DNA of 64,000 nucleotides from Loktanella sp. M215 (GTDB lineage: Bacteria > Pseudomonadota > Alphaproteobacteria > Rhodobacterales > Rhodobacteraceae), in contig NZ_WMEA01000001.1 of NCBI RefSeq assembly GCF_021735925.1, forward strand, positions 2,200,001-2,264,000, read 5' to 3'. The position numbers and the translations under genes are program-made. The notes under the pieces were generated by a model. The model did no database searches. It was not told where the DNA came from and saw only the letters and a program-made list of their open reading frames with translations. Below, one piece after another: positions 1-64,000 of the stretch (position 1 is the first letter of the stretch; every line of letters begins with the position of its first letter).

Positions 1-414
1 GACGTCGGGGCGGTCGGGGTAGTAGGTGATCTTGCGGAAACCCTCCGCCTCGCACTGGGTGCAGTACATGCCGTTCGACATGTAAAGCCCTTCGAGGGCC
101 GTGTTGTCGGCGGGTGCGATCTCGACTTCTGCCTCCCAGACGAAGGGCGCGTCGGGGACGTCGCAGGTCAGGCCCGTGGCGGTGACCTGCGGTGTGACGG
201 GCGTGCCGTCCACGGCTGCGCTGATCAGACGCAGGCTCTCTCCGTGCAGGAAAAAAGGCTGCCGGGGGCTGTCCGGGTTGGGTTTGAAGGCGATCCGGGA
301 CAGCACGCGCGTGGTCTGTGGTGCAAGGCGAAATGTCAGGTCCACACTTTCCACCAGCCATCCGGGGGCCATATAGTCGGCAAGATGAATGGCTTGCGGC
401 GCTGCGTCTTTCAT
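1..414 (-). CDS. pepN: Aminopeptidase N (M1 family), N-terminal part, cut by window edge
   Basis: The minus strand is open from an ATG at 412-414 to base 1, giving the first 138 residues of a protein with no stop in the window. It starts MKDAAPQAIHLADYMAPG and contains NGMYCTQCEAEGFRKITYY, the typical stretch of gammaproteobacterial/alphaproteobacterial PepN just before the substrate-binding GAMEN region. PepN is a cytoplasmic zinc metallo-aminopeptidase that trims N-terminal residues from peptides. The zinc site (HExxH) lies beyond the window and cannot be checked. The gene is divergent from the small gene at 514, with about 100 bp between them. Confidence 0.9.
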   Translation of the reverse strand, partial: MKDAAPQAIHLADYMAPGWLVESVDLTFRLAPQTTRVLSRIAFKPNPDSPRQPFFLHGESLRLISAAVDGTPVTPQVTATGLTCDVPDAPFVWEAEVEIAPADNTALEGLYMSNGMYCTQCEAEGFRKITYYPDRPDV

Positions 415-513
415 GGGATCGACCTTCCGGGGTGAAACTGTGTGGTTGCGGCGACGTTATGAATTCGAACCCGCCGCGGCAAGCGGCGGCAGACAGACAG
501 GACGGAGTACAAC

Positions 514-717
514 ATGTCAGCACCCAAGACGGATCTGGACAAGCAGGAAAAACGTCACCGCGGGCCGCTGCGCGGCATGGCGGTGGTCGTGGGGTTCGCG
601 CTGCTGCTTCTGGTCGGACTGCTGTTCTGGACAAGCTCGAACGGGAATACGCCCGAAGGCGCCGACACCCAGATCGACGCACGCACCGGCGCCGAAGTGC
701 CTGCCGACAGCAACTGA
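514..717 (+). CDS. Small single-pass membrane protein of unknown function
   Basis: A 67-residue protein. The first 20 residues are rich in Lys and Arg (KQEKRHRGPLRG), followed by one hydrophobic segment (about residues 22-40, AVVVGFALLLLVGLLFW) and a short polar tail ending in PADSN. This suggests a single-pass protein with its N-terminus in the cytoplasm. A GGAG-like ribosome site (ACGGAG) lies 8-10 bases before the ATG. It ends 3 bp before the DUF2256 gene, so the two are probably cotranscribed. I do not recognise a family. Confidence 0.65.
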   Translation: MSAPKTDLDKQEKRHRGPLRGMAVVVGFALLLLVGLLFWTSSNGNTPEGADTQIDARTGAEVPADSN

Positions 718-720
718 GCC

Positions 721-879
721 ATGCCGCGCATGCGCAAGAAGGCGGATCTGCCGGTCAAGGTCTGCGCAAACTGCGGTCGCCCCTTCACGTGGCGCAAGGC
801 CTGGGCAAAGGTCTGGGACGAGGTGCGCTATTGCTCTGACCGGTGCAGGGGGGCACGCAAGCCGTCAGCCGGGGGCTGA
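721..879 (+). CDS. DUF2256 zinc-finger-like protein
   Basis: A 52-residue protein starting [19 protein letters not shown], with an alternative ATG at 730. The pattern [23 protein letters not shown]...RYCSDRCR is the DUF2256 signature. Four cysteines in a CxxC...CxxxC layout suggest a zinc knuckle. Function is unknown. In many bacteria DUF2256 genes lie beside cryptochrome/photolyase genes; here a photolyase-like gene is about 12.5 kb downstream, so any link is only suggestive. It starts 3 bp after the upstream small membrane protein gene. Confidence 0.85.
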
Positions 880-968
880 ACAGCGGATTGGTCAGAATTT
901 CTGACCGCGTCTGGACCTTGGTTATCATATCCTGTAGCGAGCGTTCAACACACGCAAAGGATATCGTC

Positions 969-3101
969 ATGGTCGAACGCTTGAACAGGGCCGGTCTGCA
1001 AGTCGCACCCGTGCTCGTTGATTTTATCGAGACTGCAGCCCTGCCCGGAACGGGCCTGTCGGCCGAGGCCTTCTGGGACGGGTTTGCAGCCTTGGTAGCC
1101 GAGATGGGACCGCGCAACCGCGATCTGCTGGCCAAGCGTGAAGACCTGCAGGCCCGCATTGATGCCTGGCACCGCGATCACCGGGACGGCGCGTTCGATC
1201 CTGCGGCCTACCGCGCGTTTCTGGAAGAGATTGGTTATCTGGTTCCCGAGGGGCCGGATTTCAGCGTGGGCACGCAGCATGTCGACCCCGAGATTGCCAG
1301 CATCCCCGGACCGCAACTGGTCGTGCCGATCATGAACGCGCGGTTCGCGCTGAACGCCGCGAATGCGCGCTGGGGCAGCCTTTATGACGCGCTTTACGGC
1401 ACCGATGCGCTGGGCGATCTGCCCCGTGGCAAGGGCTATGACGCCGACCGCGGCGCGCGCGCGATCGCCTGGGGGCGGGCGCATCTGGACCGCGTGGCGC
1501 CGTTGGCGCACGGATCCTGGGCCGATATCGATGCCTTGAGCGTCGAGGACGGGATGCTGACGCCGCAACTGGCGGATCAGGGGCAGTTCGCGGGCTATAC
1601 CGGGTCGGGTAACGCGCTGACAATCATGTTGCGCGTCAACGGCTTGCTGATCGAAATTGAAGTTGATCCAAAGTCCGAGATCGGCGCACAGGATAAGGCC
1701 GGCATCAGCGACATCCGGTTCGAATCCGCGATTTCTGCCATCATGGATTGCGAGGATTCCGTCGCCGCCGTGGACGCCGAAGACAAGGTGCTGGCCTATG
1801 GCAACTGGCTGGGCCTGATGCGTGGCGACCTTGAAGAGCAGGTCACAAAGGGTGGCGAGACCTTCACCCGCGCGCTGCACGGCGACCGCGTCTTTACTGC
1901 GCCCGACGGCGACGACATCACCTTCAAGGGCCGGTCCCTGATGCTGATCCGCAACGTGGGCCACTTGATGACCAATCCCGCCGTGCTGGACGCCGAAGGC
2001 CGCGAGGTGGGCGAGGGCCTGTTGGATGCCATGTGCACCGTGATGATCGCGATGCACGATCTGGCCAAGACGGACGGCATCCGCAATTCGGTCGCGGGCT
2101 CTGTCTACGTCGTGAAACCCAAGATGCACGGGCCTGAAGAAGTGGCCTTTGCCAACGACATCTTTACCGCCGTCGAGACGGCGCTGGGCCTGCCTGCAAA
2201 CACCGTCAAGCTGGGGATCATGGACGAGGAGCGGCGGACATCCGTCAACCTCAAGGAATGCATCCGTGCGGCCAAGGACCGGGTGGCGTTCATCAACACC
2301 GGCTTCCTCGACCGGACCGGGGACGAGATCCACACCAGCATCGAGGCAGGCCCGATGATTCCGAAGGGCGAGATGAAGAACGCCCCTTGGATTGCATCCT
2401 ACGAGGATCGCAACGTCGATATCGGGCTGGCCTGCGGATTGCAGGGCAAGGCCCAGATCGGCAAGGGCATGTGGGCTATGCCGGACCTGATGGAACGGAT
2501 GCTGGCGGAAAAGACGAACCATCCGGAGGCCGGTGCGAACTGTGCCTGGGTGCCGTCGCCGACCGCTGCCACGCTGCACGCAAGCCATTACCACGCCATC
2601 GACGTGCTGGCGCGGCAGGACGAGATCAAGCAGGGTGGCGCGCGCGGCACGCTGGACGATCTGCTGACGATCCCGGTGGCGCAGGGCCGGAACTGGTCCG
2701 AGGACCAGATCACGGCAGAGCTGGAAAACAACGCGCAGGGCATCCTTGGTTATGTCGTGCGCTGGGTCGATCAGGGCGTCGGCTGTTCCAAGGTGCCGGA
2801 TATCCACGACATCCAGTTGATGGAGGATCGCGCGACCTGCCGCATCTCGTCCCAAGCGCTGGCGAACTGGCTGCTGCATGGCATCATGACGACGGACCGC
2901 ATGATGGAAGTCATGCAGAAGATGGCTGCCGTCGTGGACGATCAGAACAAGGGCGATGCGGGCTACACGCCGATGGCGCCCGGCTTCGACGGGCCGGCGT
3001 TCAAGGCGGCCTGTGATCTGGTGTTCAAGGGGCGCGAACAGCCCTCTGGCTATACCGAACCGCTGCTGCACGACTGGCGCGCTGTCGCCAAGGCGAACTG
3101 A
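969..3101 (+). CDS. glcB: Malate synthase G
   Basis: A 710-residue protein, close to the usual 720 or so of the single-chain G isoform. It condenses glyoxylate with acetyl-CoA to give malate in the cytoplasm, in the glyoxylate/glycolate route. Family landmarks are [26 protein letters not shown] and [13 protein letters not shown] in the TIM-barrel core. The ATG at 969 is chosen because AAAGGA lies just upstream and homologues begin near this residue; the frame stays open upstream to 843. A GlcG-like gene follows after 12 bp, echoing the glycolate operon arrangement, but no glycolate oxidase subunits are in the window. Confidence 0.97.
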
Positions 3102-3113
3102 AAGGATACCACC

Positions 3114-3539
3114 ATGACCGAGATCACAGCCGCACAGGCAAACACCATCATCGAGACCGTGATGCAGACCGGCGCTGACAAGGGGTTCAAGCCGCTGTCG
3201 GTCGTCGTGCTGGACGCGGGCGGCCATGTGAAGGCCTTTGCCCGTGCCGATGGCGCGGCACCCGGTCGGTTCGGCATCGCCCACGGCAAGGCTTACGGCG
3301 CCGTCATGCTGGGCATGCCCGGCAGCGCGCAGATGGCGCGGGCCGAGGCGCAGCCCTATTTCATGGCCGCCTTAAACGGCGTCTACGGCGGCCAGGTCGT
3401 GCCGGTGCCGGGCGGCGTGCTGGTCAAGGCGGATGGTGTCGTGATCGGGGCTGTCGGCGTCACCGGCGACACATCCGACAACGATGTCGTGGCGGCGATG
3501 GCGGGTCTGGCGGCTGCAAGGCTGGACGGCGAGGCGTAA
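3114..3539 (+). CDS. GlcG/HbpS family protein
   Basis: A 141-residue protein with the GlcG/HbpS (DUF336) fold: LSVVVLDAGGHVKAFARADGA, then KAYGAVMLGM and a C-terminal GAVGVTGDTSDNDVVAAMAGL. Members bind haem or small metabolites, and GlcG is linked to glycolate metabolism in E. coli without a proven enzymatic role. It has no signal peptide, so it is probably cytoplasmic. The 12-bp gap after glcB indicates one transcript and a shared glyoxylate/glycolate context. Confidence 0.88.
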   Translation: MTEITAAQANTIIETVMQTGADKGFKPLSVVVLDAGGHVKAFARADGAAPGRFGIAHGKAYGAVMLGMPGSAQMARAEAQPYFMAALNGVYGGQVVPVPGGVLVKADGVVIGAVGVTGDTSDNDVVAAMAGLAAARLDGEA

Positions 3540-3706
3540 TCTGCCGCTTTTTCGGGCAGGACCGCTGACCTTTAGCCTTTGTTGACGCAAACTGTGGCAG
3601 GCTGGCCGCCCGTGCCTGTGCGCAGGGGCGGTTGTGCGGTGGGTCACCTAGGCAATCCGGCGCAGAACCCCTATAAAAGCCATGTCATCGCCTGAAGGAG
3701 TTTCGT

Positions 3707-4483
3707 GTGTCACGTCCCGTCATCGGTATAATCGGCAATTCGCACCTGATCAACGACAGCTATCTGGTGCAGGCCGCGGGCGACATGAACATGCAGGCGG
3801 TCAAGGATGTCTGCGACGCGATCCCGGTCATCATCCCCGCCGATCCGGCGGTCGTCGATGTGAATGATCTGCTCTGCGCCTGCGACGGCTTCGTGTTTCC
3901 CGGCGGTCGGCCGAACGTCCATCCCGAGGAATACGGCGAGGCCGAGACCGAGGCGCATGGCGCATTTGATCGCAACCGCGACCGTGTGGCCTTGCCGCTG
4001 ATCCGGGCCTGCGTGGCGGCGGGTCTGCCAATCCTTGGCATTTGCCGCGGGTTTCAGGAAATGAACGTGGCCTTCGGCGGATCGCTGTACCCCGAGATCC
4101 GCGATCTGCCGGGGCGCGACAATCACCGCATGCCCCCCGACGGCACGATCGAGGAGAAATTCGCGATGCGCCACCGCATCACCTTTACCGAAGGTGGCGT
4201 GTTTCATCGCCTGATGGACGCGAACGAGGTGATGACCAATTCGCTGCACGGGCAGGGGATTAAGGTGGCGGGCGACCGCATCGTTATCGACGGCACCGCC
4301 CCCGACAGCACACCCGAGGCGATCCATGTCAAGGATGCGCCGGGCTTTGCGCTGGGCGTGCAGTGGCACCCTGAATACAAGGCGGGGATGGACGCCGTGT
4401 CGCGTCCGCTGTTCGCGGCCTTCGGGCGGGCGGCGGCGGCCTGGGCCGACGGCAAGCGGATGCCGGTGCGCCGCAGCGCCTGA
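3707..4483 (+). CDS. Class I glutamine amidotransferase-like hydrolase (PuuD type)
   Basis: A 258-residue protein of the peptidase C26 family, which includes gamma-glutamyl-GABA hydrolase PuuD. The catalytic nucleophile is Cys113 in LGICRGFQE, and the His/Glu pair is His221/Glu223 in GVQWHPE. The GTG start at 3707 is chosen for GAAGGAG ending six bases before it. In the putrescine pathway such enzymes release GABA from its gamma-glutamyl form, but no other puu genes are visible, so the substrate is uncertain. It is preceded by 167 bp of intergenic DNA and is likely its own transcription unit. Confidence 0.88.
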   Translation: MSRPVIGIIGNSHLINDSYLVQAAGDMNMQAVKDVCDAIPVIIPADPAVVDVNDLLCACDGFVFPGGRPNVHPEEYGEAETEAHGAFDRNRDRVALPLIRACVAAGLPILGICRGFQEMNVAFGGSLYPEIRDLPGRDNHRMPPDGTIEEKFAMRHRITFTEGGVFHRLMDANEVMTNSLHGQGIKVAGDRIVIDGTAPDSTPEAIHVKDAPGFALGVQWHPEYKAGMDAVSRPLFAAFGRAAAAWADGKRMPVRRSA

Positions 4484-4687
4484 GGTATCCCGCAGACTGG
4501 CGGCCGCGCTGGCGCATGGCATCGCGGTGACAGTGCATATGCGATGCGTCCGGCAATCAGATTTACCTTGTTCTTTGCTGCTTTTCGACATGGCCTGACG
4601 CAATCTGAAAAGCACCGCGGGCAGAAAACCTCATTCTGTGATCTGCCGTCGCGCCAAGCGGCGGTCGCATCAAAAGAGGTTCATGAC

Positions 4688-5110
4688 ATGAAAACTCTCC
4701 CCTTCGCGTTTTTTGCCAGCGCGGTGATCTGCGTCACCGTTGGTATGGGTCTTGGTATCTTCATGGGTGCAAGTGGCGATCACAGTTATGCGGAAACGCA
4801 TGCCCACCTCAACCTTGTGGGGTGGGCGACGCTGGCGCTTTTCGGAATCTACTACGAGCTGACACCGCAGGCTGCCCGCACACGGCTGGCCCGGGTGCAT
4901 TATGTCGTCGCGGTCATCGGCGTCGTCATTCTGGTCCCCGGCATCGCCATCGTGACACACGGCGGAACGGAGTTGTTCAGCAGCGTCGGCAGCCTGATGA
5001 CCGCCGGTTCCATGCTGATTTTCCTGTTCATCGTCTTTCGCCACGGCTTCGGTGCCAGAGAGACGACCCGAGGCATGGCATCCGACATCCGTCCCCAACC
5101 GGCGGAGTGA
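4688..5110 (+). CDS. Four-helix membrane protein with HxHLNxxGW motif
   Basis: A 140-residue integral membrane protein with about four hydrophobic segments (residues 5-27, 38-58, 70-92, 98-122). The stretch THAHLNLVGWATLALFGIYY resembles haem-copper-oxidase subunit I/NnrS-like proteins, where His residues in the first helices can bind haem. At this length it cannot be a full oxidase subunit. It starts at 4688; an upstream ATG at 4682 is closed at once by a stop. It may respond to or handle haem or nitric oxide, but this is inference. The preceding 200 bp hold nothing recognised. Confidence 0.7.
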   Translation: MKTLPFAFFASAVICVTVGMGLGIFMGASGDHSYAETHAHLNLVGWATLALFGIYYELTPQAARTRLARVHYVVAVIGVVILVPGIAIVTHGGTELFSSVGSLMTAGSMLIFLFIVFRHGFGARETTRGMASDIRPQPAE

Positions 5111-5331
5111 AGCGCGGACGAAAACGTCCGTATCGCAAGAGTGGAAGACCGATCGGGCGCAGGCGCGGTCGGTCAATCGGCAGGTTTGCGGCAAAGGCGA
5201 GAGGCTGTTCCGGCCCCGGGTAGGACGCCGTTCCGCAGACCTTATGAAATTCCGGGATCCCTCGGGACGTCCGGCCCTTGCAAGCCGCAGCGCAGCACCA
5301 CAGTCTGCGGGCAAAGCTCTGGAGGTGCTGC

Positions 5332-6021
5332 ATGAAACGATCCCGCATCAACGACATCATGGCCGAGGCGGACGAGATGATCCGGTCCTACGGCTTTACC
5401 CTGCCGCCCTGGGCCTACTGGTCGCCGGAGGCGTTCAAGGCGCGCGCGGGCGAGGCGGTGGAGGTGATCCGGGCCCGCAATGGCTGGGATATCACCGATT
5501 ATGGCGCCGGGCGTTACGACGAGATGGGCCTTTTCCTGTTCACCCTGCGCAACGGGCGGCTGGCCGACCTGCAGCGCGGCGGCGGCATGTGCTATGCCGA
5601 AAAGCTGCTGATTTCCAAGCAGGATCAGCTGTCGCCCATGCACACCCATGTCATCAAGGCCGAGGATATCATCAACCGGGGCGGGGCGACGCTGGTGGTG
5701 GAGCTTTATGGGTCGGACGATCGGGGCGGCTTTGACGAGACGGCGGGCGGGACGGTCCTGTGCGACGGGTTGCGCCGCGACTTCGCGCCCGGCGACAAGC
5801 TGCGGTTTGCGCCCGGAGAGAGTGTCACGCTGATGCCCGGCCACTGGCACGCCTTCTGGGGCGAAGGCGGCGACGTGCTGATCGGAGAGGTCAGCACCGT
5901 GAACGACGACGAGACCGACAACATCTTTCGCGACCCCATCGGGCGGTTTTCGAAGATCGAGGAGGACGTGGCCCCCAAGCACCTGCTGGTCAGCGATTAC
6001 CGCGACTGGCTGGGGGCCTGA
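5332..6021 (+). CDS. D-lyxose/D-mannose isomerase family cupin
   Basis: A 229-residue protein with the pattern of YdaE-type D-lyxose ketol-isomerases. The metal-binding cupin motif is in SPMHTHVIKAEDIINRGG, with a second His cluster at LMPGHWHAFWGEG and the C-terminal GEVSTVNDDETDNIF. These Mn-dependent cytoplasmic enzymes interconvert D-lyxose and D-xylulose, or mannose and fructose. GGAGG precedes the ATG by six bases. It stands alone between the small membrane protein and a convergent RTX gene, with no sugar-uptake genes beside it. Confidence 0.88.
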   Translation: MKRSRINDIMAEADEMIRSYGFTLPPWAYWSPEAFKARAGEAVEVIRARNGWDITDYGAGRYDEMGLFLFTLRNGRLADLQRGGGMCYAEKLLISKQDQLSPMHTHVIKAEDIINRGGATLVVELYGSDDRGGFDETAGGTVLCDGLRRDFAPGDKLRFAPGESVTLMPGHWHAFWGEGGDVLIGEVSTVNDDETDNIFRDPIGRFSKIEEDVAPKHLLVSDYRDWLGA

Positions 6022-6030
6022 TAGACCAGC

Positions 6031-6058
6031 GCCCGGTGCGCTGGCAGGCGCACCGGGC
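6031..6058. terminator. Perfect 11-bp hairpin between convergent genes
   Basis: GCCCGGTGCGC at 6031-6041 pairs with GCGCACCGGGC at 6048-6058 around a six-base loop. It lies between the ends of the convergent lyxose-isomerase and RTX genes and could stop transcription from both sides. There is no U tract, so it is either an imperfect intrinsic terminator or an mRNA-end stabiliser. Confidence 0.6.
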
Positions 6059-6113
6059 GGGATCAGCGCCGATCCGTCACCGAGCAGAGTGACGGGGCGC
6101 GAACGGGCAGGCG

Positions 6114-9100
6114 TCAGACGCGCAGCAACTCCGCCTCGTGGCGTTTGAGGCAGCGGCGGGCAGTGTCGCCGTAGTGGTTCACGTCGGACCGCAAGTCCGG
6201 AAAGATCGCAAAGAGCTCTTCGCGGGCGGCATCGTGGATGGCAGTTAGGCCAAGTGATCCGGGGTGGAAACTCTCGGTCGCGGCGCCTTCGGCATAGACC
6301 ACTTCGTGGGCGTCGAACATCATGTGGATGTAGGTCACGACGCCGCCTGTGTCCTGCGTGACCGACAGGCCGTCCACCAGATGCTTGGCCGCGATCAGCA
6401 CCTCGCTTTCGCCGAACAGCAGTTCAGCGCGGTAGCCCTGGAACAGCATGCGGTGCTGCGGGGACACCAGCAGGTCACGCTCCAGCCCGGTCACGACGCC
6501 GGGGCGGATACGGATCGGGGCAAAGCGACCGTTGGCGGTGACGGTCCGGCGCTGGATCCAGCGGATCGGTTGCAGGCCGTGATCGCGCGTCATCACCAGA
6601 TCGCCGACCGCAAGGGTCGCGATGTCGCGCGCGCCGCGCGGCGTCGCGATGCGCGTGCCGGGGGTGAAGCAGATGATGTTGTCGAGGTTTTCGATACTGT
6701 GGAAGGTGACGAGGCTGCCGTCGGTCAGCAGGATCGTGCCAGAGGAAGGATCGCCGGGCGTATCCTCGGTCCGGCTGCTGAGCACCGCGTTGCGGATGTT
6801 GAGCGTATCGGTGCCGTCGCCGCCTTCGATCGTGATGTCGCGCGGGCCGCCGTCCAGGTCGGCGGTCAGCGTGAAGGTGTCGTTGCCCGCGCCGCCATCG
6901 ACGCTGTCGCCGCGGCCAAAGGTGATGGTGTCGTTGCCCGCACCCGCCAGGATGGTGTCGTCACCCGCGCCGCCGTCGATGATGTCGTCGCCGTCGCCTG
7001 CATCAAGGACATCGTTGCCGGCCCCGCCGAACAGGCTGTCGTTGCCGGCGCCGGTCGCGACGTTGTCGTTGCCCGCCCCGCCATAGATGGTGTCGTTGCC
7101 CGTCCCGGTGACGATCTGTTCGACTTCGGTAAAGCTGACGGTGCCGGTGCCGTCGGTCAGGGTGCCGGCCTCGGCGTCCGTCAGGGTGACGGTCACGTCG
7201 CCGGTCAACGCACTGGCGTCGATGCGGTCGGTGTCGGTCTGGCCTGCGTCCTCGCCGCCCGCGACGGTATCGGTGCCGAAGCCGTCGGCATAGACGAAGG
7301 AATCGTTGCCAGCGCCGCCGAACAGGGCGTCGTTCTCGGCGCCACCGGTCAGCGTGTCGCTTCCGGCGTCGCCGTGCAGGGTGTCGTTGCCCGCCCCGCC
7401 GAAGAGGGCGTCGTCTCCGGTGCCGCCATAGACGCGGTCGTCGCCGGCGCCCGCACGGACTGTGTCGTTGCCGGCACCCGCCTCGATCAGGTCGTCGTCC
7501 GCGCCGGTGCCAGGCAGCACGGTGTCGCCCGCATCGACGCGGTCGCCATCGGGGTCGCCGGTGTAGCCTGCGTCGAGGATGTCGTTGCCCGCGGTGCCGG
7601 AGATGGTGCCGTCCGACAACGGCACGCCCAGCGCCTGCAGATAGAAGGGGCTGGCCGCGAGGCTGGGCGAGACGCCGGTGAGCAACACGCTTTCACCGTT
7701 GGGGAAGGTCAGCAGTGCGCTGCCGCTGCCATTGTCGGTGACGGTGACGTCGTGGACGTTGACCGGGTTGCCGTCGGCGTCGGTCAGGTCCGAGACGTCG
7801 AGCTGGTCGCGTCCGGTGTAGCTGCCGTCGGGGTTGACCGTCGGCCCTTCGAAGGACGTCACCACGTCGTTGCCGCTGCCGTCCTGCAGGACCACCGTGT
7901 CGTTGGCGCCGTCGGCGGCGCCAAGGTCGATGCGATCGTTACCGGCGCCCGCGTCGATCCGGTCCGCACCCGCGCCGCTGAAGATGGTGTCGTCACCGCT
8001 GCTGCCGGTGATGCTGTCGCTGCCACTGCCGGTGACCACACGTTCCATCTGCGTGAAGGTCGCGGTATTGGTGCCGTCCGTCAGTGTGCCCGCACCGGGG
8101 GTGTTCAGGGTCACGGTCAGATTGTCGGTCAGCGCGCTGCCGTCCAGCGTGTCGCCCTGTGTTTGCCCGGCGTTGCCGCCGGTGATGGTGTCGTGGCCGA
8201 AACCGCCGAACAGCTTGAACACGTCGTCGCCGGCGCCAAGGTCCACGACGTCATCGCCTTCGCCGCCCAGAACGGTGTCGTTGCCGGACCCGAGGAAGAA
8301 CTTCTCGACCTCGGTAAAGGTGACGACCGTGTCGGTGGCGGGATTGCCGTCGGTCAGGCTGGCGGGGTTGGTGAGCGTGCCGCTCTCGGACCCTGTCAGG
8401 TTCAGGACCGTGTCGGCGGTCATGGCGCGCGCATCGAGGGTGTCGCCGGTGGACTCGCCCGTTTCACCGCCGGTGATCGTGTCGCGCCCCGTGGTGTTGC
8501 CGACGATGAAGGTATCGTCGCCGCCGTCGCCGGACAGCACGTCGTTGCCGGTGCCACCCTCCAGCCGGTCGTTGCCCGCGCCGCCGAACAGGCTGTCGTT
8601 GCCCGCATCGCCGGACAGCGTGTCGTTCCCCGCGTCGCCGTAGAGCGTGTCGTCGCCGGTGCCGCCGAACAGGATGTCTGCGCCGTTGCCACCAAAGACG
8701 GTGTCGCGACCGTCGCCTGCATAGACGGTGTCGTTGCCGTCGCCCGCCGCGATGACGTCGTCGTTGCCGGACGATCCGGGCAGGATCGCGTCGTTGCCAT
8801 CGATCCGGTCGCCGTCCGCGTCGGTGTAGCCGGTGCCGATGGTGTCGGCACCAGCCGTGCCAGTCACGGTGCCGTCGGGCAGGGGGATTCCCATTGCATT
8901 CAGGAAGAACGGGTTCTGCGCGGCGGTGACAGAAACGCCGGTCAGGCGGATGCTTTCGCCGCCCGGAAAGGTGAGGACCGCGTTGCCGGCCCCGTCGTTC
9001 GTGACGGTGACGTCGCGCACGTTCACCACGCGGCCATTCGTGGTCAGGCCTGTGACGTCCAGCCGGTCGTGGCCGGTAAAGCTGTTGCCACCGTTCGACG

Positions 9101-12100
9101 TCGGCGCCTCGAATCCGGTGACGATATCGGCGCCGAAGCCGTTGGTCAGGATCAGCGTGTCAACGGCATTGTCGGCGGCACCGACGTCGATGGTGTCGTT
9201 GCCCGCCCCGCCGGTGATCGTGTCGGCACCCGCACCGGCAAAGATCGTCTGGTCGCCAGCACCTGCGACGATCGTGTCGCCGCCCGATCCGGTGATGATC
9301 TGCTCGATCTGGGAAAAGGTCGCGGTGTTGCCGGCGCTGGACAGCGTGCCGGCCTCGGCGCCGGTAAAGGTGACGGTCGTGGCGGTGGTCAGGGCAGAGG
9401 CGTCGAGCGTGTCGCCAAGCGTCTCGGCGGTCTCGCCACCCGTGATCGTGTCGGTGCCGAAGCCGGCCTGCAGGCGGAAGGTATCGTCGCCGCCGTCACC
9501 GGACAGGCTGTCGTTGCCGGTGCCGCCTTCCAGCGTGTCGTTGCCGTCGCCGCCAAACAGGGTGTCGTTGCCTGCATCGCCGATCAGCGTGTCGCTGCCC
9601 GCGTCGCCGAACAGCGTGTCGTTGCCGTTGCTGCCGTAAAGGATGTCGTTCCCGGTCCCGCCATAGGCGCGGTCGTTGCCTTCGCCGGCAAAGACCGTGT
9701 CGTTGCCGCCGCCGGCCTGGATCAGGTCGTCGTTGCCGGTGCTGCCGGACAGGATGTTGTCGTTGCCGTCGATCCGGTCGCCGTCGGCATCGGTATAGCC
9801 CGGCCCGATCGTGTCGGCGCCCGCGGTGCCGCTGACGGTGCCGTCGGGCAGGGGAAAGCCGAAGGCGTTCAGCAGAAACTCGTTCGAGGCGGCGGCGGGG
9901 GACAGGCCCTGCAGGACGAGCTGCTCTCCGCGCGGGAAGGTCAGGACGGCGTTGCCGAAACCATCGTCGGTGATGACGATGTCGCGGGTGTTGACCGGAT
10001 TGCCCTGCAGGTCAGTCAGGGCCGTGGCATCGACTTTGTCGATGGAGGTGAAGGTGCCGTCAGGGTTTGCGACCGGCGCGTCGGCATTGACGATCGTGTC
10101 GCGGCCAAAGCCGTTGCGCAGGACCAGCACGTCGGCGGCGCCGTCGTTGCCAAGGTCGATGGTATCGTTGCCGGCCCCTGCGTCGACGCGGTCCGCGCCG
10201 GAGCCTGCGATGATCGTGTCGTTGCCGCTGCCGCCGATGATGCTGTCGTTGCCGGCGCCGGTGTCGATGCGAATGCCGCCCGTCGCGGCACTGGCGTTGA
10301 CCGTGTCGGCATAGGCCGTCGTGACGACGCTTTCGATTTCCGAAAAGTTGACGGTCGCGGTCGCGGCCTTGAATGTGACCGTGCCGGACTCGGTGCCTGT
10401 GTACGTGACCGTCGCACCATTGGTTGAGGTCGCGTTGAGCAGGCGCAGCGTGTCGATATCGGTGTTGCCCGCGTCCTCGCCGCCGGCGACGACGTTTTGG
10501 TCGTTGTCGTCAGAGACCGTGAACGTGTCGTTGCCGGCGCCGCCGAACAGGCTGTCGCTGCCCGGTCCGCCGGTCAGGCTGTCGTTGCCGGTGCCGCCGT
10601 AGAGGACGTCGTTGCCGAGACCACCGGACAGGCTGTCGTTGCCTGCCTCGCCATACAGGACGTCATTGCCCGCCTCGTCGGCCAGGCTGCCAAGGACGTC
10701 GTCACCGTCGCCGCCGTAGAGGATATCGTTGCCGACCCCGCCGTAGACGGTGTCGTTGTCGGCCTCACCGGCCAGAATGTCGTCCCCCGCGTCACCCGAG
10801 AGGGTGTCGGACCCGGTGCCGCCGGCCAGACTGTCGCTGTCCGCGCCGCCATACAGACTGTCGTCGCCGGTCCCGCCATTCAGAAAGTCGATGCCGTCGC
10901 CACCGAACAGCGTGTCGTTACCCGCATCGCCGTTCAGCGTATCGTTGCCCGCATCGCCGCTCAGGCTGTCGTTGCCGGTGCCGCCGGACAGGGTGTCGTC
11001 GCCCGTCCCGCCGGAGAGGATGTCGTTGCCGTCGTCACCGCTGAGGCTGTCGTTGCCGTCGTCGCCGAAAAGGACATCGTCCCCGGTGCCCCCCCACAGG
11101 GTGTCGCGGCCCTGTCCACCGTAAAGCGTGTCGTTGCCGCCGCTGCCAGCCAGGATGTCATCCCCGGTGTCGCCATAGAGGACGTCGTCGTCCTCTTCGC
11201 CGTTGATGTAATCGTTGCCCGTGCCGCCGTAGGCCAGATCGTTGCCGCCTCCGGTGTAGATGATGTCGTCGCCGCCACCGCCGTAGAAGACGTCGCTGCT
11301 GGTGCCGTTGAATGCACCCGGTTCGTCGTCGATCGTATCGTTGCCGTCGCCGCCGAAGATGGTGTCGTTCCCGCCGCGACCGACCAGATTGTCGTCGCCC
11401 GCGCCGCCATAGATCAGGTCGTCGCCTGCGCCGCCGTCGATGTTGTCGTTGCCGCCGGTCGGCAGAATCGTGGTGAAGCGCACGTCGCTGATATAGGCGC
11501 CGTGGTTGGTCGTGCGGCCGTTGGCGTTGATGAACTGAATCTCGATCGACGTGACGGGGCCGGGGATCGACACGTAGGCCGCACCGTTGGCCTGATCGGC
11601 TTCGTTGTTGGAGTTGCCGGCGGTGATCGTGTTCTGTCCGGCGCCTGCGCCGGTGTTCGTGACCACATCGTCGCCGTAGGGTGTGATCGTCACCGGAACG
11701 AGGGTGCCGTCAGGACCGTAGGCGTAGATGATGAACTGGTCCTGAAAGTTGTTCCCGTTCGACGTGACCATGTCGATGTCGGTCAAAAAGAAGCCGACGT
11801 TGCCGACAGCGTCCGAGACGCCGCTGGCGGGATCGGCAGCAAAGTCGATCACGGTCGTGGTGGTTGCGCCGGTCGTTCCCAGCACCTGAACGGAAGACGC
11901 CGGATTGAACGCCGTGTCGCCGTTATTGTAGATCGTGGTATTGCTGGTCAGCGTCGACGTCGTGCTGCCGTCGTCGCGGAACGAGACGCTGACGTTGATA
12001 TTGCCGGTGTCCTGCGTGAACCCGTTGCGCACGTCACTTCCGCTGGCCGCCTGATTGATCCAGCTTAGCGTTTCGGTCGTGACGGCAGCCGGCGCGGGGT

Positions 12101-12995
12101 CGTCGCCGTAGATGACGTCGTTGCCGTCACCGCCGAAGATGCTGTCGCTGCCGGCCTCACCATAGATCGTGTCGGTCCCGGCGCCGCCGTCGATGGTATC
12201 GTTGCTGTCGCCGCCGAAGATCGTGTCGCTGCCGCCGCCCGCGCTGATGCTGTCGGTGCCGGCGCCGCCATAGATGACATCCGACCCGCTGCCGGCCGTG
12301 ATCGTGTCAGCGCCGGTGCCGCCGTAGCCGGTGTTGTTGCCGTCACCCAAGGCGATGATGTCGGCGCCGGCACCGCCGGCGACACGGTCGTCGCCGGTGC
12401 CCGCGTCGATGATGTCGTTGCCGATGCCGCCGTCGACGCTGTCGTTGCCGTCGCCCGCGTTGATGCTGTCGTTGCCGCCACCGCCGTTGATCAGGTCGTC
12501 CCCGGTGCCGCCGTCGATGAAATCGTTGCCCGCGCCGCCATAGAGCGTGTCATTGCCGTCGCCGCCATAGACCGAGTCGTTGCCGTCGCCGGCATAGACA
12601 AAGTCGTTGCCGGCCCCGGCATTGATGGTGTCGTTGCCAGTCCCCGTGCCAGTTGCATTAGTGCCGCCGTAGATGACATCCGATCCGCCGGCGCCGTTCA
12701 AAGCAGCGTCGTTGCCGGTCGTGCCGTAGTAGACGCCGACGTCAGGTGCGGTTTGCACGATCACGGCGGCCAGATTGTTAGGAAACGGGGTGTTCGGCGA
12801 GAATTGGACCGCACCGCTCGTGTCGATGTAATAGGTGCCTGAGACTGTCACCAGCGTGTTATTGGTCGTTGTCCGGTATTGGACCGTACCGGTGCCAAGG
12901 GTCTGCGACACGGTGAACGTGCTGTAGGCCGACGCCTGATCGCCGCTATTCAGCCGACGATCGTTACCGATATTAAGGACGACACCATCGGGCAT
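6114..12995 (-). CDS. Giant RTX calcium-binding protein with C-terminal Hint domain
   Basis: About 2293 residues. Dozens of RTX nonapeptides (GGxGxDxLx) form calcium-binding beta rolls. Residues about 305-510 (11463-12080) are a non-RTX beta-rich insert. The C-terminal part begins at CFTPGTRIATPRGARDIA (about residue 2109) and continues to SPQHRML, the Hint_2 (hedgehog/intein-like) domain frequent in Rhodobacteraceae RTX proteins. Such proteins leave the cell by type I secretion; no secretion genes are in the window. There is no N-terminal signal peptide, as expected. Three copies of a large module each contain a LPDGTxxGTAG segment. ATG 12995 is preferred (AGGA upstream); the frame is open to a TTG at 13025. 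Confidence 0.93.
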   Translation of the reverse strand: MPDGVVLNIGNDRRLNSGDQASAYSTFTVSQTLGTGTVQYRTTTNNTLVTVSGTYYIDTSGAVQFSPNTPFPNNLAAVIVQTAPDVGVYYGTTGNDAALNGAGGSDVIYGGTNATGTGTGNDTINAGAGNDFVYAGDGNDSVYGGDGNDTLYGGAGNDFIDGGTGDDLINGGGGNDSINAGDGNDSVDGGIGNDIIDAGTGDDRVAGGAGADIIALGDGNNTGYGGTGADTITAGSGSDVIYGGAGTDSISAGGGSDTIFGGDSNDTIDGGAGTDTIYGEAGSDSIFGGDGNDVIYGDDPAPAAVTTETLSWINQAASGSDVRNGFTQDTGNINVSVSFRDDGSTTSTLTSNTTIYNNGDTAFNPASSVQVLGTTGATTTTVIDFAADPASGVSDAVGNVGFFLTDIDMVTSNGNNFQDQFIIYAYGPDGTLVPVTITPYGDDVVTNTGAGAGQNTITAGNSNNEADQANGAAYVSIPGPVTSIEIQFINANGRTTNHGAYISDVRFTTILPTGGNDNIDGGAGDDLIYGGAGDDNLVGRGGNDTIFGGDGNDTIDDEPGAFNGTSSDVFYGGGGDDIIYTGGGNDLAYGGTGNDYINGEEDDDVLYGDTGDDILAGSGGNDTLYGGQGRDTLWGGTGDDVLFGDDGNDSLSGDDGNDILSGGTGDDTLSGGTGNDSLSGDAGNDTLNGDAGNDTLFGGDGIDFLNGGTGDDSLYGGADSDSLAGGTGSDTLSGDAGDDILAGEADNDTVYGGVGNDILYGGDGDDVLGSLADEAGNDVLYGEAGNDSLSGGLGNDVLYGGTGNDSLTGGPGSDSLFGGAGNDTFTVSDDNDQNVVAGGEDAGNTDIDTLRLLNATSTNGATVTYTGTESGTVTFKAATATVNFSEIESVVTTAYADTVNASAATGGIRIDTGAGNDSIIGGSGNDTIIAGSGADRVDAGAGNDTIDLGNDGAADVLVLRNGFGRDTIVNADAPVANPDGTFTSIDKVDATALTDLQGNPVNTRDIVITDDGFGNAVLTFPRGEQLVLQGLSPAAASNEFLLNAFGFPLPDGTVSGTAGADTIGPGYTDADGDRIDGNDNILSGSTGNDDLIQAGGGNDTVFAGEGNDRAYGGTGNDILYGSNGNDTLFGDAGSDTLIGDAGNDTLFGGDGNDTLEGGTGNDSLSGDGGDDTFRLQAGFGTDTITGGETAETLGDTLDASALTTATTVTFTGAEAGTLSSAGNTATFSQIEQIITGSGGDTIVAGAGDQTIFAGAGADTITGGAGNDTIDVGAADNAVDTLILTNGFGADIVTGFEAPTSNGGNSFTGHDRLDVTGLTTNGRVVNVRDVTVTNDGAGNAVLTFPGGESIRLTGVSVTAAQNPFFLNAMGIPLPDGTVTGTAGADTIGTGYTDADGDRIDGNDAILPGSSGNDDVIAAGDGNDTVYAGDGRDTVFGGNGADILFGGTGDDTLYGDAGNDTLSGDAGNDSLFGGAGNDRLEGGTGNDVLSGDGGDDTFIVGNTTGRDTITGGETGESTGDTLDARAMTADTVLNLTGSESGTLTNPASLTDGNPATDTVVTFTEVEKFFLGSGNDTVLGGEGDDVVDLGAGDDVFKLFGGFGHDTITGGNAGQTQGDTLDGSALTDNLTVTLNTPGAGTLTDGTNTATFTQMERVVTGSGSDSITGSSGDDTIFSGAGADRIDAGAGNDRIDLGAADGANDTVVLQDGSGNDVVTSFEGPTVNPDGSYTGRDQLDVSDLTDADGNPVNVHDVTVTDNGSGSALLTFPNGESVLLTGVSPSLAASPFYLQALGVPLSDGTISGTAGNDILDAGYTGDPDGDRVDAGDTVLPGTGADDDLIEAGAGNDTVRAGAGDDRVYGGTGDDALFGGAGNDTLHGDAGSDTLTGGAENDALFGGAGNDSFVYADGFGTDTVAGGEDAGQTDTDRIDASALTGDVTVTLTDAEAGTLTDGTGTVSFTEVEQIVTGTGNDTIYGGAGNDNVATGAGNDSLFGGAGNDVLDAGDGDDIIDGGAGDDTILAGAGNDTITFGRGDSVDGGAGNDTFTLTADLDGGPRDITIEGGDGTDTLNIRNAVLSSRTEDTPGDPSSGTILLTDGSLVTFHSIENLDNIICFTPGTRIATPRGARDIATLAVGDLVMTRDHGLQPIRWIQRRTVTANGRFAPIRIRPGVVTGLERDLLVSPQHRMLFQGYRAELLFGESEVLIAAKHLVDGLSVTQDTGGVVTYIHMMFDAHEVVYAEGAATESFHPGSLGLTAIHDAAREELFAIFPDLRSDVNHYGDTARRCLKRHEAELLRV

Positions 12996-13205
12996 GCGCA
13001 AACCATCCTGTCTGGCGACAACCAACGTGGCAATCGCTGCTTTCTAGTGTTCACGCATAGGCAACAGTCGCGGCGGCATTTGGCCGTGTGTTTGTCTTAA
13101 TCAGGATGTTCAGGGTCTTTTTGCGGCGCATGGCCGGGAATATGGTCGAATCGTGGCGGCGGCTGTGGGTGTGCCTTGGAAAGGCCGCAATCGGCCTGTA
13201 TCAGA

Positions 13206-14402
13206 TCAGCCGCGGACCTGTGCCAAGACCTCTGGCAGGACGTCTTTGAAGCGGAAATATCCGGCGGTCGCATGCGGCCAGGCGAGGGCGTCGATCGGTC
13301 TGACCTGCACGCAAAGGCCGATGCCGTGATCCGAAAGTGTCCGGCGCAGATCGCCCAGCGCATCATCCGCCGGACCCGTCGGGATGTGGTGCGTCGTCAC
13401 GGTGTCCAGGGCATGCGTTCGCGCCCACGCCGCCACGTCGTCGGTCGTGGTGCAGGCGGTGACGGGGCCCAGCCGGTCCGCCAGCCGCGCGGTGCAATCG
13501 GCAATGGCGGCGGCGGTGAAGTCATGAACCAGCGGCGCCACGGCCAGATGGCTGCGCCCGGCGGTCGCCTGCAGCGTCGCCGTGGCCACGGGCGCGAGGC
13601 CGCGGTCCAGCAGCGCATCGGGGTGCAGGTCGTCTTCGGTCAGCAGAAGGCCGGTCCGCCCCTGCGTGTCGAACCGGTCCGAGACGGGGCAGGGGCGGGT
13701 CCTGGGAGGCGGGGGTCCGTCCAGCGCCGGGGCCTGCGGCGCCAGACCTTCGGGGCGAAAGGCGCCTTGCGTGTATGTCGCGATGTTGTCGGGATCGGCC
13801 AGATAGGTCTTGCCGCGGCTGTGCAGGCCCGCGACCCAGCGCCAAGACAGGGTGTTGGATGCCGCGTCGCCATCCAGCAGATGACGCAGGAAGAAATCCG
13901 CGCCCAGGGTCCATGGCAGGTGCAGGGTAAAGATCCAGATCGAGGCGAACCACATCCGCGCGTGATTGTGCAGATAGCCGGTCTGCACCAGGTCCTGCGC
14001 CCAATGGTCGAAACAGGCGATGCCGGTCTGGCCGGTGCAGGCGTCCTGCCACCGCTGGCGCAGCCCGCTTTGGGTCTGGACGTCGTTCCACGCCGCGTCC
14101 CGTTCGGACTGATAGGCGGACCACACGCCGGGGCGCAATTCCAGCCAGCCTTTGAAATACAGCCGCCAGCCGATTTCCGACAGGAACTTGCCGGCCATGT
14201 CGGGGCTGTGGCGGGCGAGGATGGCCGCGATGACCTCGTCTTCGGTGATCAGTCGGTGGCGGAGCCAGGGCGACAGGCGGCTGACGCCGGGGTGCCCCGG
14301 CAGATCGAAGTCGCGCCGCTTGGCGTAATCGCCCGCCGCATGCGGCACAAAGTCCTGCAGACGGGTCAGCGCGGCGGCGCGGGTAGGGGTCCAGTCGGTC
14401 AT
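13206..14402 (-). CDS. Photolyase/cryptochrome-like flavoprotein with apparent permuted domain order
   Basis: 398 residues. Residues 10-212 carry the helical FAD-binding domain of the photolyase/cryptochrome family: SRLSPWLRHRLI (41-52), the GYLHNHARMWFA block (142-153), and LGADFFLRHLLDGDAASN followed by SWRWVAGL (166-193). The usual N-terminal Rossmann-like antenna domain is missing. Instead residues 249-391 look like that domain moved to the C-terminus: GLLLTEDDLHPDALL, a helix/strand series, and WPHATAGYFRFKDVLP. It could repair UV lesions or sense blue light; neither can be decided here. It is convergent with nothing and divergent from clpP, with 206 bp between the starts. Confidence 0.82.
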   Translation of the reverse strand: MTDWTPTRAAALTRLQDFVPHAAGDYAKRRDFDLPGHPGVSRLSPWLRHRLITEDEVIAAILARHSPDMAGKFLSEIGWRLYFKGWLELRPGVWSAYQSERDAAWNDVQTQSGLRQRWQDACTGQTGIACFDHWAQDLVQTGYLHNHARMWFASIWIFTLHLPWTLGADFFLRHLLDGDAASNTLSWRWVAGLHSRGKTYLADPDNIATYTQGAFRPEGLAPQAPALDGPPPPRTRPCPVSDRFDTQGRTGLLLTEDDLHPDALLDRGLAPVATATLQATAGRSHLAVAPLVHDFTAAAIADCTARLADRLGPVTACTTTDDVAAWARTHALDTVTTHHIPTGPADDALGDLRRTLSDHGIGLCVQVRPIDALAWPHATAGYFRFKDVLPEVLAQVRG

Positions 14403-14608
14403 GGGGCGGAAATAACGCGCAGACCGTGCGGTTCAAGCCGCAGGGACGATTGGTTGCGCATTAGCCAAGCCTTCATTCCGGTCTGTCATGCCGGGCCGAA
14501 CGGGTGTGCTGGAATCGACTGCCCTTGAAGCCCTGCGCCGGGGTGCATAGACTTGGGATTATCCGAAAAGACGTGTGCGCGAAGGCGTCCAGAACCAGAG
14601 GCATATTT

Positions 14609-15232
14609 ATGCAAGACCCTGTCCAGACCTACATGAACCTCGTGCCGATGGTGGTCGAACAGACCGCGCGGGGCGAACGCGCCTACGACATCTTCAGCCG
14701 GTTGCTGAAGGAACGCATCATCTTCGTCAACGGCCCCGTCCACGATGGCATGAGCCAGCTTGTCGTGGCCCAGCTGCTGCACCTTGAGTCGGAGAATCCG
14801 AAGAAGGAAATCAGCATGTACATCAACTCTCCCGGCGGGTCCGTCGTGGCGGGGATGAGCATTTACGACACGATGCAGTACATCCGGCCCAAGGTTTCGA
14901 CCTTGGTGTGCGGTTTGGCCGCATCCATGGGGTCGGTCATCGCGATCGGTGGCGAAAAGGGCATGCGCTTTGCCCTGCCGAACGCCGAATTCCTGGTCCA
15001 CCAGCCATCCGGCGGTGCGCAGGGCACGGCAGAGGATATCCTGATCCGTGCGCGCAGCATCGAGCTGACGCGCGAGCGGATGTACAAGCTGTATGTCAAG
15101 CATTCCGGCCAGCCGATGGCCAAGGTCCAGAAGGCGCTGGACCGCGACAAGTGGATGACCCCGGAAGAGGCCCTTGAGTGGGGTCACATCGACGAGATCG
15201 TCACGAACCGCGATAAGGGTGACGACGCATAA
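14609..15232 (+). CDS. clpP: ATP-dependent Clp protease proteolytic subunit
   Basis: 207-residue serine peptidase that forms the 14-mer degradation chamber with ClpX. Ser106 in CGLAASMGS and His131 in LVHQPSGG are the nucleophile and base. The E. coli-type third-triad Asp (ERDTERD) aligns with Ala in QKALDRD, so the acid role may be met by a neighbouring Asp. The start ATG at 14609 gives the usual alphaproteobacterial beginning [18 protein letters not shown]. clpX follows 141 bp downstream on the same strand, the standard arrangement, with room for a separate clpX promoter. Confidence 0.97.
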
Positions 15233-15373
15233 AACAGGGGTTTGACGATCACACCCGCCTGATCGCGCGATGGCTTGCGTGATTTTGGCGTTGTGGCCTC
15301 CCCGGCGCTGTCCTAGTCTTTGTGACCAAGGACAGCGCGATACCAAAAGGCCCACGGCCGAAGGACACGACCA

Positions 15374-16642
<1,269 letters not shown>

Positions 16643-16645
16643 GCG

Positions 16646-17164
16646 ATGCGGCTCTCCTCACTAATCGGTTGGACGGCCCTCGCCATTGCGGGGGTCGTTT
16701 TCGTTTTGCCTATCCTGATCGTCTGCCTGTTTGTCCTGTGGATTGTAGCTTGGGACAATCCGCGCTTCGCCCGCGATTACTTTCGCGACATTGTACCGAT
16801 CTCGCACGTCATGGCGTCAAAACGGTGGTCGAATGACTCTTGCGTCTACGCGATTGCCCGGCTGGGCGCCGATGCGCCCGAAGTGCCTCCGGTCCTCGCA
16901 TCTGCTGCATCCCCCGACTGGCTCTACGCCTGGCCTGATGACTGGCTGCCAACACCGATACAACCCTCCCTTGACACATCGGGCGATCCTCAGACGTGGT
17001 CGATGTTCTTTTGTGCCTACAACTGGCCAAAGGACATTGCTGACAATTTGGCAACGGCATTGATGACCAGTGGATCGTTTTACAATGGTCGGCCGCAAGG
17101 ACAGGACTTGTACATCTATGCACCGGGTGATGGTCTCATCGCTCGTATCAGATACGGAGATTGA
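16646..17164 (+). CDS. Membrane-anchored hypothetical protein
   Basis: 172 residues with one N-terminal membrane helix (about 8-36) and a soluble region rich in Trp and Pro. No family is recognised. It starts 3 bp after clpX and ends 3 bp before the RidA gene, so it is probably transcribed with one or both. The tight spacing supports a real gene, and its codon use looks slightly less GC-rich than clpX. It could sit in the inner membrane with its C-terminal domain outside. Confidence 0.6.
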   Translation: MRLSSLIGWTALAIAGVVFVLPILIVCLFVLWIVAWDNPRFARDYFRDIVPISHVMASKRWSNDSCVYAIARLGADAPEVPPVLASAASPDWLYAWPDDWLPTPIQPSLDTSGDPQTWSMFFCAYNWPKDIADNLATALMTSGSFYNGRPQGQDLYIYAPGDGLIARIRYGD

Positions 17165-17167
17165 CCC

Positions 17168-17587
17168 ATGACCGTCACACACATTTCCACCGGATCGCCG
17201 TTCGAGGAGAAGATCGGCTATTCCCGCGCTGTCGTGGCCGATGGCTGGGTCTTTGTGGCGGGCACGACGGGCTATGATTATGCCAGCATGACCATGCCCG
17301 AGGATGTCCGCGACCAGTGCCGCAATGCGCTGGACACCATTGCGGACGCATTGAACAAGGCGGGCAGCGGCCTCGATCATGTGGTGCGGGTCAATTATAT
17401 CCTGCCGGATAGCGCTGACTGGGAACCCTGCTGGCCCATCGTAGCAGAGGCCTTTGCCCGCGCCCGCCCCGCCGCCACGATGATCCGCGCGGGCCTTCAG
17501 ACGCCCCAGATGAAGATCGAGATCGAGGTGACGGCCCGGTTGCCCGAGGCCGGTGCCTCTGGACCTTTGGCCGCCGTTGGGGCATGA
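17168..17587 (+). CDS. RidA (YjgF/YER057c/UK114) family protein
   Basis: 139 residues with the RidA pattern: GTTGYDYASMTMPEDVRDQCRNALDTI, then HVVRVNYILPD, and C-terminal ARPAATMIRAGLQTPQMKIEIEVTA. The Arg in ARPAATMI corresponds to the residue that binds the substrate carboxylate in deaminating RidA proteins. RidA hydrolyses reactive enamines/imines from PLP enzymes; family members vary in substrate. It precedes the NDUFA12 gene by 25 bp. Confidence 0.9.
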   Translation: MTVTHISTGSPFEEKIGYSRAVVADGWVFVAGTTGYDYASMTMPEDVRDQCRNALDTIADALNKAGSGLDHVVRVNYILPDSADWEPCWPIVAEAFARARPAATMIRAGLQTPQMKIEIEVTARLPEAGASGPLAAVGA

Positions 17588-17612
17588 CGGGGACAGGCAA
17601 CCGGAGACGATC

Positions 17613-17996
17613 ATGGGCTTTGCACGCAACCTCGCACGCGCTTTCACCTGGTGGGACGGGCAGACCTTTGCCACCCAGTTCTGGACGTGGCGCAAGGGCG
17701 AGCGCGTGGGTGAGGACGCCGGCGGCAACATCTTTTACCGTAACGCCGATGACAGCCGCCGCTGGGTGATCTTCAACGGCGAGGCCGAGGCGTCCAAGGT
17801 CGCCCCCGAATGGCACGGCTGGCTGCACCGGACCTGGGACGAGCCGCCGACGGAACGCCCTCTGGTCCACCAGCCTTGGGAAAAGCCGCACCTGGCCAAC
17901 CTGACGGGCACGCCCGAAGCTTATGCCCCCAAAGGCTCGATCCGCAGTGCGGCGCCCGCCGACCGGTCCGATTACGAGGCCTGGACACCGGAATGA
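17613..17996 (+). CDS. NADH:ubiquinone oxidoreductase NDUFA12-family subunit
   Basis: 127 residues with the B17.2/NDUFA12 pattern: TWWDGQTFATQFWTWRKGERVGEDAGGNIFY, then RRWVIFNGEAEASKVAPEWHGWLH. It is an accessory subunit of alphaproteobacterial complex I, peripheral on the matrix/cytoplasmic side and usually encoded away from the nuo operon, as here. It overlaps the DUF2155 gene by four bases (ATGA), so the two are translationally coupled, a pairing common in Rhodobacteraceae. Confidence 0.95.
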   Translation: MGFARNLARAFTWWDGQTFATQFWTWRKGERVGEDAGGNIFYRNADDSRRWVIFNGEAEASKVAPEWHGWLHRTWDEPPTERPLVHQPWEKPHLANLTGTPEAYAPKGSIRSAAPADRSDYEAWTPE

Positions 17997-18349
17997 TCCG
18001 CGCGCTGGCCCTGTGCCTGACGCTGCTGCCGGGTTTGGCTGCCGCGCAGCAGGCGTCGTCCCTGCCGGGTGGCATGCTGCGCGTGTTGGACAAGGTGACG
18101 GGGCACCTGACGGATCTTGAACTGAAAGTCGGTCAGTCGGAAAAGGTGGGGTCGCTGCTAATCACCATGAACGACTGTCGCGTTCCCGCCGACAATCCGA
18201 CCGGCGACGCCTTTGCGGAGCTGAAGGTCAACGACCGTAATGAGCAGGTGCCGGTCTTTGACGGCTGGATGATCGCCTCTGCCCCCGCGCTGAACGCGAT
18301 GGATCACCCGCGCTATGACGTCTGGGTGATGCGGTGCGAGGCGACCTGA
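17993..18349 (+). CDS. DUF2155 exported protein
   Basis: 118 residues with a signal peptide (MIRALALCLTLLPGLAAAQ). The DUF2155 core follows: LRVLDKVTGHLTDLELKVG...GSLLITMNDCRVP and FDGWMIASAPALNAMDHPRYDVWVMRC. It is a periplasmic protein of unknown function whose position after the NDUFA12 gene is widely conserved. Its 3' end overlaps the convergent aat gene by 37 bp, so the two mRNAs are complementary at their ends. Confidence 0.92.
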   Translation: MIRALALCLTLLPGLAAAQQASSLPGGMLRVLDKVTGHLTDLELKVGQSEKVGSLLITMNDCRVPADNPTGDAFAELKVNDRNEQVPVFDGWMIASAPALNAMDHPRYDVWVMRCEAT

Positions 18350-18954
18350 TCCAGCGGGATCGGGCCGGCGGGCCCGAAATCGGCCGCGATGGCCAAAGCT
18401 TCTGACAGACGCCGTTCATAGCCGCTGCGCGGGATTTCTTCGGCCCCCAGCGATTCCAGATGCGGCGTTATGAACTGCGTGTCAAACAGGCGGAAACCGC
18501 GCGCCTGCAACCGCTGGATGGCGCAGGCAAGAGCCACCTTCGACGCGTCGGTCACGGTGGAAAACATGCTCTCGCCAAAGAACGCAGCCCCGATGGTGAC
18601 GCCGTAGACTCCGCCGACCAGCGTGTCGTCCTGCCAGACCTCGATCGAATGGGCATCGCCCTGCGCGTGCAGGGCCTGATAGACATCGAAGATCTCGGCG
18701 TTGATCCAGGTTTCGGCGCGGTTTGCACAGCCCCGCACGACACCGGCGAATGCCTTGTCGGCGCTGGCGGTCAGATGCCCGCGCCGCAGGGTCTTGCGCA
18801 GGGACCGCGAGACGTGAAAGCGGTCCAGCGGCAACACGCCGCGCATCCGGGGCTGGACCCAGAACACCTCTGTGGCGTCGCGGGTTTCGGCCATGGGAAA
18901 GATACCCTGCCGGTAGGCGTGCAGCAGCAGGTCGGGTGTCAGACCCACTGCCAT
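18313..18954 (-). CDS. aat: Leucyl/phenylalanyl-tRNA--protein transferase
   Basis: 213 residues. It transfers Leu or Phe from tRNA to N-terminal Lys/Arg of proteins, making N-degrons for ClpS/ClpAP. Family motifs are LLLHAYRQGIFPMAE, WVQPRMRGVLPLDRFHVSRSL, and GVTIGAAFFGESMFS followed by ASKVAL. The ATG at 18954 is chosen because homologues start close to it and it lies 4 bp after the accC stop; the longer frame to 19071 lies inside accC. accB-accC-aat form one operon on the minus strand. Confidence 0.95.
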   Translation of the reverse strand: MAVGLTPDLLLHAYRQGIFPMAETRDATEVFWVQPRMRGVLPLDRFHVSRSLRKTLRRGHLTASADKAFAGVVRGCANRAETWINAEIFDVYQALHAQGDAHSIEVWQDDTLVGGVYGVTIGAAFFGESMFSTVTDASKVALACAIQRLQARGFRLFDTQFITPHLESLGAEEIPRSGYERRLSEALAIAADFGPAGPIPLDQVASHRITQTS

Positions 18955-18958
18955 CCGT

Positions 18959-20305
18959 TCAACCCAGATGCGTTTCGAGCCAGTGTTCCAGCCAGTGAAT
19001 GTTGTAGTTGCCGGTCTGCACGTCCGGTTCCTGCAACAGCGCGTGGAACAGGGGAATCGTCGTGTCGACACCGTCGACGATCAACTCTCCCAGCGCGCGG
19101 GCAAGACGCGCGAGGGCTTCGGGCCGGTCGCGGCCGTGGACGATCAGCTTGCCGATCAGGCTGTCGTAGTAGGGCGGGATACGGTAGCCGTCGTAGAGCG
19201 CCGAGTCCATGCGCACACCAAGGCCGCCCGGCGCGTGATACTGGGTGATCGTGCCGGGGCAGGGGCTGAAGTTCGGCAGCTTTTCCGCGTTGATCCGCAC
19301 CTCGATGCTGTGGCCGCGGATCTTCAGATCGTCCTGGGTGAACGACATCGGCAGGCCGGCGGCGACGCGGATCTGTTCGCGGACCAGATCGACGTCGAAG
19401 ATATTCTCGGTCACCGGGTGTTCGACCTGCAGACGGGTGTTCATCTCGATGAAGTAGAACTCGTCGTTTTCGAACAGGAATTCGATGGTGCCGGCGCCGA
19501 TGTAGTTGATCCGGGCCACGGCGTCGGCGCAGACCTTGCCGATGCGCGCGCGCAGTTCGGGCGTGATCGCGGGGCCGGGGGCCTCTTCCAGCACCTTTTG
19601 GTGGCGCCGTTGCAGGGAACAGTCACGCTCGCCCAGATGCACCGCGTTACCCTTGCCGTCGCCAAAGACCTGAATTTCGATATGGCGCGGGGTGGTCAGG
19701 TATTTCTCGATATAGACTTCGTCGTTGCCGAAAGCGGCTTTTGCCTCGGCCCGAGCGGAGTGGAACGCCTTTTCGATGTCGGCGGCGGTTAGCGCCACCT
19801 TCATGCCGCGGCCGCCACCGCCGGCGGTGGCCTTGATGATGACCGGATAGCCGATTTCCGCGCCGACGCGCTGGGCATCCTTCAGGGTCGGCACGCCGCC
19901 GTCAGAGCCGGGGACGCAGGGCACGCCCAGCTTTTTCATCGTGTCCTTGGCGGTGATCTTGTCGCCCATGGTGCGGATATGCGCGGCGGTCGGGCCGATG
20001 AAGGTCAGCGAGTGGTCTTCGACCACCTGCACGAAGGCCGCGTTTTCCGACAGGAAGCCGTAACCGGGGTGGATCGCCTGCGCGCCGGTGATTTCACAGG
20101 CCGCGATGATCGACGGAAAGTTCAGGTAGGACTGGGCCGAGGAGGGCGGGCCGATGCAGACGGCCTCGTCCGCCATGCGGACGTGCATGGCGTCGGCGTC
20201 GGCGGTGGAATGCACGGCAACGGAAGCGATGCCCATTTCCCGGCAGGCGCGCACGACTCGCAGGGCGATTTCGCCCCGGTTCGCGATCAGGATCTTGTCG
20301 AACAT
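18959..20305 (-). CDS. accC: Acetyl-CoA carboxylase, biotin carboxylase subunit
   Basis: 448 residues, full length. It carboxylates the biotin on AccB using ATP and bicarbonate, the first step of fatty-acid synthesis. The N-terminal domain starts [21 protein letters not shown]. The ATP-grasp part has the glycine-rich loop [12 protein letters not shown] and [14 protein letters not shown], which contains the catalytic residues. It follows accB by 10 bp and is followed by aat after 4 bp. Confidence 0.98.
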
Positions 20306-20315
20306 GGTAAAACCC

Positions 20316-20807
20316 CTATTCGATGATCATCAGGGGGGCGCCGAATTCCACCGGACCGCCATCCTCGACCAGGATACGTTTCACGGTGCCGGCACGGGGT
20401 GCCGGGATGTGGTTCATGGTCTTCATTGCCTCGATGATCAGCAGGGTGTCGCCTTCCTTGACCGTCGATCCGGTCGACACGAAGGCGGCTGCACCCGGTT
20501 CGGCGGCCATGTAGACGGTGCCGACCATCGGCGAGGTGACGGCGCCCGGATGGGCGGCGGGATCGGCCGGCATCGCGGGGACGGGGGTCTGCATCTGGGC
20601 CGAAGTGGCGGGCGCTGCGGCCTGCGCCATCATCGGCTGCTGCGGCGCGGGTGCGGCCTGGATATGACGGCTGACGCGGACGTTCAGGCTGTCGTTTTCG
20701 GCGTAGTCGCGCTTGACTTGCAATTCGGTCAGGTCGTTGGCGCGCAGCAATTCGGCCAAGGCCTGAATGAAACTGACGTCGCTGTCCTGAGAGGTCTTAT
20801 TGCCCAT
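20316..20807 (-). CDS. accB: Acetyl-CoA carboxylase biotin carboxyl carrier protein
   Basis: 163 residues. The biotinylation site is Lys129 in [11 protein letters not shown]. An N-terminal dimerising segment ([18 protein letters not shown]) is joined to the biotinyl domain by an Ala/Pro-rich linker (about 50-90). The ATG at 20807 gives the family-typical start [17 protein letters not shown] and has GGGAAA upstream; a GTG at 20822 is in frame and possible. First gene of the accBC-aat operon. Confidence 0.96.
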
Positions 20808-20920
20808 GATTTTCCCGGCCACTGCTTTTGTTCCATGACAGACGCGGCCTGAAGACCGCGCGATTGGCGGACTTATAGGCTAACAGCGCGTGGGTGGAAA
20901 GCGTTTGCGGCCGTTTCGGA

Positions 20921-21340
20921 TCAGCCGGGCAACGGCACGGGAATGGGTCGTGGATCACGCACCCCGCTTGCGGCCGGGTCTGACCCGGTGTCGGGTGCCG
21001 GACCGGTAGCAGATCCGTCGTCAGCGTCGGCCTGCGCCTGCACGGCGGGATCCTGAGGTTCGCGGCTGTCGGTCTGGGCCTTGGTGTCGGCCTGACCGCG
21101 CGGCAGCATTGTGACACCATAGGGTTTCAAGACCCGCTCGATCTTGGTGATGCTGTCAGAGGTATCGGTCATGCGTGCTTCGGCCACGGCCCCTTTTTGT
21201 GTGTATTGGGACGGCATGGGCAAGGGAATGAAGGGTGTCGGATCGCGTGCCAGGGCTGCGGCGTCGGCGGTCGGTCTATGGTCCATGATGGGCACGGTCA
21301 AAGGCGACGGCGCTGCAATGGACGTGAGTGGGACGAGCAT
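20921..21340 (-). CDS. Pro/Ala-rich hypothetical protein
   Basis: 139 residues, low complexity and probably disordered, especially the last 60 residues rich in Asp, Pro, Ala and Gln. No domain is recognised. The start at 21340 has an excellent site (AAGGAG, seven bases upstream), which is the best evidence that it is translated. The middle part, SITKIERVLKPYGVTMLPRG, may be the only ordered segment. It lies between accB and the ABC transporter genes, separated by more than 100 bp on each side. Confidence 0.55.
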   Translation of the reverse strand: MLVPLTSIAAPSPLTVPIMDHRPTADAAALARDPTPFIPLPMPSQYTQKGAVAEARMTDTSDSITKIERVLKPYGVTMLPRGQADTKAQTDSREPQDPAVQAQADADDGSATGPAPDTGSDPAASGVRDPRPIPVPLPG

Positions 21341-21463
21341 GACGGGACTCCTTGCTTTGAGGGGTGGAAGGGGACCCCTCAAACATCGAACGATCCGGTT
21401 ACCCACTGGTAAACCGGATCGCTGATTCAGAGTGAAAAGCGAATCAATGGTTAACGACGCAGA

Positions 21464-22213
21464 TCAAATAGCGAGATATTCGGCCCGCAGTTTCTCGTTT
21501 TCGAGGACTTCCTGCGCCGATCCGTCGAAGACAACCGATCCGGTGTCCAGAATCACGGCACGATCCGCGAGTTTCAGCGCGGCGACGGCGTTCTGCTCGA
21601 CGATGATCGTCGTGATTCCCTGATCGCGGATGATCTTCAGCGTTTTCGCAATTTCCTGCACGATGACAGGCGCTAGTCCTTCGTAGGGTTCGTCCAGCAG
21701 TAGCACCTTGATGTCACGGGCCAGCGCGCGCGCGATGGCCAGCATCTGCTGTTCGCCGCCCGAGAGGGTGACGCCTTCCTGCTTGCGACGCTCTTTCAGG
21801 CGCGGGAACAGTTCGTAGATCCGCTCCAGCGACCAGCCGATCGGCGGGGCGATCTGGGCCAGTTGCAGGTTCTCCTCGACCGTGAGGCCCGCGATGATGC
21901 AGCGGTCTTCGGGCACCAGCGCGATGCCGTGGGCCGCAGCCTGATGGCTTTTCATCAGGTGCAGCGGCTGGTGATCCAGCCAGATCTCGCCGTGCTTCAG
22001 TTCCGGGTTGCCCAGCCGCGCGATGGTGCGCAGGGTCGAGGTCTTGCCGGCGCCGTTGCGGCCCAGAAGGGCGAGGATCTCGCCTTCGTGGATGTCGAAG
22101 CTGACGTTCTGGACGATGTAGCTTTCGCCGTAATAGGCCTCGATTTCCCAGACCGAAAGGAAGGGGCGGTCGACGGCGGCAGAGTTCTTCTTGATGTCGA
22201 ATGGGGCGGTCAT
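21464..22213 (-). CDS. HAAT-family ABC transporter ATPase, LivF type
   Basis: 249 residues. Walker A is GRNGAGKTS, the signature is LSGGEQQ, and Walker B is VLLLDEPYEGLAP. It is one of two cytoplasmic ATPases of a branched-chain-amino-acid-type importer, last in a five-gene minus-strand operon (binding protein, two permeases, two ATPases). Members of this family also take up urea, amides, aromatic acids and short-chain acyl compounds. The 71 bp before it contain two hairpins that may tune its expression. Confidence 0.93.
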   Translation of the reverse strand: MTAPFDIKKNSAAVDRPFLSVWEIEAYYGESYIVQNVSFDIHEGEILALLGRNGAGKTSTLRTIARLGNPELKHGEIWLDHQPLHLMKSHQAAAHGIALVPEDRCIIAGLTVEENLQLAQIAPPIGWSLERIYELFPRLKERRKQEGVTLSGGEQQMLAIARALARDIKVLLLDEPYEGLAPVIVQEIAKTLKIIRDQGITTIIVEQNAVAALKLADRAVILDTGSVVFDGSAQEVLENEKLRAEYLAI

Positions 22214-22233
22214 GTTCTGTCCTTATGCGCTGG

Positions 22234-22284
22234 CCAAATTTTCATCGAAAATTTGGAGGCTCCGATTTATCGATGTAAAATCGG
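22234..22284. repeat. Two AT-rich hairpins between LivF- and LivG-type genes
   Basis: CCAAATTTTC (22234-22243) pairs perfectly with GAAAATTTGG (22247-22256) around ATC. A second, CCGATTT (22262-22268) with AAATCGG (22278-22284), follows at once and both share the core ATCGA/TCGAT. In this GC-rich genome such AT-rich palindromes stand out. They may be a REP-like mobile palindrome or a 3'-end stabiliser inside the operon mRNA. Confidence 0.7.
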
Positions 22285-23043
22285 CTAGATCTGCGTTTCG
22301 CCCAGATAGGCTTCGCGCACCTTCGGGTCGACCTTGATCTGGTCGGGGCTGCCTTCGACCAGCGGCGTGCCTTGCGCCATGACCGTGATCCGGTCTGCCA
22401 GGCTGAACACCACCTGCATGTCGTGTTCGATGATCGCCATGGTGATCCCGCGCTTGACGCGGATATCCTTGAGCAGGGCGATGGTGTTTTCCGTATCCGC
22501 CCGCGCCATGCCGGCGGTGGGTTCGTCCAGCAGCATCAGGCGCGGTTCCTGCACCAGACACATCGCCATTTCCAGCCGCCGCTTGTCGCCGCGCGAGAGC
22601 GAGGAAGCCACGACGTTGGATTTCGACAGCATGTTGACCTCGTCCAGCATCGCCTCGGCCTGATGGCCGATCTCGCGTTCGTGGCGGACGGGTTCAAGAG
22701 CGTGCATCCGGAACGATCCGTCGCGTTTCGCGAAACAGGGGATCAGGACGTTTTCCAGCACCGTCAGATCGGCAAAGATCTCTGGCGTCTGGAACACGCG
22801 GCTGATGCCCATCTGCGCGATTTCGAACGGTTTGCGGCCCAGCACGGACTGGCCATCGAACATGACCGACCCGCTGTCGGGGATCAGTTTGCCCACCAGC
22901 ACGTTCAGCAGGGTGGATTTACCCGCACCGTTCGGGCCGATGATGGCGTGGACCGTGTTTTCCTGAATGGACAGGTTCACGTCACCCAGCGCCTGCAAGC
23001 CGCCGAAGCGCTTGTTGATGCCTTTGACTTCAAGGATTCCCAT
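22285..23043 (-). CDS. HAAT-family ABC transporter ATPase, LivG type
   Basis: 252 residues. Walker A is GPNGAGKST, the signature is LSRGDKRRLE (an Arg variant of the usual LSHGDQR), and Walker B is LMLLDEPTAGM with IIEHDM after it. It pairs with the LivF-type ATPase downstream. The start is MGILEVKGINKRFGG, 12 bp after the stop of the permease gene upstream in the operon. Confidence 0.93.
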   Translation of the reverse strand: MGILEVKGINKRFGGLQALGDVNLSIQENTVHAIIGPNGAGKSTLLNVLVGKLIPDSGSVMFDGQSVLGRKPFEIAQMGISRVFQTPEIFADLTVLENVLIPCFAKRDGSFRMHALEPVRHEREIGHQAEAMLDEVNMLSKSNVVASSLSRGDKRRLEMAMCLVQEPRLMLLDEPTAGMARADTENTIALLKDIRVKRGITMAIIEHDMQVVFSLADRITVMAQGTPLVEGSPDQIKVDPKVREAYLGETQI

Positions 23044-23055
23044 GGTGTTCTCTCC

Positions 23056-24258
23056 TTATTCCGCAGGCTTCTGGCGGGCGGCGTCGCGTTCCGCCGCGGT
23101 GGCGTTGCCGGACTTGCGGCTGAAAAATGCGCCCAGCCGCTGCCCACCCTGCACCAGACCGCCGGGCAGGAAGATGACGACGACCATGAACAGCAGGCCG
23201 AGGGTCAGCTGCCAGCCTTCGCCGACGAAGGGGTGGATGATCTTGATGATGAAATTCTCCAACCCGTCGGGCAGGGCGCGGAAGGCGCCGTGCAACACGT
23301 TGTCGTTGATCTTGGAGACGATGTTTTCCAGATACTTGATCACACCGGACCCCACGACCGGGCCGATCAGCGTGCCGACGCCGCCGAGGATGGCCATGAC
23401 GACGATCTCGCCACTGGCGGTCCAGTACATCCGTTCCGCACCCGTCAGCGGGTCCATCGCGGCCAGCAGGCCCCCGGCAAGGCCCGCATACATACCCGAG
23501 ATGATGAAGGCCCAGAGCATGTAGGGCTTCGTGTTCAGGCCAGTGTAATTCATCCGCGTCTGGTTCGACTTGATCGCCCGCAGCATCATCCCGAAGGGCG
23601 AGCGGAAGATGCGGATCGACAGGTAGAAGGCGAGGATCAGCATGAGGGCGCAGAGGTAGTAGCCGACCTCGAACGTGAACTGCCAGTCACCGAAGTAGAT
23701 CGTCGTGGATTCGGCCATCGGCAGCCCGAAAAGGTGGGGCGCGGAGGGCGCGCCGGCGCTGGCCAGCACCTGCGGGTCGGAGGGGTAGACCTGCAAGCCC
23801 GTCTCTCCGTTCGTGAGGGGGGTCAGCACGGAATAGGCGAGGGCATAGGACATCTGCGCGAAGGCCAGCGTCAGGATCGAAAAGTAGATGCCGGACCTGC
23901 GCAGGCTGACGTAGCCGATCACGATGGAAAAGAGGCCAGCGACGATGACGCTGAGGATGATGGCCGGGACGATGTTGAAGCTGAGAAGCTTGAACATCCA
24001 CACGGCGGCGTAGGATCCGACGCCGAGGAACGCCGCGTGGCCGAAGGACAGATACCCTGTCAGGCCGAAGAGGATGTTGAACCCGATCACGAGGATGCCG
24101 AAGATCGCGAAGCGTTGCAGCAGGGCGGGATAGCCCGCGTTGAACGACTGCCCGAGCGAGGAGTTCACCGGAAAGGGGTTGAGGATGATCGGCGCCAGCA
24201 GCGTGATCGCCACGACCACCAGCAGCAGCATGAAGTCTTTCTTGGTCAGACCCAGCAT
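23056..24258 (-). CDS. HAAT-family ABC transporter permease, LivM type
   Basis: 400 residues, about ten membrane helices, with the family motif [43 protein letters not shown] that contacts the ATPase (positions about 23370-23480). The N-terminal half holds [23 protein letters not shown] Lys/Arg-rich tail ends in [12 protein letters not shown]. It lies 3 bp after the LivH-type gene and 12 bp before the LivG-type gene, so all are one operon. Confidence 0.93.
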
Positions 24259-24261
24259 GGT

Positions 24262-25293
24262 TTAGTCCTCCATCACGCCGGCGCGGCCCATCAGGCCCCG
24301 GGGACGTGTCAGCAGAATGATGATGGCCACCAGATAGATGACGATCTGGTCGATGCCCGGCAGGATCGCCTTGACCTCGTTCATGGATGCAAAGCCCTGC
24401 AGGATGCCCAAGAGGAAGCCCGCGAGGACGGCCCCGGGCAGCGAGCCCATGCCGCCGACGACGACCACGACGAACGAAAGCACCAGAAAGTCCATGCCCA
24501 TGTGGTAGTTGGGCGAAACGATGGGCGCATACATGGCCCCCGCGAGCCCTGCGACAGCGGCGGCGAGGCCGAACATCAGGGTAAAGCGCTTGTCGATGTC
24601 GATGCCCAGCATGCCGACGGTTTCACGGTCCGCCATGCCGGCGCGCACGACCATCCCGAAGGTGGTGAACTGCAGGAAGGCAAAGACGGCGGCGATGATG
24701 ACGGCCGAGAAGGCGAAGTAGACCAGACGCCAGATCGGGTAGACGATCGCGTTGGCCTGAAAGCCAATGTATTGACCCAGATCGACCGATCCGCTGAACA
24801 TCGGCGGCGCCGGCGACTGGATCGGGTTGGCACCGTAGACGGCGCGGATGATTTCCTGCAGCACGATCGCAAGGCCGAAGGTCACGAGGATCTGGTCTGC
24901 GTGGGGGCGCTTGTAGAAGTGCTTGATCAGACCCCTCTCCATCGCCCAGCCGACGAAGAGCATGACCGGGATGACGAGGACGATCGACAGCGGCACCGAC
25001 CATGCGATCAGCGATTGCGCACCGTCCACGCCGAAGACAGAGGCGAGGTAAGGCACCTTGGTCTGCAGCGGATTGCCCAGAAAGTCGGTCTGCGTCGGGT
25101 CGATGACCGTATGGCTGAGCGTCAGCAGGCGTTGCATCGTGACGGCGCAGAAGGCGCCGATCATGAACAGCGCGCCGTGGGCGAAGTTCACCACGCCCAG
25201 CGTGCCGAAGATCAGGGTGAGGCCCAGCGCGATCAGCGCATAGGCCGATCCCTTGTCCAGACCGTTGAGAATTTGAAGAATGATAGCGTCCAT
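24262..25293 (-). CDS. HAAT-family ABC transporter permease, LivH type
   Basis: 343 residues, eight or so membrane helices. The family motif is GLTLIFGTLGVVNFAHGAL near the N-terminus, and VVVVGGMGSLPGAVLAGFLLG near the C-terminus. The ATG at 25293 is chosen for GAGGAG seven bases upstream; the frame stays open to 25329. It forms the inner-membrane channel with the LivM-type subunit. The gap to the upstream binding-protein gene is 116 bp. Confidence 0.93.
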   Translation of the reverse strand: MDAIILQILNGLDKGSAYALIALGLTLIFGTLGVVNFAHGALFMIGAFCAVTMQRLLTLSHTVIDPTQTDFLGNPLQTKVPYLASVFGVDGAQSLIAWSVPLSIVLVIPVMLFVGWAMERGLIKHFYKRPHADQILVTFGLAIVLQEIIRAVYGANPIQSPAPPMFSGSVDLGQYIGFQANAIVYPIWRLVYFAFSAVIIAAVFAFLQFTTFGMVVRAGMADRETVGMLGIDIDKRFTLMFGLAAAVAGLAGAMYAPIVSPNYHMGMDFLVLSFVVVVVGGMGSLPGAVLAGFLLGILQGFASMNEVKAILPGIDQIVIYLVAIIILLTRPRGLMGRAGVMED

Positions 25294-25409
25294 CGGTCCG
25301 CTCCTCAGGGGGTTCGGGCGTGCGTTCACAGGCTTTGAAAACAGGCGACGGTGTCACGGGTGACACGTCTGCGGTGGGGCAGGCGGCATGCGCCTGCCCC
25401 GCTGGGCGC

Positions 25410-26768
25410 TTAGGCGCCCGGGTTGCACTCGCCCAATGCGCCACCGGCGAACATCGGGTGATCCTCGGGATATTCGACCTGCGCACGCGGCGTTTGCTCG
25501 ATGATCTTGAGGGTGTCGTAGCCGACCATGTTGGCATTGCCGGACGCGCTGGCGCTGCCTTCCATGACCAGAACGTCCTTGAAGCACTGGTGATCCGCGG
25601 CGCGATACAGCGTCGGGCCGTTGCCCATGCCGTCGAACTCGAAATCCGCCAGAGCCTCGCCCACGGCGCAGGGGTTGAACGACCCGGCGCGTGTCACGGC
25701 ATCCGCGTACAGCAGCGTCTGGACGTAGCAGGTGTGTGCGGCGTTCGACGGCGGGAAGCCGTACTTTTCACCGAACGACTTGACGAAGGCCTTGGTGCCC
25801 TCGTCCTGCAGCTGCCAGTTCCAGTTCATCGAGCCGTAGACGCCTTCGATGTTTGACCCGGCACCCTTGGCCATCAGTTCCGAATAGAGCGGCACGACGA
25901 TCTGGAAGTCCTTGCCGTTGACCTGCTTGCCCTTCAGGCCGAACTGCACGGCCTGGGTCAAGGAGTTGACCATGTCCCCGCCGTAGTGGTTCAGCACGAG
26001 GATATCGGCGCCGGAGTTCAGCACCGGTGCGATGTAGGAGGAGAAGTCGCCGGCGCCCACGGGCGTCAGCACGTTCTGCACGGTGTTCCAGCCCATCGCT
26101 TCGGTCGCGGCGGCCATGGATTCCTGCTGCGTCCAGCCCCAGGTGTAGTCGGCGGTCAGGTGATAGGCCTGACGGTCTGTGCCGTAGGCCTTTTCCAGCA
26201 CCGGCGACAGGGCGGCGGCGGACATATAGGCGTTGAAGAAATGGCGGAAGCCATTCGCCTTGCGGTCCTTGCCGGTCGTGTCGTTGGAGTGGGTCAGACC
26301 CGCCATGAAGATGACGCCGGCCTCTTGGCAGAGGCCCTGCACGGCCACGGCGACGCCCGAGGAGGACCCGCCATTGATCATGATGCAGCCGTCCTTCTGG
26401 ATCATCGACTGCGCCGAGGCGCGGCCGACGTCGGACTTGGTCTGCGTGTCGCCGGTGACGAACTGGACCTTCTTGCCCAGGACGCCCGTCCCGTCGAGCG
26501 ACTTGGAGGAGAAGGTGGACAGCATGCCGCCGTCGCCTTCGCCGTTCAGGTGCTGAACGGCCAGCTCTTGCGCGCGCAGCTCGTCAAGGCCTTCTTCGGC
26601 GTAGGGGCCGGTCTGCGGCACGTTGAAGCCGAAGGTGACCGTGTCGCCGGTCGGCGCGTTGGTGAATCCTGAATCCTGCGCACGCAGGTAGGTGGGCAGC
26701 ATCAGTCCGGCGCCGGCTACGGCCCCGGTCTTCAGCACGCCACGGCGTGAGAAATGCGATCTCGTCAT
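25410..26768 (-). CDS. HAAT-family ABC transporter substrate-binding protein
   Basis: 452 residues. The N-terminus SHFSRRGVLKTGAVAGAGLMLPTYLRAQ is a twin-arginine signal, so the protein is exported folded to the periplasm. The mature part has the type I periplasmic fold: VTFGFNVPQTGPYAEEGLDE, MINGGSSSGVAVAVQGLC and HLTADYTWGWTQQESM. The substrate cannot be read from the sequence. First gene of the operon, divergent from the ScfR-like regulator at 27004, which probably controls it. Confidence 0.92.
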   Translation of the reverse strand: MTRSHFSRRGVLKTGAVAGAGLMLPTYLRAQDSGFTNAPTGDTVTFGFNVPQTGPYAEEGLDELRAQELAVQHLNGEGDGGMLSTFSSKSLDGTGVLGKKVQFVTGDTQTKSDVGRASAQSMIQKDGCIMINGGSSSGVAVAVQGLCQEAGVIFMAGLTHSNDTTGKDRKANGFRHFFNAYMSAAALSPVLEKAYGTDRQAYHLTADYTWGWTQQESMAAATEAMGWNTVQNVLTPVGAGDFSSYIAPVLNSGADILVLNHYGGDMVNSLTQAVQFGLKGKQVNGKDFQIVVPLYSELMAKGAGSNIEGVYGSMNWNWQLQDEGTKAFVKSFGEKYGFPPSNAAHTCYVQTLLYADAVTRAGSFNPCAVGEALADFEFDGMGNGPTLYRAADHQCFKDVLVMEGSASASGNANMVGYDTLKIIEQTPRAQVEYPEDHPMFAGGALGECNPGA

Positions 26769-26895
26769 TGGTATCCTCCCTCATGTTTCATCGTCGCCGG
26801 ACCCTCCCGTCCGTTGACATGCACTTGACAGCGCTGCCGCGACAATGCGGGTGATATCGCCATTCTCAAAGAAACCTTTCCAAGGCTGCGCGGAA

Positions 26896-26935
26896 TTTGT
26901 AAACAAATGCACAGATGCCGGGGTGGGTTTGTAAA
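26896..26935. promoter_or_regulatory. Candidate ScfR operator: two TTTGTAAA boxes
   Basis: TTTGTAAACAAA at 26896-26907 is a palindrome (TTTGT-AA-ACAAA). A second TTTGTAAA lies at 26928-26935, exactly 32 bp (about three helical turns) further on. Both are in the 235-bp gap between the divergent binding-protein and ScfR-like genes. RamB/ScfR relatives are known to bind A/T-rich AAAGT/TTTGC-type sites, so autoregulation is plausible. No experiment supports it here. Confidence 0.5.
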
Positions 26936-27003
26936 TCGTGCTGTATTGCGGTGCGTTGTGCGGGTTCATCGCGCCTTTGGCGGGTGTTCAGGAGGGTGGG
27001 CGG

Positions 27004-28302
27004 ATGAATGCGACGGGTGCGCGGATCAGGGCGCGGCGGCTGGATGCGGGAATGTCGCAGCGCGATCTGGCGCAGGCGGTCGGCATTTCGCCCAGCTATC
27101 TGAACCTGATCGAACACGACCGGCGGCGGGTTGCGGGCAAGCTGGTGGGACGGATCGCGGATCATCTTTCGCTGGACCCCGTGCTGTTGTCGGAGGGTGC
27201 CGATACGGCCCTGATCAACCGGATGCGGATGGCGGCCGCTGCGCTGTCCACCACGGCGGTCGAGGTAGCACAGGCCGAGGATCTGGCGACCCGCTATCCC
27301 GGCTGGTCCCGGCTGATCGCGGCACAGGCGCGGCAGATCGCGGCGCTGGACGGCCGGGTCAAGGTGCTGTCGGACCGGATCAGCCACGATCCCGCGTTGG
27401 CCGCGGCCCTGCACGGGGTCATCACCGCCGTGACGGCGATCCAGTCGTCGGCGGCGATCCTGACCGGAGAGACGCCCCTGGACGCGGACTGGCAGGCGCG
27501 GTTTCATCGCAACATCAACGCCGACGCCGGGCGTCTTGCCGAGACGACGGCGGCGCTGGTCGCCTGTTTCGATGCGCCCCTTGGCGCAGGCGGTGATCCG
27601 GTTGCGGGGGATGCGGCGTCGCCGCTGGCGCAGATGGAACGGACGCTGGCGAAGACCGGCTTTCATCGTCCTGAACTGGAGGCGGGTGGTGCTGAAAGCA
27701 CAACCAGCCTTACGGGTGGCGGAGCCTTGGCGGACGTGCTGCGCGACCACGACGAACGCTATATCGCTGATGCTCTGGCCCTGCCGCTGGACGTGATTGG
27801 ACTTGCGGCGCGTGATGCGGACTACGATCCGCTGCGCCTTGCCGCGCAACTGGGGCGGCCATTGGCGCAGGTAATGCGGCGGCTGGCGACCTTGCCGGAC
27901 GCGCCGCCGCTGGGGGTGCTGCAATGCGACGCGGCGGGCGTCGTGACCCTGATGAAGGCGGTGCCCGGCTTTGCCGTGCCGCGCGACACCCTGTGCCCGT
28001 TCTGGCCGGTCTTCACCGCGCTGGGGCAGCCGGGACGTCCGGTTGTCGCTCGGGTGGCGCTGGCCGGCCCGTCCGAGTCCCGTCTGACCTGCTATGCGCT
28101 GGCCGAAGTCGTGCCGCATCCGGCTGGCCCCTACCTGCCGCCGCTGATCGCGGCACTGATGCTGGTCCGGCCGGACGATCCCGCCACGGCGGCCGCCGAT
28201 CCCTCTCCGCCGGTGCCCGTCGGGCCGGGCTGCGCCATCTGCCCGCGGCAGGACTGTCCGGCGCGCCGCGAACCTGCGGTTGCCGGCGTTCAGGAGCTTT
28301 GA
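27004..28302 (+). CDS. ScfR/RamB-like XRE regulator (short-chain fatty acyl regulator)
   Basis: 432 residues. Residues 8-60 form an XRE helix-turn-helix (RLDAGMSQRDLAQAVGISPSYLNLIEH). The C-terminal part has the ScfR family layout ending in a cysteine cluster, GPGCAICPRQDCPARREP. RamB, MccR, PrpR and related proteins sense acetyl-, propionyl- or methylcitrate-type acyl-CoA signals and control their catabolism. ATG 27004 follows GGAGGGTGGGCGG. It is divergent from the ABC transporter and 78 bp upstream of a two-component operon, so it may link acyl-CoA status to uptake. Confidence 0.85.
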   Translation: MNATGARIRARRLDAGMSQRDLAQAVGISPSYLNLIEHDRRRVAGKLVGRIADHLSLDPVLLSEGADTALINRMRMAAAALSTTAVEVAQAEDLATRYPGWSRLIAAQARQIAALDGRVKVLSDRISHDPALAAALHGVITAVTAIQSSAAILTGETPLDADWQARFHRNINADAGRLAETTAALVACFDAPLGAGGDPVAGDAASPLAQMERTLAKTGFHRPELEAGGAESTTSLTGGGALADVLRDHDERYIADALALPLDVIGLAARDADYDPLRLAAQLGRPLAQVMRRLATLPDAPPLGVLQCDAAGVVTLMKAVPGFAVPRDTLCPFWPVFTALGQPGRPVVARVALAGPSESRLTCYALAEVVPHPAGPYLPPLIAALMLVRPDDPATAAADPSPPVPVGPGCAICPRQDCPARREPAVAGVQEL

Positions 28303-28380
28303 CAGCGTGGCCCTCAGTCGCGATAGTCTGCCGGTGGCACCCCGAGGAGGGGGTGGTGCGACCGGGAGGAAACCGACCCC

Positions 28381-28764
28381 ATGGCAAGACGCGTCCTGCT
28401 GATCGAGGATGAACCGAACATCATCGAGGCCATCAGCTTTATCCTGACCCGCGACGGGTTCACGGTGCACACCCACGAGGTCGGCGAGACGGCCATGGCC
28501 AAGGTGCGCGCGCAGCGGCCCGACATGATCATCCTCGACGTGATGCTGCCGGGGCGGTCGGGGTTCGACATCCTGCGCGATCTGCGCGCCGATCCCGATA
28601 CCGCGGGTCTGCCGGTGATGATGCTGACCGCGCGGGGGCAGGCGCGTGACCGGGCGCTGGCGCAGGAATTGGGTGCCGATGTCTTCATGACGAAGCCGTT
28701 TTCCAACGCCGCGATCTGTGCCGAGGTGCGCCGGCTGCTGGCAGAGGCGCCGCGCGATGCCTGA
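28381..28764 (+). CDS. Single-domain response regulator
   Basis: 127 residues, receiver domain only. The phosphoacceptor is Asp53 in MIILDVMLPGRSG, with acidic pocket ED at 9-10 and Lys in FMTKPFSN near the end. It has no DNA-binding domain, so output is through protein contacts or phosphotransfer. It overlaps the next gene by eight bases and is two genes before the symporter-type kinase, its likely partner. The layout resembles the CrbSR acetate-sensing pair, although CrbR itself has a helix-turn-helix domain. Confidence 0.93.
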   Translation: MARRVLLIEDEPNIIEAISFILTRDGFTVHTHEVGETAMAKVRAQRPDMIILDVMLPGRSGFDILRDLRADPDTAGLPVMMLTARGQARDRALAQELGADVFMTKPFSNAAICAEVRRLLAEAPRDA

Positions 28765-29071
28765 CCCGGCCGCCCCACCGGACCCGGTCCAGACGCGGGC
28801 AGGCCGGCCCGGATTGTTTCTGGCACGCGACAGCTATCGCCAGCGCCGGTTGCGGGACGTGGCACGGATGTTGCCGGTCGCCGGGGCGGTGATCTGGCTG
28901 CTGCCCCTGATGTGGACCCGGCCCGCCGGACAGACCGGCGGAATGGCCGCCGCGGTCGTGTTCGTCTTTGCCGGATGGACCCTGCTGATCGTGCTGACCG
29001 CCGTGGTGTCGCGCCGGATTCGGGTGGATTCGGCGACGGACGTCAGTCCGGATACGGACGCCCTGGGATGA
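28757..29071 (+). CDS. Small membrane protein between response regulator and kinase
   Basis: 104 residues with two hydrophobic helices (about 40-55 and 62-82) and a short Arg-rich cytoplasmic stretch between N-terminus and helix one. It overlaps the response regulator by eight bases and the kinase by four (ATGA), so the three are translationally coupled. It matches the position of the small DUF485/DUF4212-like subunit found beside sodium/solute symporters, but no clear family match is visible. Confidence 0.7.
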   Translation: MPDPAAPPDPVQTRAGRPGLFLARDSYRQRRLRDVARMLPVAGAVIWLLPLMWTRPAGQTGGMAAAVVFVFAGWTLLIVLTAVVSRRIRVDSATDVSPDTDALG

Positions 29072-31779
29072 TGTCCTTCAATGCGTTGATTGCGGTGGCG
29101 CTGGGCTATGTCGCCTTCCTGTTCGTCGTGGCCTTCGCGGCAGAGCGGCGTGCGGCGCGGGGGCAGGGTGGCTGGCTGCACCTGCCCATCGTCTATACCT
29201 TGTCCCTGTCGATCTATTGCACCGCCTGGACCTTTTACGGCGCTGTCGGCTACGCTGCCCGGTCGGGGCTGGAGTTCGTGACGATCTACCTTGGCCCCAC
29301 GCTGGTCATGGTCGGCTGGTGGTGGATCCTGCGCCGTCTGGTGCGGATCGGGCGGACGCAGCGGATCACCTCGATCGCGGACCTGATCTCGGCTCGGTTC
29401 GGCAAGTCGACGACGCTAAGCGTCATCGTCACCCTGATGGCGATCGTGGCGGCGACGCCCTACATCGCGCTGCAACTGCAATCGGTGACCCTGTCGTTTC
29501 AGGTCTTCGCCCGCGCCGGCGGCGCCGACTGGGGAGCAACAGAGCTGAACCGCGCCGCCGTCTGGATCGCCATCGGGCTGGGGTTCTTTACCGTCCTGTT
29601 CGGCACGCGCAATCTGGATGCCAACGAAAGGCACCACGGCGTCGTCATCGCCATCGCGGTCGAGGCGGTGGTCAAGCTGGTGGCCCTGCTGGCGGTCGGC
29701 ATCTTTGTGGTCTGGGGCCTGTCGGACGGGGCCGCCGCGATGCTGGCGGAAATCGAGACCTCGCCCATCGCGGACTGGACCCAGTCGGGCAGCCGCTGGG
29801 CCGGACTGATTTTTCTGTCGGCGGCGGCCTTCCTGTGCCTGCCGCGGATGTTCCAGGTGCTGGTGGTCGAGAATGCCGATGAGCGGCACCTGCAGACCGC
29901 CAGCTGGGCCTTTCCGCTTTATATGATGCTGATGAGCCTCTTCGTGATCCCGATTGCCGTCGTGGGCCTGCGGATCATGCCGGCAGGCGCCAACCCGGAC
30001 CTTTTCGTGCTGACCCTGCCGTTGAGTCAGGGACATCAGAGCCTTGCGACGCTGTCGTTTCTCGGCGGGTTTTCCTCGGCCACCTCGATGGTGATCGTGG
30101 CCACGATCGCGCTGTCGACGATGGTGTCGAACCATATCGTTCTGCCCTTGTGGATGCGGTCAGGGTCTGGTCCTGGGGCGATCATGTCCGGCGACGTGCG
30201 CCGCGTCGTCATGCTGGCGCGTCGGCTGTCGATCGCGGGTGTGCTGGCGCTGGGCTATCTGTATTTTCGCCTGTCGGGCGGCGGCGGGGCGCTGGCGGCG
30301 ATTGGCCTCGTGTCGTTTTCGGGCGTGGTGCAGGTGCTGCCCGCGATGCTGGGCGGCATCTTCTGGCGCGGTGCGACCCGGACCGGTGCGATCCTTGGGC
30401 TGACGTCGGGGTTCGCCGTCTGGGTCTGGTGCCTGTTCCTGCCCAGTTTCGGCGCCGATGCGCTGATCCCTGCCGGGGTGATAGCGCACGGTCCGTTCGG
30501 CCTGTCCTGGCTGCGGCCAGAGGCGCTGTTCGGGATCGCGGGCGTCGATCCGGTGCTGCACGGGCTGTTCTGGTCGATGCTGCTCAATACCGGGCTGTTC
30601 TTTGCCGGGTCGGTCCTGTCGTTTCCGGCCCCGCTGGAACGGCTGCAGGGCGCGCAGTTCGTCAATGTCTTCGATCACGGCGACAAGGGGCCGGTCTGGG
30701 CGCGGTCCACCGTCACTGCCGACGATCTGCTGATCATGTCGCAGCGTATTCTGGGAGCGGCGCAGGCGCAGGCGATCTTTGCCCGCGCCGCAGCACGGCA
30801 GGGTCGTGCGGACAGCCTGCCCGACGTGACCCCGACCTTTGTTCTGGCGCTGGAGCGGGAGCTGTCGGGGTCCGTCGGTGCTGCCACGGCGCATGCGATG
30901 ATTGCCCAGCTGACCCAAGGTGCTGCCGTCACGGTCGAGGACCTGATCGCGCTGGCGGACGAGACGGCGCAGATCCTCGAATATTCCAACCAGCTGGAGG
31001 CGAAATCAGCAGAGCAGGACCGGACCGCGCGCGCGCTGCGCGACGCCAACGCCAAGCTGATGGCGCTGTCGGTGCAGAAGGACGCGTTTCTGTCGCAGAT
31101 CAGTCACGAGCTGCGGACGCCGATGACCTCGATCCGGGCGTTTTCGGATATCCTGCGCGAGGGTGACATCGACCCGGCGGATACGACCCGCATGGCCGGG
31201 ATCATCAATGCCGAGGCGCAGCGCCTGACCCGCCTGCTGGACGATCTGCTGGATCTGGCGGTGCTGGAAAGCGGTCAGGTGACGCTGCATATGCAGCAGG
31301 GGCGGCTCGATGCCCTGCTGGACCGCGCGCTGGGTGCGGCGGGACAAAGCGATGCGGTGCTGCGGATTGTCCGCGACCGGCGGGCCGAGGCGTTGTGGCT
31401 GGACACCGATCTGGACCGGCTGGCGCAGGTCTTCATCAACCTGATCGTGAACGCGGCCAAGTATTGTGACGCGGAGGTGCCGACGCTGACCATCGCCGCC
31501 AGTGCCGCCGATGGCATCTGCAGCGTCACCTTCACCGACAACGGGCGCGGTATCGCAGGGCCCGACCGTGCCGTCATCTTCGAGAAGTTCTCTCGACTGG
31601 GGGATTCGTCGCGGGCGGGCGGGGCGGGCCTCGGGCTTGCGATCTGCAAGGAGATCATGGGCCGCCTTGGCGGCGATATCGTCCATGTCGCGGGCCGTGG
31701 CGGTGCGTGTTTTCGCGTCACCCTGCCGACTCCTGTGCCGATCGCGGGTGCAAACGTTGCTTTGGTGGATGCGCGTTAG
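29068..31779 (+). CDS. Sodium/solute symporter-type sensor histidine kinase (CrbS-like)
   Basis: 903 residues. Residues about 1-510 form a 12-13 helix SSSF symporter domain (YCTAWTFYGAVGYAARSG near the start, LPRMFQVLVVEN further on). A linker and coiled region (about 610-670) lead to the kinase: His680 in SQISHELRTPMTS, N box NLIVNAAKYC, G boxes DNGRGIAG and GGAGLGLAICKE. CrbS-type kinases sense acetate or related solutes through the symporter-like domain and control acetyl-CoA synthetase. It ends the operon with the receiver protein; no acs gene is in the window. Confidence 0.92.
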   Translation: MMSFNALIAVALGYVAFLFVVAFAAERRAARGQGGWLHLPIVYTLSLSIYCTAWTFYGAVGYAARSGLEFVTIYLGPTLVMVGWWWILRRLVRIGRTQRITSIADLISARFGKSTTLSVIVTLMAIVAATPYIALQLQSVTLSFQVFARAGGADWGATELNRAAVWIAIGLGFFTVLFGTRNLDANERHHGVVIAIAVEAVVKLVALLAVGIFVVWGLSDGAAAMLAEIETSPIADWTQSGSRWAGLIFLSAAAFLCLPRMFQVLVVENADERHLQTASWAFPLYMMLMSLFVIPIAVVGLRIMPAGANPDLFVLTLPLSQGHQSLATLSFLGGFSSATSMVIVATIALSTMVSNHIVLPLWMRSGSGPGAIMSGDVRRVVMLARRLSIAGVLALGYLYFRLSGGGGALAAIGLVSFSGVVQVLPAMLGGIFWRGATRTGAILGLTSGFAVWVWCLFLPSFGADALIPAGVIAHGPFGLSWLRPEALFGIAGVDPVLHGLFWSMLLNTGLFFAGSVLSFPAPLERLQGAQFVNVFDHGDKGPVWARSTVTADDLLIMSQRILGAAQAQAIFARAAARQGRADSLPDVTPTFVLALERELSGSVGAATAHAMIAQLTQGAAVTVEDLIALADETAQILEYSNQLEAKSAEQDRTARALRDANAKLMALSVQKDAFLSQISHELRTPMTSIRAFSDILREGDIDPADTTRMAGIINAEAQRLTRLLDDLLDLAVLESGQVTLHMQQGRLDALLDRALGAAGQSDAVLRIVRDRRAEALWLDTDLDRLAQVFINLIVNAAKYCDAEVPTLTIAASAADGICSVTFTDNGRGIAGPDRAVIFEKFSRLGDSSRAGGAGLGLAICKEIMGRLGGDIVHVAGRGGACFRVTLPTPVPIAGANVALVDAR

Positions 31780-31857
31780 GCAAGCGGAAACCAATTTGCG
31801 CGACATCTGGGTCCCGCGCCCCCATGGAGGCGTCGACCCTGATCTGCGAGGACGAGC

Positions 31858-32877
31858 ATGACATTGGTGACCGGATCCGGGGTGCTGCACCGCATGACAC
31901 GGCACCCGGAGGCGGAGACTCCCGACGTGCCGCTGACCGCATCGCGGGCGGTGCGTCTGGCGGTCGCGCGGGCGGCGCAGACCCATCTGGCGTTGAAACT
32001 GACCGTCGGCAGCGTGGCGGAACAGGCGCTGCCGCTGGACGCGTTGCTGGCTGACATGGACGACGATCTGCTGTTGATGGGACTGACCCGCGACGGTGCG
32101 GTCTGCGGCATCATGGCCTGCGACGCGGGCCTCGTGTCCGCGACGATCGAGATGATGACGACGGGCCGCGTCACGGCCACGCCGCCGGACGGACCCCGCG
32201 TGACGCGGACCGAAGGGACGCTGGTGCTGCCGTTGCTGCGGCATATTCTGGACGAGATGGAAGAGACGACGATCCGCACGGTGCTGGACGGCTGGGCGCG
32301 GACACTGGGACTGGGTGCGCGGTTCGACAATGCCCGCGCGGCGGGCTTTGCTCTGACCGAACAGACTTACCGCCTGCTGCGCCTGTCGCTGGATTGCGGA
32401 CTGCCGGAACGGCAAGGGACGCTGCTGTTGGCGCTGCCGGTCCAGACGGCGGCCCCGCCGCAGACGACGGCCGCAGCACCTGCGCCCACGCTGGACTGGC
32501 AGGACCAGTTCCGGGCGGCGGTGCTGTCCGCCCCGGCGCGGCTGGATGCGGTGCTGCACCGGATGAAGGTGCCGCTGTCCACGTTGACGGGCATGGAGGT
32601 GGGCATGTGCCTGCCGCTGAACGGCTGCACGGTCGGCATGGTGCGGCTGGTCGATCCCAATGGCAACACGGTCGCACGCGGGCGTCTGGGTCAGATTGCC
32701 GGTCAGATTGCAGTCCGCATTCAGGACGAGGCCGACACCATTCCCATGACCGACATGGATGGCGCACCCGAGGCCGGCCGGCACCTGCGCACCCGCGCCA
32801 GCGACGACGCGGCGATGCAGTTCGATGCCGACGCGGTCGAGGATGTCGATTGGTCAGCCGATCCGCTGTCGCTTTAG
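31858..32877 (+). CDS. Orphan FliM/SpoA-domain protein
   Basis: 339 residues. The N-terminal two thirds resemble the FliM middle (CheC-like) domain: LTVGSVAEQALPLDALL, LMGLTRDGAVCGIMACDAGLVSATIEMMTTGR and VLPLLRHILDEM. The C-terminal SpoA (FliN/FliM) domain is at about 225-290, ending MVRLVDPNGNTVARGRLGQI. Its usual job is the flagellar C-ring switch, but no flagellar genes are nearby, and the EIDALL CheY-binding start of FliM is missing. It starts 78 bp after the symporter kinase and may be cotranscribed. Confidence 0.75.
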   Translation: MTLVTGSGVLHRMTRHPEAETPDVPLTASRAVRLAVARAAQTHLALKLTVGSVAEQALPLDALLADMDDDLLLMGLTRDGAVCGIMACDAGLVSATIEMMTTGRVTATPPDGPRVTRTEGTLVLPLLRHILDEMEETTIRTVLDGWARTLGLGARFDNARAAGFALTEQTYRLLRLSLDCGLPERQGTLLLALPVQTAAPPQTTAAAPAPTLDWQDQFRAAVLSAPARLDAVLHRMKVPLSTLTGMEVGMCLPLNGCTVGMVRLVDPNGNTVARGRLGQIAGQIAVRIQDEADTIPMTDMDGAPEAGRHLRTRASDDAAMQFDADAVEDVDWSADPLSL

Positions 32878-33014
32878 CGGAAATGGGGCAGACCGACGGG
32901 GAAGGTCATTCGCCCCGAAATTTAGGGGCGCCTGCGCGAGTCGAACGGCTGTCCGACGCGCGTCGTTTCAAGTCGTCCGCAGGTCCGGGACCTGATCGCC
33001 CGGTGCGCGCTGTG

Positions 33015-33419
33015 TCAGCTGAGACTGTTGCGCAGACCACTGACGTCGTAACCGGCGTTCGCTGCGGCGGCGATGATCTCGTCCGCATCCATCTTGCCCG
33101 CCTGACCCAGCGCCCAGACGATCGTCGACCGGGTGCCGGAGGCGCAATAGGCTAGCGTCTTGCCGGAGGCTGCGGCCTGGCTCTGGATCTCGACCATGTC
33201 CTGATTGAGGCCCTGATGCGTGACCGGGTTGACGACGAAGGTCATCCCTTCGGCCTCGACAGCCTTGCGCACCGCGTCGGCCTGATGGCTGGGCGGCACT
33301 TCCGCGTCGGGGCGGTTGCAGATCACGGTGGTAAAGCCGGCCGCCTTGATCGCGCCTGCGTCGGCGGGGTCGATCTGCGGGCTGGCGGCGAAGGCGGGGG
33401 TGAGGGGGCGTATATCCAT
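33015..33419 (-). CDS. DUF442 (TIGR01244) phosphatase-fold protein
   Basis: 134 residues. The CX5R loop of the dual-specificity phosphatase fold is Cys92-Arg97 (YCASGTRST), as in TIGR01244 proteins. The start is MDIRPLTPAFAASPQI. The same domain is fused to the beta-lactamase-like persulfide dioxygenase Blh in the bigR operon of Xylella/Agrobacterium, which detoxifies hydrogen sulfide. It is 10 bp downstream of two YeeE genes, so a sulfur role fits. Confidence 0.87.
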   Translation of the reverse strand: MDIRPLTPAFAASPQIDPADAGAIKAAGFTTVICNRPDAEVPPSHQADAVRKAVEAEGMTFVVNPVTHQGLNQDMVEIQSQAAASGKTLAYCASGTRSTIVWALGQAGKMDADEIIAAAANAGYDVSGLRNSLS

Positions 33420-33428
33420 GCCGCAGGA

Positions 33429-33860
33429 TTAGCCCTCCTGCGGCCTTGCGTCCAGCCGCTTGCGCAGGGGCGGTGTTGCGATCATGCCAAGGATCATTGC
33501 GGCGGCAAAGACCAGCCCGCTGGTGCCAGCCCAGAACAGCGAGGCCAGCGCGGGGCCGGGGCACAGGCCGGCCAGCCCCCAGCCGATGCCAAAGAGCACC
33601 GATCCGCCGATCAGCTTGGTGTCCAGAACGGGTGCGGGCTGCGCGGGAAAGGCGCCGCCCAGAACCGGGCGGCGGTGCCGCGTCAGCCGCCATGCCAGGG
33701 CCATCGGTGCGATGGCGCCGCCCATGACGAAGGCCAGTGTGACGTCCCAGTGTCCGAAAAAGTCCAGAAACCCCTGCACCTTGGCCGTGTCCGTCATGCC
33801 GGACACCAGCAGGCCCGCGCCGAACAGGCCACCGACAAGAAAACTCACCAGCGTGCGCAT
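33429..33860 (-). CDS. YeeE/YedE half-transporter (DUF6691 type)
   Basis: 143 residues, four hydrophobic helices. The N-terminus VSFLVGGLFGAGLLVSGMTD is the re-entrant signature of YeeE/YedE sulfur-compound channels, and GIGWGLAGLCPGPAL holds the Cys-containing motif in the second half. It overlaps the upstream partner by one base. Such paired half-proteins import thiosulfate or related sulfur species. The two halves plus the DUF442 gene form one operon. Confidence 0.9.
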   Translation of the reverse strand: MRTLVSFLVGGLFGAGLLVSGMTDTAKVQGFLDFFGHWDVTLAFVMGGAIAPMALAWRLTRHRRPVLGGAFPAQPAPVLDTKLIGGSVLFGIGWGLAGLCPGPALASLFWAGTSGLVFAAAMILGMIATPPLRKRLDARPQEG

Positions 33861-34285
33861 CAGAAACCTCCGATCAGGCCGCGCAGGGCGATGACGGTTG
33901 CGGCGCCTGCGCCGACATAGACCAGTGTGGCCATGATGCCGCGCAGGCTGAGGCGGCTGATCCCGCAGACGCCGTGCCCGCTGGTGCAGCCGTTGGCCAG
34001 CCGCGTCCCGATGCCGACCGCCAGTCCCGCCACCACGATCAGCGCCAGATTGCCGGTCAGATGCGTGTCGCTGCCGCCCTTGGCCCAGGTCAGCAGGCCG
34101 GGCACCAGAATCAGACCGGCGAGCAGCGCGATGCGCTCGCCTGCGTCATCGCTGCCGCTGCCGTCCACCAACCCGCCCAGCAGGCCAGAGGCGCCCATAA
34201 TCCGCCCGTTGACGAGCAGAAATACGGCGGCGGCGCTGCCGATCATCAGTTCCCCGATCAGTCCGAATATCCAGTCCACCGGCAC
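33860..34285 (-). CDS. YeeE/YedE half-transporter
   Basis: 141 residues, four hydrophobic helices. Motifs are VNGRIMGASGLLGGLVDG and GTRLANGCTSGHGVCGISRLS, the latter with two cysteines in the pore. The GTG at 34285 is chosen for a strong site, AAGGAG eight bases upstream; it makes the usual start MPVDWIFGLIGELMIG. A GTG at 34309 is in frame but has no site. It is divergent from the ArsR-type regulator, with a 105-bp shared control region. Confidence 0.9.
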   Translation of the reverse strand: MPVDWIFGLIGELMIGSAAAVFLLVNGRIMGASGLLGGLVDGSGSDDAGERIALLAGLILVPGLLTWAKGGSDTHLTGNLALIVVAGLAVGIGTRLANGCTSGHGVCGISRLSLRGIMATLVYVGAGAATVIALRGLIGGF

Positions 34286-34390
34286 AGCAACGCTCCTTTC
34301 GATCACCACCGATCCGGTTTAGACGAGGGGACAGACCGGCGCCAGCCGTGGCAGTATCACGACTGAATGCCCCCGGTTCCGAAGGATGCC

Positions 34391-34702
34391 ATGACCGAAC
34401 CGACCACGCCTGATCCCGCGCTGGATGCCGCTGCGGCAGAGACGGCCGCGGCCCTGTTCAAGACCCTGGCCAATCCCATGCGCCTGCGCCTTCTGGCGGC
34501 GCTGCGCGCGGGGCCGCTGGCGGTCGGCGCCTTGCAGGACGCCGTGGATGCGCCGCAATCGGCGGTCTCTGTTCATCTGATGCGGATGCGGGGCGACGGT
34601 TTGGTGACCTGCCATCGCAGCGCGGCCGACGCGCGGATCATGCTCTATGCCCTCGCCGATCCCCGGATCGGCCGGTTGCTGGACGCGGCGCTGGCGCGTT
34701 AG
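34391..34702 (+). CDS. ArsR-family transcription regulator
   Basis: 103 residues with a winged helix: ALFKTLANPMRLRLLAAL, then SAVSVHLMRMRGDGLVTCHRSAADARIMLYAL. The site GAAGGA precedes the ATG. It is divergent from the YeeE pair and probably controls it. SqrR and BigR, which sense sulfane sulfur through two cysteines, are the expected type beside such genes, but this protein has only Cys74, so the dithiol switch is absent and its signal may differ. It overlaps the convergent gene by four bases. Confidence 0.85.
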   Translation: MTEPTTPDPALDAAAAETAAALFKTLANPMRLRLLAALRAGPLAVGALQDAVDAPQSAVSVHLMRMRGDGLVTCHRSAADARIMLYALADPRIGRLLDAALAR

Positions 34703-34914
34703 CTGAGCAGCGATCCGACCAGCACCATGGCCAGTCCCAGCATGGCCGACAGAAAGGCGCCGAGGTTGATCGGCATGACCTGACCGATCCGGGCGCGCAG
34801 GGCGGCGTCGTCCATGCCGCTGCGCTTGGCGCGGGCCACGGCGATCACCGAATAGATCACGCCGCACAGGCCCAGCACCGAAATCACAGCACCTGCCCAG
34901 ATCATGTATGTCAT
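34699..34914 (-). CDS. Small two-helix membrane protein
   Basis: 71 residues with helices at about 3-27 and 48-69, joined by a charged loop (RAKRSGMDDAALRARIGQ). A similar layout is common in Roseobacter genomes as an unnamed inner-membrane protein. It is convergent with and overlaps the ArsR gene by four bases. The 144 bp upstream of it hold a promoter region shared with gapR; I see no other feature there. Confidence 0.68.
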   Translation of the reverse strand: MTYMIWAGAVISVLGLCGVIYSVIAVARAKRSGMDDAALRARIGQVMPINLGAFLSAMLGLAMVLVGSLLS

Positions 34915-35058
34915 CGTCCGCCCCCGTTTGTCCGCGGCGCCGGGCTACAGTGTCAGGCCCGCCCGCGCAAGGGTCCGGGCCTTGCAAGGCCCGGTCTTGC
35001 AAGGTCGGGGGGCAGCCGCTAGGGATTGCCTTCATCCCCACCCGACAGGAGAGCCGCC

Positions 35059-35322
35059 ATGTCCGACACCGCCACCAGCATCCAGACCGAAAACGTCGCC
35101 GGCGAGGAACTGCGCCAGTTCATCGAACGCTTCGAGCGGCTGGAGGCGGAGAAGAAGGACATTGCCGACGCGCAGAAAGAGGTCATGGCCGAGGCCAAGG
35201 GCCGTGGCTATGACGTCAAGGTCATCCGCAAGATCATCGCGATCCGCAAGCGCGACAAGGATGATCTGGACGAGGAAGAAGCGATGATGGAAATGTACAT
35301 GGCAGCACTGGGCATGAGCTGA
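35059..35322 (+). CDS. gapR: DUF2312/GapR-family DNA-binding protein
   Basis: 87 residues. The DUF2312 core is ELRQFIERFERLEAEKKDIADAQKEVMAEAKGRGYDVK, followed by VIRKIIAIRKRDKDDLDEEEAMMEMY. In Caulobacter GapR, this fold is a small alpha-helical protein that clamps over-twisted, AT-rich DNA ahead of replication forks and guides topoisomerases. The upstream site AGGAG lies before ATG 35059. It is a monocistronic gene. Confidence 0.9.
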   Translation: MSDTATSIQTENVAGEELRQFIERFERLEAEKKDIADAQKEVMAEAKGRGYDVKVIRKIIAIRKRDKDDLDEEEAMMEMYMAALGMS

Positions 35323-35355
35323 CGCCGGCCCCGGGGGCGGGCGCCAAGCGCCGCC

Positions 35356-36231
35356 TCAGGGCATGATGAAGGTGACGTCCGGCATCGCCGCGATCCGGGC
35401 GACATCCTCTTCGTAGGCCTCTGACATGTCAGAGATATCCTCGGCGGTCAGACCCGGCAGATCGACGGTTTCCTCGACCTCTTCGGTCAGGGCGTACTTG
35501 TCGAGGAATGCGGCGATGACGCGCCGTTTCTGGGCATCGGTCTTGGGCGGATGCACCTGCATGTAGGCCAGAAACCGGTTCATGCCTTCCTTCGACATGA
35601 TCGAGGCCAGCAGGTCGAAGCCGCCGGTAATCTTCACGTTGCGGTCCAGCCCCGCAATGTCGCGCACCAGTTCGGCCCAGATCAGCGGCGTATCCTCGTT
35701 GCACCAGACCGTCAGCGTGGCGTGCGGCGCGATCTGGCGGATGCGGCGGACAAGGTCGGACCAGACGACGCCGTGCGGCTCTCGCCCTTGCATGAAGGCG
35801 GTAAAGCTGTCGGCATTCGACCGCTTGTAGGAATCGGGCAGAAATGTCGCGGGATCGCGCAGGGCGAGATAGATGTCGATTTCATCCTCGGGGAACAGCT
35901 GCAGGAACCCCCGCAGCTTGAATTCCGCCTGATCGTAAAGCACCCCGTTGTCAAAGATCCGGTTCGGCACGCAGATGAAGTTCGTGTTGCTCATCACCAG
36001 CCGCCGGGGCGTGTCGTCGTCCAGAATCGCGTCGAGCATGATCTGGCGGGCATTCTCGGCCGGGGCGGCACCGTTGAGGTTCTGGATCGTCTCTCGGATC
36101 AGGCGGCGATACTTGCCGGGGTTGGGGGCGTTGATGCCGTGTTCGGCCAGCGTGTCGCCGTTTTTCAGGATCGACTTGAGCAACCGATCCTCGTCGGTGC
36201 AGTTGGCGCCGATGTGCAATGCGATTTCCAT
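35356..36231 (-). CDS. Degenerate sulfotransferase-like protein
   Basis: 291 residues. The N-terminal layout MEIALHIGANCTDEDRLLKSIL...LAEHGI parallels bacterial sulfotransferase-family proteins (LHIGMHKTGTTxLQ...LxxHGI), but the PAPS loop lacks the usual Lys-Thr/Ser. The middle part YLALRDPATFLPDSYKRS matches the second (3'-phosphate) motif. So it may be a sugar/cell-surface modifying protein that has lost PAPS binding, or uses another nucleotide. ATG 36231 (AGGG upstream) is preferred over GTG 36246. It is divergent from the permease gene. Confidence 0.55.
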   Translation of the reverse strand: MEIALHIGANCTDEDRLLKSILKNGDTLAEHGINAPNPGKYRRLIRETIQNLNGAAPAENARQIMLDAILDDDTPRRLVMSNTNFICVPNRIFDNGVLYDQAEFKLRGFLQLFPEDEIDIYLALRDPATFLPDSYKRSNADSFTAFMQGREPHGVVWSDLVRRIRQIAPHATLTVWCNEDTPLIWAELVRDIAGLDRNVKITGGFDLLASIMSKEGMNRFLAYMQVHPPKTDAQKRRVIAAFLDKYALTEEVEETVDLPGLTAEDISDMSEAYEEDVARIAAMPDVTFIMP

Positions 36232-36319
36232 GTCTGCCCTGCTCACGTCTTGTTATGGTTTTGCGGGATCATAACGGGATTTCTGGACAGTGGAACCGGT
36301 TTCGTCTAGCGCTGGGCCT

Positions 36320-37975
36320 ATGTCAGACCAAACTGCTCAGGTATCGCAAGTCACGCGCCGCCGGTCCCGCATGCGCGTGGACCCGTGGTCCGCAGGTGCC
36401 GTGATGATCGCCGTCATCGTGCTCGCGCCGCTGGTGGCCGTCGTGTGGTTCGCGCTGACGCCGTCCGACAACATCTGGCCGCATCTGCTGTCCACGACGC
36501 TGCCGCGTTATCTGATCAACACCGGTGTGATGATGGCGGGGACGGGGGCGCTGACGGCGGTCGTCGGCACCCTGACCGCGTGGCTGGTGGTGATGTACCG
36601 TTTTCCGGGGCGCGGTTGGCTGCAATGGGCGCTGCTGATGCCGCTGGCGGTGCCGGCCTATGTGGGCGCTTATGCACTGGTCGATTTTCTGGATTACGCG
36701 GGCCCGGTGCAGACCGGCCTGCGCGCAAGCTTCGGCTGGGCCACGTCGCGCGATTACTGGTTTCCGCAGATCCGCACGCGGGGTGCTGCCATCCTCGTGA
36801 TCTCTGCCGCCCTTTACCCTTACGTCTATCTGCTGGCGCGCGCCGCCTTTCGCGAACAAAGCGGCGCGGGCTACGAGGTCGCGCGGGCCTTGGGCGCCGG
36901 ACCCGTGGCGCGGTTCTGGCGCGTCGGCCTGCCGCTGGCCCGGCCCGCCATCGCCGCCGGTGTCGCCGTCGTGATGATGGAGACGGTGAACGATTTCGGC
37001 ACCGTGGACTATTTCGCCGTGCAGACGCTGACGACGGGCATCTTCTCGGTCTGGCGGCAGGGCGGCAATCTGGGCGGTGCGGCACAGATCGCCTGCGTGA
37101 TCCTGTCGGTCATCGTAATTTTGGTGGGGTTGGAGAAGGTCTCGCGGCACCGGTCGCGATTTGCCGCCTCGGCCCGCAACGTGCGGCCCGTGACACCTGT
37201 GGCCCTGACCGGCGCGGGCCGCTGGATCGCGGCCCTCGTCTGTGTTCTGCCCGTACTCGCCGGGTTCGTCCTGCCGGTCGGCGTCCTCGCGTCCCACGCG
37301 CTGGGGGCCGCGCAGTGGGCGGCGCCCGGCCTGATCGCCGCGCTGCTGCGCACCCTTGCGGTCTGCGGCGTGGCTGCAGTGCTGGCGGTGATCGGGGGCG
37401 TGTTCATGGTTTATGGCACGCGGCTGTCGGGCCGGGCGTTGCCGCGCCTGCTGCTGCCGGTGACGGGTCTGGGCTATGCGGCCCCCGGTGCCGTGCTGGC
37501 CTTGGGCATCCTCGTGCCGCTTGCGGCCTTCGACAACGGTCTGGCGGACATGATCCTGGCGGTCACCGGGCGTGATCCGGGCCTGCTGCTGACGGGCAGC
37601 GCGGGGGTGCTGGTGCTGGCCTATGTCGTGCGCTTCTTTGCCATCGCCCAAGGTGCGGCCGATGCGGCCCTCGGGCGGGTGCCGGCCAGCCTGCCAATGG
37701 CCGCCCGGTCGCTGGGGCGCACGGCGGGTCAGACGTTGCGCGCGGTGCATCTGCCGCTGATCGGCGCCAGTATCGGCTCTGCCCTGTTGCTGACCTTCGT
37801 CGACGCCATCAAGGAGCTGCCCGCGACGCTGATGCTGTCCAGTCAGGATACCCTGTCGACGCGGGTCTATGCCAAGGCCAGCCTCGAAAACATCGCCGAG
37901 GCGGCCCCCGCCGCACTCGTGATCTGCGCGGTCGGTCTTCTTGCAGTCATTCTTCTCGCGCGGGCGCACCGCTAG
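36320..37975 (+). CDS. Iron(III)-type ABC transporter permease (FbpB-like)
   Basis: 551 residues with two permease halves, each carrying an EAA-type loop (EVARALGAGPVARFWRVGLPLARPAIAAG in the first; AARSLGRTAGQTLRAVHLPLIGAS in the second), about 12 membrane helices. FbpB/AfuB proteins move ferric iron or its chelates across the inner membrane with a binding protein and ATPase. Neither partner is in the window, so it is an orphan permease here. Start ATG 36320 is preferred over 36290. It ends just before the tRNA gene. Confidence 0.9.
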   Translation: MSDQTAQVSQVTRRRSRMRVDPWSAGAVMIAVIVLAPLVAVVWFALTPSDNIWPHLLSTTLPRYLINTGVMMAGTGALTAVVGTLTAWLVVMYRFPGRGWLQWALLMPLAVPAYVGAYALVDFLDYAGPVQTGLRASFGWATSRDYWFPQIRTRGAAILVISAALYPYVYLLARAAFREQSGAGYEVARALGAGPVARFWRVGLPLARPAIAAGVAVVMMETVNDFGTVDYFAVQTLTTGIFSVWRQGGNLGGAAQIACVILSVIVILVGLEKVSRHRSRFAASARNVRPVTPVALTGAGRWIAALVCVLPVLAGFVLPVGVLASHALGAAQWAAPGLIAALLRTLAVCGVAAVLAVIGGVFMVYGTRLSGRALPRLLLPVTGLGYAAPGAVLALGILVPLAAFDNGLADMILAVTGRDPGLLLTGSAGVLVLAYVVRFFAIAQGAADAALGRVPASLPMAARSLGRTAGQTLRAVHLPLIGASIGSALLLTFVDAIKELPATLMLSSQDTLSTRVYAKASLENIAEAAPAALVICAVGLLAVILLARAHR

Positions 37976-38017
37976 GGTCTTGCGCCCTGAGGCAGGCCAC
38001 GCTAAATCGCCGTCAGT

Positions 38018-38093
38018 GCCCCTATAGCTCAGCTGGTAGAGCAACTGATTTGTAATCAGTAGGTCCGCGGTTCGAGTCCGTGTGGGGGCACCA
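38018..38093 (+). tRNA. tRNA-Thr (UGU anticodon)
   Basis: A complete cloverleaf: acceptor GCCCCTA/TGGGGGC with A and encoded CCA at 38090-38093; D arm GCTC...GAGC; anticodon stem ACTGA/TCAGT with loop TTTGTAA and anticodon TGT (38051-38053); T arm CGCGG TTCGAGT CCGTG. The 3' end from 38077 is the left crossover repeat of the integrative element, so the gene is rebuilt by the insertion and still complete. Confidence 0.97.
38077..38093. repeat. attL, left copy of 17-bp repeat
   Basis: TCCGTGTGGGGGCACCA at the 3' end of tRNA-Thr, identical to 45595-45611. The bases beyond (ATCATTATTG here; GCATTTCAGG at the right end) differ, which fixes the edge of identity at CCA. Confidence 0.9.
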
Positions 38094-38186
38094 ATCATTA
38101 TTGAAATCGTTATGTTTTCATGGTGTTAGTAGGGAAACCGCTACACAAACGCTACACCGTTGCGTCTTGCGAACATGAGGTTGTCT

Positions 38187-39593
38187 ATGGATTTGCCGCA
38201 CCTGAAGCTCGCCCCGACTGGCAATGCCAAGTATCGGCGGCGTGTTACGTCACCTCAGATGCGAGTCATGTTAGGACGTAGCGCTGTCGAATGGTCACTT
38301 AAAACTCGTGACCCGCTCAAGATTTTAGAAGCATGGAAAGTTGAACACGCACGGTTCGAGGCAATGCAGGCCAAGGCAGATGGCACGTCAACGGATCAGG
38401 TGGAGTGGAGCATTTTACACAGCGCAGCCGTCGCACATGGACTGGCGCGTCCAGACACCAGCAAGATTGGCCCCATTGATCATCAGGCGGACAGTGGGCG
38501 ATTCAATGCGTTCACCACGGCAGCGTTGGCAGAAGCGGAAAAGTTGACACCTCAATCGCTCAACGCGCCGTTCGAGAACAATCCCCCTAGAACTGCTTTT
38601 GGCTTACTCGCAAAGGCACAGCTGTTTGGCGTGGAGAGACCTCCTATACTTCTGAGTGCCGTGGTTCAGGCTTATCTCAAGGACAATGAGGGGCGATCAT
38701 CGTATCACGATATGTCAAAACAGGTGAAGCTGGTAGTGGACGGACTTGAACTGTCGATGGGGCGGACGGACCCTTTGCTCAAGAGCATCGATAGGGAAGC
38801 CGCCTATGCTTTCCGTGACAGTCTGACCGCCAGAGGTAACGCTCAAGGGACGGTCCAGCGACGTATTACGACAATCAAGGCAATCCTCAATTATGGTGAG
38901 AACCGCTTCGACATACTGGACTGGCGCAACCCTTTTAATAAGATCAAATTGGCCAAGGATGATGGCGCTGCTGGTGAAATCAAGCGCGATCCACTCACCC
39001 TAGAGGACATCCGAAAGGTGTGTGCCTGTCATAGTGGAATGAATGATGATGCAAGGGACATCTGGCAGCTGATGATGTTCACCGGGATTGGCCCCAATGA
39101 GGCGCGAGGGTTGCAATGGGATGAACTTCATTTGCAGGATGCGACCCCACACTTTGAAATCAAACCTAATGGGCGACGCAGACTGAAGGTGGGCGAACGG
39201 TTGCGGCGCGTACCCCTTGTCGGCACGTCCCTGACAATGATGCAGCGGCGGCATGACCGCGCTCTTAATGGTTCTTCTGACGTGTTTCCCCGATACGCCC
39301 ACCATCGCAACGCCAATTCCTTGTCGGCTACCCTGATTAAGCCAATGAAGGCGGCAAAGGTTTGGGTAAAAATACGCAAGGTGCCGTATTCACTCCGCCA
39401 CTCGGTCAAAGACTGGCTAAGACGCACGGCCCCAACCAATATTCAATCGCTCATTATGGGTCACGGTCACGGTGAGGGTCAGGTGGCGGGCGGCTATGGT
39501 GGCGACGATTTGTTGGACATGCAGGCCAAATATCTGGGGGCGGCTTTGGAGGCCAGCGGGGTAATCGATTATCCCACCATAGCAGTCCGGTAG
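38187..39593 (+). CDS. Tyrosine recombinase (integrase)
   Basis: 468 residues. Catalytic residues of the phage-integrase family can be placed: Arg307 in GIGPNEARGLQWDEL, Arg404/His405 in YSLRHSVKDWL, a His in MGHGHGEG and Tyr437 in GGYGGDD. An N-terminal arm-binding part (1-190) and a SAM-like core-binding domain (about 190-270) precede. ATG 38187 (GAGG upstream) is preferred over in-frame starts at 38160 and 38175. It is 94 bp from the tRNA, the usual position for an enzyme that uses the tRNA end as attB. Confidence 0.93.
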   Translation: MDLPHLKLAPTGNAKYRRRVTSPQMRVMLGRSAVEWSLKTRDPLKILEAWKVEHARFEAMQAKADGTSTDQVEWSILHSAAVAHGLARPDTSKIGPIDHQADSGRFNAFTTAALAEAEKLTPQSLNAPFENNPPRTAFGLLAKAQLFGVERPPILLSAVVQAYLKDNEGRSSYHDMSKQVKLVVDGLELSMGRTDPLLKSIDREAAYAFRDSLTARGNAQGTVQRRITTIKAILNYGENRFDILDWRNPFNKIKLAKDDGAAGEIKRDPLTLEDIRKVCACHSGMNDDARDIWQLMMFTGIGPNEARGLQWDELHLQDATPHFEIKPNGRRRLKVGERLRRVPLVGTSLTMMQRRHDRALNGSSDVFPRYAHHRNANSLSATLIKPMKAAKVWVKIRKVPYSLRHSVKDWLRRTAPTNIQSLIMGHGHGEGQVAGGYGGDDLLDMQAKYLGAALEASGVIDYPTIAVR

Positions 39594-40399
39594 CAGTTTA
39601 AGCCAGCTCCACACCCTCAAGGCCGCCTAGCCCCGTTACCGCGTCGGTTCATTCCGAGTCACCCGAGCAGCATAGGGCCACTAAAACAGATATCGGACAT
39701 GCTGTTGTAAATATGACGCAAAACATATGATGTAGCAGAGAGCCGCACAGAGGCCCCCCAGAGTCCAATGTAACCTTAGGGCTACCCGTGTCAGGGATAC
39801 TTGCCACTTGCCGCCTGTAGGCTCCCTCACACAGCCTCTCAGGGCCTCACGGGGTTTGCACACCACCAACCCCTCCCGGTCACATCTCGCGGCAACCTTA
39901 CAGGTCTCCTGTCGGGGTCAGCCTATCGGAGGGGAGACCCCATACGCACAGACCTCTTGCCAATCCCCTGCACCTTGAAGGTCTGGTTCGGGATGACTTG
40001 TGACGGCCATATGATCGGGAGAGACCTCACCCACGGAACACTGATGCTCTGCCCCTTAAAGGTTGGTTTGATGAGTTTGATTGCTGATAGGTTAAACCTT
40101 CAAGGTGATCCCTGATGGTAAACCCCAAGGTAACCTCAATGTTTTTGCGTAGGTTCTACGATGCAACCTAATTGAATGACCTGAAACGGTTGCCTTTTCT
40201 CGACTCGTCTCCCAGCCGTTTTAAGCTCCAAGACGGACACTTCCAGTCAGCTTTGAAGGTGTGATTGAGACCGCGCCAACGGTTACATGCAAGTTGCCCC
40301 CCTCCCGTTCGTCCCTCAAGGTCCCCTTATATATAGGGGGAGGGTGGACTAGGCGGCGGGAGGCTGGCGAACATGGTGTACAATCCCTTGCTCTGTGGC
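39594..40399. other. 806-bp non-coding region with palindromic AAGGT boxes
   Basis: No convincing gene. It holds ACCTTGAAGGT (39972-39982) and ACCTTCAAGGT (40096-40106), both 11-bp palindromes, and a related CCTTAAAGG (40055-40063). A longer element near 40250 (TTTGAAGGTGTGATTGAGAC) is repeated near 42600 with two changes. AAGTTGCCCCC follows in both places. These look like binding sites of an element-encoded protein, perhaps an excisionase or initiator. Confidence 0.45.
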
Positions 40400-40903
40400 T
40401 CAGGCTGTTGCCATCAGACCGTAGCTGATTTCCCCGGTCTCAGGTGCATCTGCGCGGCCATTGACCCAGTCTGATACGTTGCAGGCCAGAAAATGGCGAC
40501 AGTAACGGTGCGCCATGTGGGGGGCCGATGGATACGCCAAGCAATGTCTAAAACAGACCCGCTTATTGTCGTTCCATTTTGTGAAGGAGGGTCTAGCCAA
40601 AGCCGCCCTCAGGGTCGTGTCGCCCATTCTCGCCCTGTCCAGCCAGTCCTTCAACAGCCCCAGCCGATTTCCCGGAGGGGTGCCGTAGAAAGTCTCATTT
40701 AGGTAAAGAAGAGTTGCCCACTGCCGACGCTTCTCGAGTTTCTTTGCAGGGCTTTCAGCAGTCGTCCTGGGGCCGCGTGATGCGTTGTGCGTTGCGGCTT
40801 TCTGACATGCGGAGGAGCAGTATCGTTGGTTGGATCGTTTGGGGATAAATGGTTGACCGCAGCGGGGACATGCAAGGTCGGTTGAGGGGGCATGGTTGCC
40901 CAT
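40400..40903 (-). CDS. Zinc-finger protein of the integrative element
   Basis: 167 residues. An N-terminal treble-clef-like finger, CPRCGQPFIPKRSNQRYCSSACQ (residues about 12-34), has four cysteines in CxxC...CxxxC spacing. The rest is a helical, basic domain with more Cys and His (FRHCLAYPSAPHMAHRYCRHFLAC). The start at 40903 has AGGAG close upstream; a GTG at 40936 would overlap the upstream gene's stop. It is coupled to the gene at 40933-41589. It probably binds DNA or RNA for element maintenance; the family is not recognised. Confidence 0.6.
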   Translation of the reverse strand: MGNHAPSTDLACPRCGQPFIPKRSNQRYCSSACQKAATHNASRGPRTTAESPAKKLEKRRQWATLLYLNETFYGTPPGNRLGLLKDWLDRARMGDTTLRAALARPSFTKWNDNKRVCFRHCLAYPSAPHMAHRYCRHFLACNVSDWVNGRADAPETGEISYGLMATA

Positions 40904-40932
40904 ACCCTCTCCTGTTATTTCGATAATGATAC

Positions 40933-41589
40933 TCACTGACCGACTTCAAAATCATAGTCGTAATTCTTGCCCACCAGTGCCGACCGAGCGTTCACGGCAT
41001 CAAGCATATTCGCCAGCGTATCAGTCTTAGAGAAACCTTTGCGACCGTCTGTTCCTGCAATTTGGTTTAGCAAATAGATGTTGGCTCGACGAAGATTGAA
41101 CGGATCATGATCGAGCAATTGTGCCCGCTGACCACTCTTGGCATTGGCGATAATTCTAGCGACGGCTGCACGATCCGGGCCACTTCTATTGCCCTTAAGC
41201 GGAACGCTGCAGCGCACCTGCCCCGCCCGCCTGTCGCGGGTCTTATGATTATAGACCCACGCCCCATCCGCACCGCTTTCCATGAGGTCGATCCATATCA
41301 GGAAGTCAGTTGTGGCATGACGGGTCTTGTTCGTTCGGGGGTCGTTCATCGGAACACCAATGACGAGCCGTCCATCTCCGTCAAAGCGGATTTCAGATTT
41401 ACGCCGCTGCTGTCCTGCCGTTCGGTTGACCCGACACGCAAGGTGGGTTGCAAGGTGAGCGGTGGAGTGGTGGTCGAGATGGTCAAGATATTCAGAAACT
41501 GTCGATGTTCCGTAGGCACATTGAAAACGATCGGCAATCATCTGATCGGCGGCGGCGATGGCAAAAGAGCGGGTTGATTGGTTCTGCAT
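40933..41589 (-). CDS. Unknown element protein with possible HNH-like centre
   Basis: 218 residues, mixed alpha/beta. The segment GAWVYNHKTRDRRAGQVRC...LLDHDPFNLRRANIYLL has the Asp-His...Asn-Arg-Arg-x-Asn arrangement that recalls HNH/AP2 endonucleases (DH...NNRxxNL), but the match is weak. No other domain is recognised. It is the first gene of a two-gene unit with the zinc-finger gene, their ends overlapping. Such a pair could form a small regulator/nuclease module. Confidence 0.55.
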   Translation of the reverse strand: MQNQSTRSFAIAAADQMIADRFQCAYGTSTVSEYLDHLDHHSTAHLATHLACRVNRTAGQQRRKSEIRFDGDGRLVIGVPMNDPRTNKTRHATTDFLIWIDLMESGADGAWVYNHKTRDRRAGQVRCSVPLKGNRSGPDRAAVARIIANAKSGQRAQLLDHDPFNLRRANIYLLNQIAGTDGRKGFSKTDTLANMLDAVNARSALVGKNYDYDFEVGQ

Positions 41590-41949
41590 TGTGGTATTCC
41601 TTTAAGGCAGGTCATTTGAAGGGGTGGACGCAATCCGCGACAGATCATCACTCCCGAAGGTGACGTGATGGGTCGGGTTGTCTGCATCGCGTGTGGCGAA
41701 TGTGAAAAGGCCCCACGGAATTAACCGCAGGGCCCAACATGAGACGAACAAACTCAAAGTTTACTTGTCTGTAAGTGCAACCCTTCATAGGGCCACTCGT
41801 AGGAGCCTTACTGGGCCTCCAATCTTCGGGGCCACCCAGATCAGGGAAATCCTATGGATCGCCTGTGCGGCCCTTACAGGGTCTGTAACGCGGTCATGCG
41901 GGTTCGCCCATCCTCACCCGCCTGTTTAGTCGGCAACCACAGAAAGCTT
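41590..41949. other. 360-bp non-coding region
   Basis: Between the divergent ends of the unknown gene and the serine recombinase. No gene is convincing. The motif CATAGGGCCACT near 41787 also occurs near 39670 in the other non-coding part, and both are followed by loosely similar sequence (GGGCTACCC/GGGCCACCC ... TCAGGGA). This points to duplicated control DNA within the element. Confidence 0.4.
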
Positions 41950-42522
41950 TCACCCGCCCTGCAAAGCCCTGTCCTTCACGATCCGATAAACACTGGCCCG
42001 GCCTATCCCACAACGCTTAGCAATACTTGTCGCCCCGACCCCCTCGCCGTGCAGCTTGATCACTTCATCAGCCTTCGCCCTCGCCGTAGGCTTGCGCCCC
42101 TTGTACCGGCCTTTCGCTTTTGCCTTGGCGATGCCTTCCCGCTGTCGTTCCAACATGATGCCGCGCTCAAATTCGGCCACACCCCCGAGAATAGTCATCA
42201 TGAGCTTGCCATTGAGGGTGTCCGTGTCCAAGCCTAGGTCAAGTATCCGCAACGCCACTCCACGATCCTTTAAGGTCGCCAGTATCTCCATCAGGTGGGC
42301 AACTGACCGCGCCAACCGATCCAGCTTCGTGACCAGCAGGGTGTCTCCATCCCGAGCAAACTCTATCGCCTCTGCCAGCTTGACCCTGTTCGCCACATCG
42401 ACTGATGAAACCTGCTCGACAAACAACTTCTCGCATCCTGCCGCCACCAGATCACGCTCCTGCGCTTCCAATCCTGCGGTCTGATCAAGGGTCGAGGTTC
42501 GTCCGTATCCAACAATCATCAT
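41950..42522 (-). CDS. Serine recombinase, resolvase/invertase type
   Basis: 190 residues. The catalytic Ser is Ser10 in VGYGRTSTLDQTAGLEAQ. Conserved LVTKLDRLARS and MMTILGGVAEFERGIMLERQREGIAKAKAKGRYKGRK follow, with a C-terminal helix-turn-helix (VGATSIAKRCGIGRASVYRIV). Resolvases of this class invert or resolve DNA at short sites. Start ATG 42522 has GGATAAG just before it. Having both a tyrosine and a serine recombinase suggests inversion or multimer resolution within the element. Confidence 0.93.
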   Translation of the reverse strand: MMIVGYGRTSTLDQTAGLEAQERDLVAAGCEKLFVEQVSSVDVANRVKLAEAIEFARDGDTLLVTKLDRLARSVAHLMEILATLKDRGVALRILDLGLDTDTLNGKLMMTILGGVAEFERGIMLERQREGIAKAKAKGRYKGRKPTARAKADEVIKLHGEGVGATSIAKRCGIGRASVYRIVKDRALQGG

Positions 42523-43010
42523 CTTATCCAAACTGTATCAATAGGTTCTAGGCCCTGATGCCTGACTGTCTCAAAAACGTAAAGGATATTCTATTGGAAC
42601 ACTTTCAAGGTGTGACTGAGACGACTCACTGGACCATGCTCTTGCGGGACACCCCGCGTGCCATAAGAGCTAGCCTCTTCAACAGTAAACGGGGAAAGTT
42701 GCCCCCTACGTCGTGTCTGTTTTAAGTGAGGTCGTCTGCTGATGTAGCTGTTGGGGCAGGGTATGGGGGGGATTTCGTTCGCCGGTGCTATTCATGAAGG
42801 GGGCAGAGATTTCCAACCCTAAATTGAGGTTTGTATGTGAAAAACCCACCGCCACCGATAGCACTGGGGTGAAATCCAAACTGCGGCCATAGCTGACATC
42901 CATGTACCCACAGCCTATGAAGACCCTCGCGGTCTTTGGCGACCGCCATAGGGAGGTGACACTTCGCACGACTTCTGCAAAGTATCGTAACAGCAAGGAG
43001 ATAATGTTGA
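42523..43010. other. 488-bp region upstream of the GHKL gene
   Basis: No gene is convincing. It contains the second copy of the TTNAAGGTGTGANTGAGAC element (near 42603) and of AAGTTGCCCCC (near 42693), as seen near 40250. A short hairpin, AAGACC/GGTCTT, lies near 42920. It probably carries the divergent promoters for the recombinase and the cargo gene. Confidence 0.4.
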
Positions 43011-43919
43011 ATGGCCTCAATCGACCAAAACATCGTTAACCGCGTTAGGAAATTGACGAAGCCATCAAATGCAGCTCAAGCGCTCCAGCCGGTTTTTGAA
43101 GCTGTTAGTAATGCTAAGTTTGCCATTGATGATTTAAATGATCAACGCGCTGATAGCGATCAGAGAAAGGGCCGAATTGACGTTGAGGTTGGTAAGCTCT
43201 CGGATTCGTCAAAGGTAAAAATAGCGATTACCGATGACGGTATCGGCTTGGACAAAGATAGATTCGATGCCTTTCGTGTGATTGATACCGACTTTAAGAG
43301 CAAAAAGGGTGGCAAGGGTGTCGGGCGGCTGTTTTGGCTAGACAGCTTCAAAAGTATCTCAGTTTTCAGCACCTATAAAGGCCCAACTGGAATCGAAAGA
43401 AGAGCCTTCGAATTTGTTCTCGCAAATAAGGATCAGATCGTTGATCGCGACCCGGAAGCTGGTGGAATCTCGGGCCTAGGGACACGGGTAGAGTTTTCTG
43501 GGGTTCGGGGGGATCGTTATATTCAACACTTCCCCAAAAAACGCGACACATTTCTCCGATACTTTAGTGCGCATTTTATTGCCGACTTCCTCGTTGGTAG
43601 TGGTCCCGAAATATTCGTTAACATCAATGGAGATATCACAACCTATCCAAAGGCGATATCGGAGCTTGTTGTTGGTCAAAAAGTTACGATTGAGACGCCA
43701 CCACATGACGATTTTGGTATCCTGACTATCGAATGTTTTACTTGCAAAGAGGATGCAAGCAAGGGCCTCGACGGAATGCACCAGTTACATCTTCTTGCGG
43801 ACGAGCGCACTGTTGCGACAAGAGAAGTGGACAAGCTAATCGGTATCCGACGGCTCGAGGAAGGCGACATGGATGACCTAGTTTTTCACGGGTGTGTCTC
43901 CGGGTCTTTTTTTGGATGA
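43011..43919 (+). CDS. GHKL ATPase domain, N-terminal part of frame-broken cargo gene
   Basis: 302 residues. It has the Bergerat ATP-binding fold of Hsp90/MutL/MORC/histidine-kinase proteins: N box with Glu30 and Asn34 (FEAVSNAKFAIDD), G1 box ITDDGIGLD (73-81), and G2 box KGGKGVGRL (99-107). The frame ends in GSFFG with TGA at 43917-43919 right after a run of seven T (43907-43913). Removing one T joins it to the next frame to give one protein of about 689 residues. AAGGAG lies 13 bases before the ATG. Confidence 0.85.
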   Translation: MASIDQNIVNRVRKLTKPSNAAQALQPVFEAVSNAKFAIDDLNDQRADSDQRKGRIDVEVGKLSDSSKVKIAITDDGIGLDKDRFDAFRVIDTDFKSKKGGKGVGRLFWLDSFKSISVFSTYKGPTGIERRAFEFVLANKDQIVDRDPEAGGISGLGTRVEFSGVRGDRYIQHFPKKRDTFLRYFSAHFIADFLVGSGPEIFVNINGDITTYPKAISELVVGQKVTIETPPHDDFGILTIECFTCKEDASKGLDGMHQLHLLADERTVATREVDKLIGIRRLEEGDMDDLVFHGCVSGSFFG

Positions 43920-45081
43920 TCACGTCAATGAGGGGCGCACAGCGTTCACGGTTGATGAGAAAAAGCTCAAGACCCTTTCTCGTTTTTGTATAGATGCAGT
44001 GAAAAAGAGTTATCTGCCAGAGCAAATTGCAAAGTACGAAAGCGCTAGGAAGGCTGACTATCAAGAATTTGTTGCGCGATACCCAATTTATGGATTTGCA
44101 GACGAACAAACACAACTTGATAGGGTTCCTTTTGGAGCTAGGACGCCTGAAGAGTTTGCTGCTGGGTTAGTAAAACATCAGATACGGAACGAAGAAAATC
44201 GCAGAGAAAGCCTTGAAGAGATTATCGAGCTTCTAACATCAGAGAAAAATGTGCCAGAGCATTTTGAACAAACTGTTATCGAGGCTGCCAAAGACCTTAA
44301 GAAGTCTGAAAAGCTTGCATTGGCGCAGCACGTAGTAAAGCGGAAGTTGGTGCTAGAAGTTATGGAGCGTCTCATCTTAAGGGTGAGAAAGCGTGGTGAA
44401 AAGAAAGAGGATTTTCATCTAGAAAAAACCCTCCATACTTTCATTTGTCCGATGAACGTAGTTGGGAGCCGGGCAGAGTCATCTTCACATGACTTATGGA
44501 TAGTCGACGAACGTCTCGCTTTTACACAATCGTTTTCATCCGATAAGCGGCTCGATCAGGTGTTGGGAAATAATGACAGTGATCTGCGACCCGACCTCTT
44601 CCTCTGGGATCAAGCTTTTGGTTTGGGCGTGATGGATGGTCAATCAGACGGGGATGACATTAATCTGTCCGAGCCATTATCTAAAATTATGATTATTGAG
44701 TTTAAGCGGCCGGGTAGAACTTCTTATCCAAAGTCAGAGGACGATGTTGAACGGCAAGTTGTTAAATATATTAAGCAGCTTAAAGGTGGTCAGATCGAAG
44801 CGTTTGACCGGAGAAAGATCAAGGTTGCGCCCGATTGTAGGTTCTTCTGCTATGTCGTGGCAGACATAGTTGGAGACCTTGCCGATGAGCAGATGGTTGG
44901 ATGGAACCACACTGCCAATGGACAAGGTCGGATAAGGCAACTTGGAGGGGATTTAGAAGGTTCTTCCATCGAAGTGGTTCAATGGACTGAGCTGATTAAT
45001 GAAGCGTGGTCCCGAAATATGGCCACCATCAATGCCGCTGGACTGCGTCGAGGAAAATCGGTCATGGATACGTTGAAATAG
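43894..45081 (+). CDS. PD-(D/E)XK nuclease-like part of the GHKL cargo gene
   Basis: 395 residues from a GTG at 43894, read +1 relative to the upstream frame; translation probably arises by joining at the T run. After a helical charged region (about 90-190) comes HDLWIVDERLAF, then LRPDLFLWDQ (Asp at 44593-44595) and IIEFKRPGR (Glu 44698, Lys 44704), the PD...ExK pattern of restriction-type nucleases. A GHKL ATPase fused to such a nuclease fits an anti-phage or nucleic-acid-sensing role. Codon use is clearly AT-richer than the rest of the window. Confidence 0.8.
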   Translation: MSPGLFLDDHVNEGRTAFTVDEKKLKTLSRFCIDAVKKSYLPEQIAKYESARKADYQEFVARYPIYGFADEQTQLDRVPFGARTPEEFAAGLVKHQIRNEENRRESLEEIIELLTSEKNVPEHFEQTVIEAAKDLKKSEKLALAQHVVKRKLVLEVMERLILRVRKRGEKKEDFHLEKTLHTFICPMNVVGSRAESSSHDLWIVDERLAFTQSFSSDKRLDQVLGNNDSDLRPDLFLWDQAFGLGVMDGQSDGDDINLSEPLSKIMIIEFKRPGRTSYPKSEDDVERQVVKYIKQLKGGQIEAFDRRKIKVAPDCRFFCYVVADIVGDLADEQMVGWNHTANGQGRIRQLGGDLEGSSIEVVQWTELINEAWSRNMATINAAGLRRGKSVMDTLK

Positions 45082-45594
45082 AAAGTAGGCCATTAAGTGA
45101 TCATACAAACTAAACTTTTAATTATCTGATGTCTCGTGTTGAATCTTTTGGTATATCAATCTGTTAATTAGGTGGTGGAAACGAGGGCTCTTTCCTTCAA
45201 TACTTCAAAGTCAGGATGATGCGGCGGGATTGATAATAGTCTGCTTTGGATGAGCTGTGCCGCAACGTTGATCTCGGAGGCAAATGTCACGAAGCTGCCA
45301 CTTTTCAGGGAGGTTTACCTCTGAGAATGGATGCGCCTTGGACTAACTGAACAGCAGGAAAGTGATTTTTGTGCGAGGCTGCGGCATGACGCTTTGTGGT
45401 CCGATAACTGGGGCGAGGGGACTGCGCCGAAACCTCTGCACATTATTCAAAGGTCAAAAAGCTAATGCATGTGCCTCCATTGCGCGTTTGTCAGCCAGAC
45501 TAAATTACCAAAAACCCTACACAATCACTACACACGGCCCTTAAAAATATGTATGTATGTCATTGAATAATAAGGGGTTTAGATGATGCTAACA
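45082..45594. other. 513-bp region before the right end of the element
   Basis: No clear gene. The minus strand has a 44-residue open stretch (45173-45307) with protein-like composition (FVTFASEINVAAQLIQS) but no ATG start; it could be a remnant. The right attachment repeat follows at 45595. Confidence 0.35.
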
Positions 45595-45611
45595 TCCGTG
45601 TGGGGGCACCA
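45595..45611. repeat. attR, right copy of 17-bp repeat
   Basis: TCCGTGTGGGGGCACCA, identical to the 3' end of tRNA-Thr at 38077-38093. It marks the right end of the integrative element. Confidence 0.9.
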
Positions 45612-45719
45612 GCATTTCAGGCTAGCCGTTGTTTTCGCTGCAGCTGGCAGCAGCTGCTAGGAGCCGTAGACCATGTCGGAGACCATTTGACCTACGTTTA
45701 CCTTCGCTAATGACGAAGT

Positions 45720-45869
45720 TTGCGACTTCAGGCCGGTGTGCCGGATCTCAACGCTGTCCCGGTTGACGCACTTCGAATAATTCAGGGGCGTTGTGGTGAG
45801 GTCGATGATGATCTGCGTTGGCGTGTCGCTTTCGTTTCAGACATAGGGTTGCGCTTGCCTGAAGCGGTG
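45720..45869 (+). pseudogene. Integrase fragment (core-binding/catalytic junction)
   Basis: Fifty residues resemble the start of the catalytic domain of phage integrases: DDDLRWRVAFVSDIGLRLPEAV, where the second conserved Arg of the family normally follows the DTGMRLSEA box. No start, no downstream catalytic His/Tyr and a stop upstream at 45711. It lies 109 bp beyond attR, so an earlier element probably used the same tRNA-Thr site and decayed. Confidence 0.6.
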
Positions 45870-46249
45870 AACCGGACCTTTCACTTGCATGCAATGCAAC
45901 GCGTCACACAGAAAGAGGGCCAGACCGCCAAGGGGCGTTGATTCGTGCGCATTGTACGTAGGCTGCGTGTCGGAGACCTTTGGGTTTTCAAGCCTTTTCC
46001 CTGTTTGGAAGGCTGCGATCACGTCAGAGCCGGGGCGGCGATCCGACCGAGTGCCGGTGTCGCGGCCGGACACGTCATTGGTCTCAACGCATCCTCATTT
46101 CGAATTGAGGGGCCCGCCCGCGCGGGTTTTGGGCGGGGTCTGGCCGGTTTTGATCGGCGGCATTGTCAAACGAGGCGTGGCACAGCAATAAGCTCTCGAC
46201 GGTTTCCTGCAGGGGACGTCCAAAGACAAAAGGCGTGGCGGACAGTGAA

Positions 46250-47533
46250 ATGTTGATACGGTTGAGATACTGGACTGCCATGCTTGTCGCGGGCGGGGTG
46301 GCATTCGGCGTGTCGCAGTATCGCGACGCGCCGACCGCACTGTCCACCGCTGTGTCCGACAGCGCAGAGGAGGAGATGCCGCGCAGCGCCACGACCGCAG
46401 ACGACGGTCTTGCACCTTCGGTTGCGGACGCAGGTGACAAGGTGTCGACACCCGTGGATGAACCTGTGACATGGACGCAGGTTGTGGGCGCGGGGGACAG
46501 CCTGTCTGGGCTTCTTGCAGCGGCCGGCCTCGACACGGAAACCAGCCGCGACGTGGTTCAGGCAATCGGGTCCGAATTCGATGTGCGTCATCTGAAACCG
46601 GGGCAAAGACTCGCGCTGAATGTATCAAGCGATGGATTGCCCAAGACGGCTACGCTCGAAAAAGAAGACGGATCGCGTATCCGGGCCACCTTCGGAGAGG
46701 ACCCCACTGTCCAGATTCTGCCGCCGCAGCTTGTCAGTGTCAGGCGCGCGGGGGAAGCGACGGTCAGCAGTTCGATCTTTGCGGCCCTTGATGGTGCGGG
46801 CATTCCGACGCGGTTCGCGACGGACCTGGAGCTGGTCCTGGCCGAGACATTCGATCTGCGCACCCGATTGGGTGGAGGAGAACACATCCGCCTGATGTGG
46901 CGGGAGTACCGGTCCGGTGATCGTGTCGTCGGCGATCCGACCATCGATTTCGCGCAACTCGATCTGGCCGATGGCCGATATGAAATCCTGTGGCCCGATG
47001 ACACGTCGCGGCGGACCACGATCATGAAGGACGGGGTGCTTTTGCAGACGTTCGACCAACCGATCCGCGGCGCCCGCCTCAGCTCGGCTTTCGGAATGCG
47101 GATGCATCCCATTCTGGGAACGGTGCGGATGCACAGCGGCATTGATTTTGCAGCCCCCCAGGGTGCGATTGTCGCGGCGACACAGCAGGGCAAAGTCGCT
47201 TACATGGGCAAACGCAGCGGCTATGGCACCGTGGTCGAGCTGGATCATGGCAACGGCGTTCACACGCTCTATGCCCACTTAAGCGCGCTGAACGAGGGAT
47301 TGCGGGTGGGGCAGCGCGTCGAGACCGGCACAGAGCTTGGTCGGGCCGGATCGACGGGACGGTCGACGGCGCCGCATCTGCATTATGAAATTCGCGTCAA
47401 CGACAAGCCGGTTTCGCCGCTTGCGGATACGCGCCTGCGCGGGTCGGGCAACCCGACACCGCTGACCGAGTCTCTCGTGCTCGTCGGTGACATGCAGAGT
47501 GAATTGGATCGGCTGCTGACGTCGAACGGCTAA
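46250..47533 (+). CDS. M23-family murein endopeptidase with LysM/OapA-like domain
   Basis: 427 residues. An N-terminal membrane/signal helix (about 5-22) is followed by a low-complexity acidic stretch. A LysM-like part, TQVVGAGDSLSGLLAAAG...LKPGQRLAL, precedes the M23 domain with the zinc ligands in HSGIDFAAPQG and HLHYEIRVN. Such enzymes cut peptidoglycan cross-links in the periplasm. ATG 46250 is chosen; the frame is open to 46163. The 380 bp upstream contain only the integrase scar. Confidence 0.92.
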   Translation: MLIRLRYWTAMLVAGGVAFGVSQYRDAPTALSTAVSDSAEEEMPRSATTADDGLAPSVADAGDKVSTPVDEPVTWTQVVGAGDSLSGLLAAAGLDTETSRDVVQAIGSEFDVRHLKPGQRLALNVSSDGLPKTATLEKEDGSRIRATFGEDPTVQILPPQLVSVRRAGEATVSSSIFAALDGAGIPTRFATDLELVLAETFDLRTRLGGGEHIRLMWREYRSGDRVVGDPTIDFAQLDLADGRYEILWPDDTSRRTTIMKDGVLLQTFDQPIRGARLSSAFGMRMHPILGTVRMHSGIDFAAPQGAIVAATQQGKVAYMGKRSGYGTVVELDHGNGVHTLYAHLSALNEGLRVGQRVETGTELGRAGSTGRSTAPHLHYEIRVNDKPVSPLADTRLRGSGNPTPLTESLVLVGDMQSELDRLLTSNG

Positions 47534-47537
47534 GCAT

Positions 47538-47699
47538 CTCGACATCGGCATCCTGTTTGCGGACATCGAGATCCCGGGCACGATGGATGGAGTGACGTTG
47601 GCGGCCCATGTGCGCGACAGGTGGCTTCCGGTCGTGAGGCCCGTCGCACAAGTGAGGATAAACCGTTCCCGCATCGTCCCCGAGGGTATCCGGTCGTAG
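47538..47699 (+). pseudogene. Response-regulator receiver fragment
   Basis: 54 codons open in frame encode LDIGILFADIEIPGTMDGVTLAAHVRDRW, the phosphoacceptor region of receiver proteins usually paired with HWE histidine kinases (D...DIxMPGSMDGLxLAxxVRDRWPP). There is no start and no C-terminal half. It starts right after the M23 stop. A decayed HWE kinase at 55.4 kb may be from the same lost system. Confidence 0.7.
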
Positions 47700-47862
47700 C
47701 AGGTTTCGCGCCGGGTGGGGTGGCTTATGTCGGATCCGATTCCGGGATGGAACACCTGAGACTGCTCTGCGAACAGTTCCGTCTATGCATGAACCACGCT
47801 CGCGCGTTTCAATGTGTCACCGGGCATCTCGTTTCCCCCAACGGGAAACCTAAGATGAATTA

Positions 47863-47875
47863 AGAACAATGTTCT
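47863..47875. promoter_or_regulatory. 13-bp palindrome AGAACAATGTTCT
   Basis: A perfect inverted repeat (AGAACA-A-TGTTCT) about 190 bp before the rhodanese start, in a 360-bp gap without genes. The flanks add partial symmetry (TTA...TAA). It could be an operator for the rhodanese/YeeE unit. It does not match the alphaproteobacterial LexA spacing (GAAC-N7-GAAC). Confidence 0.4.
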
Positions 47876-48062
47876 AAATCCAGCCCTCGGTCGCGTCGGA
47901 TCGGACCGACAACTTCCATCAAAACAGCTCAGCATCCCGTCATGGAAAGCCTTGCAGAACACTTTTCTTCGCTTCGGTTGCTAGGTCGGGCTGCGTCGCC
48001 TTGTGTTTTGCCGCTACCCCCTCAATTGAGCGACTGAGACCCCATTATCGAAAGGCTATCCC

Positions 48063-48992
48063 ATGCTTCGTATGAAAGTCGCCATCACGACAAGCCTCGC
48101 AACACTTGCTGCGACCACTGCGCTGGCGGGGGACCTCGGTCCGCTCATCACACCAGTCGAATTGTCGGAGACGTCCGAGTCCCCCATTATTCTTGACGTG
48201 CGCGACGAGGGTTTCGATGCAGGGCACATCGAAGGAGCGGTCAGTGCGCCTTATGGCCGGTTTCGCGGACCCAGCAACAATCCGGGCGAAGTGCCGCCCG
48301 TCGCCCAGTTGGAAGCCACCTACGAGGATCTCGGCCTCTCTCTTGATCGACCGGTGGTCATCGTATCTCAGGGAGATACCGACACCGATTTCGGTGCGGC
48401 GGCCCGCGTCTACTGGACGCTCAAAAGCTCCGGCTTTACTCAATTGTCCGTGCTGAACGGTGGGGCGACGGGGTGGGTGAACGCGGGACTGCCGGTTTCG
48501 ACCGAAGCCATCGCGCCGGCAAAGACCGATCTTTCGATCACGTGGAACGACACATGGACCGCCGGCACCGATCAGGTGAACAACGTCATCGCCGGCAAGG
48601 CCGGGGGCAAGCTGATCGACTCGCGGCCCACGGCCTTTTTCGAGGGCAAGAAGGCGCATCCCGCAGCCGCGCGTCCGGGCACGCTGCCGGGTGCGCAAAG
48701 CCTGCCCTACACTGAGTTCTTTCGTCCCGGCGCGACGGCCATTGGCAGCGACACAGATGTCGCGGCCCTGAAAGCGAAGCTCGGGATCGAGGAGGGCGAT
48801 GCCGTCGTGTCCTTTTGCAATACGGGCCACTGGGCGGCGACCGACTGGTTCGCCATGTCGGAACTGGCGGGGATTGAGAACGTGAAGCTCTACCCGGGGT
48901 CGATGGTCGAATATTCGCAGACCGACGGTGAGATGGCCAACCAGCCCGGCCTGATCGCAAATTTCCTTAGCCAGATCACTGGCGGCAACTGA
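48063..48992 (+). CDS. Periplasmic tandem-rhodanese sulfurtransferase
   Basis: 309 residues with a signal peptide (TSLATLAATTALAG). Two rhodanese domains follow: the first (about 30-145) has Ser102 where the active Cys should be, the second (about 165-300) has catalytic Cys252 in VVSFCNTGHWAATDW. This is the usual one-active-site design. It would act on thiosulfate or persulfide in the periplasm. It overlaps the YeeE gene by one base, so the two products probably work together. Confidence 0.92.
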   Translation: MLRMKVAITTSLATLAATTALAGDLGPLITPVELSETSESPIILDVRDEGFDAGHIEGAVSAPYGRFRGPSNNPGEVPPVAQLEATYEDLGLSLDRPVVIVSQGDTDTDFGAAARVYWTLKSSGFTQLSVLNGGATGWVNAGLPVSTEAIAPAKTDLSITWNDTWTAGTDQVNNVIAGKAGGKLIDSRPTAFFEGKKAHPAAARPGTLPGAQSLPYTEFFRPGATAIGSDTDVAALKAKLGIEEGDAVVSFCNTGHWAATDWFAMSELAGIENVKLYPGSMVEYSQTDGEMANQPGLIANFLSQITGGN

Positions 48993-50119
48993 TGACCGCG
49001 ACGACGTTGGCTTCGCCCGGTTTCCGCCCCCTGGCGGCTAGAACCGGGCTGATCGGGCTCGCGCTTGTCGTCATCGCGATGGTGGCGCTGTTTGTCGGCG
49101 TGCGCTACGCGCTGATGCTACTGATCGGTCTGGGGTTCGGCGTCGCGCTCGAAGGGTTCCGCTTTGGTTTTGCAGGGCCGTGGCGGGCGATGATCCTGCG
49201 GCGCGAGCCTGCGGGCATTCTGGCGCAGCTTCTGTCGATTGCGGTGGTTGCTTGCGTCGCGATCCCCATGCTGGCGTCCCATCCGCAAGAGCTGACCGGC
49301 GCGCAGGCGCCGATCGGTTTTGCCATGATCGGCGGCGCCTTCGTCTTTGGCGCGGCCATGCAGGTCGTTCTGGGGTGCGGATCGGGCACGCTGGTCAATG
49401 CGGGATCGGGCAATCCGGTGGGCCTGCTGGCGCTGCCGTTCTTTGCACTGGGCAGCTTTGCGGGGGCCTATCATCTGATCTGGTGGACGAACTTGGGCGC
49501 GCTGCCGATTCTGACGCTGCGCGGCACGCCGGGCTTGATGATCACACTGGTGGGGCTGGCGCTGGTCGCGGCCGTGCTGCTGTGGCTGGGCAAGCCCGGA
49601 TCATGGCGCCTGCCACGACGCTATGTCCTGGCGGCCCTGACGCTTGCGGCGCTTGCCATTGCGAACCTCGTTGTCGCCGGCCAGCCTTGGGGCGTGGTCT
49701 ATGGTCTCGGCCTTTGGGCGGCAAAGGGGGTTACGGCGCTGGGGGCCGATCTGTCCGGTTCTGCCTTCTATGCCGCTGTCGGATCGGAAGAGCGGCTGAA
49801 CGCCAGTGTGCTGACGGATTACACCTCTCTGACTAATTTCGGGATGATCGCAGGCGCTTTCGGCGTGGCGGCGTGGCGAAGCGGGGGGCTGTCACAGCCG
49901 CTGCCGTCCTATCCGGCCCGCGCCTGGATTGTCACGATCATCGCCGGCCTCATGCTTGGTTATTCGTCGCGGCTGGCGTTCGGCTGTAATGTCGGGGCTT
50001 TCTTTTCCGGCATCGGCACTGGCAGCCTGCATGGCTGGGTCTGGTTCGCCGCGGCCTTCGCGGGCGCATTTCTGGGAATCCGCATCCGTGCGGTCAGCGG
50101 ACTGGAGGCGCGGCCATGA
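48992..50119 (+). CDS. Full-length YeeE/YedE thiosulfate-type transporter
   Basis: 375 residues, about nine to ten helices. The two re-entrant motifs are AMQVVLGCGSGTLVNAGSGN and LAFGCNVGAFFSGIGTGSLHGW, each with a Cys typical of thiosulfate channels of the YeeE family. It follows the rhodanese with a one-base overlap and precedes the small protein with a four-base overlap (ATGA). Sulfur donated by the periplasmic rhodanese could enter the cell through this channel. Confidence 0.93.
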   Translation: MTATTLASPGFRPLAARTGLIGLALVVIAMVALFVGVRYALMLLIGLGFGVALEGFRFGFAGPWRAMILRREPAGILAQLLSIAVVACVAIPMLASHPQELTGAQAPIGFAMIGGAFVFGAAMQVVLGCGSGTLVNAGSGNPVGLLALPFFALGSFAGAYHLIWWTNLGALPILTLRGTPGLMITLVGLALVAAVLLWLGKPGSWRLPRRYVLAALTLAALAIANLVVAGQPWGVVYGLGLWAAKGVTALGADLSGSAFYAAVGSEERLNASVLTDYTSLTNFGMIAGAFGVAAWRSGGLSQPLPSYPARAWIVTIIAGLMLGYSSRLAFGCNVGAFFSGIGTGSLHGWVWFAAAFAGAFLGIRIRAVSGLEARP

Positions 50120-50280
50120 CCCGATTGCTGACCGGATCACTCGCCATCGCCGGCGTGGCGTTTGTCATCGGCCTCGATACGCTGCGCACGCCGCCCAACC
50201 CTTATCAGGCGCCGCCGATGCTGGCCCTGGGCTCTGGCTTGTCGACATCCGGTGGGTTCTGCGGGGCACTTCCAAGCTAG
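50116..50280 (+). CDS. 54-residue protein coupled to YeeE
   Basis: Starts in the ATGA overlap with the YeeE gene and runs to TAG at 50278-50280. The N-terminus RLLTGSLAIAGVAFVIGL is a signal or anchor helix; then come DTLRTPPNPYQAPPML and a Gly/Ser-rich end with one Cys (SGGFCGALPS). Coupling to the transporter is the best evidence that it is real. No family is recognised. Confidence 0.65.
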   Translation: MTRLLTGSLAIAGVAFVIGLDTLRTPPNPYQAPPMLALGSGLSTSGGFCGALPS

Positions 50281-50385
50281 GGTGGTCGGGCCACGTCCCG
50301 TCGGGAAAGGGCCGCCGCCTAGCCGAATGTCAGCTGCACCTTGACTGCCTGCGTGCGGTCGGAAGCGATCTTGATCGCCTCCGAT

Positions 50386-50466
50386 GCGTTGTCGACCGAT
50401 AGCGTGGAGGCCGACTTTTGTATTGAGGCCGTCGAAAAGGCGCTGGCCCGACACGGCAACCAAGGC
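50386..50466 (+). pseudogene. IS3-like transposase fragment
   Basis: The frame encodes VEADFCIEAVEKALARHGN, which matches the rve region just before the second catalytic Asp of IS3-family OrfB (MEADFCIEAVEEALAKHGxPEIFNTDQG). Both ends are lost. The rest of 50281-50800 holds no gene that I can support. Confidence 0.6.
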
Positions 50467-50800
50467 GGAAAACCACTTAAAAAGCCCTTGGAACCTGTTC
50501 AAACAAATCGAACCTCTCCAATGCGCGGCACGGCGGCCACTCAAGACCTTGACGACATGACGCCTGGCAGTCATTTCAAGCAACTGCTTGCCAATGCTGC
50601 AGCAGTGTTCTTTGCCCCCGAGAATGAGAAATATCGATCCTGGATCTCGGCCTGGGCCGATGCGCAGCAAACTAAGCAGGTGATTTGATCGGAAACGAAC
50701 TGGGCAGATGACGAGTGCTTCCTGATGATATCGTAAGATATTATGGGTCAAGGACCGAGGTTGTCCTCTGGCGTTTTTCAGATCGGGAAGGGGCCGCCAA

Positions 50801-51640
50801 TCAGCGTGAGAACATCACGGGCAGGTCAGAGTGGGCAAGCAGGTTGCGCGTCGCGGCGCCAACCACCAAGTCGTAAATCCGGGAGTGACCGAAAGCTCCA
50901 ACCGCGATCATATCCGCGCCGATCTCGAACGCTTCCTTGCTTAAGACCTCGGAAACTCCAGGTTTCGACCACGTCCGCTGCACGACCGTTGTATCGATGC
51001 CATGCCTGTCAAACGCCGCCGCGAGATCTCTCGTTGAATCGTCAGGCTCGCCGTTGGTGCTGGTGTCGGAGATTTTCATGATCTCGACCTTGTCACCCGC
51101 ACTCAGCAACTGCAGGACGTCATGGGCCGCCCGCACGGCTTGTTTCGATCCGTTCCACCCGACCAGCACTGAGTGTCCGACCATCTCGTTGCGCAGGTTT
51201 GCAGGAACGAGGAGCACTGGTCTGCCGCAGTAGCGGATGACGCGCTCCAGCATTTTGACATACAGGGACCGTTCCTCGTCACGGCTCACAGCCGCCATGA
51301 TCACGATGTCGGCGCCTCCGGCGCTTTCTATGATACAATCCTCAGGCGTGTAGAATTCACTTTTGATGTCGCGCCACTCCGAGACAAAGTCTTCGGCATG
51401 GGTGTGTTTGTCGAATACGGTTTTGAGCGCGGCGGTCTTTTCCGACTGCATGGCGCTGAATTCATCGTAAATTGACACCGGAATTGGCATGTCAGCCAGA
51501 GGGTAGACCGTTGGCGCCTCAATAATGCGTAGGACTACCAGATGCGCACCATGTTGCCGGGCAAGGTTGCAAGCCACTGACAAAACTGAATCCGCTGTTG
51601 ATACGGATGTCAGGCACGTAAGAATTGTCTTGACGGTCAT
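50801..51640 (-). CDS. Tandem universal stress protein
   Basis: 279 residues, two UspA domains (about 1-145 and 155-279). The second has GWNGSKQAVRAAHDVLQLL and the nucleotide-binding motif GAFGHSRIYDLVVGAATRNLL (G-2x-G-9x-G-S/T); the first lacks the full motif. UspA proteins aid survival in starvation and low oxygen. An FNR box sits 73 bp before the start, so anaerobic or microaerobic induction is likely. Single-gene unit. Confidence 0.92.
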   Translation of the reverse strand: MTVKTILTCLTSVSTADSVLSVACNLARQHGAHLVVLRIIEAPTVYPLADMPIPVSIYDEFSAMQSEKTAALKTVFDKHTHAEDFVSEWRDIKSEFYTPEDCIIESAGGADIVIMAAVSRDEERSLYVKMLERVIRYCGRPVLLVPANLRNEMVGHSVLVGWNGSKQAVRAAHDVLQLLSAGDKVEIMKISDTSTNGEPDDSTRDLAAAFDRHGIDTTVVQRTWSKPGVSEVLSKEAFEIGADMIAVGAFGHSRIYDLVVGAATRNLLAHSDLPVMFSR

Positions 51641-51712
51641 GTCTAATCCCTCCCTTTTTGGCGTTACGCATCTCCCATTCAGAACACTTATACTATAACA
51701 TGAAAGCGATAT

Positions 51713-51726
51713 TTGATCTATATCAC
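51713..51726. promoter_or_regulatory. FNR/FnrL box upstream of universal stress gene
   Basis: TTGATCTATATCAC matches TTGAT-N4-ATCAA at nine of ten positions. On the minus strand a -10-like TATAAG lies at 51692-51687, which puts the box near -40, the place for FNR activation at class II promoters. Confidence 0.7.
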
Positions 51727-52050
51727 CATTTGGTTGTGTGCGTGAATTAAGCTCCTGATGAGCCGCAGCAGACCACTTGGTAAACTACGCCGATGACCCA
51801 TCCGTCCTGCTATGACCGGCAGATCTTTCATGCTCTCGATAATCAACATCTCGCGTCCTTGATGGCAGGATTGGAATGCTCGCTGAATGGAGTGACCCGA
51901 AGACCTGATCGCCGGAAATTGAAGAGGGCGAATGCGGAATGACAGGCCCCTCGATTTGCTCTGAAAGAGCGTCGTCTTCCTGCGGCCGCGGCGCCCGGGT
52001 TTCAGGTTTTTTCAGGGTATCTGATATCGATCGTGAAGGCGGGCGGTGAC

Positions 52051-52926
52051 CTACGCCAATGAGCTGGAATGTTCGGCAATGGCTTTCCTGTATAGATGCC
52101 ATGTCGCATGACCCAGGATTGGAAGTGTCACAATGAGACCGATGAAGAACGTCAGGATGCCAATTCCGAGCAGGGCGACAACGGCGATACCCCATAGGGC
52201 GACACCGCCGGGGTTCTGGCGTGCTACCTTCACCGATGTAACGACGGCGACCGACAACCCCACAGGTCTGTCTAAGAGGAGTGGAAACGATACGACGCTT
52301 ATCGCCAGCACCAAGACGGCAAATATCAATCCTGCTCCCACCCCGACAACCAACAAAGCCCAACCCGCGGACGTTGTGAGCACGGTCTGAAGGAGTGCGC
52401 CTATCGAAGACGGCGCCTCTGGGCCTATCGTGACATTGTAAATCGTTACGGCGACGATGAGCCACACAATATAGACGGCTGCCAGATAGGCGCCAAGGGT
52501 GGCGATCGGTGCGAAGGACGGGGATCCTATGACCCGGAGTGCGTCCGCCCAACTGACATTCTCCCTTCGCTCCAGCAGGCGGCTCATCTCGTAGAGGCCA
52601 ATGGCGGCCACGGGACCTATCAATGCGAACCCTGCGACGATCGGAAATACCAGTGGCAACAACGTTCGGTCCAATGCGAACCAGACCAGCATGATGCCAA
52701 TGATGGGATACATCAGGACGAGAGCGATGACATCGGTTCGCAGGGACATGAAATCCTGTGCTCCTTTCCGAAGGGCATCCGTGACGTCACTACCTACCAA
52801 CTGACGGATGACGATGGGGTCACGGTCCACTGAACCCAAAGCACGGCCACTTTCGCCCATGAACTGAGAGCTGTCGCCGAGCCTCTGAGTGACCCATGTC
52901 AGGGGATTGCCGATTGTCTTGGACAT
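52051..52926 (-). CDS. DUF2189 integral membrane protein
   Basis: 291 residues, six hydrophobic helices, with the DUF2189 pattern: FALIGPVAAIGLYEMSRLLERRENVSWADAL, VVSFPLLLDRPVGLSVAVVTSVKVARQNPGGVALWG. Function is unknown; members often sit in respiratory or stress loci. ATG 52926 has GGAGG upstream. Between it and the stress gene lie 410 bp with only the FNR promoter recognised. Confidence 0.88.
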   Translation of the reverse strand: MSKTIGNPLTWVTQRLGDSSQFMGESGRALGSVDRDPIVIRQLVGSDVTDALRKGAQDFMSLRTDVIALVLMYPIIGIMLVWFALDRTLLPLVFPIVAGFALIGPVAAIGLYEMSRLLERRENVSWADALRVIGSPSFAPIATLGAYLAAVYIVWLIVAVTIYNVTIGPEAPSSIGALLQTVLTTSAGWALLVVGVGAGLIFAVLVLAISVVSFPLLLDRPVGLSVAVVTSVKVARQNPGGVALWGIAVVALLGIGILTFFIGLIVTLPILGHATWHLYRKAIAEHSSSLA

Positions 52927-53211
52927 AGCAGGACCTCCGCAAACGGACGCAGCACGTCGCCATGACGCCTTTGCGTCGCATGGATCATCCATACCACATT
53001 TTGCGGCCAAAAAGCAGATCATATTGGATGGCGCGCATGATCAACGCAGCAGGGGGGAAACGACCCTCCTTTAGTTCTTGATCTGCAGACCTCATGGTTT
53101 TTCTGAACAGCAAAGGCTGACAACCCGTCCCGAAATAGGTGATAGAACGTTCAGGGCCAGCACAGATGCACCGCTCACCATCAAAAGCGAATTTGAAATA
53201 GGACCCAAGGC

Positions 53212-54168
53212 ATGACCGATTTTCACCAACCCGTGGATGCATCGCTTGTTCCACGCTTTGCCGGGCACGCAACGTTCATGCGGCTGCCAGCGGTGGCCAC
53301 CGCCCAAGGCCTTGATATCGCTTTGATCGGTATTCCGTGGGATGGCGGCACCACCAACCGTGCCGGTGCGCGCCATGGCCCGCGCGAGGTGCGCAGCATG
53401 TCCAGTCTGATGCGCCGCGCGCATCACGTCTCCGGGGTGGCCCCGTTTTCGATCGCGAACGTAGCGGATGTGGGTGACCTTCAGGTCAATCCGATTAATC
53501 TGACCGATGGGCTCGCTTTGATCCAACGCGGCATGACTGACATTGTGGCGACTGGCGCGATCCCGTTGTCAGTCGGCGGAGATCACCTGACAACGCTCCC
53601 GGTGCTGCGGGCCGTCGCGACGGGAGGCCCAGTGGGCTTGATCCATTTCGACGCGCATTCAGACACTAACGACACTTATTTTGGCGACAATCCCTATACG
53701 CACGGCACACCGTTCCGGCGGGGAATCGAGGAGGGTCTGATCGACCCCAAACGGATGGTTCAGATCGGCATACGCGGGTCCGTCTACGATCCGACCGAAC
53801 ACGACTGGGCCCGCGAACAGGGCATCCGTGTCATCTACATGGAGGAATTCATTCAACGCGGCGCCGCCAGCGTGATGGAGGAGGCTCGCTCCATCGTAGG
53901 TGATGGCGCAACTTATGTGACCTTTGATGTCGACAGCATCGACCCTTCGATGGCCCCCGGCACCGGCACGCCGGAAATCGGCGGCTTTACCACCCGCGAG
54001 GCGCAAGAAATGCTGCGCCTTCTGGCAGGCGTCAATATCGTCGGTGCCGATGTGGTAGAGGTGGCACCGCCGTTCGACGTCGGTGGCATGACCGCATTAG
54101 TCGGCGCGACAATGATGTTTGAATTGCTTTGCGTGATGGCCGACATGATCGATGCGCGCAGGCGTTAA
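53212..54168 (+). CDS. Agmatinase/guanidino-acid ureohydrolase
   Basis: 318 residues of the ureohydrolase family. The binuclear Mn ligands are His125 in VGGDH, Asp147/His149/Asp151 in HFDAHSDT, and Asp239/Asp241 in FDVDSIDP. It hydrolyses a guanidino group to urea. Substrate could be agmatine, guanidinobutyrate, guanidinopropionate or free guanidine; loop residues do not decide this here. No transport or urease genes are beside it. Confidence 0.9.
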   Translation: MTDFHQPVDASLVPRFAGHATFMRLPAVATAQGLDIALIGIPWDGGTTNRAGARHGPREVRSMSSLMRRAHHVSGVAPFSIANVADVGDLQVNPINLTDGLALIQRGMTDIVATGAIPLSVGGDHLTTLPVLRAVATGGPVGLIHFDAHSDTNDTYFGDNPYTHGTPFRRGIEEGLIDPKRMVQIGIRGSVYDPTEHDWAREQGIRVIYMEEFIQRGAASVMEEARSIVGDGATYVTFDVDSIDPSMAPGTGTPEIGGFTTREAQEMLRLLAGVNIVGADVVEVAPPFDVGGMTALVGATMMFELLCVMADMIDARRR

Positions 54169-54197
54169 AGCGTATCTGAATCGGTCGTGGGGATCTG

Positions 54198-54392
54198 TTA
54201 CCAACGTTGGGGGGACAACGACTGAGCGTGGCGGATGATGAAGCGGGTGATGGCTTCGGCTTCGTCTCTCGTGTTCAGGCTTTCTTTGATGACATCGCGG
54301 CCAACACTTTCGCCAACGTCAGCAGGCAGCCTGACTCGATCCTGCCAGATACCGTTCGAAGTCTTCGTTGGTCTGGGCATTCGTAATCCCAT
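54198..54392 (-). pseudogene. Integrase N-terminal fragment (DUF6538-like)
   Basis: About 64 residues: MPRPTKTSNGIWQDRVRLPADVG...DVIKESLNTRDEAEAITRF, the arm-binding start typical of many alphaproteobacterial integrases. A stop closes it at 54198 and the core domains are absent. It lies 80 bp from a partial tRNA 3' end on the same strand, the usual order tRNA-integrase, so it marks another lost island. Confidence 0.7.
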
Positions 54393-54471
54393 GTGTACCG
54401 TCCTTGTGTACCAACAAGAACATTCCAACCCACGAATAACGCGCATCTTCTTGAAGCTAAGGGGGTTCAGA

Positions 54472-54503
54472 TGGTGCTGTGAGAGAGGATTGAACTCTCG
54501 ACC
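54472..54503 (-). repeat. Partial tRNA 3' end (att scar)
   Basis: On the minus strand the sequence reads a T arm (GAGAG TTCAATC CTCTC), then a seven-base acceptor strand TCACAGC, A, and CCA. The 5' half of a tRNA is missing; instead AT-rich DNA (near 54510-54525) precedes it. This is what an attachment-site copy left by an excised or decayed island looks like. I could not find a matching copy elsewhere in the window. Confidence 0.65.
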
Positions 54504-54713
54504 GTGTTATATAAATCAATGACTTACGCCATGCTTTGTAACGCTGTGACGGGCAGGCAAACGACCGAAAAAATTTGGGGGTATCCGCAAGCTGTGTTGG
54601 TCGGCTATGCGGACCAAGCTGCCGTCTGACGTTGTCACCTGATAGTCCGCATCTGGTTTGAAAGATCTGTCGAGCGACGCACCGGACACGTCGCTCAGCA
54701 GGCTTTCATCGCG

Positions 54714-55142
54714 TTACATTTTGAAGGCCACATGTCCGTCTTCGTTGATTGGCCACAGTGGGTTAAACGCGATTTCCCAGATATGACCGTCCGGGTCCGC
54801 GATATATCCGCGACGTCCGCCTTGGGGAGGCTCGTCAGCTTCACGAAGCACTGCCGCTCCGGCGGCAACAAGCTTGTCGATCACAGTTTGAACATCGCTG
54901 TCTTCGGGCACATTGTGTGCAAGCGTCACAGCAGCCGACGCCGACAGACCTTGCTGCTTCGTGTCGTCTTCAAGAGACGATTTCAACCATGTGCCAAAGA
55001 CAAATCCATTCATCTGGTAGAAGGCGATTTCAGCGTTCTCGAAAACCGGGGTCCAGCCGAACCCCTTTTGATAAAACGCCTTCGATCTTTCGAGGTCGGA
55101 TATCCCAAGTGTTACCACTGCGATCTGTTGCTGCATTTCCAT
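54714..55142 (-). CDS. VOC-superfamily (glyoxalase/bleomycin-resistance fold) protein
   Basis: 142 residues. The paired beta-alpha-beta units are IAVVTLGISDLERSKAFYQKG and AVLREADEPPQGGRRGYIADPDGHIWEIAFN, with the metal-type Glu/His positions near the C-terminus. The substrate is unknown. ATG 55142 is used; 55154 is also possible. It stands alone, convergent with nothing. Confidence 0.88.
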   Translation of the reverse strand: MEMQQQIAVVTLGISDLERSKAFYQKGFGWTPVFENAEIAFYQMNGFVFGTWLKSSLEDDTKQQGLSASAAVTLAHNVPEDSDVQTVIDKLVAAGAAVLREADEPPQGGRRGYIADPDGHIWEIAFNPLWPINEDGHVAFKM

Positions 55143-55367
55143 ATTCTTTCCCATGCCCGCACGACATGTGCAGGCGTCTGGACCATGGGACGCGACTATC
55201 GGAGCGCCGATGCACGTAAGGACCCGCTTGGAATTGGGGGCCGGGCCAACCGCACCGACCTAACCTGTTTCTGGTCATTGCAGCTTAATTGAACACCGCA
55301 GAACGTCAATCATATGAACAGGTTTGACAGCAGACCCCAGTAGCCTTCCCCGTGCAACTTTCGTCAT

Positions 55368-56021
55368 ATGCACCAACGACGGGCCAATTCCTTTCGGACA
55401 CGAGGAGAACATATCACGGCGCGCAAGGAAGCCGAGGCGCGGAGTTTGATGCTGACCCATGCGCTGGAACATCGCATAAAAAACATCCTGTTGATGGTAT
55501 CGGCAATGGCGTCGCAGACGATGCGGAATACAGATATTGAAACGGGTCGCACGGTCCTTGCCGACCGACTCCGCGCGCTCGCACATGCACATGACATCCT
55601 GAACGACACGCGCTGGACGGACGCCTCTATGATGGAAGTGATCGCCAATACGATTGCCGTCTTTCCGACACAGCAGATACCGATTTTCGGTCCACCTGTC
55701 TCTTTCAGCCCCAAGATGGCACCTTCCTTGGCCCTCGCCGTGAATGAGCTTGGCACGAATGCCCCGAATTATTGCGCACTTTCGACGCCGAACGGGGCAG
55801 TGTCGGTTGAATGGACTTCGCCGGCTAAAAGTGAAGCAGACGCCGAGACGCTGGTCTGGCGTTGGATCGAGACCGGAGGTCCGCGCGTTACGCCGCCCAG
55901 TCGTCGGGGATTCGGAACGATCCTCGTGGAGAACTTGTTGGCCATCGACTTCGAAAGATCAGTCCGGATCATTTATCACCCGACAGGAGTCGAGTGCGTG
56001 CTCACCGCACCGATGACTTGA
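55368..56021 (+). CDS. Truncated HWE-type histidine kinase
   Basis: 217 residues. The H box is LEHRIKNILLMVSAMASQT, and the C-terminal G box GFGTILVENLLAIDF is intact. The N box, NELGTNAPNYCALSTP, differs from the usual NELATNAxKYGALS at key Lys and Gly positions. No sensory PAS domain precedes the kinase; the frame starts just before ARKEAEARSLML, where a PAS domain should end. So it is likely a decaying fragment, or a kinase core fed by another protein. Confidence 0.65.
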   Translation: MHQRRANSFRTRGEHITARKEAEARSLMLTHALEHRIKNILLMVSAMASQTMRNTDIETGRTVLADRLRALAHAHDILNDTRWTDASMMEVIANTIAVFPTQQIPIFGPPVSFSPKMAPSLALAVNELGTNAPNYCALSTPNGAVSVEWTSPAKSEADAETLVWRWIETGGPRVTPPSRRGFGTILVENLLAIDFERSVRIIYHPTGVECVLTAPMT

Positions 56022-56106
56022 ATGAATTCATGAAGTCCGCACTGGCGGTGTCACGACCGTCGCATTTTTGGCGCCGCATCCAGATGTTACGTTCGCCATG
56101 AAAAGT

Positions 56107-56136
56107 GCCCGGCGCCGTGATTGCAACGGGCCGGGC
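56107..56136. terminator. GC-rich hairpin between convergent genes
   Basis: GCCCGGCGCCGT (56107-56118) can pair with ACGGGCCGGGC (56126-56136), with one mismatch/bulge, around a seven-base loop. It lies between the end of the HWE kinase gene and the end of csbD. Confidence 0.55.
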
Positions 56137-56158
56137 TGATCCTATGATTCAGCGGTCC

Positions 56159-56356
56159 TCAGAGTGAGTCGATCCAGGCGTCGACGCGCTTCTTGGCCTG
56201 TTCTTTGTTGTCGCCGTAGCGCTCTTGGATTTTACCCTCCAACACGTCACGGTCACCGTTGGCATGTGCCAGATCGTCGTCGGTCAGGTCAGCCCACTGC
56301 TGCTTTGCCTTACCGGTCATCTGCTTCCAGTTGCCTTGAATTTGATCCCAGTTCAT
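56159..56356 (-). CDS. CsbD-family stress protein
   Basis: 65 residues with the CsbD pattern: MNWDQIQGNWKQMTGKAKQQW and then LEGKIQERYGDNKEQAKKRVDAWI. Small, acidic, helical protein produced in general stress; its molecular role is unknown. A GAGACGAG site precedes the ATG. It is a single gene, convergent with the kinase fragment. Confidence 0.93.
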   Translation of the reverse strand: MNWDQIQGNWKQMTGKAKQQWADLTDDDLAHANGDRDVLEGKIQERYGDNKEQAKKRVDAWIDSL

Positions 56357-56639
56357 CTCGTCTCTCCTTCATTGAAATTTCTGTCTGGATAACGCAGCTG
56401 TGGCTGTCTGTGTTCCCATTATGTGCCATTCACCAATGGGGATGAACCGCAGCTACTTTAGGCACAGAGCCGACCATCGCCGCATGCGTCATGGAGGAGT
56501 TGTCAGCGAGCAGCGGAACTTCGCTACGATGCTTGTCGAAGTCTATTTGCGGACAAAGTTTGCTTTCGCAGCAGTTGCACCAATGTCCGGGTTTGCGTCC
56601 CGCTAAGAAAGGCGGTGGTGACGAGTCCCGACCGACACG

Positions 56640-57932
56640 TCATAAGATCATCTGGCCTGCTGCGCCGAGACCTGCGGCGACGAGTAGAATGCGGATGATG
56701 CCCCAATGCAGTCGGAACGCCAGAAAGGCGCACAAGAGGAACAGCGCCAGTGCGTGCCATTCAATTGTGGCCAGCTCTGGCTGCCAAAGCGTAATTGGCC
56801 CCAGTTGCTGCCGCGTAACCCTTGCGAACAAGACGTGCAGTGCGAACCAGATAGAAAGGTTGAGGATGACGCCCACAACCGCAGCCGTGATCGCTTTGAG
56901 AGCACCCTTCAGCCGGGGCTGGTTTGAGATCCATTCGATGTAGGGGGCACCTGCGAATATCCAGAGAAAGCAAGGCGCGAACGTTACCCAGAGCGCCACG
57001 AGGGCAGCCGCTGCTCCGAGCAGAAGTCCGCCGTCCTTGAAGCCTGCCAGAAAGCCGACGAATTCGGTAACGAGGATCAAAGGGCCGGGCGTGGTCTCTG
57101 CCAGTCCCAGGGCATCCACCATTTCCTGCGGCGACAGCCATCCGAATTGAACCACGACGTCCTGCGCCATATACGCAAGGACGGCGTAAGCTCCGCCAAA
57201 TGTCACAACGGCGAGCGTCGAGAAAAACTTGCCAACCTGAACCAGAATGTCTGGGGCTCCTGACGATGTCAGGATCAAAAGCGGAAGCAGCCAGATCGAC
57301 AGCCAGATGCCGATCGTGCGACCGGTTTTGGCGAACGAGACATGCGACATGTTGATGACCTGACCCTGCGTATCAGCGGTTGCCATGAACCACCCCACAA
57401 GACCCGCCATCAGAACGATCAACGGATAGGGGATCGACAGAAAGAAGATGCCCACGAAGGCAAGCCCCGCAACTACCCAGTGCCACCTTTGCGACAGTGC
57501 CTTCTTCGCGACGCGCAGCAACGCCTCGACGACGATGACCAGAACGGCGGCCTTGATGCCGTAGAACAGCGCCGCGACAAGGGGCACGTTGCCGTAGACA
57601 CTGTAGATGGCGGCAAGCGCCATGATGACCGTCGCACCGGGAACAACGAACAGCAGTCCGGCAATCAGTCCTCCCAAGGTGCCGTGAAGCCGCCAGCCCG
57701 CATAGGTCGCCAGTTGCATGGCCTCCGGCCCGGGCAGAAGCATGCAGAAACTCAGGGCGTTGAGGAACTGGTCCTCGGTCAGCCATTTGCGGTCGTCGAC
57801 AACCTCCTTGTGCATGAGCGCGATCTGGGCAGCAGGACCGCCGAAAGACAGAATGCCGATCTTCCACCAGACGCGGGTCGCTTGTGCTAGAGAGGGTTTA
57901 TCGTTCGCAATGATGTTTATGGGTTGTGGCAT
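56640..57932 (-). CDS. chrA: Chromate efflux transporter
   Basis: 430 residues, the two-domain (long) CHR form. Each half starts with the family motif: FGGPAAQIALMHKEVVDD...LLPGPEAMQLATYAGW in the first and TFGGAYAVLAYMAQDVV...LAETTPGPLILVTEFVG in the second, about ten to twelve helices. It exports chromate using the proton gradient. It starts 3 bp after chrB-like gene, so the pair is one operon. Confidence 0.95.
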   Translation of the reverse strand: MPQPINIIANDKPSLAQATRVWWKIGILSFGGPAAQIALMHKEVVDDRKWLTEDQFLNALSFCMLLPGPEAMQLATYAGWRLHGTLGGLIAGLLFVVPGATVIMALAAIYSVYGNVPLVAALFYGIKAAVLVIVVEALLRVAKKALSQRWHWVVAGLAFVGIFFLSIPYPLIVLMAGLVGWFMATADTQGQVINMSHVSFAKTGRTIGIWLSIWLLPLLILTSSGAPDILVQVGKFFSTLAVVTFGGAYAVLAYMAQDVVVQFGWLSPQEMVDALGLAETTPGPLILVTEFVGFLAGFKDGGLLLGAAAALVALWVTFAPCFLWIFAGAPYIEWISNQPRLKGALKAITAAVVGVILNLSIWFALHVLFARVTRQQLGPITLWQPELATIEWHALALFLLCAFLAFRLHWGIIRILLVAAGLGAAGQMIL

Positions 57933-57935
57933 GAT

Positions 57936-58754
57936 CTATGCCTTGCCCGTTGCAGCGGGCCAATCGTGACCTTCGCCAGTCGCGTCGCGTGCCCAGCGAT
58001 AGAAAGCGTCGTATAGCGTCATGCCGGCCTCGAGCTGGTCCAGATCGTCGCGGAACATCCGAGAGAGGCCGAGTGACACTGCAAGAAGTCCTGCCGCCTC
58101 CGGTGCCAGATCGTGGCTGTCGGTGTCGGCCCCACGCACGACGGTTGCCAACCTGGAGAGGGCATCGTTGCGAATGCCGAACTCCTCAATCATCGTATCG
58201 AACGTGCATGCAGCACCCCGGTGGCTCCAGAATACACCCTCGATGTCGAAGGGCGCGGCATCGAACTTTTCGGCCACGCCATTTACCTGCGACGCCGCCA
58301 CGAACAGGAACTGCGCTTTCGGGTCGACAAAGCGACGGATGAGCCAGGGACAGGCGATCCGGTCGATCTTGGGCCGGTGACGGGTCACCCAGACCGTCCT
58401 GCCCAAGGTGTCAAGCGGCGGCAACTTTTCCGTCGACACCGTGGGAGGCCCGGCGTCTCGCCAACCGAAGTGCCCCCCTTCGAGAATTTCCGCACGCACG
58501 CCCGCAGCGCGCAATACCGCGGCTGCACCATGGCTGATCTTGTGGCCCTTCTGACAGTAGACGACGATCGCCTGTTCGTTGAGGGCGTCGGCCAGATCAG
58601 CCACCTTTGCAAAAGGGTGGCGATACGCACTTGGGATCAGGGTCGGGTCTGCGTTAAAATCCTCGTCGGTGCGCACGTCGATCAGCACGGGGCAGTCGGG
58701 TGTGCCCACCAGTCGGGACAGGGTCGATACGGAAATCTCGCTAAATGACGCCAT
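57936..58754 (-). CDS. Rhodanese-ChrB fusion, chromate resistance protein
   Basis: 272 residues. Residues 8-105 form a rhodanese domain with active Cys in VVYCQKGHKISHG. The C-terminal ChrB domain has WVTRHRPKIDRIACPWLIRRFVDP and HRGAACTFDTMIEEFGI. ChrB proteins sense chromate or help reduce it, and fused forms occur in alphaproteobacteria. It is the first gene before chrA, with GGAGGATG near the start. It lies after 310 bp with no recognised genes. Confidence 0.92.
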   Translation of the reverse strand: MASFSEISVSTLSRLVGTPDCPVLIDVRTDEDFNADPTLIPSAYRHPFAKVADLADALNEQAIVVYCQKGHKISHGAAAVLRAAGVRAEILEGGHFGWRDAGPPTVSTEKLPPLDTLGRTVWVTRHRPKIDRIACPWLIRRFVDPKAQFLFVAASQVNGVAEKFDAAPFDIEGVFWSHRGAACTFDTMIEEFGIRNDALSRLATVVRGADTDSHDLAPEAAGLLAVSLGLSRMFRDDLDQLEAGMTLYDAFYRWARDATGEGHDWPAATGKA

Positions 58755-59064
58755 GAAGCATCCTCCAAATGTGAGATCGAAACTGGAAGGATGCGAGATT
58801 GGGCTGACGCCTCACGGGGTTCTCACAAACCCCTGATCTTCATTCATAGGAACTTTTCCTGAGGTCGTCAAATGCGATAGACTTCCGGCACCGCGACACG
58901 GTCAATGGAAGATTTACTGACGCTGCATCTTTAGCTTCTGCAACAGAAATATCTAGTTTGTTTGACCTCGTTCTTAATAAAACTCCTGATGCTGACATTC
59001 GCCGCTTTGCAGAAATCTAGTAAGGAGAGATCGAATCGGAAATCCGACCACATCAGCGCCAAGC

Positions 59065-59487
59065 TTATGAGGCAAGAATAAATTTTGCCGGTTGCATCTC
59101 TTCCATCCGGACTTCCAGCCACCGGATGTAGCCGTTCAGGTTCTTCGTCGCTGGCCCACAGAAGGGCTTAATGAACCTGCCGTAGCTGGCGTGCAGCGAG
59201 TTCACATTCTGGATATGATAGCAGCCCGCCGCGACCCGTGTGCCAGGCTTACTTCCGACTACGAAGTGCTCAAGGCAGCGTTCCGCCGCGAGTTTCTTGT
59301 CGCCGTTGCCTCCGTGCGAGCAGAGCACGGCATCGCCTGGGACTAAGGGGTTCATCGCGCGTTCCACGGTCGCGCCCTTGCGGTTCGTTAATCTACGAAA
59401 GAGCCGTGCGCCGCCGCGGTCGGCATCCGTAAGAATGGGCAGCCGCCACCTTGACAGGCCGCGCATCATCTTCAGTCCTTGTGGCAT
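59065..59487 (-). pseudogene. IS1595-type (ISXO2-like) transposase fragment
   Basis: The minus-strand frame resembles the C-terminal half of ISXO2-like transposases: GCYHIQNVNSLHASYGRFIKPFCGPATKNLNGYIRWL matches the HIQNVNAYHSRLKxWLxRFxGVATKYLPNYLGW block across positions 59118-59225. The first catalytic region is gone, and no inverted repeats were found. Weakened Asp/Tyr positions suggest decay. Confidence 0.7.
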
Positions 59488-59570
59488 GAAGTCTTTGAGT
59501 TGGCAAAAAATGGCGATTTCATTTCCGTCACAACGATCATCAGCGATCCGCTATTGTGACGGGACATCTC

Positions 59571-60197
59571 TCAGGCGGACGTTGGAGGGAACAGTGCCTC
59601 CAGATCGTTTCTTAAATATTGCATGACAACTGACTGTTCGGTTTTGTCATTCGAGATAAATTCGATAAATCTTGCATTTTGCACGTTGAAGAGCGCCCAC
59701 CCCAAATGAACGGGGTCGGCCGTGATGCGCATTTTCTTGTCATTCAAGCGGCCAATCTCTCGGATCAGAACCTGTGCCAGACGATCGTCTAGCTCATGAT
59801 ACAGCTTTCCGAACCTCGGTTCCGTCGCGCTGACAGAGGCCGAAATAACCTGCCGCCAGATCGCCTTGTCGAGGTGGGTCAGGGTATGCGCGCAGATAAT
59901 ATCGAAGAAGCGTAAAACCAGTTCGGACACGTTTTCCGGATGTCCAACCAGATCTCGCGCAAGTGTGTCGATCAACGCGCTGTCACTTTCGGCAACGAGC
60001 GCCAAAAGGATGTTGGATTTCGTGCCATAGTAATTGTGAACGGTGACGCCGGATATGCCTGCGATCTCTGCGATGGCTTCGATCGTGATGTTTTCGATGC
60101 CCGCCTTTTCAAAGAGGCTTTTCGCGGCGGCGATGATGCGCTCTCGGCGATCCTCCTTTTGCCGTTCGCGGAGCCCGGTGGTGCGAATATCTGTCAT
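59571..60197 (-). CDS. TetR-family repressor
   Basis: 208 residues. The N-terminal helix-turn-helix is RERIIAAAKSLFEKAGIENITIEAIAEIAGISGVTVHNYYGTKSNIL; the ligand domain is not recognised. ATG 60197 is used (AGGAC upstream). It faces the ABC transporter operon across 123 bp that contain a long palindrome, so it probably represses both itself and the operon and is released by the transported compound. Confidence 0.93.
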   Translation of the reverse strand: MTDIRTTGLRERQKEDRRERIIAAAKSLFEKAGIENITIEAIAEIAGISGVTVHNYYGTKSNILLALVAESDSALIDTLARDLVGHPENVSELVLRFFDIICAHTLTHLDKAIWRQVISASVSATEPRFGKLYHELDDRLAQVLIREIGRLNDKKMRITADPVHLGWALFNVQNARFIEFISNDKTEQSVVMQYLRNDLEALFPPTSA

Positions 60198-60248
60198 AGA
60201 CCGTGTTGTCCTGCGACATGATCTGAGGGTCAACATAAAAAGTTGTCT

Positions 60249-60283
60249 AGGTAAAAAATTTAGTGGACTAAAATTTTTTACCT
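60249..60283. promoter_or_regulatory. 35-bp palindromic TetR operator
   Basis: AGGTAAAAAATTTAG (60249-60263) and CTAAAATTTTTTACCT (60268-60283) are inverted copies with a single extra T, around a four-base centre. It sits midway between the divergent regulator and transporter genes. The spacing fits a dimer-of-dimers TetR operator overlapping the promoters. Confidence 0.8.
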
Positions 60284-60320
60284 CATATGGTTCTCTAAAT
60301 CATCGCATATGGAGATCAGG

Positions 60321-61376
60321 ATGCCACGTAGCCCATTTGTCTTTGCAATTGCTGTAACCACCTGCGCAGGCGGCGCTGCGTGGGCGCAAGAGACTGTAAA
60401 TGTCGGGATGTGTGTCTCGTGGCCTGGCTACGCGATGCTGGAGGTTGCCCGGGAGAAGGACCTGATACCCGGCTACGACTTGAACCTTACGATCTTCGAG
60501 GATCCGATCGGGGGCCATTCTGCCTTGGCCGCGGGACAAATCGATGTCTATGGCTGCACGGCTGACTATATCCCTGTGGCAATTGCGGCTGATTTGAACA
60601 CGGTCAACGTTGCATACCTCAATCCATCCTTTGGTGTGGATCACATCATTCTGGCTGAAGGGATTGAACCGGCTGATTTAAAGGGAAAAAAGGTTGCCGC
60701 GCCTCAGGCCTATATTGGCGAGTTGCTGATGGGACTGTGGCTCGACCGCGTTGGTATCGCGCCTGGCGATGTCGAATGGGTCAATCTTAACGCTGATGAA
60801 GCAGTCGGACCAATGTTGTCTGGCGACCTCGCCGCAGCATACATGTATGAACCGTGGATCGGCACTGTGCTGGCTGCCGCGCCTGGCGCACGATCTGTCG
60901 TGAATACAACCGATCCCGAGATGCTTAAAACAGGCATCTTCATGGACTCGCTTTACATGAACAAGACTTTCATTGCCGATCACCGCGAAGCCGCCCTTGC
61001 CGTGCTGAAGGCGGAATGGGACGGACGGCAATACTGGCACGACAACGTTGAAGAAACAAATGGCTTGATCGCGTCTTATTTGAAGTGGTCGCCAGAAGAC
61101 GTGGCATCCGTAATCGGCACGAATGGCAAAAGCGTCGAGGGTGGAAACTACACCTTCGATTTCGATGAATCCGCCCGCACCTGCGGTGTGTTGGACGGCG
61201 AGCCTCCTTTCGGTCTAGCGAACGGATCGATGGTCAGTTCGGTTGCACTGACGAACGAATGGTGGGTCAAGTTGGGACTAATGACTGAAACAGTTGACCC
61301 GGCTGCCGGCATTGACTGCAGCCTGATGTCTGATCTCGTGGCGCAGGGCTACCGCCAAGCCTTCGCGGCAAACTGA
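60321..61376 (+). CDS. NitT/TauT-type ABC transporter substrate-binding protein
   Basis: 351 residues with a signal peptide (PRSPFVFAIAVTTCAGGAAWAQ). The periplasmic type II fold begins VNVGMCVSWPGYAMLEVAREK and has GHSALAAGQIDVYGCTADY. This family brings in nitrate, taurine, alkanesulfonates, thiamine precursors or aromatic acids; the ligand is not evident. ATG 60321 has GGAG close upstream; ATG 60309 is also in frame. First gene of the operon under the TetR palindrome. Confidence 0.9.
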   Translation: MPRSPFVFAIAVTTCAGGAAWAQETVNVGMCVSWPGYAMLEVAREKDLIPGYDLNLTIFEDPIGGHSALAAGQIDVYGCTADYIPVAIAADLNTVNVAYLNPSFGVDHIILAEGIEPADLKGKKVAAPQAYIGELLMGLWLDRVGIAPGDVEWVNLNADEAVGPMLSGDLAAAYMYEPWIGTVLAAAPGARSVVNTTDPEMLKTGIFMDSLYMNKTFIADHREAALAVLKAEWDGRQYWHDNVEETNGLIASYLKWSPEDVASVIGTNGKSVEGGNYTFDFDESARTCGVLDGEPPFGLANGSMVSSVALTNEWWVKLGLMTETVDPAAGIDCSLMSDLVAQGYRQAFAAN

Positions 61377-61434
61377 AGTGCGACGCTTCGCGGCGCGAGC
61401 TGCGGAGGGTCCCAAACCCGAGGTTGCAAAGACA

Positions 61435-62244
61435 ATGGCCGACGCGGGTAGATCATCCCGGCGACTTCAAGTGCGCGTCCCGGTGTCGCCACGTCAGGGC
61501 GCTGTTTCAGCGATTGGGATCTGGGTTGTGTTTTTTGGCGTCTGGTTGGCTGCGACTTCGGCGGGATTGGTCAATCCAATTCTTGTGCCGTCGCCGGTCA
61601 GTGTGTTTAGCGCAATATATGACCTTTTCGCCAATCAGGGCTTTGGATCCGATGTTTTGATTTCACTCATGCGGGTCGTGGTGGCCTTCGCGATGGCCTG
61701 TGCCGTTGCAGTGCCCCTGGGCGTCGTAATGGGGACCTTTCCTGCGGTAGATGCGGTGTTTGGTCCCTTTGTGTCGGCGTGGCGGTATCTACCGGCGCCG
61801 TCGTTCATTCCGATACTTTTGATGTGGTTCGGCACCGGAGAAGCACCGAAGCTGGCCCTGCTCTTCCTTGGGGTAATCTTCTTTCTTGTAACCTTGATCG
61901 CAGATCACACCAAAGAGGTCCGCAAAGAACTGGTCGAGACTGCGCTGACGCTGGGAGCTGGTCGCGGCGTCACCTTGCTGCGGGTCATTCTCCCCGCGGC
62001 ACTTCCCAATATTGTGGTCGCTATGCGGCAGATGCTCGCTGTGGTGTGGACCTATCTTGTGATTGCTGAAATCGTTGCTTCGTCAACGGGTATCGGTGCG
62101 ATGATGATGCGGGCGCGGCGGTTTTTGCGCACGGATGAAATTCTTGCCGGCATCGTTGTGATTGGCGCTTTGGGGCTGATTTGCGACATAGCCTTTGCGA
62201 TTTTGCACCGCCGTCTGTTCCCTTATCTGCGCGGAGTGCGCTGA
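61435..62244 (+). CDS. NitT/TauT-type ABC transporter permease
   Basis: 269 residues, about six helices, BPD_transp_1 domain with the EAA loop ELVETALTLGAGRGVTLLRVILPAALPNIV. ATG 61435 is preferred; a GTG at 61378, 1 bp after the previous stop, would add 19 residues. It overlaps the ATPase gene start by one base (TGATG). Confidence 0.9.
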   Translation: MADAGRSSRRLQVRVPVSPRQGAVSAIGIWVVFFGVWLAATSAGLVNPILVPSPVSVFSAIYDLFANQGFGSDVLISLMRVVVAFAMACAVAVPLGVVMGTFPAVDAVFGPFVSAWRYLPAPSFIPILLMWFGTGEAPKLALLFLGVIFFLVTLIADHTKEVRKELVETALTLGAGRGVTLLRVILPAALPNIVVAMRQMLAVVWTYLVIAEIVASSTGIGAMMMRARRFLRTDEILAGIVVIGALGLICDIAFAILHRRLFPYLRGVR

Positions 62245-63028
62245 TGACCGAGTCACTGTTGACGTTGCAAAACGTGACGAAAACCTTTCGGTTGCCATCT
62301 GGCGACGACCTGACAGCAGTAGACGACGTGTCATTCAATATCGACGCGGGATCAGTCTGCGTCCTGTTGGGTCCGTCCGGCAGCGGGAAATCAACAATCC
62401 TGCGCATGATCGCGGGTCTGGAAACCCAGACCTCTGGTGTGATCCAGATTGGCGGTCAGCAGATTGACGGGCCAGGGCAGGACCGGGGAATGGTGTTTCA
62501 GGCCTATACTTCGTTCGATTGGATGTCAGTCGGCAAGAATGTCGAATTCGGAATGCGCGTGAATGGTGTGCCTGTGGCTGAACGGCGGGAACGGGCGGCC
62601 CATTTCATTGATCTCGTCGGACTGACAAAATTCATCGATACTTATCCGTCGACGCTGTCGGGGGGGATGCGCCAGCGAGTCGCCATCGCGCGCACTCTGG
62701 CAAACGCGCCAAAGGTGCTGCTGATGGACGAACCGTTTGGCGCATTGGACGCCGAAACGCGTTGGCAAATGCAGGAACTGATGATGGACATTGCGCAGGC
62801 ATCTGGCACGACGATGGTCATCGTGACCCATGATATTGAGGAAGCCATCTTTCTGGCTGACAAGATTATTTTCCTGTCAAGCCACCCGGGCCGGGTCAAG
62901 GAAGAGATTTTGCCGGATTTCAAGCCCCCGACACGGCTCGTCAACAAGGAAGACCTGATTGCACTTGATGGCTATGGCGTGATGGAGAGGAAGATCATGC
63001 GCATGATGCGGGAAGAGGGGAAGCACTG

Positions 63029-63029
<1 letters not shown>
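62244..63029 (+). CDS. NitT/TauT-type ABC transporter ATPase
   Basis: 261 residues. Walker A is GPSGSGKST, Q loop MVFQAYTSFDW, signature LSGGMRQR, Walker B VLLMDEPFGALD and H switch VTHDIEEA. It powers the importer of this operon. Both neighbouring genes overlap it by one base, so all are translationally coupled. Confidence 0.95.

Positions 63030-64000
<971 letters not shown>

What the first reader, a model, noticed from the sequence alone, without database searches (positions are those of the whole stretch)
43011..45081. GHKL ATPase fused to a PD-(D/E)XK-like nuclease, split by a T7 run
Seen: a Bergerat ATP site (Glu30, Asn34, DDGIG, GGKGVG) in one frame and LRPD...IIEFK in the next, with the switch needing one base at a run of seven T (43907-43913). 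With six T the gene gives one protein of about 689 residues. Known: transcriptional slippage on such runs and phase variation by them both occur in bacteria. Inference: the cargo of a tRNA-borne element, possibly a DNA-sensing defence enzyme whose expression is limited by slippage, or a recently broken gene.
Basis: partly seen in the sequence, partly recalled or inferred. Interest (0 to 1): 0.72.

Follow-up and report, generated by a model that had tools for sequence, protein, structure and literature searches.

The report
Broken GHKL-nuclease phage-defence gene copy
A small mobile element in a bacterial genome carries a damaged copy of a known kind of presumed phage-defence gene, an ATP-driven part fused to a DNA-cutting part, and the odd run of seven Ts looks like a private mutation rather than a control device.

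The parts
43011..43919 (+). ORF1: GHKL (Bergerat) ATPase domain and most of the S5-like middle domain, 302 aa, ends just after the T run; an AAGGAG-like ribosome-binding site lies at about 42996
   Evidence: HATPase_c E 2e-4, below Pfam cut-off; conserved motifs in relatives; Hsp90/MutL/MORC fold in an intact homologue
43907..43913 (+). Run of seven T at which the reading frame changes; not found in relatives
43894..45081 (+). ORF2: end of the S5-like domain, helical linker and C-terminal PD-(D/E)XK (Shedu-like) nuclease domain; no evident ribosome-binding site before its first GTG
38018..38093 (+). tRNA-Thr (TGT), insertion site of the element
38077..38093 (+). Left end repeat (17 bp, tRNA 3' end)
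   Evidence: family D9, 100%
38160..39593 (+). Tyrosine integrase of the element
   Evidence: Phage_integrase E 9e-4, below cut-off; phrog_1 integrase E 5e-25
40400..40936 (-). Element gene with a Cys-rich zinc-finger-like motif, function unknown
   Evidence: weak NinG/HNH-type matches
40933..41589 (-). Element gene, 218 aa, no family match
41950..42531 (-). Serine recombinase (invertase/resolvase type)
   Evidence: Resolvase E 3e-39; phrog_125 E 1e-58
45595..45611 (+). Right end repeat (17-bp copy of the tRNA 3' end)

Best explanation
A single-gene, paraMORC3-type (GHKL + S5 + PD-(D/E)XK) nuclease, cargo of a 7.5-kb tRNA-Thr integrative element, has been inactivated in this genome by a recent frame change at a private T7 run. 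In intact relatives the likely mechanism is this: the GHKL-S5 part dimerises on ATP around DNA, as in MutL, senses a feature of invading DNA, and thereby frees the C-terminal Shedu-like nuclease to cut it. Shown here: domains, motifs, fold kinship, intact relatives, private run. Inferred: ATP-driven clamping, DNA sensing, anti-phage action. In the present copy the ATPase piece ends inside the S5-like domain and the nuclease has no evident start of its own, so little or no full-length enzyme is expected.
Confidence: 0.7

Rival explanations
1. Assembly or sequencing error in the T run: the gene is intact in the organism and makes one ordinary protein.
For: The break lies exactly in a homopolymer; no other sign of decay: 0 of 75 invariant columns changed; the nearest full-length relatives are intact.
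Against: The only other run of seven or more inside a long ORF of the window (C7 at 11089) lies in an open 2303-aa frame (n = 1, weak). Breaks also occur elsewhere in the family: 3 of 36 loci spanning the place are interrupted at other points (L011, L021, L025), and L010 keeps only a C-terminal part, though these too could be assembly errors.
Confidence: 0.2
2. Low-level expression by transcriptional slippage on the T7 run: RNA polymerase makes a minority of in-frame transcripts, so the allele is leaky, with or without selection for low dose.
For: E. coli RNA polymerase showed no slippage on T runs shorter than seven and about 5% rescue on T7 in the insertion reporter (PMC6260861, abstract and section 19 read). 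Both halves remain conserved.
Against: Run not conserved (0 of 20). The length at which selection against slippage is evident is nine in many genomes (PMC1088944, passages read). For deletion-type slips the section read gives a figure for T8 only. No RNA or protein data.
Confidence: 0.1
3. Phase-variable switch: the run changes length at replication, turning the nuclease on and off in the population.
For: Homopolymer in the coding region of a presumed defence gene.
Against: Seven is short for a phase-variable tract (recalled). Absent from all 20 relatives compared.
Confidence: 0.03
4. Two-protein system: ATPase and nuclease made as separate subunits by re-initiation at the overlap.
For: ORF2 has a GTG at 43894, upstream of ORF1's stop.
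Against: No evident ribosome-binding site before that GTG (sequence). All 36 loci spanning the place are fused there. The break lies inside the S5-like domain, not between domains.
Confidence: 0.02

Closest known systems
paraMORC3 family (Iyer, Abhiman, Aravind 2008, PMC2292703)
   Same: GHKL + S5 ATPase module with a C-terminal RE-fold domain with E-D-ExK residues; sporadic; a subset are stand-alone genes, mainly in proteobacteria and bacteroidetes.
   Different: No member list was available here, so whether this very branch was among the sequences of 2008 is not shown; this copy is frame-broken.
VcSduA, Shedu type I-D (PMC12137116)
   Same: N-terminal GHKL ATPase, clamp-like middle domain, C-terminal PD-(D/E)xK nuclease; key Glu27/Lys557 there, Glu30/Lys565 (numbering of P0003) here.
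   Different: VcSduA itself was not compared. The stand-in set A2 (about 585 aa, 11 of 31 with precomputed SduA_C) is shorter than this family (689 aa), which does not match Pfam SduA_C and has a longer stretch between the motif Asp and the ExK Glu (35 against 15 residues).
Shedu nuclease SduA (B. cereus 8ti8/8ti9, E. coli 8ps4/8ps5)
   Same: C-terminal nuclease fold (top four entries).
   Different: Other N-terminal domains; no GHKL ATPase in those structures (recalled).
MutL / Hsp90 / MORC ATPases
   Same: GHKL + S5-like two-domain module.
   Different: No PD-(D/E)XK domain of this kind at the C-terminus (recalled).

Membership tests
paraMORC3 | N-terminal GHKL domain with intact ATP-binding motifs | tested here: met
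   Glu30 and Asn34 nearly invariant, D75/G77/G79 and GGKGVG invariant in 53 members; kept in the window; fold match to Hsp90/MutL/MORC. Pfam HATPase_c matches 52 of 53 members at E <= 0.01; below cut-off for the window
paraMORC3 | S5 domain after the GHKL domain | tested here: met
   Two-domain rows (Hsp90, MutL, MORC) align to residue 332-388 of intact P0003
paraMORC3 | C-terminal RE-fold domain with E-D-ExK | tested here: met
   E471, D528, E563-x-K565 invariant (numbering of P0003; that these are the residues meant is assigned here), also invariant in the 99-row alignment A3; PD-(D/E)XK structures fill the top rows
paraMORC3 | Profile similarity of the C-terminal domain to RecB-family nucleases | not tested
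   No RecB profile was compared
paraMORC3 | Membership among the sequences named in 2008 | not testable with these tools
Shedu (SduA), type I-D | Recognised SduA_C (DUF4263, PF14082) domain | tested here: not met
   No match at E <= 1 for the window, at E <= 0.01 in any of 53 members, nor at E <= 0.001 in the own genome
Shedu (SduA), type I-D | Nuclease fold of SduA | tested here: met
Shedu (SduA), type I-D | GHKL ATPase as the N-terminal regulatory domain | tested here: met
Shedu (SduA), type I-D | Anti-phage activity needing the ATPase Glu and the nuclease Lys | not testable with these tools
   Bench experiment
Programmed transcriptional slippage gene | Slippery run and two-frame arrangement conserved in homologues | tested here: not met
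   0 of 20 loci with the run; 36 of 36 loci spanning the place in one frame there
Programmed transcriptional slippage gene | Both products made in the cell | not testable with these tools
   No RNA or protein data

The most novel reading that the evidence does not exclude
The T7 run sits at the slippage threshold of bacterial RNA polymerase and lets this element deliver a potentially self-harming GHKL-Shedu nuclease at a few per cent of normal dose: a recently arisen, copy-specific dose limiter on a defence nuclease from a branch that PADLOC 2.0.0 and Pfam SduA_C miss.
Probability: 0.07. Interest if true: 0.6.

Novelty: new member of a known kind. Interest (0 to 1): 0.3.

Why it matters
It points to a sequence-divergent branch of GHKL-Shedu/paraMORC3 nucleases (23 of the 24 genome loci come from alphaproteobacteria by their record titles) that neither Pfam SduA_C nor PADLOC 2.0.0 finds, so it is probably undercounted. 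Relatives lie on 50 of 72,556 plasmid records, 27 of the 50 predicted conjugative, Ti plasmids among them. Intact members would be good subjects for asking what a GHKL-S5 clamp senses in phage DNA. The present copy shows that such cargo can be lost by one private frame change, if the assembly is right.

Tried and rejected
Programmed slippage, phase variation and a natural two-subunit system were considered and set aside because the run and the split were found in no relative examined. Family libraries for the protein itself: PADLOC none for the window and only single-member matches with best E 0.019 in 53 relatives (HamA, REase_II and others); NCBIfam only histidine-kinase and HSP90-type matches far below cut-off; PHROGs one weak match of unknown function for ORF1 (E 0.0046) and none for ORF2. 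PDB by sequence: nothing for ORF1, one chance-level match for ORF2, weak histidine-kinase matches with the profile A1 (best E 0.0021). The whole-model fold search filled up with Hsp90, so the C-terminal part was folded alone; Foldseek alone was not significant.

An empty insertion site was not shown. In the genus all 9 genomes searched (own included) match the tRNA query somewhere, but the right flank does not follow the tRNA in the seven stretches fetched (one of them ends after 3.2 kb), lies on other contigs in G001 and G003, and has no convincing match in the other three of five genomes searched. No exact copy of a 23-base stretch beside the run in viral contigs.

Neighbour survey: 58 chosen neighbours of 10 homologues; 37 PADLOC models match at E <= 1e-10, of which 25 are shown, each matching one protein (type III and II methyltransferases, Old, AriA, SoFic, AbiLi, HEC-01A, PDC-S04 and others); several models hit the same protein, so the number of defence-type neighbours is not known. 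Ordinary metabolic and phage genes are there too. No background control was run: weak support for defence.

Full report
What was checked. ORF1 43011-43919 (302 aa) and ORF2 43894-45081 (395-aa frame) are present as described. The run of seven T is at 43907-43913; it is one of four runs of seven or more in the 64-kb window and the only one made of T. ORF1 gives sub-threshold Pfam matches to HATPase_c (E 2e-4) and HATPase_c_3 (E 4e-4); ORF2 gives only chance-level ones (E 0.06 and worse); PADLOC matches neither at E <= 1, and NCBIfam gives only histidine-kinase and HSP90-type matches far below cut-off for ORF1.

Intact relatives. A search with ORF2 found 329 proteins at E <= 0.001 (the 7997 candidates sharing most words were scored; the best 120 are listed). 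Of the 120, 102 have 650-692 residues; longer proteins were outside the search's length limit. Five listed proteins are at least 88% identical over the aligned part: P0003 and P0004 (689 aa; P0004 from an uncultured Tateyamaria) hold both halves in one chain, while P0001, P0002 and P0051 are shorter (493, 504 and 241 aa). P0001 and P0002 lie on contigs of 17.8-18.0 kb, begin inside the gene, and P0002's first residues look like a neighbouring frame, so these relatives may be broken too, at another place (inference from protein only).

In genome contigs 24 loci were found with ORF2, in viral contigs 12 with alignment A1, and five plasmid loci were fetched. Of these 41 loci, 36 span residue 299, where the window breaks, and all 36 pass it in one frame. 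The five others (L006, L010, L023, L024, L069) hold only C-terminal parts; L006 and L069 appear to be the same contig. Three of the 36 are interrupted elsewhere: L011 near residue 170, L025 near residue 606, and L021 by one in-frame stop. L010 keeps only residues 480-680 although its match is not at a contig end. Loss of this gene thus seems to recur at different places, although assembly errors cannot be told from real loss here.

The T run is private. At DNA level the junction was compared in 20 loci: none has a run of four or more T there. P0003 and P0004 have Tyr at residue 300, where this copy has Phe. A slippage signal conserved across the family, like the conserved runs of nine discussed in PMC1088944 (passages read), is therefore not supported. 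Leaky expression is not excluded: E. coli RNA polymerase showed no slippage on T runs shorter than seven and about 5% rescue on T7 in the insertion reporter (PMC6260861, abstract and section 19 read). A known rescue of a broken bacterial gene uses a run of eleven A (PMC4256274, abstract read).

How old is the break? Of 75 columns invariant in the 53-member alignment A1 (34 before and 41 after the break), the window keeps 75. Residues unique to the window, to P0003 and to P0004 number 23, 14 and 17 of 298 before the break, and 23, 10 and 20 of 391 after it. So the window's branch is somewhat longer, but no key residue is lost. This fits a young break, a still used gene, or an assembly error.

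Profile test. SduA_C (PF14082) was sought in 293 relatives: 9 with a match at E <= 0.001, 7 over the cut-off, own genome none, 0 of 14 control genomes. Two of the weaker matches, L058 and L060, lie in GHKL-type frames. From 120 listed relatives of L060, 31 (its own protein included) were aligned as A2; 11 of these 31 carry a precomputed SduA_C domain, and one is named 'Shedu anti-phage system protein SduA domain-containing protein'. The HMM of A1 does not find L058 or L060 directly. But hhalign of A1 with A2 aligns 503 columns (probability 92.5, E 5e-7). The C-terminal parts alone give probability 97.5, E 2.8e-11, score 60.9, against at most 12.5 in 60 column-shuffled controls; the N-terminal parts alone give probability 25, E 1.5e-4; crossed pairs give nothing. 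The motifs E-x3-H, LW, RPD, EFKRP and Q-x3-Y fall on each other.

Placement. Iyer and others (PMC2292703; section 5 read whole, other passages) defined paraMORC3 as GHKL + S5 + a RE-fold domain with E-D-ExK, a subset being stand-alone genes. VcSduA, of this architecture, was shown to protect against phages and to need Glu27 and Lys557, and was grouped as Shedu type I-D (PMC12137116; section 12 read, other passages). For E. coli Shedu a review describes DNA-end binding by the N-terminal clamp and nicking at a fixed distance (PMC12904381, passages read). The present family meets the architecture and motif tests of paraMORC3 that could be run. It fails the Pfam SduA_C test, so it is filed as a paraMORC3-type relative that probably works like type I-D Shedu, not as a proven SduA member.

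Setting. The gene is the last gene of an integrative element: tRNA-Thr 38018-38093, integrase, two unknown genes, a serine recombinase, the broken gene, and a 17-bp copy of the tRNA end at 45595-45611. GC is 0.43-0.58 inside, 0.61-0.71 from 35 to 38 kb and 0.58-0.66 from 46 to 50.5 kb. The gene is rare among relatives: the own copy and one fragment in 101 genomes. Homologues occur in 50 of 72,556 plasmid records, 27 of the 50 predicted conjugative, and in one of 50,697 phage records as a partial match. Homologues' neighbourhoods vary, with some defence-type genes nearby, consistent with single-gene mobile cargo.

Verdict. A real and correctly read feature, but most simply a young loss-of-function allele (or an assembly error) of a known kind of presumed defence nuclease. 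The leftover interest lies in the branch itself, unseen by the defence models tried, and in the small chance of leaky expression.

Noticed in passing
L049 (G006) about 479-15383, and L048 (G004), reverse complement, about 450-6486: The same tRNA-Thr in two genomes of the genus is followed by a second copy of its last 45-47 bases, 14.8 kb and about 6 kb downstream: probably other integrative elements at the same site. The window's integrase finds no relative there at E 1e-4.
   Followed up: partly
window 40400-41589, - strand: Two overlapping element genes: a 178-aa protein with a Cys-rich finger (weak NinG/HNH-like PHROG matches) and a 218-aa protein with no family match.
   Followed up: partly
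window 41950-42531, - strand: A serine recombinase (invertase/resolvase type) sits next to the broken gene; invertible repeats around it were not looked for.
   Followed up: no
L010, L011, L021, L025: Other homologues of the gene are truncated, frame-changed or stopped at other places, suggesting recurrent loss or assembly error.
   Followed up: partly
L030 8194-10224 (NC_002377.1 117136-119166): A homologue (34%) lies on an Agrobacterium Ti plasmid between a gene annotated as ScpB and PIN, TIR and ABC-three-component genes: a possible defence cluster.
   Followed up: no
L058 and L060: GHKL-type proteins with only a sub-threshold Pfam SduA_C match; most of L060's aligned relatives (20 of 31) carry no precomputed SduA_C although their motifs agree, so GHKL-Shedu proteins may be under-recognised by that model.
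   Followed up: partly
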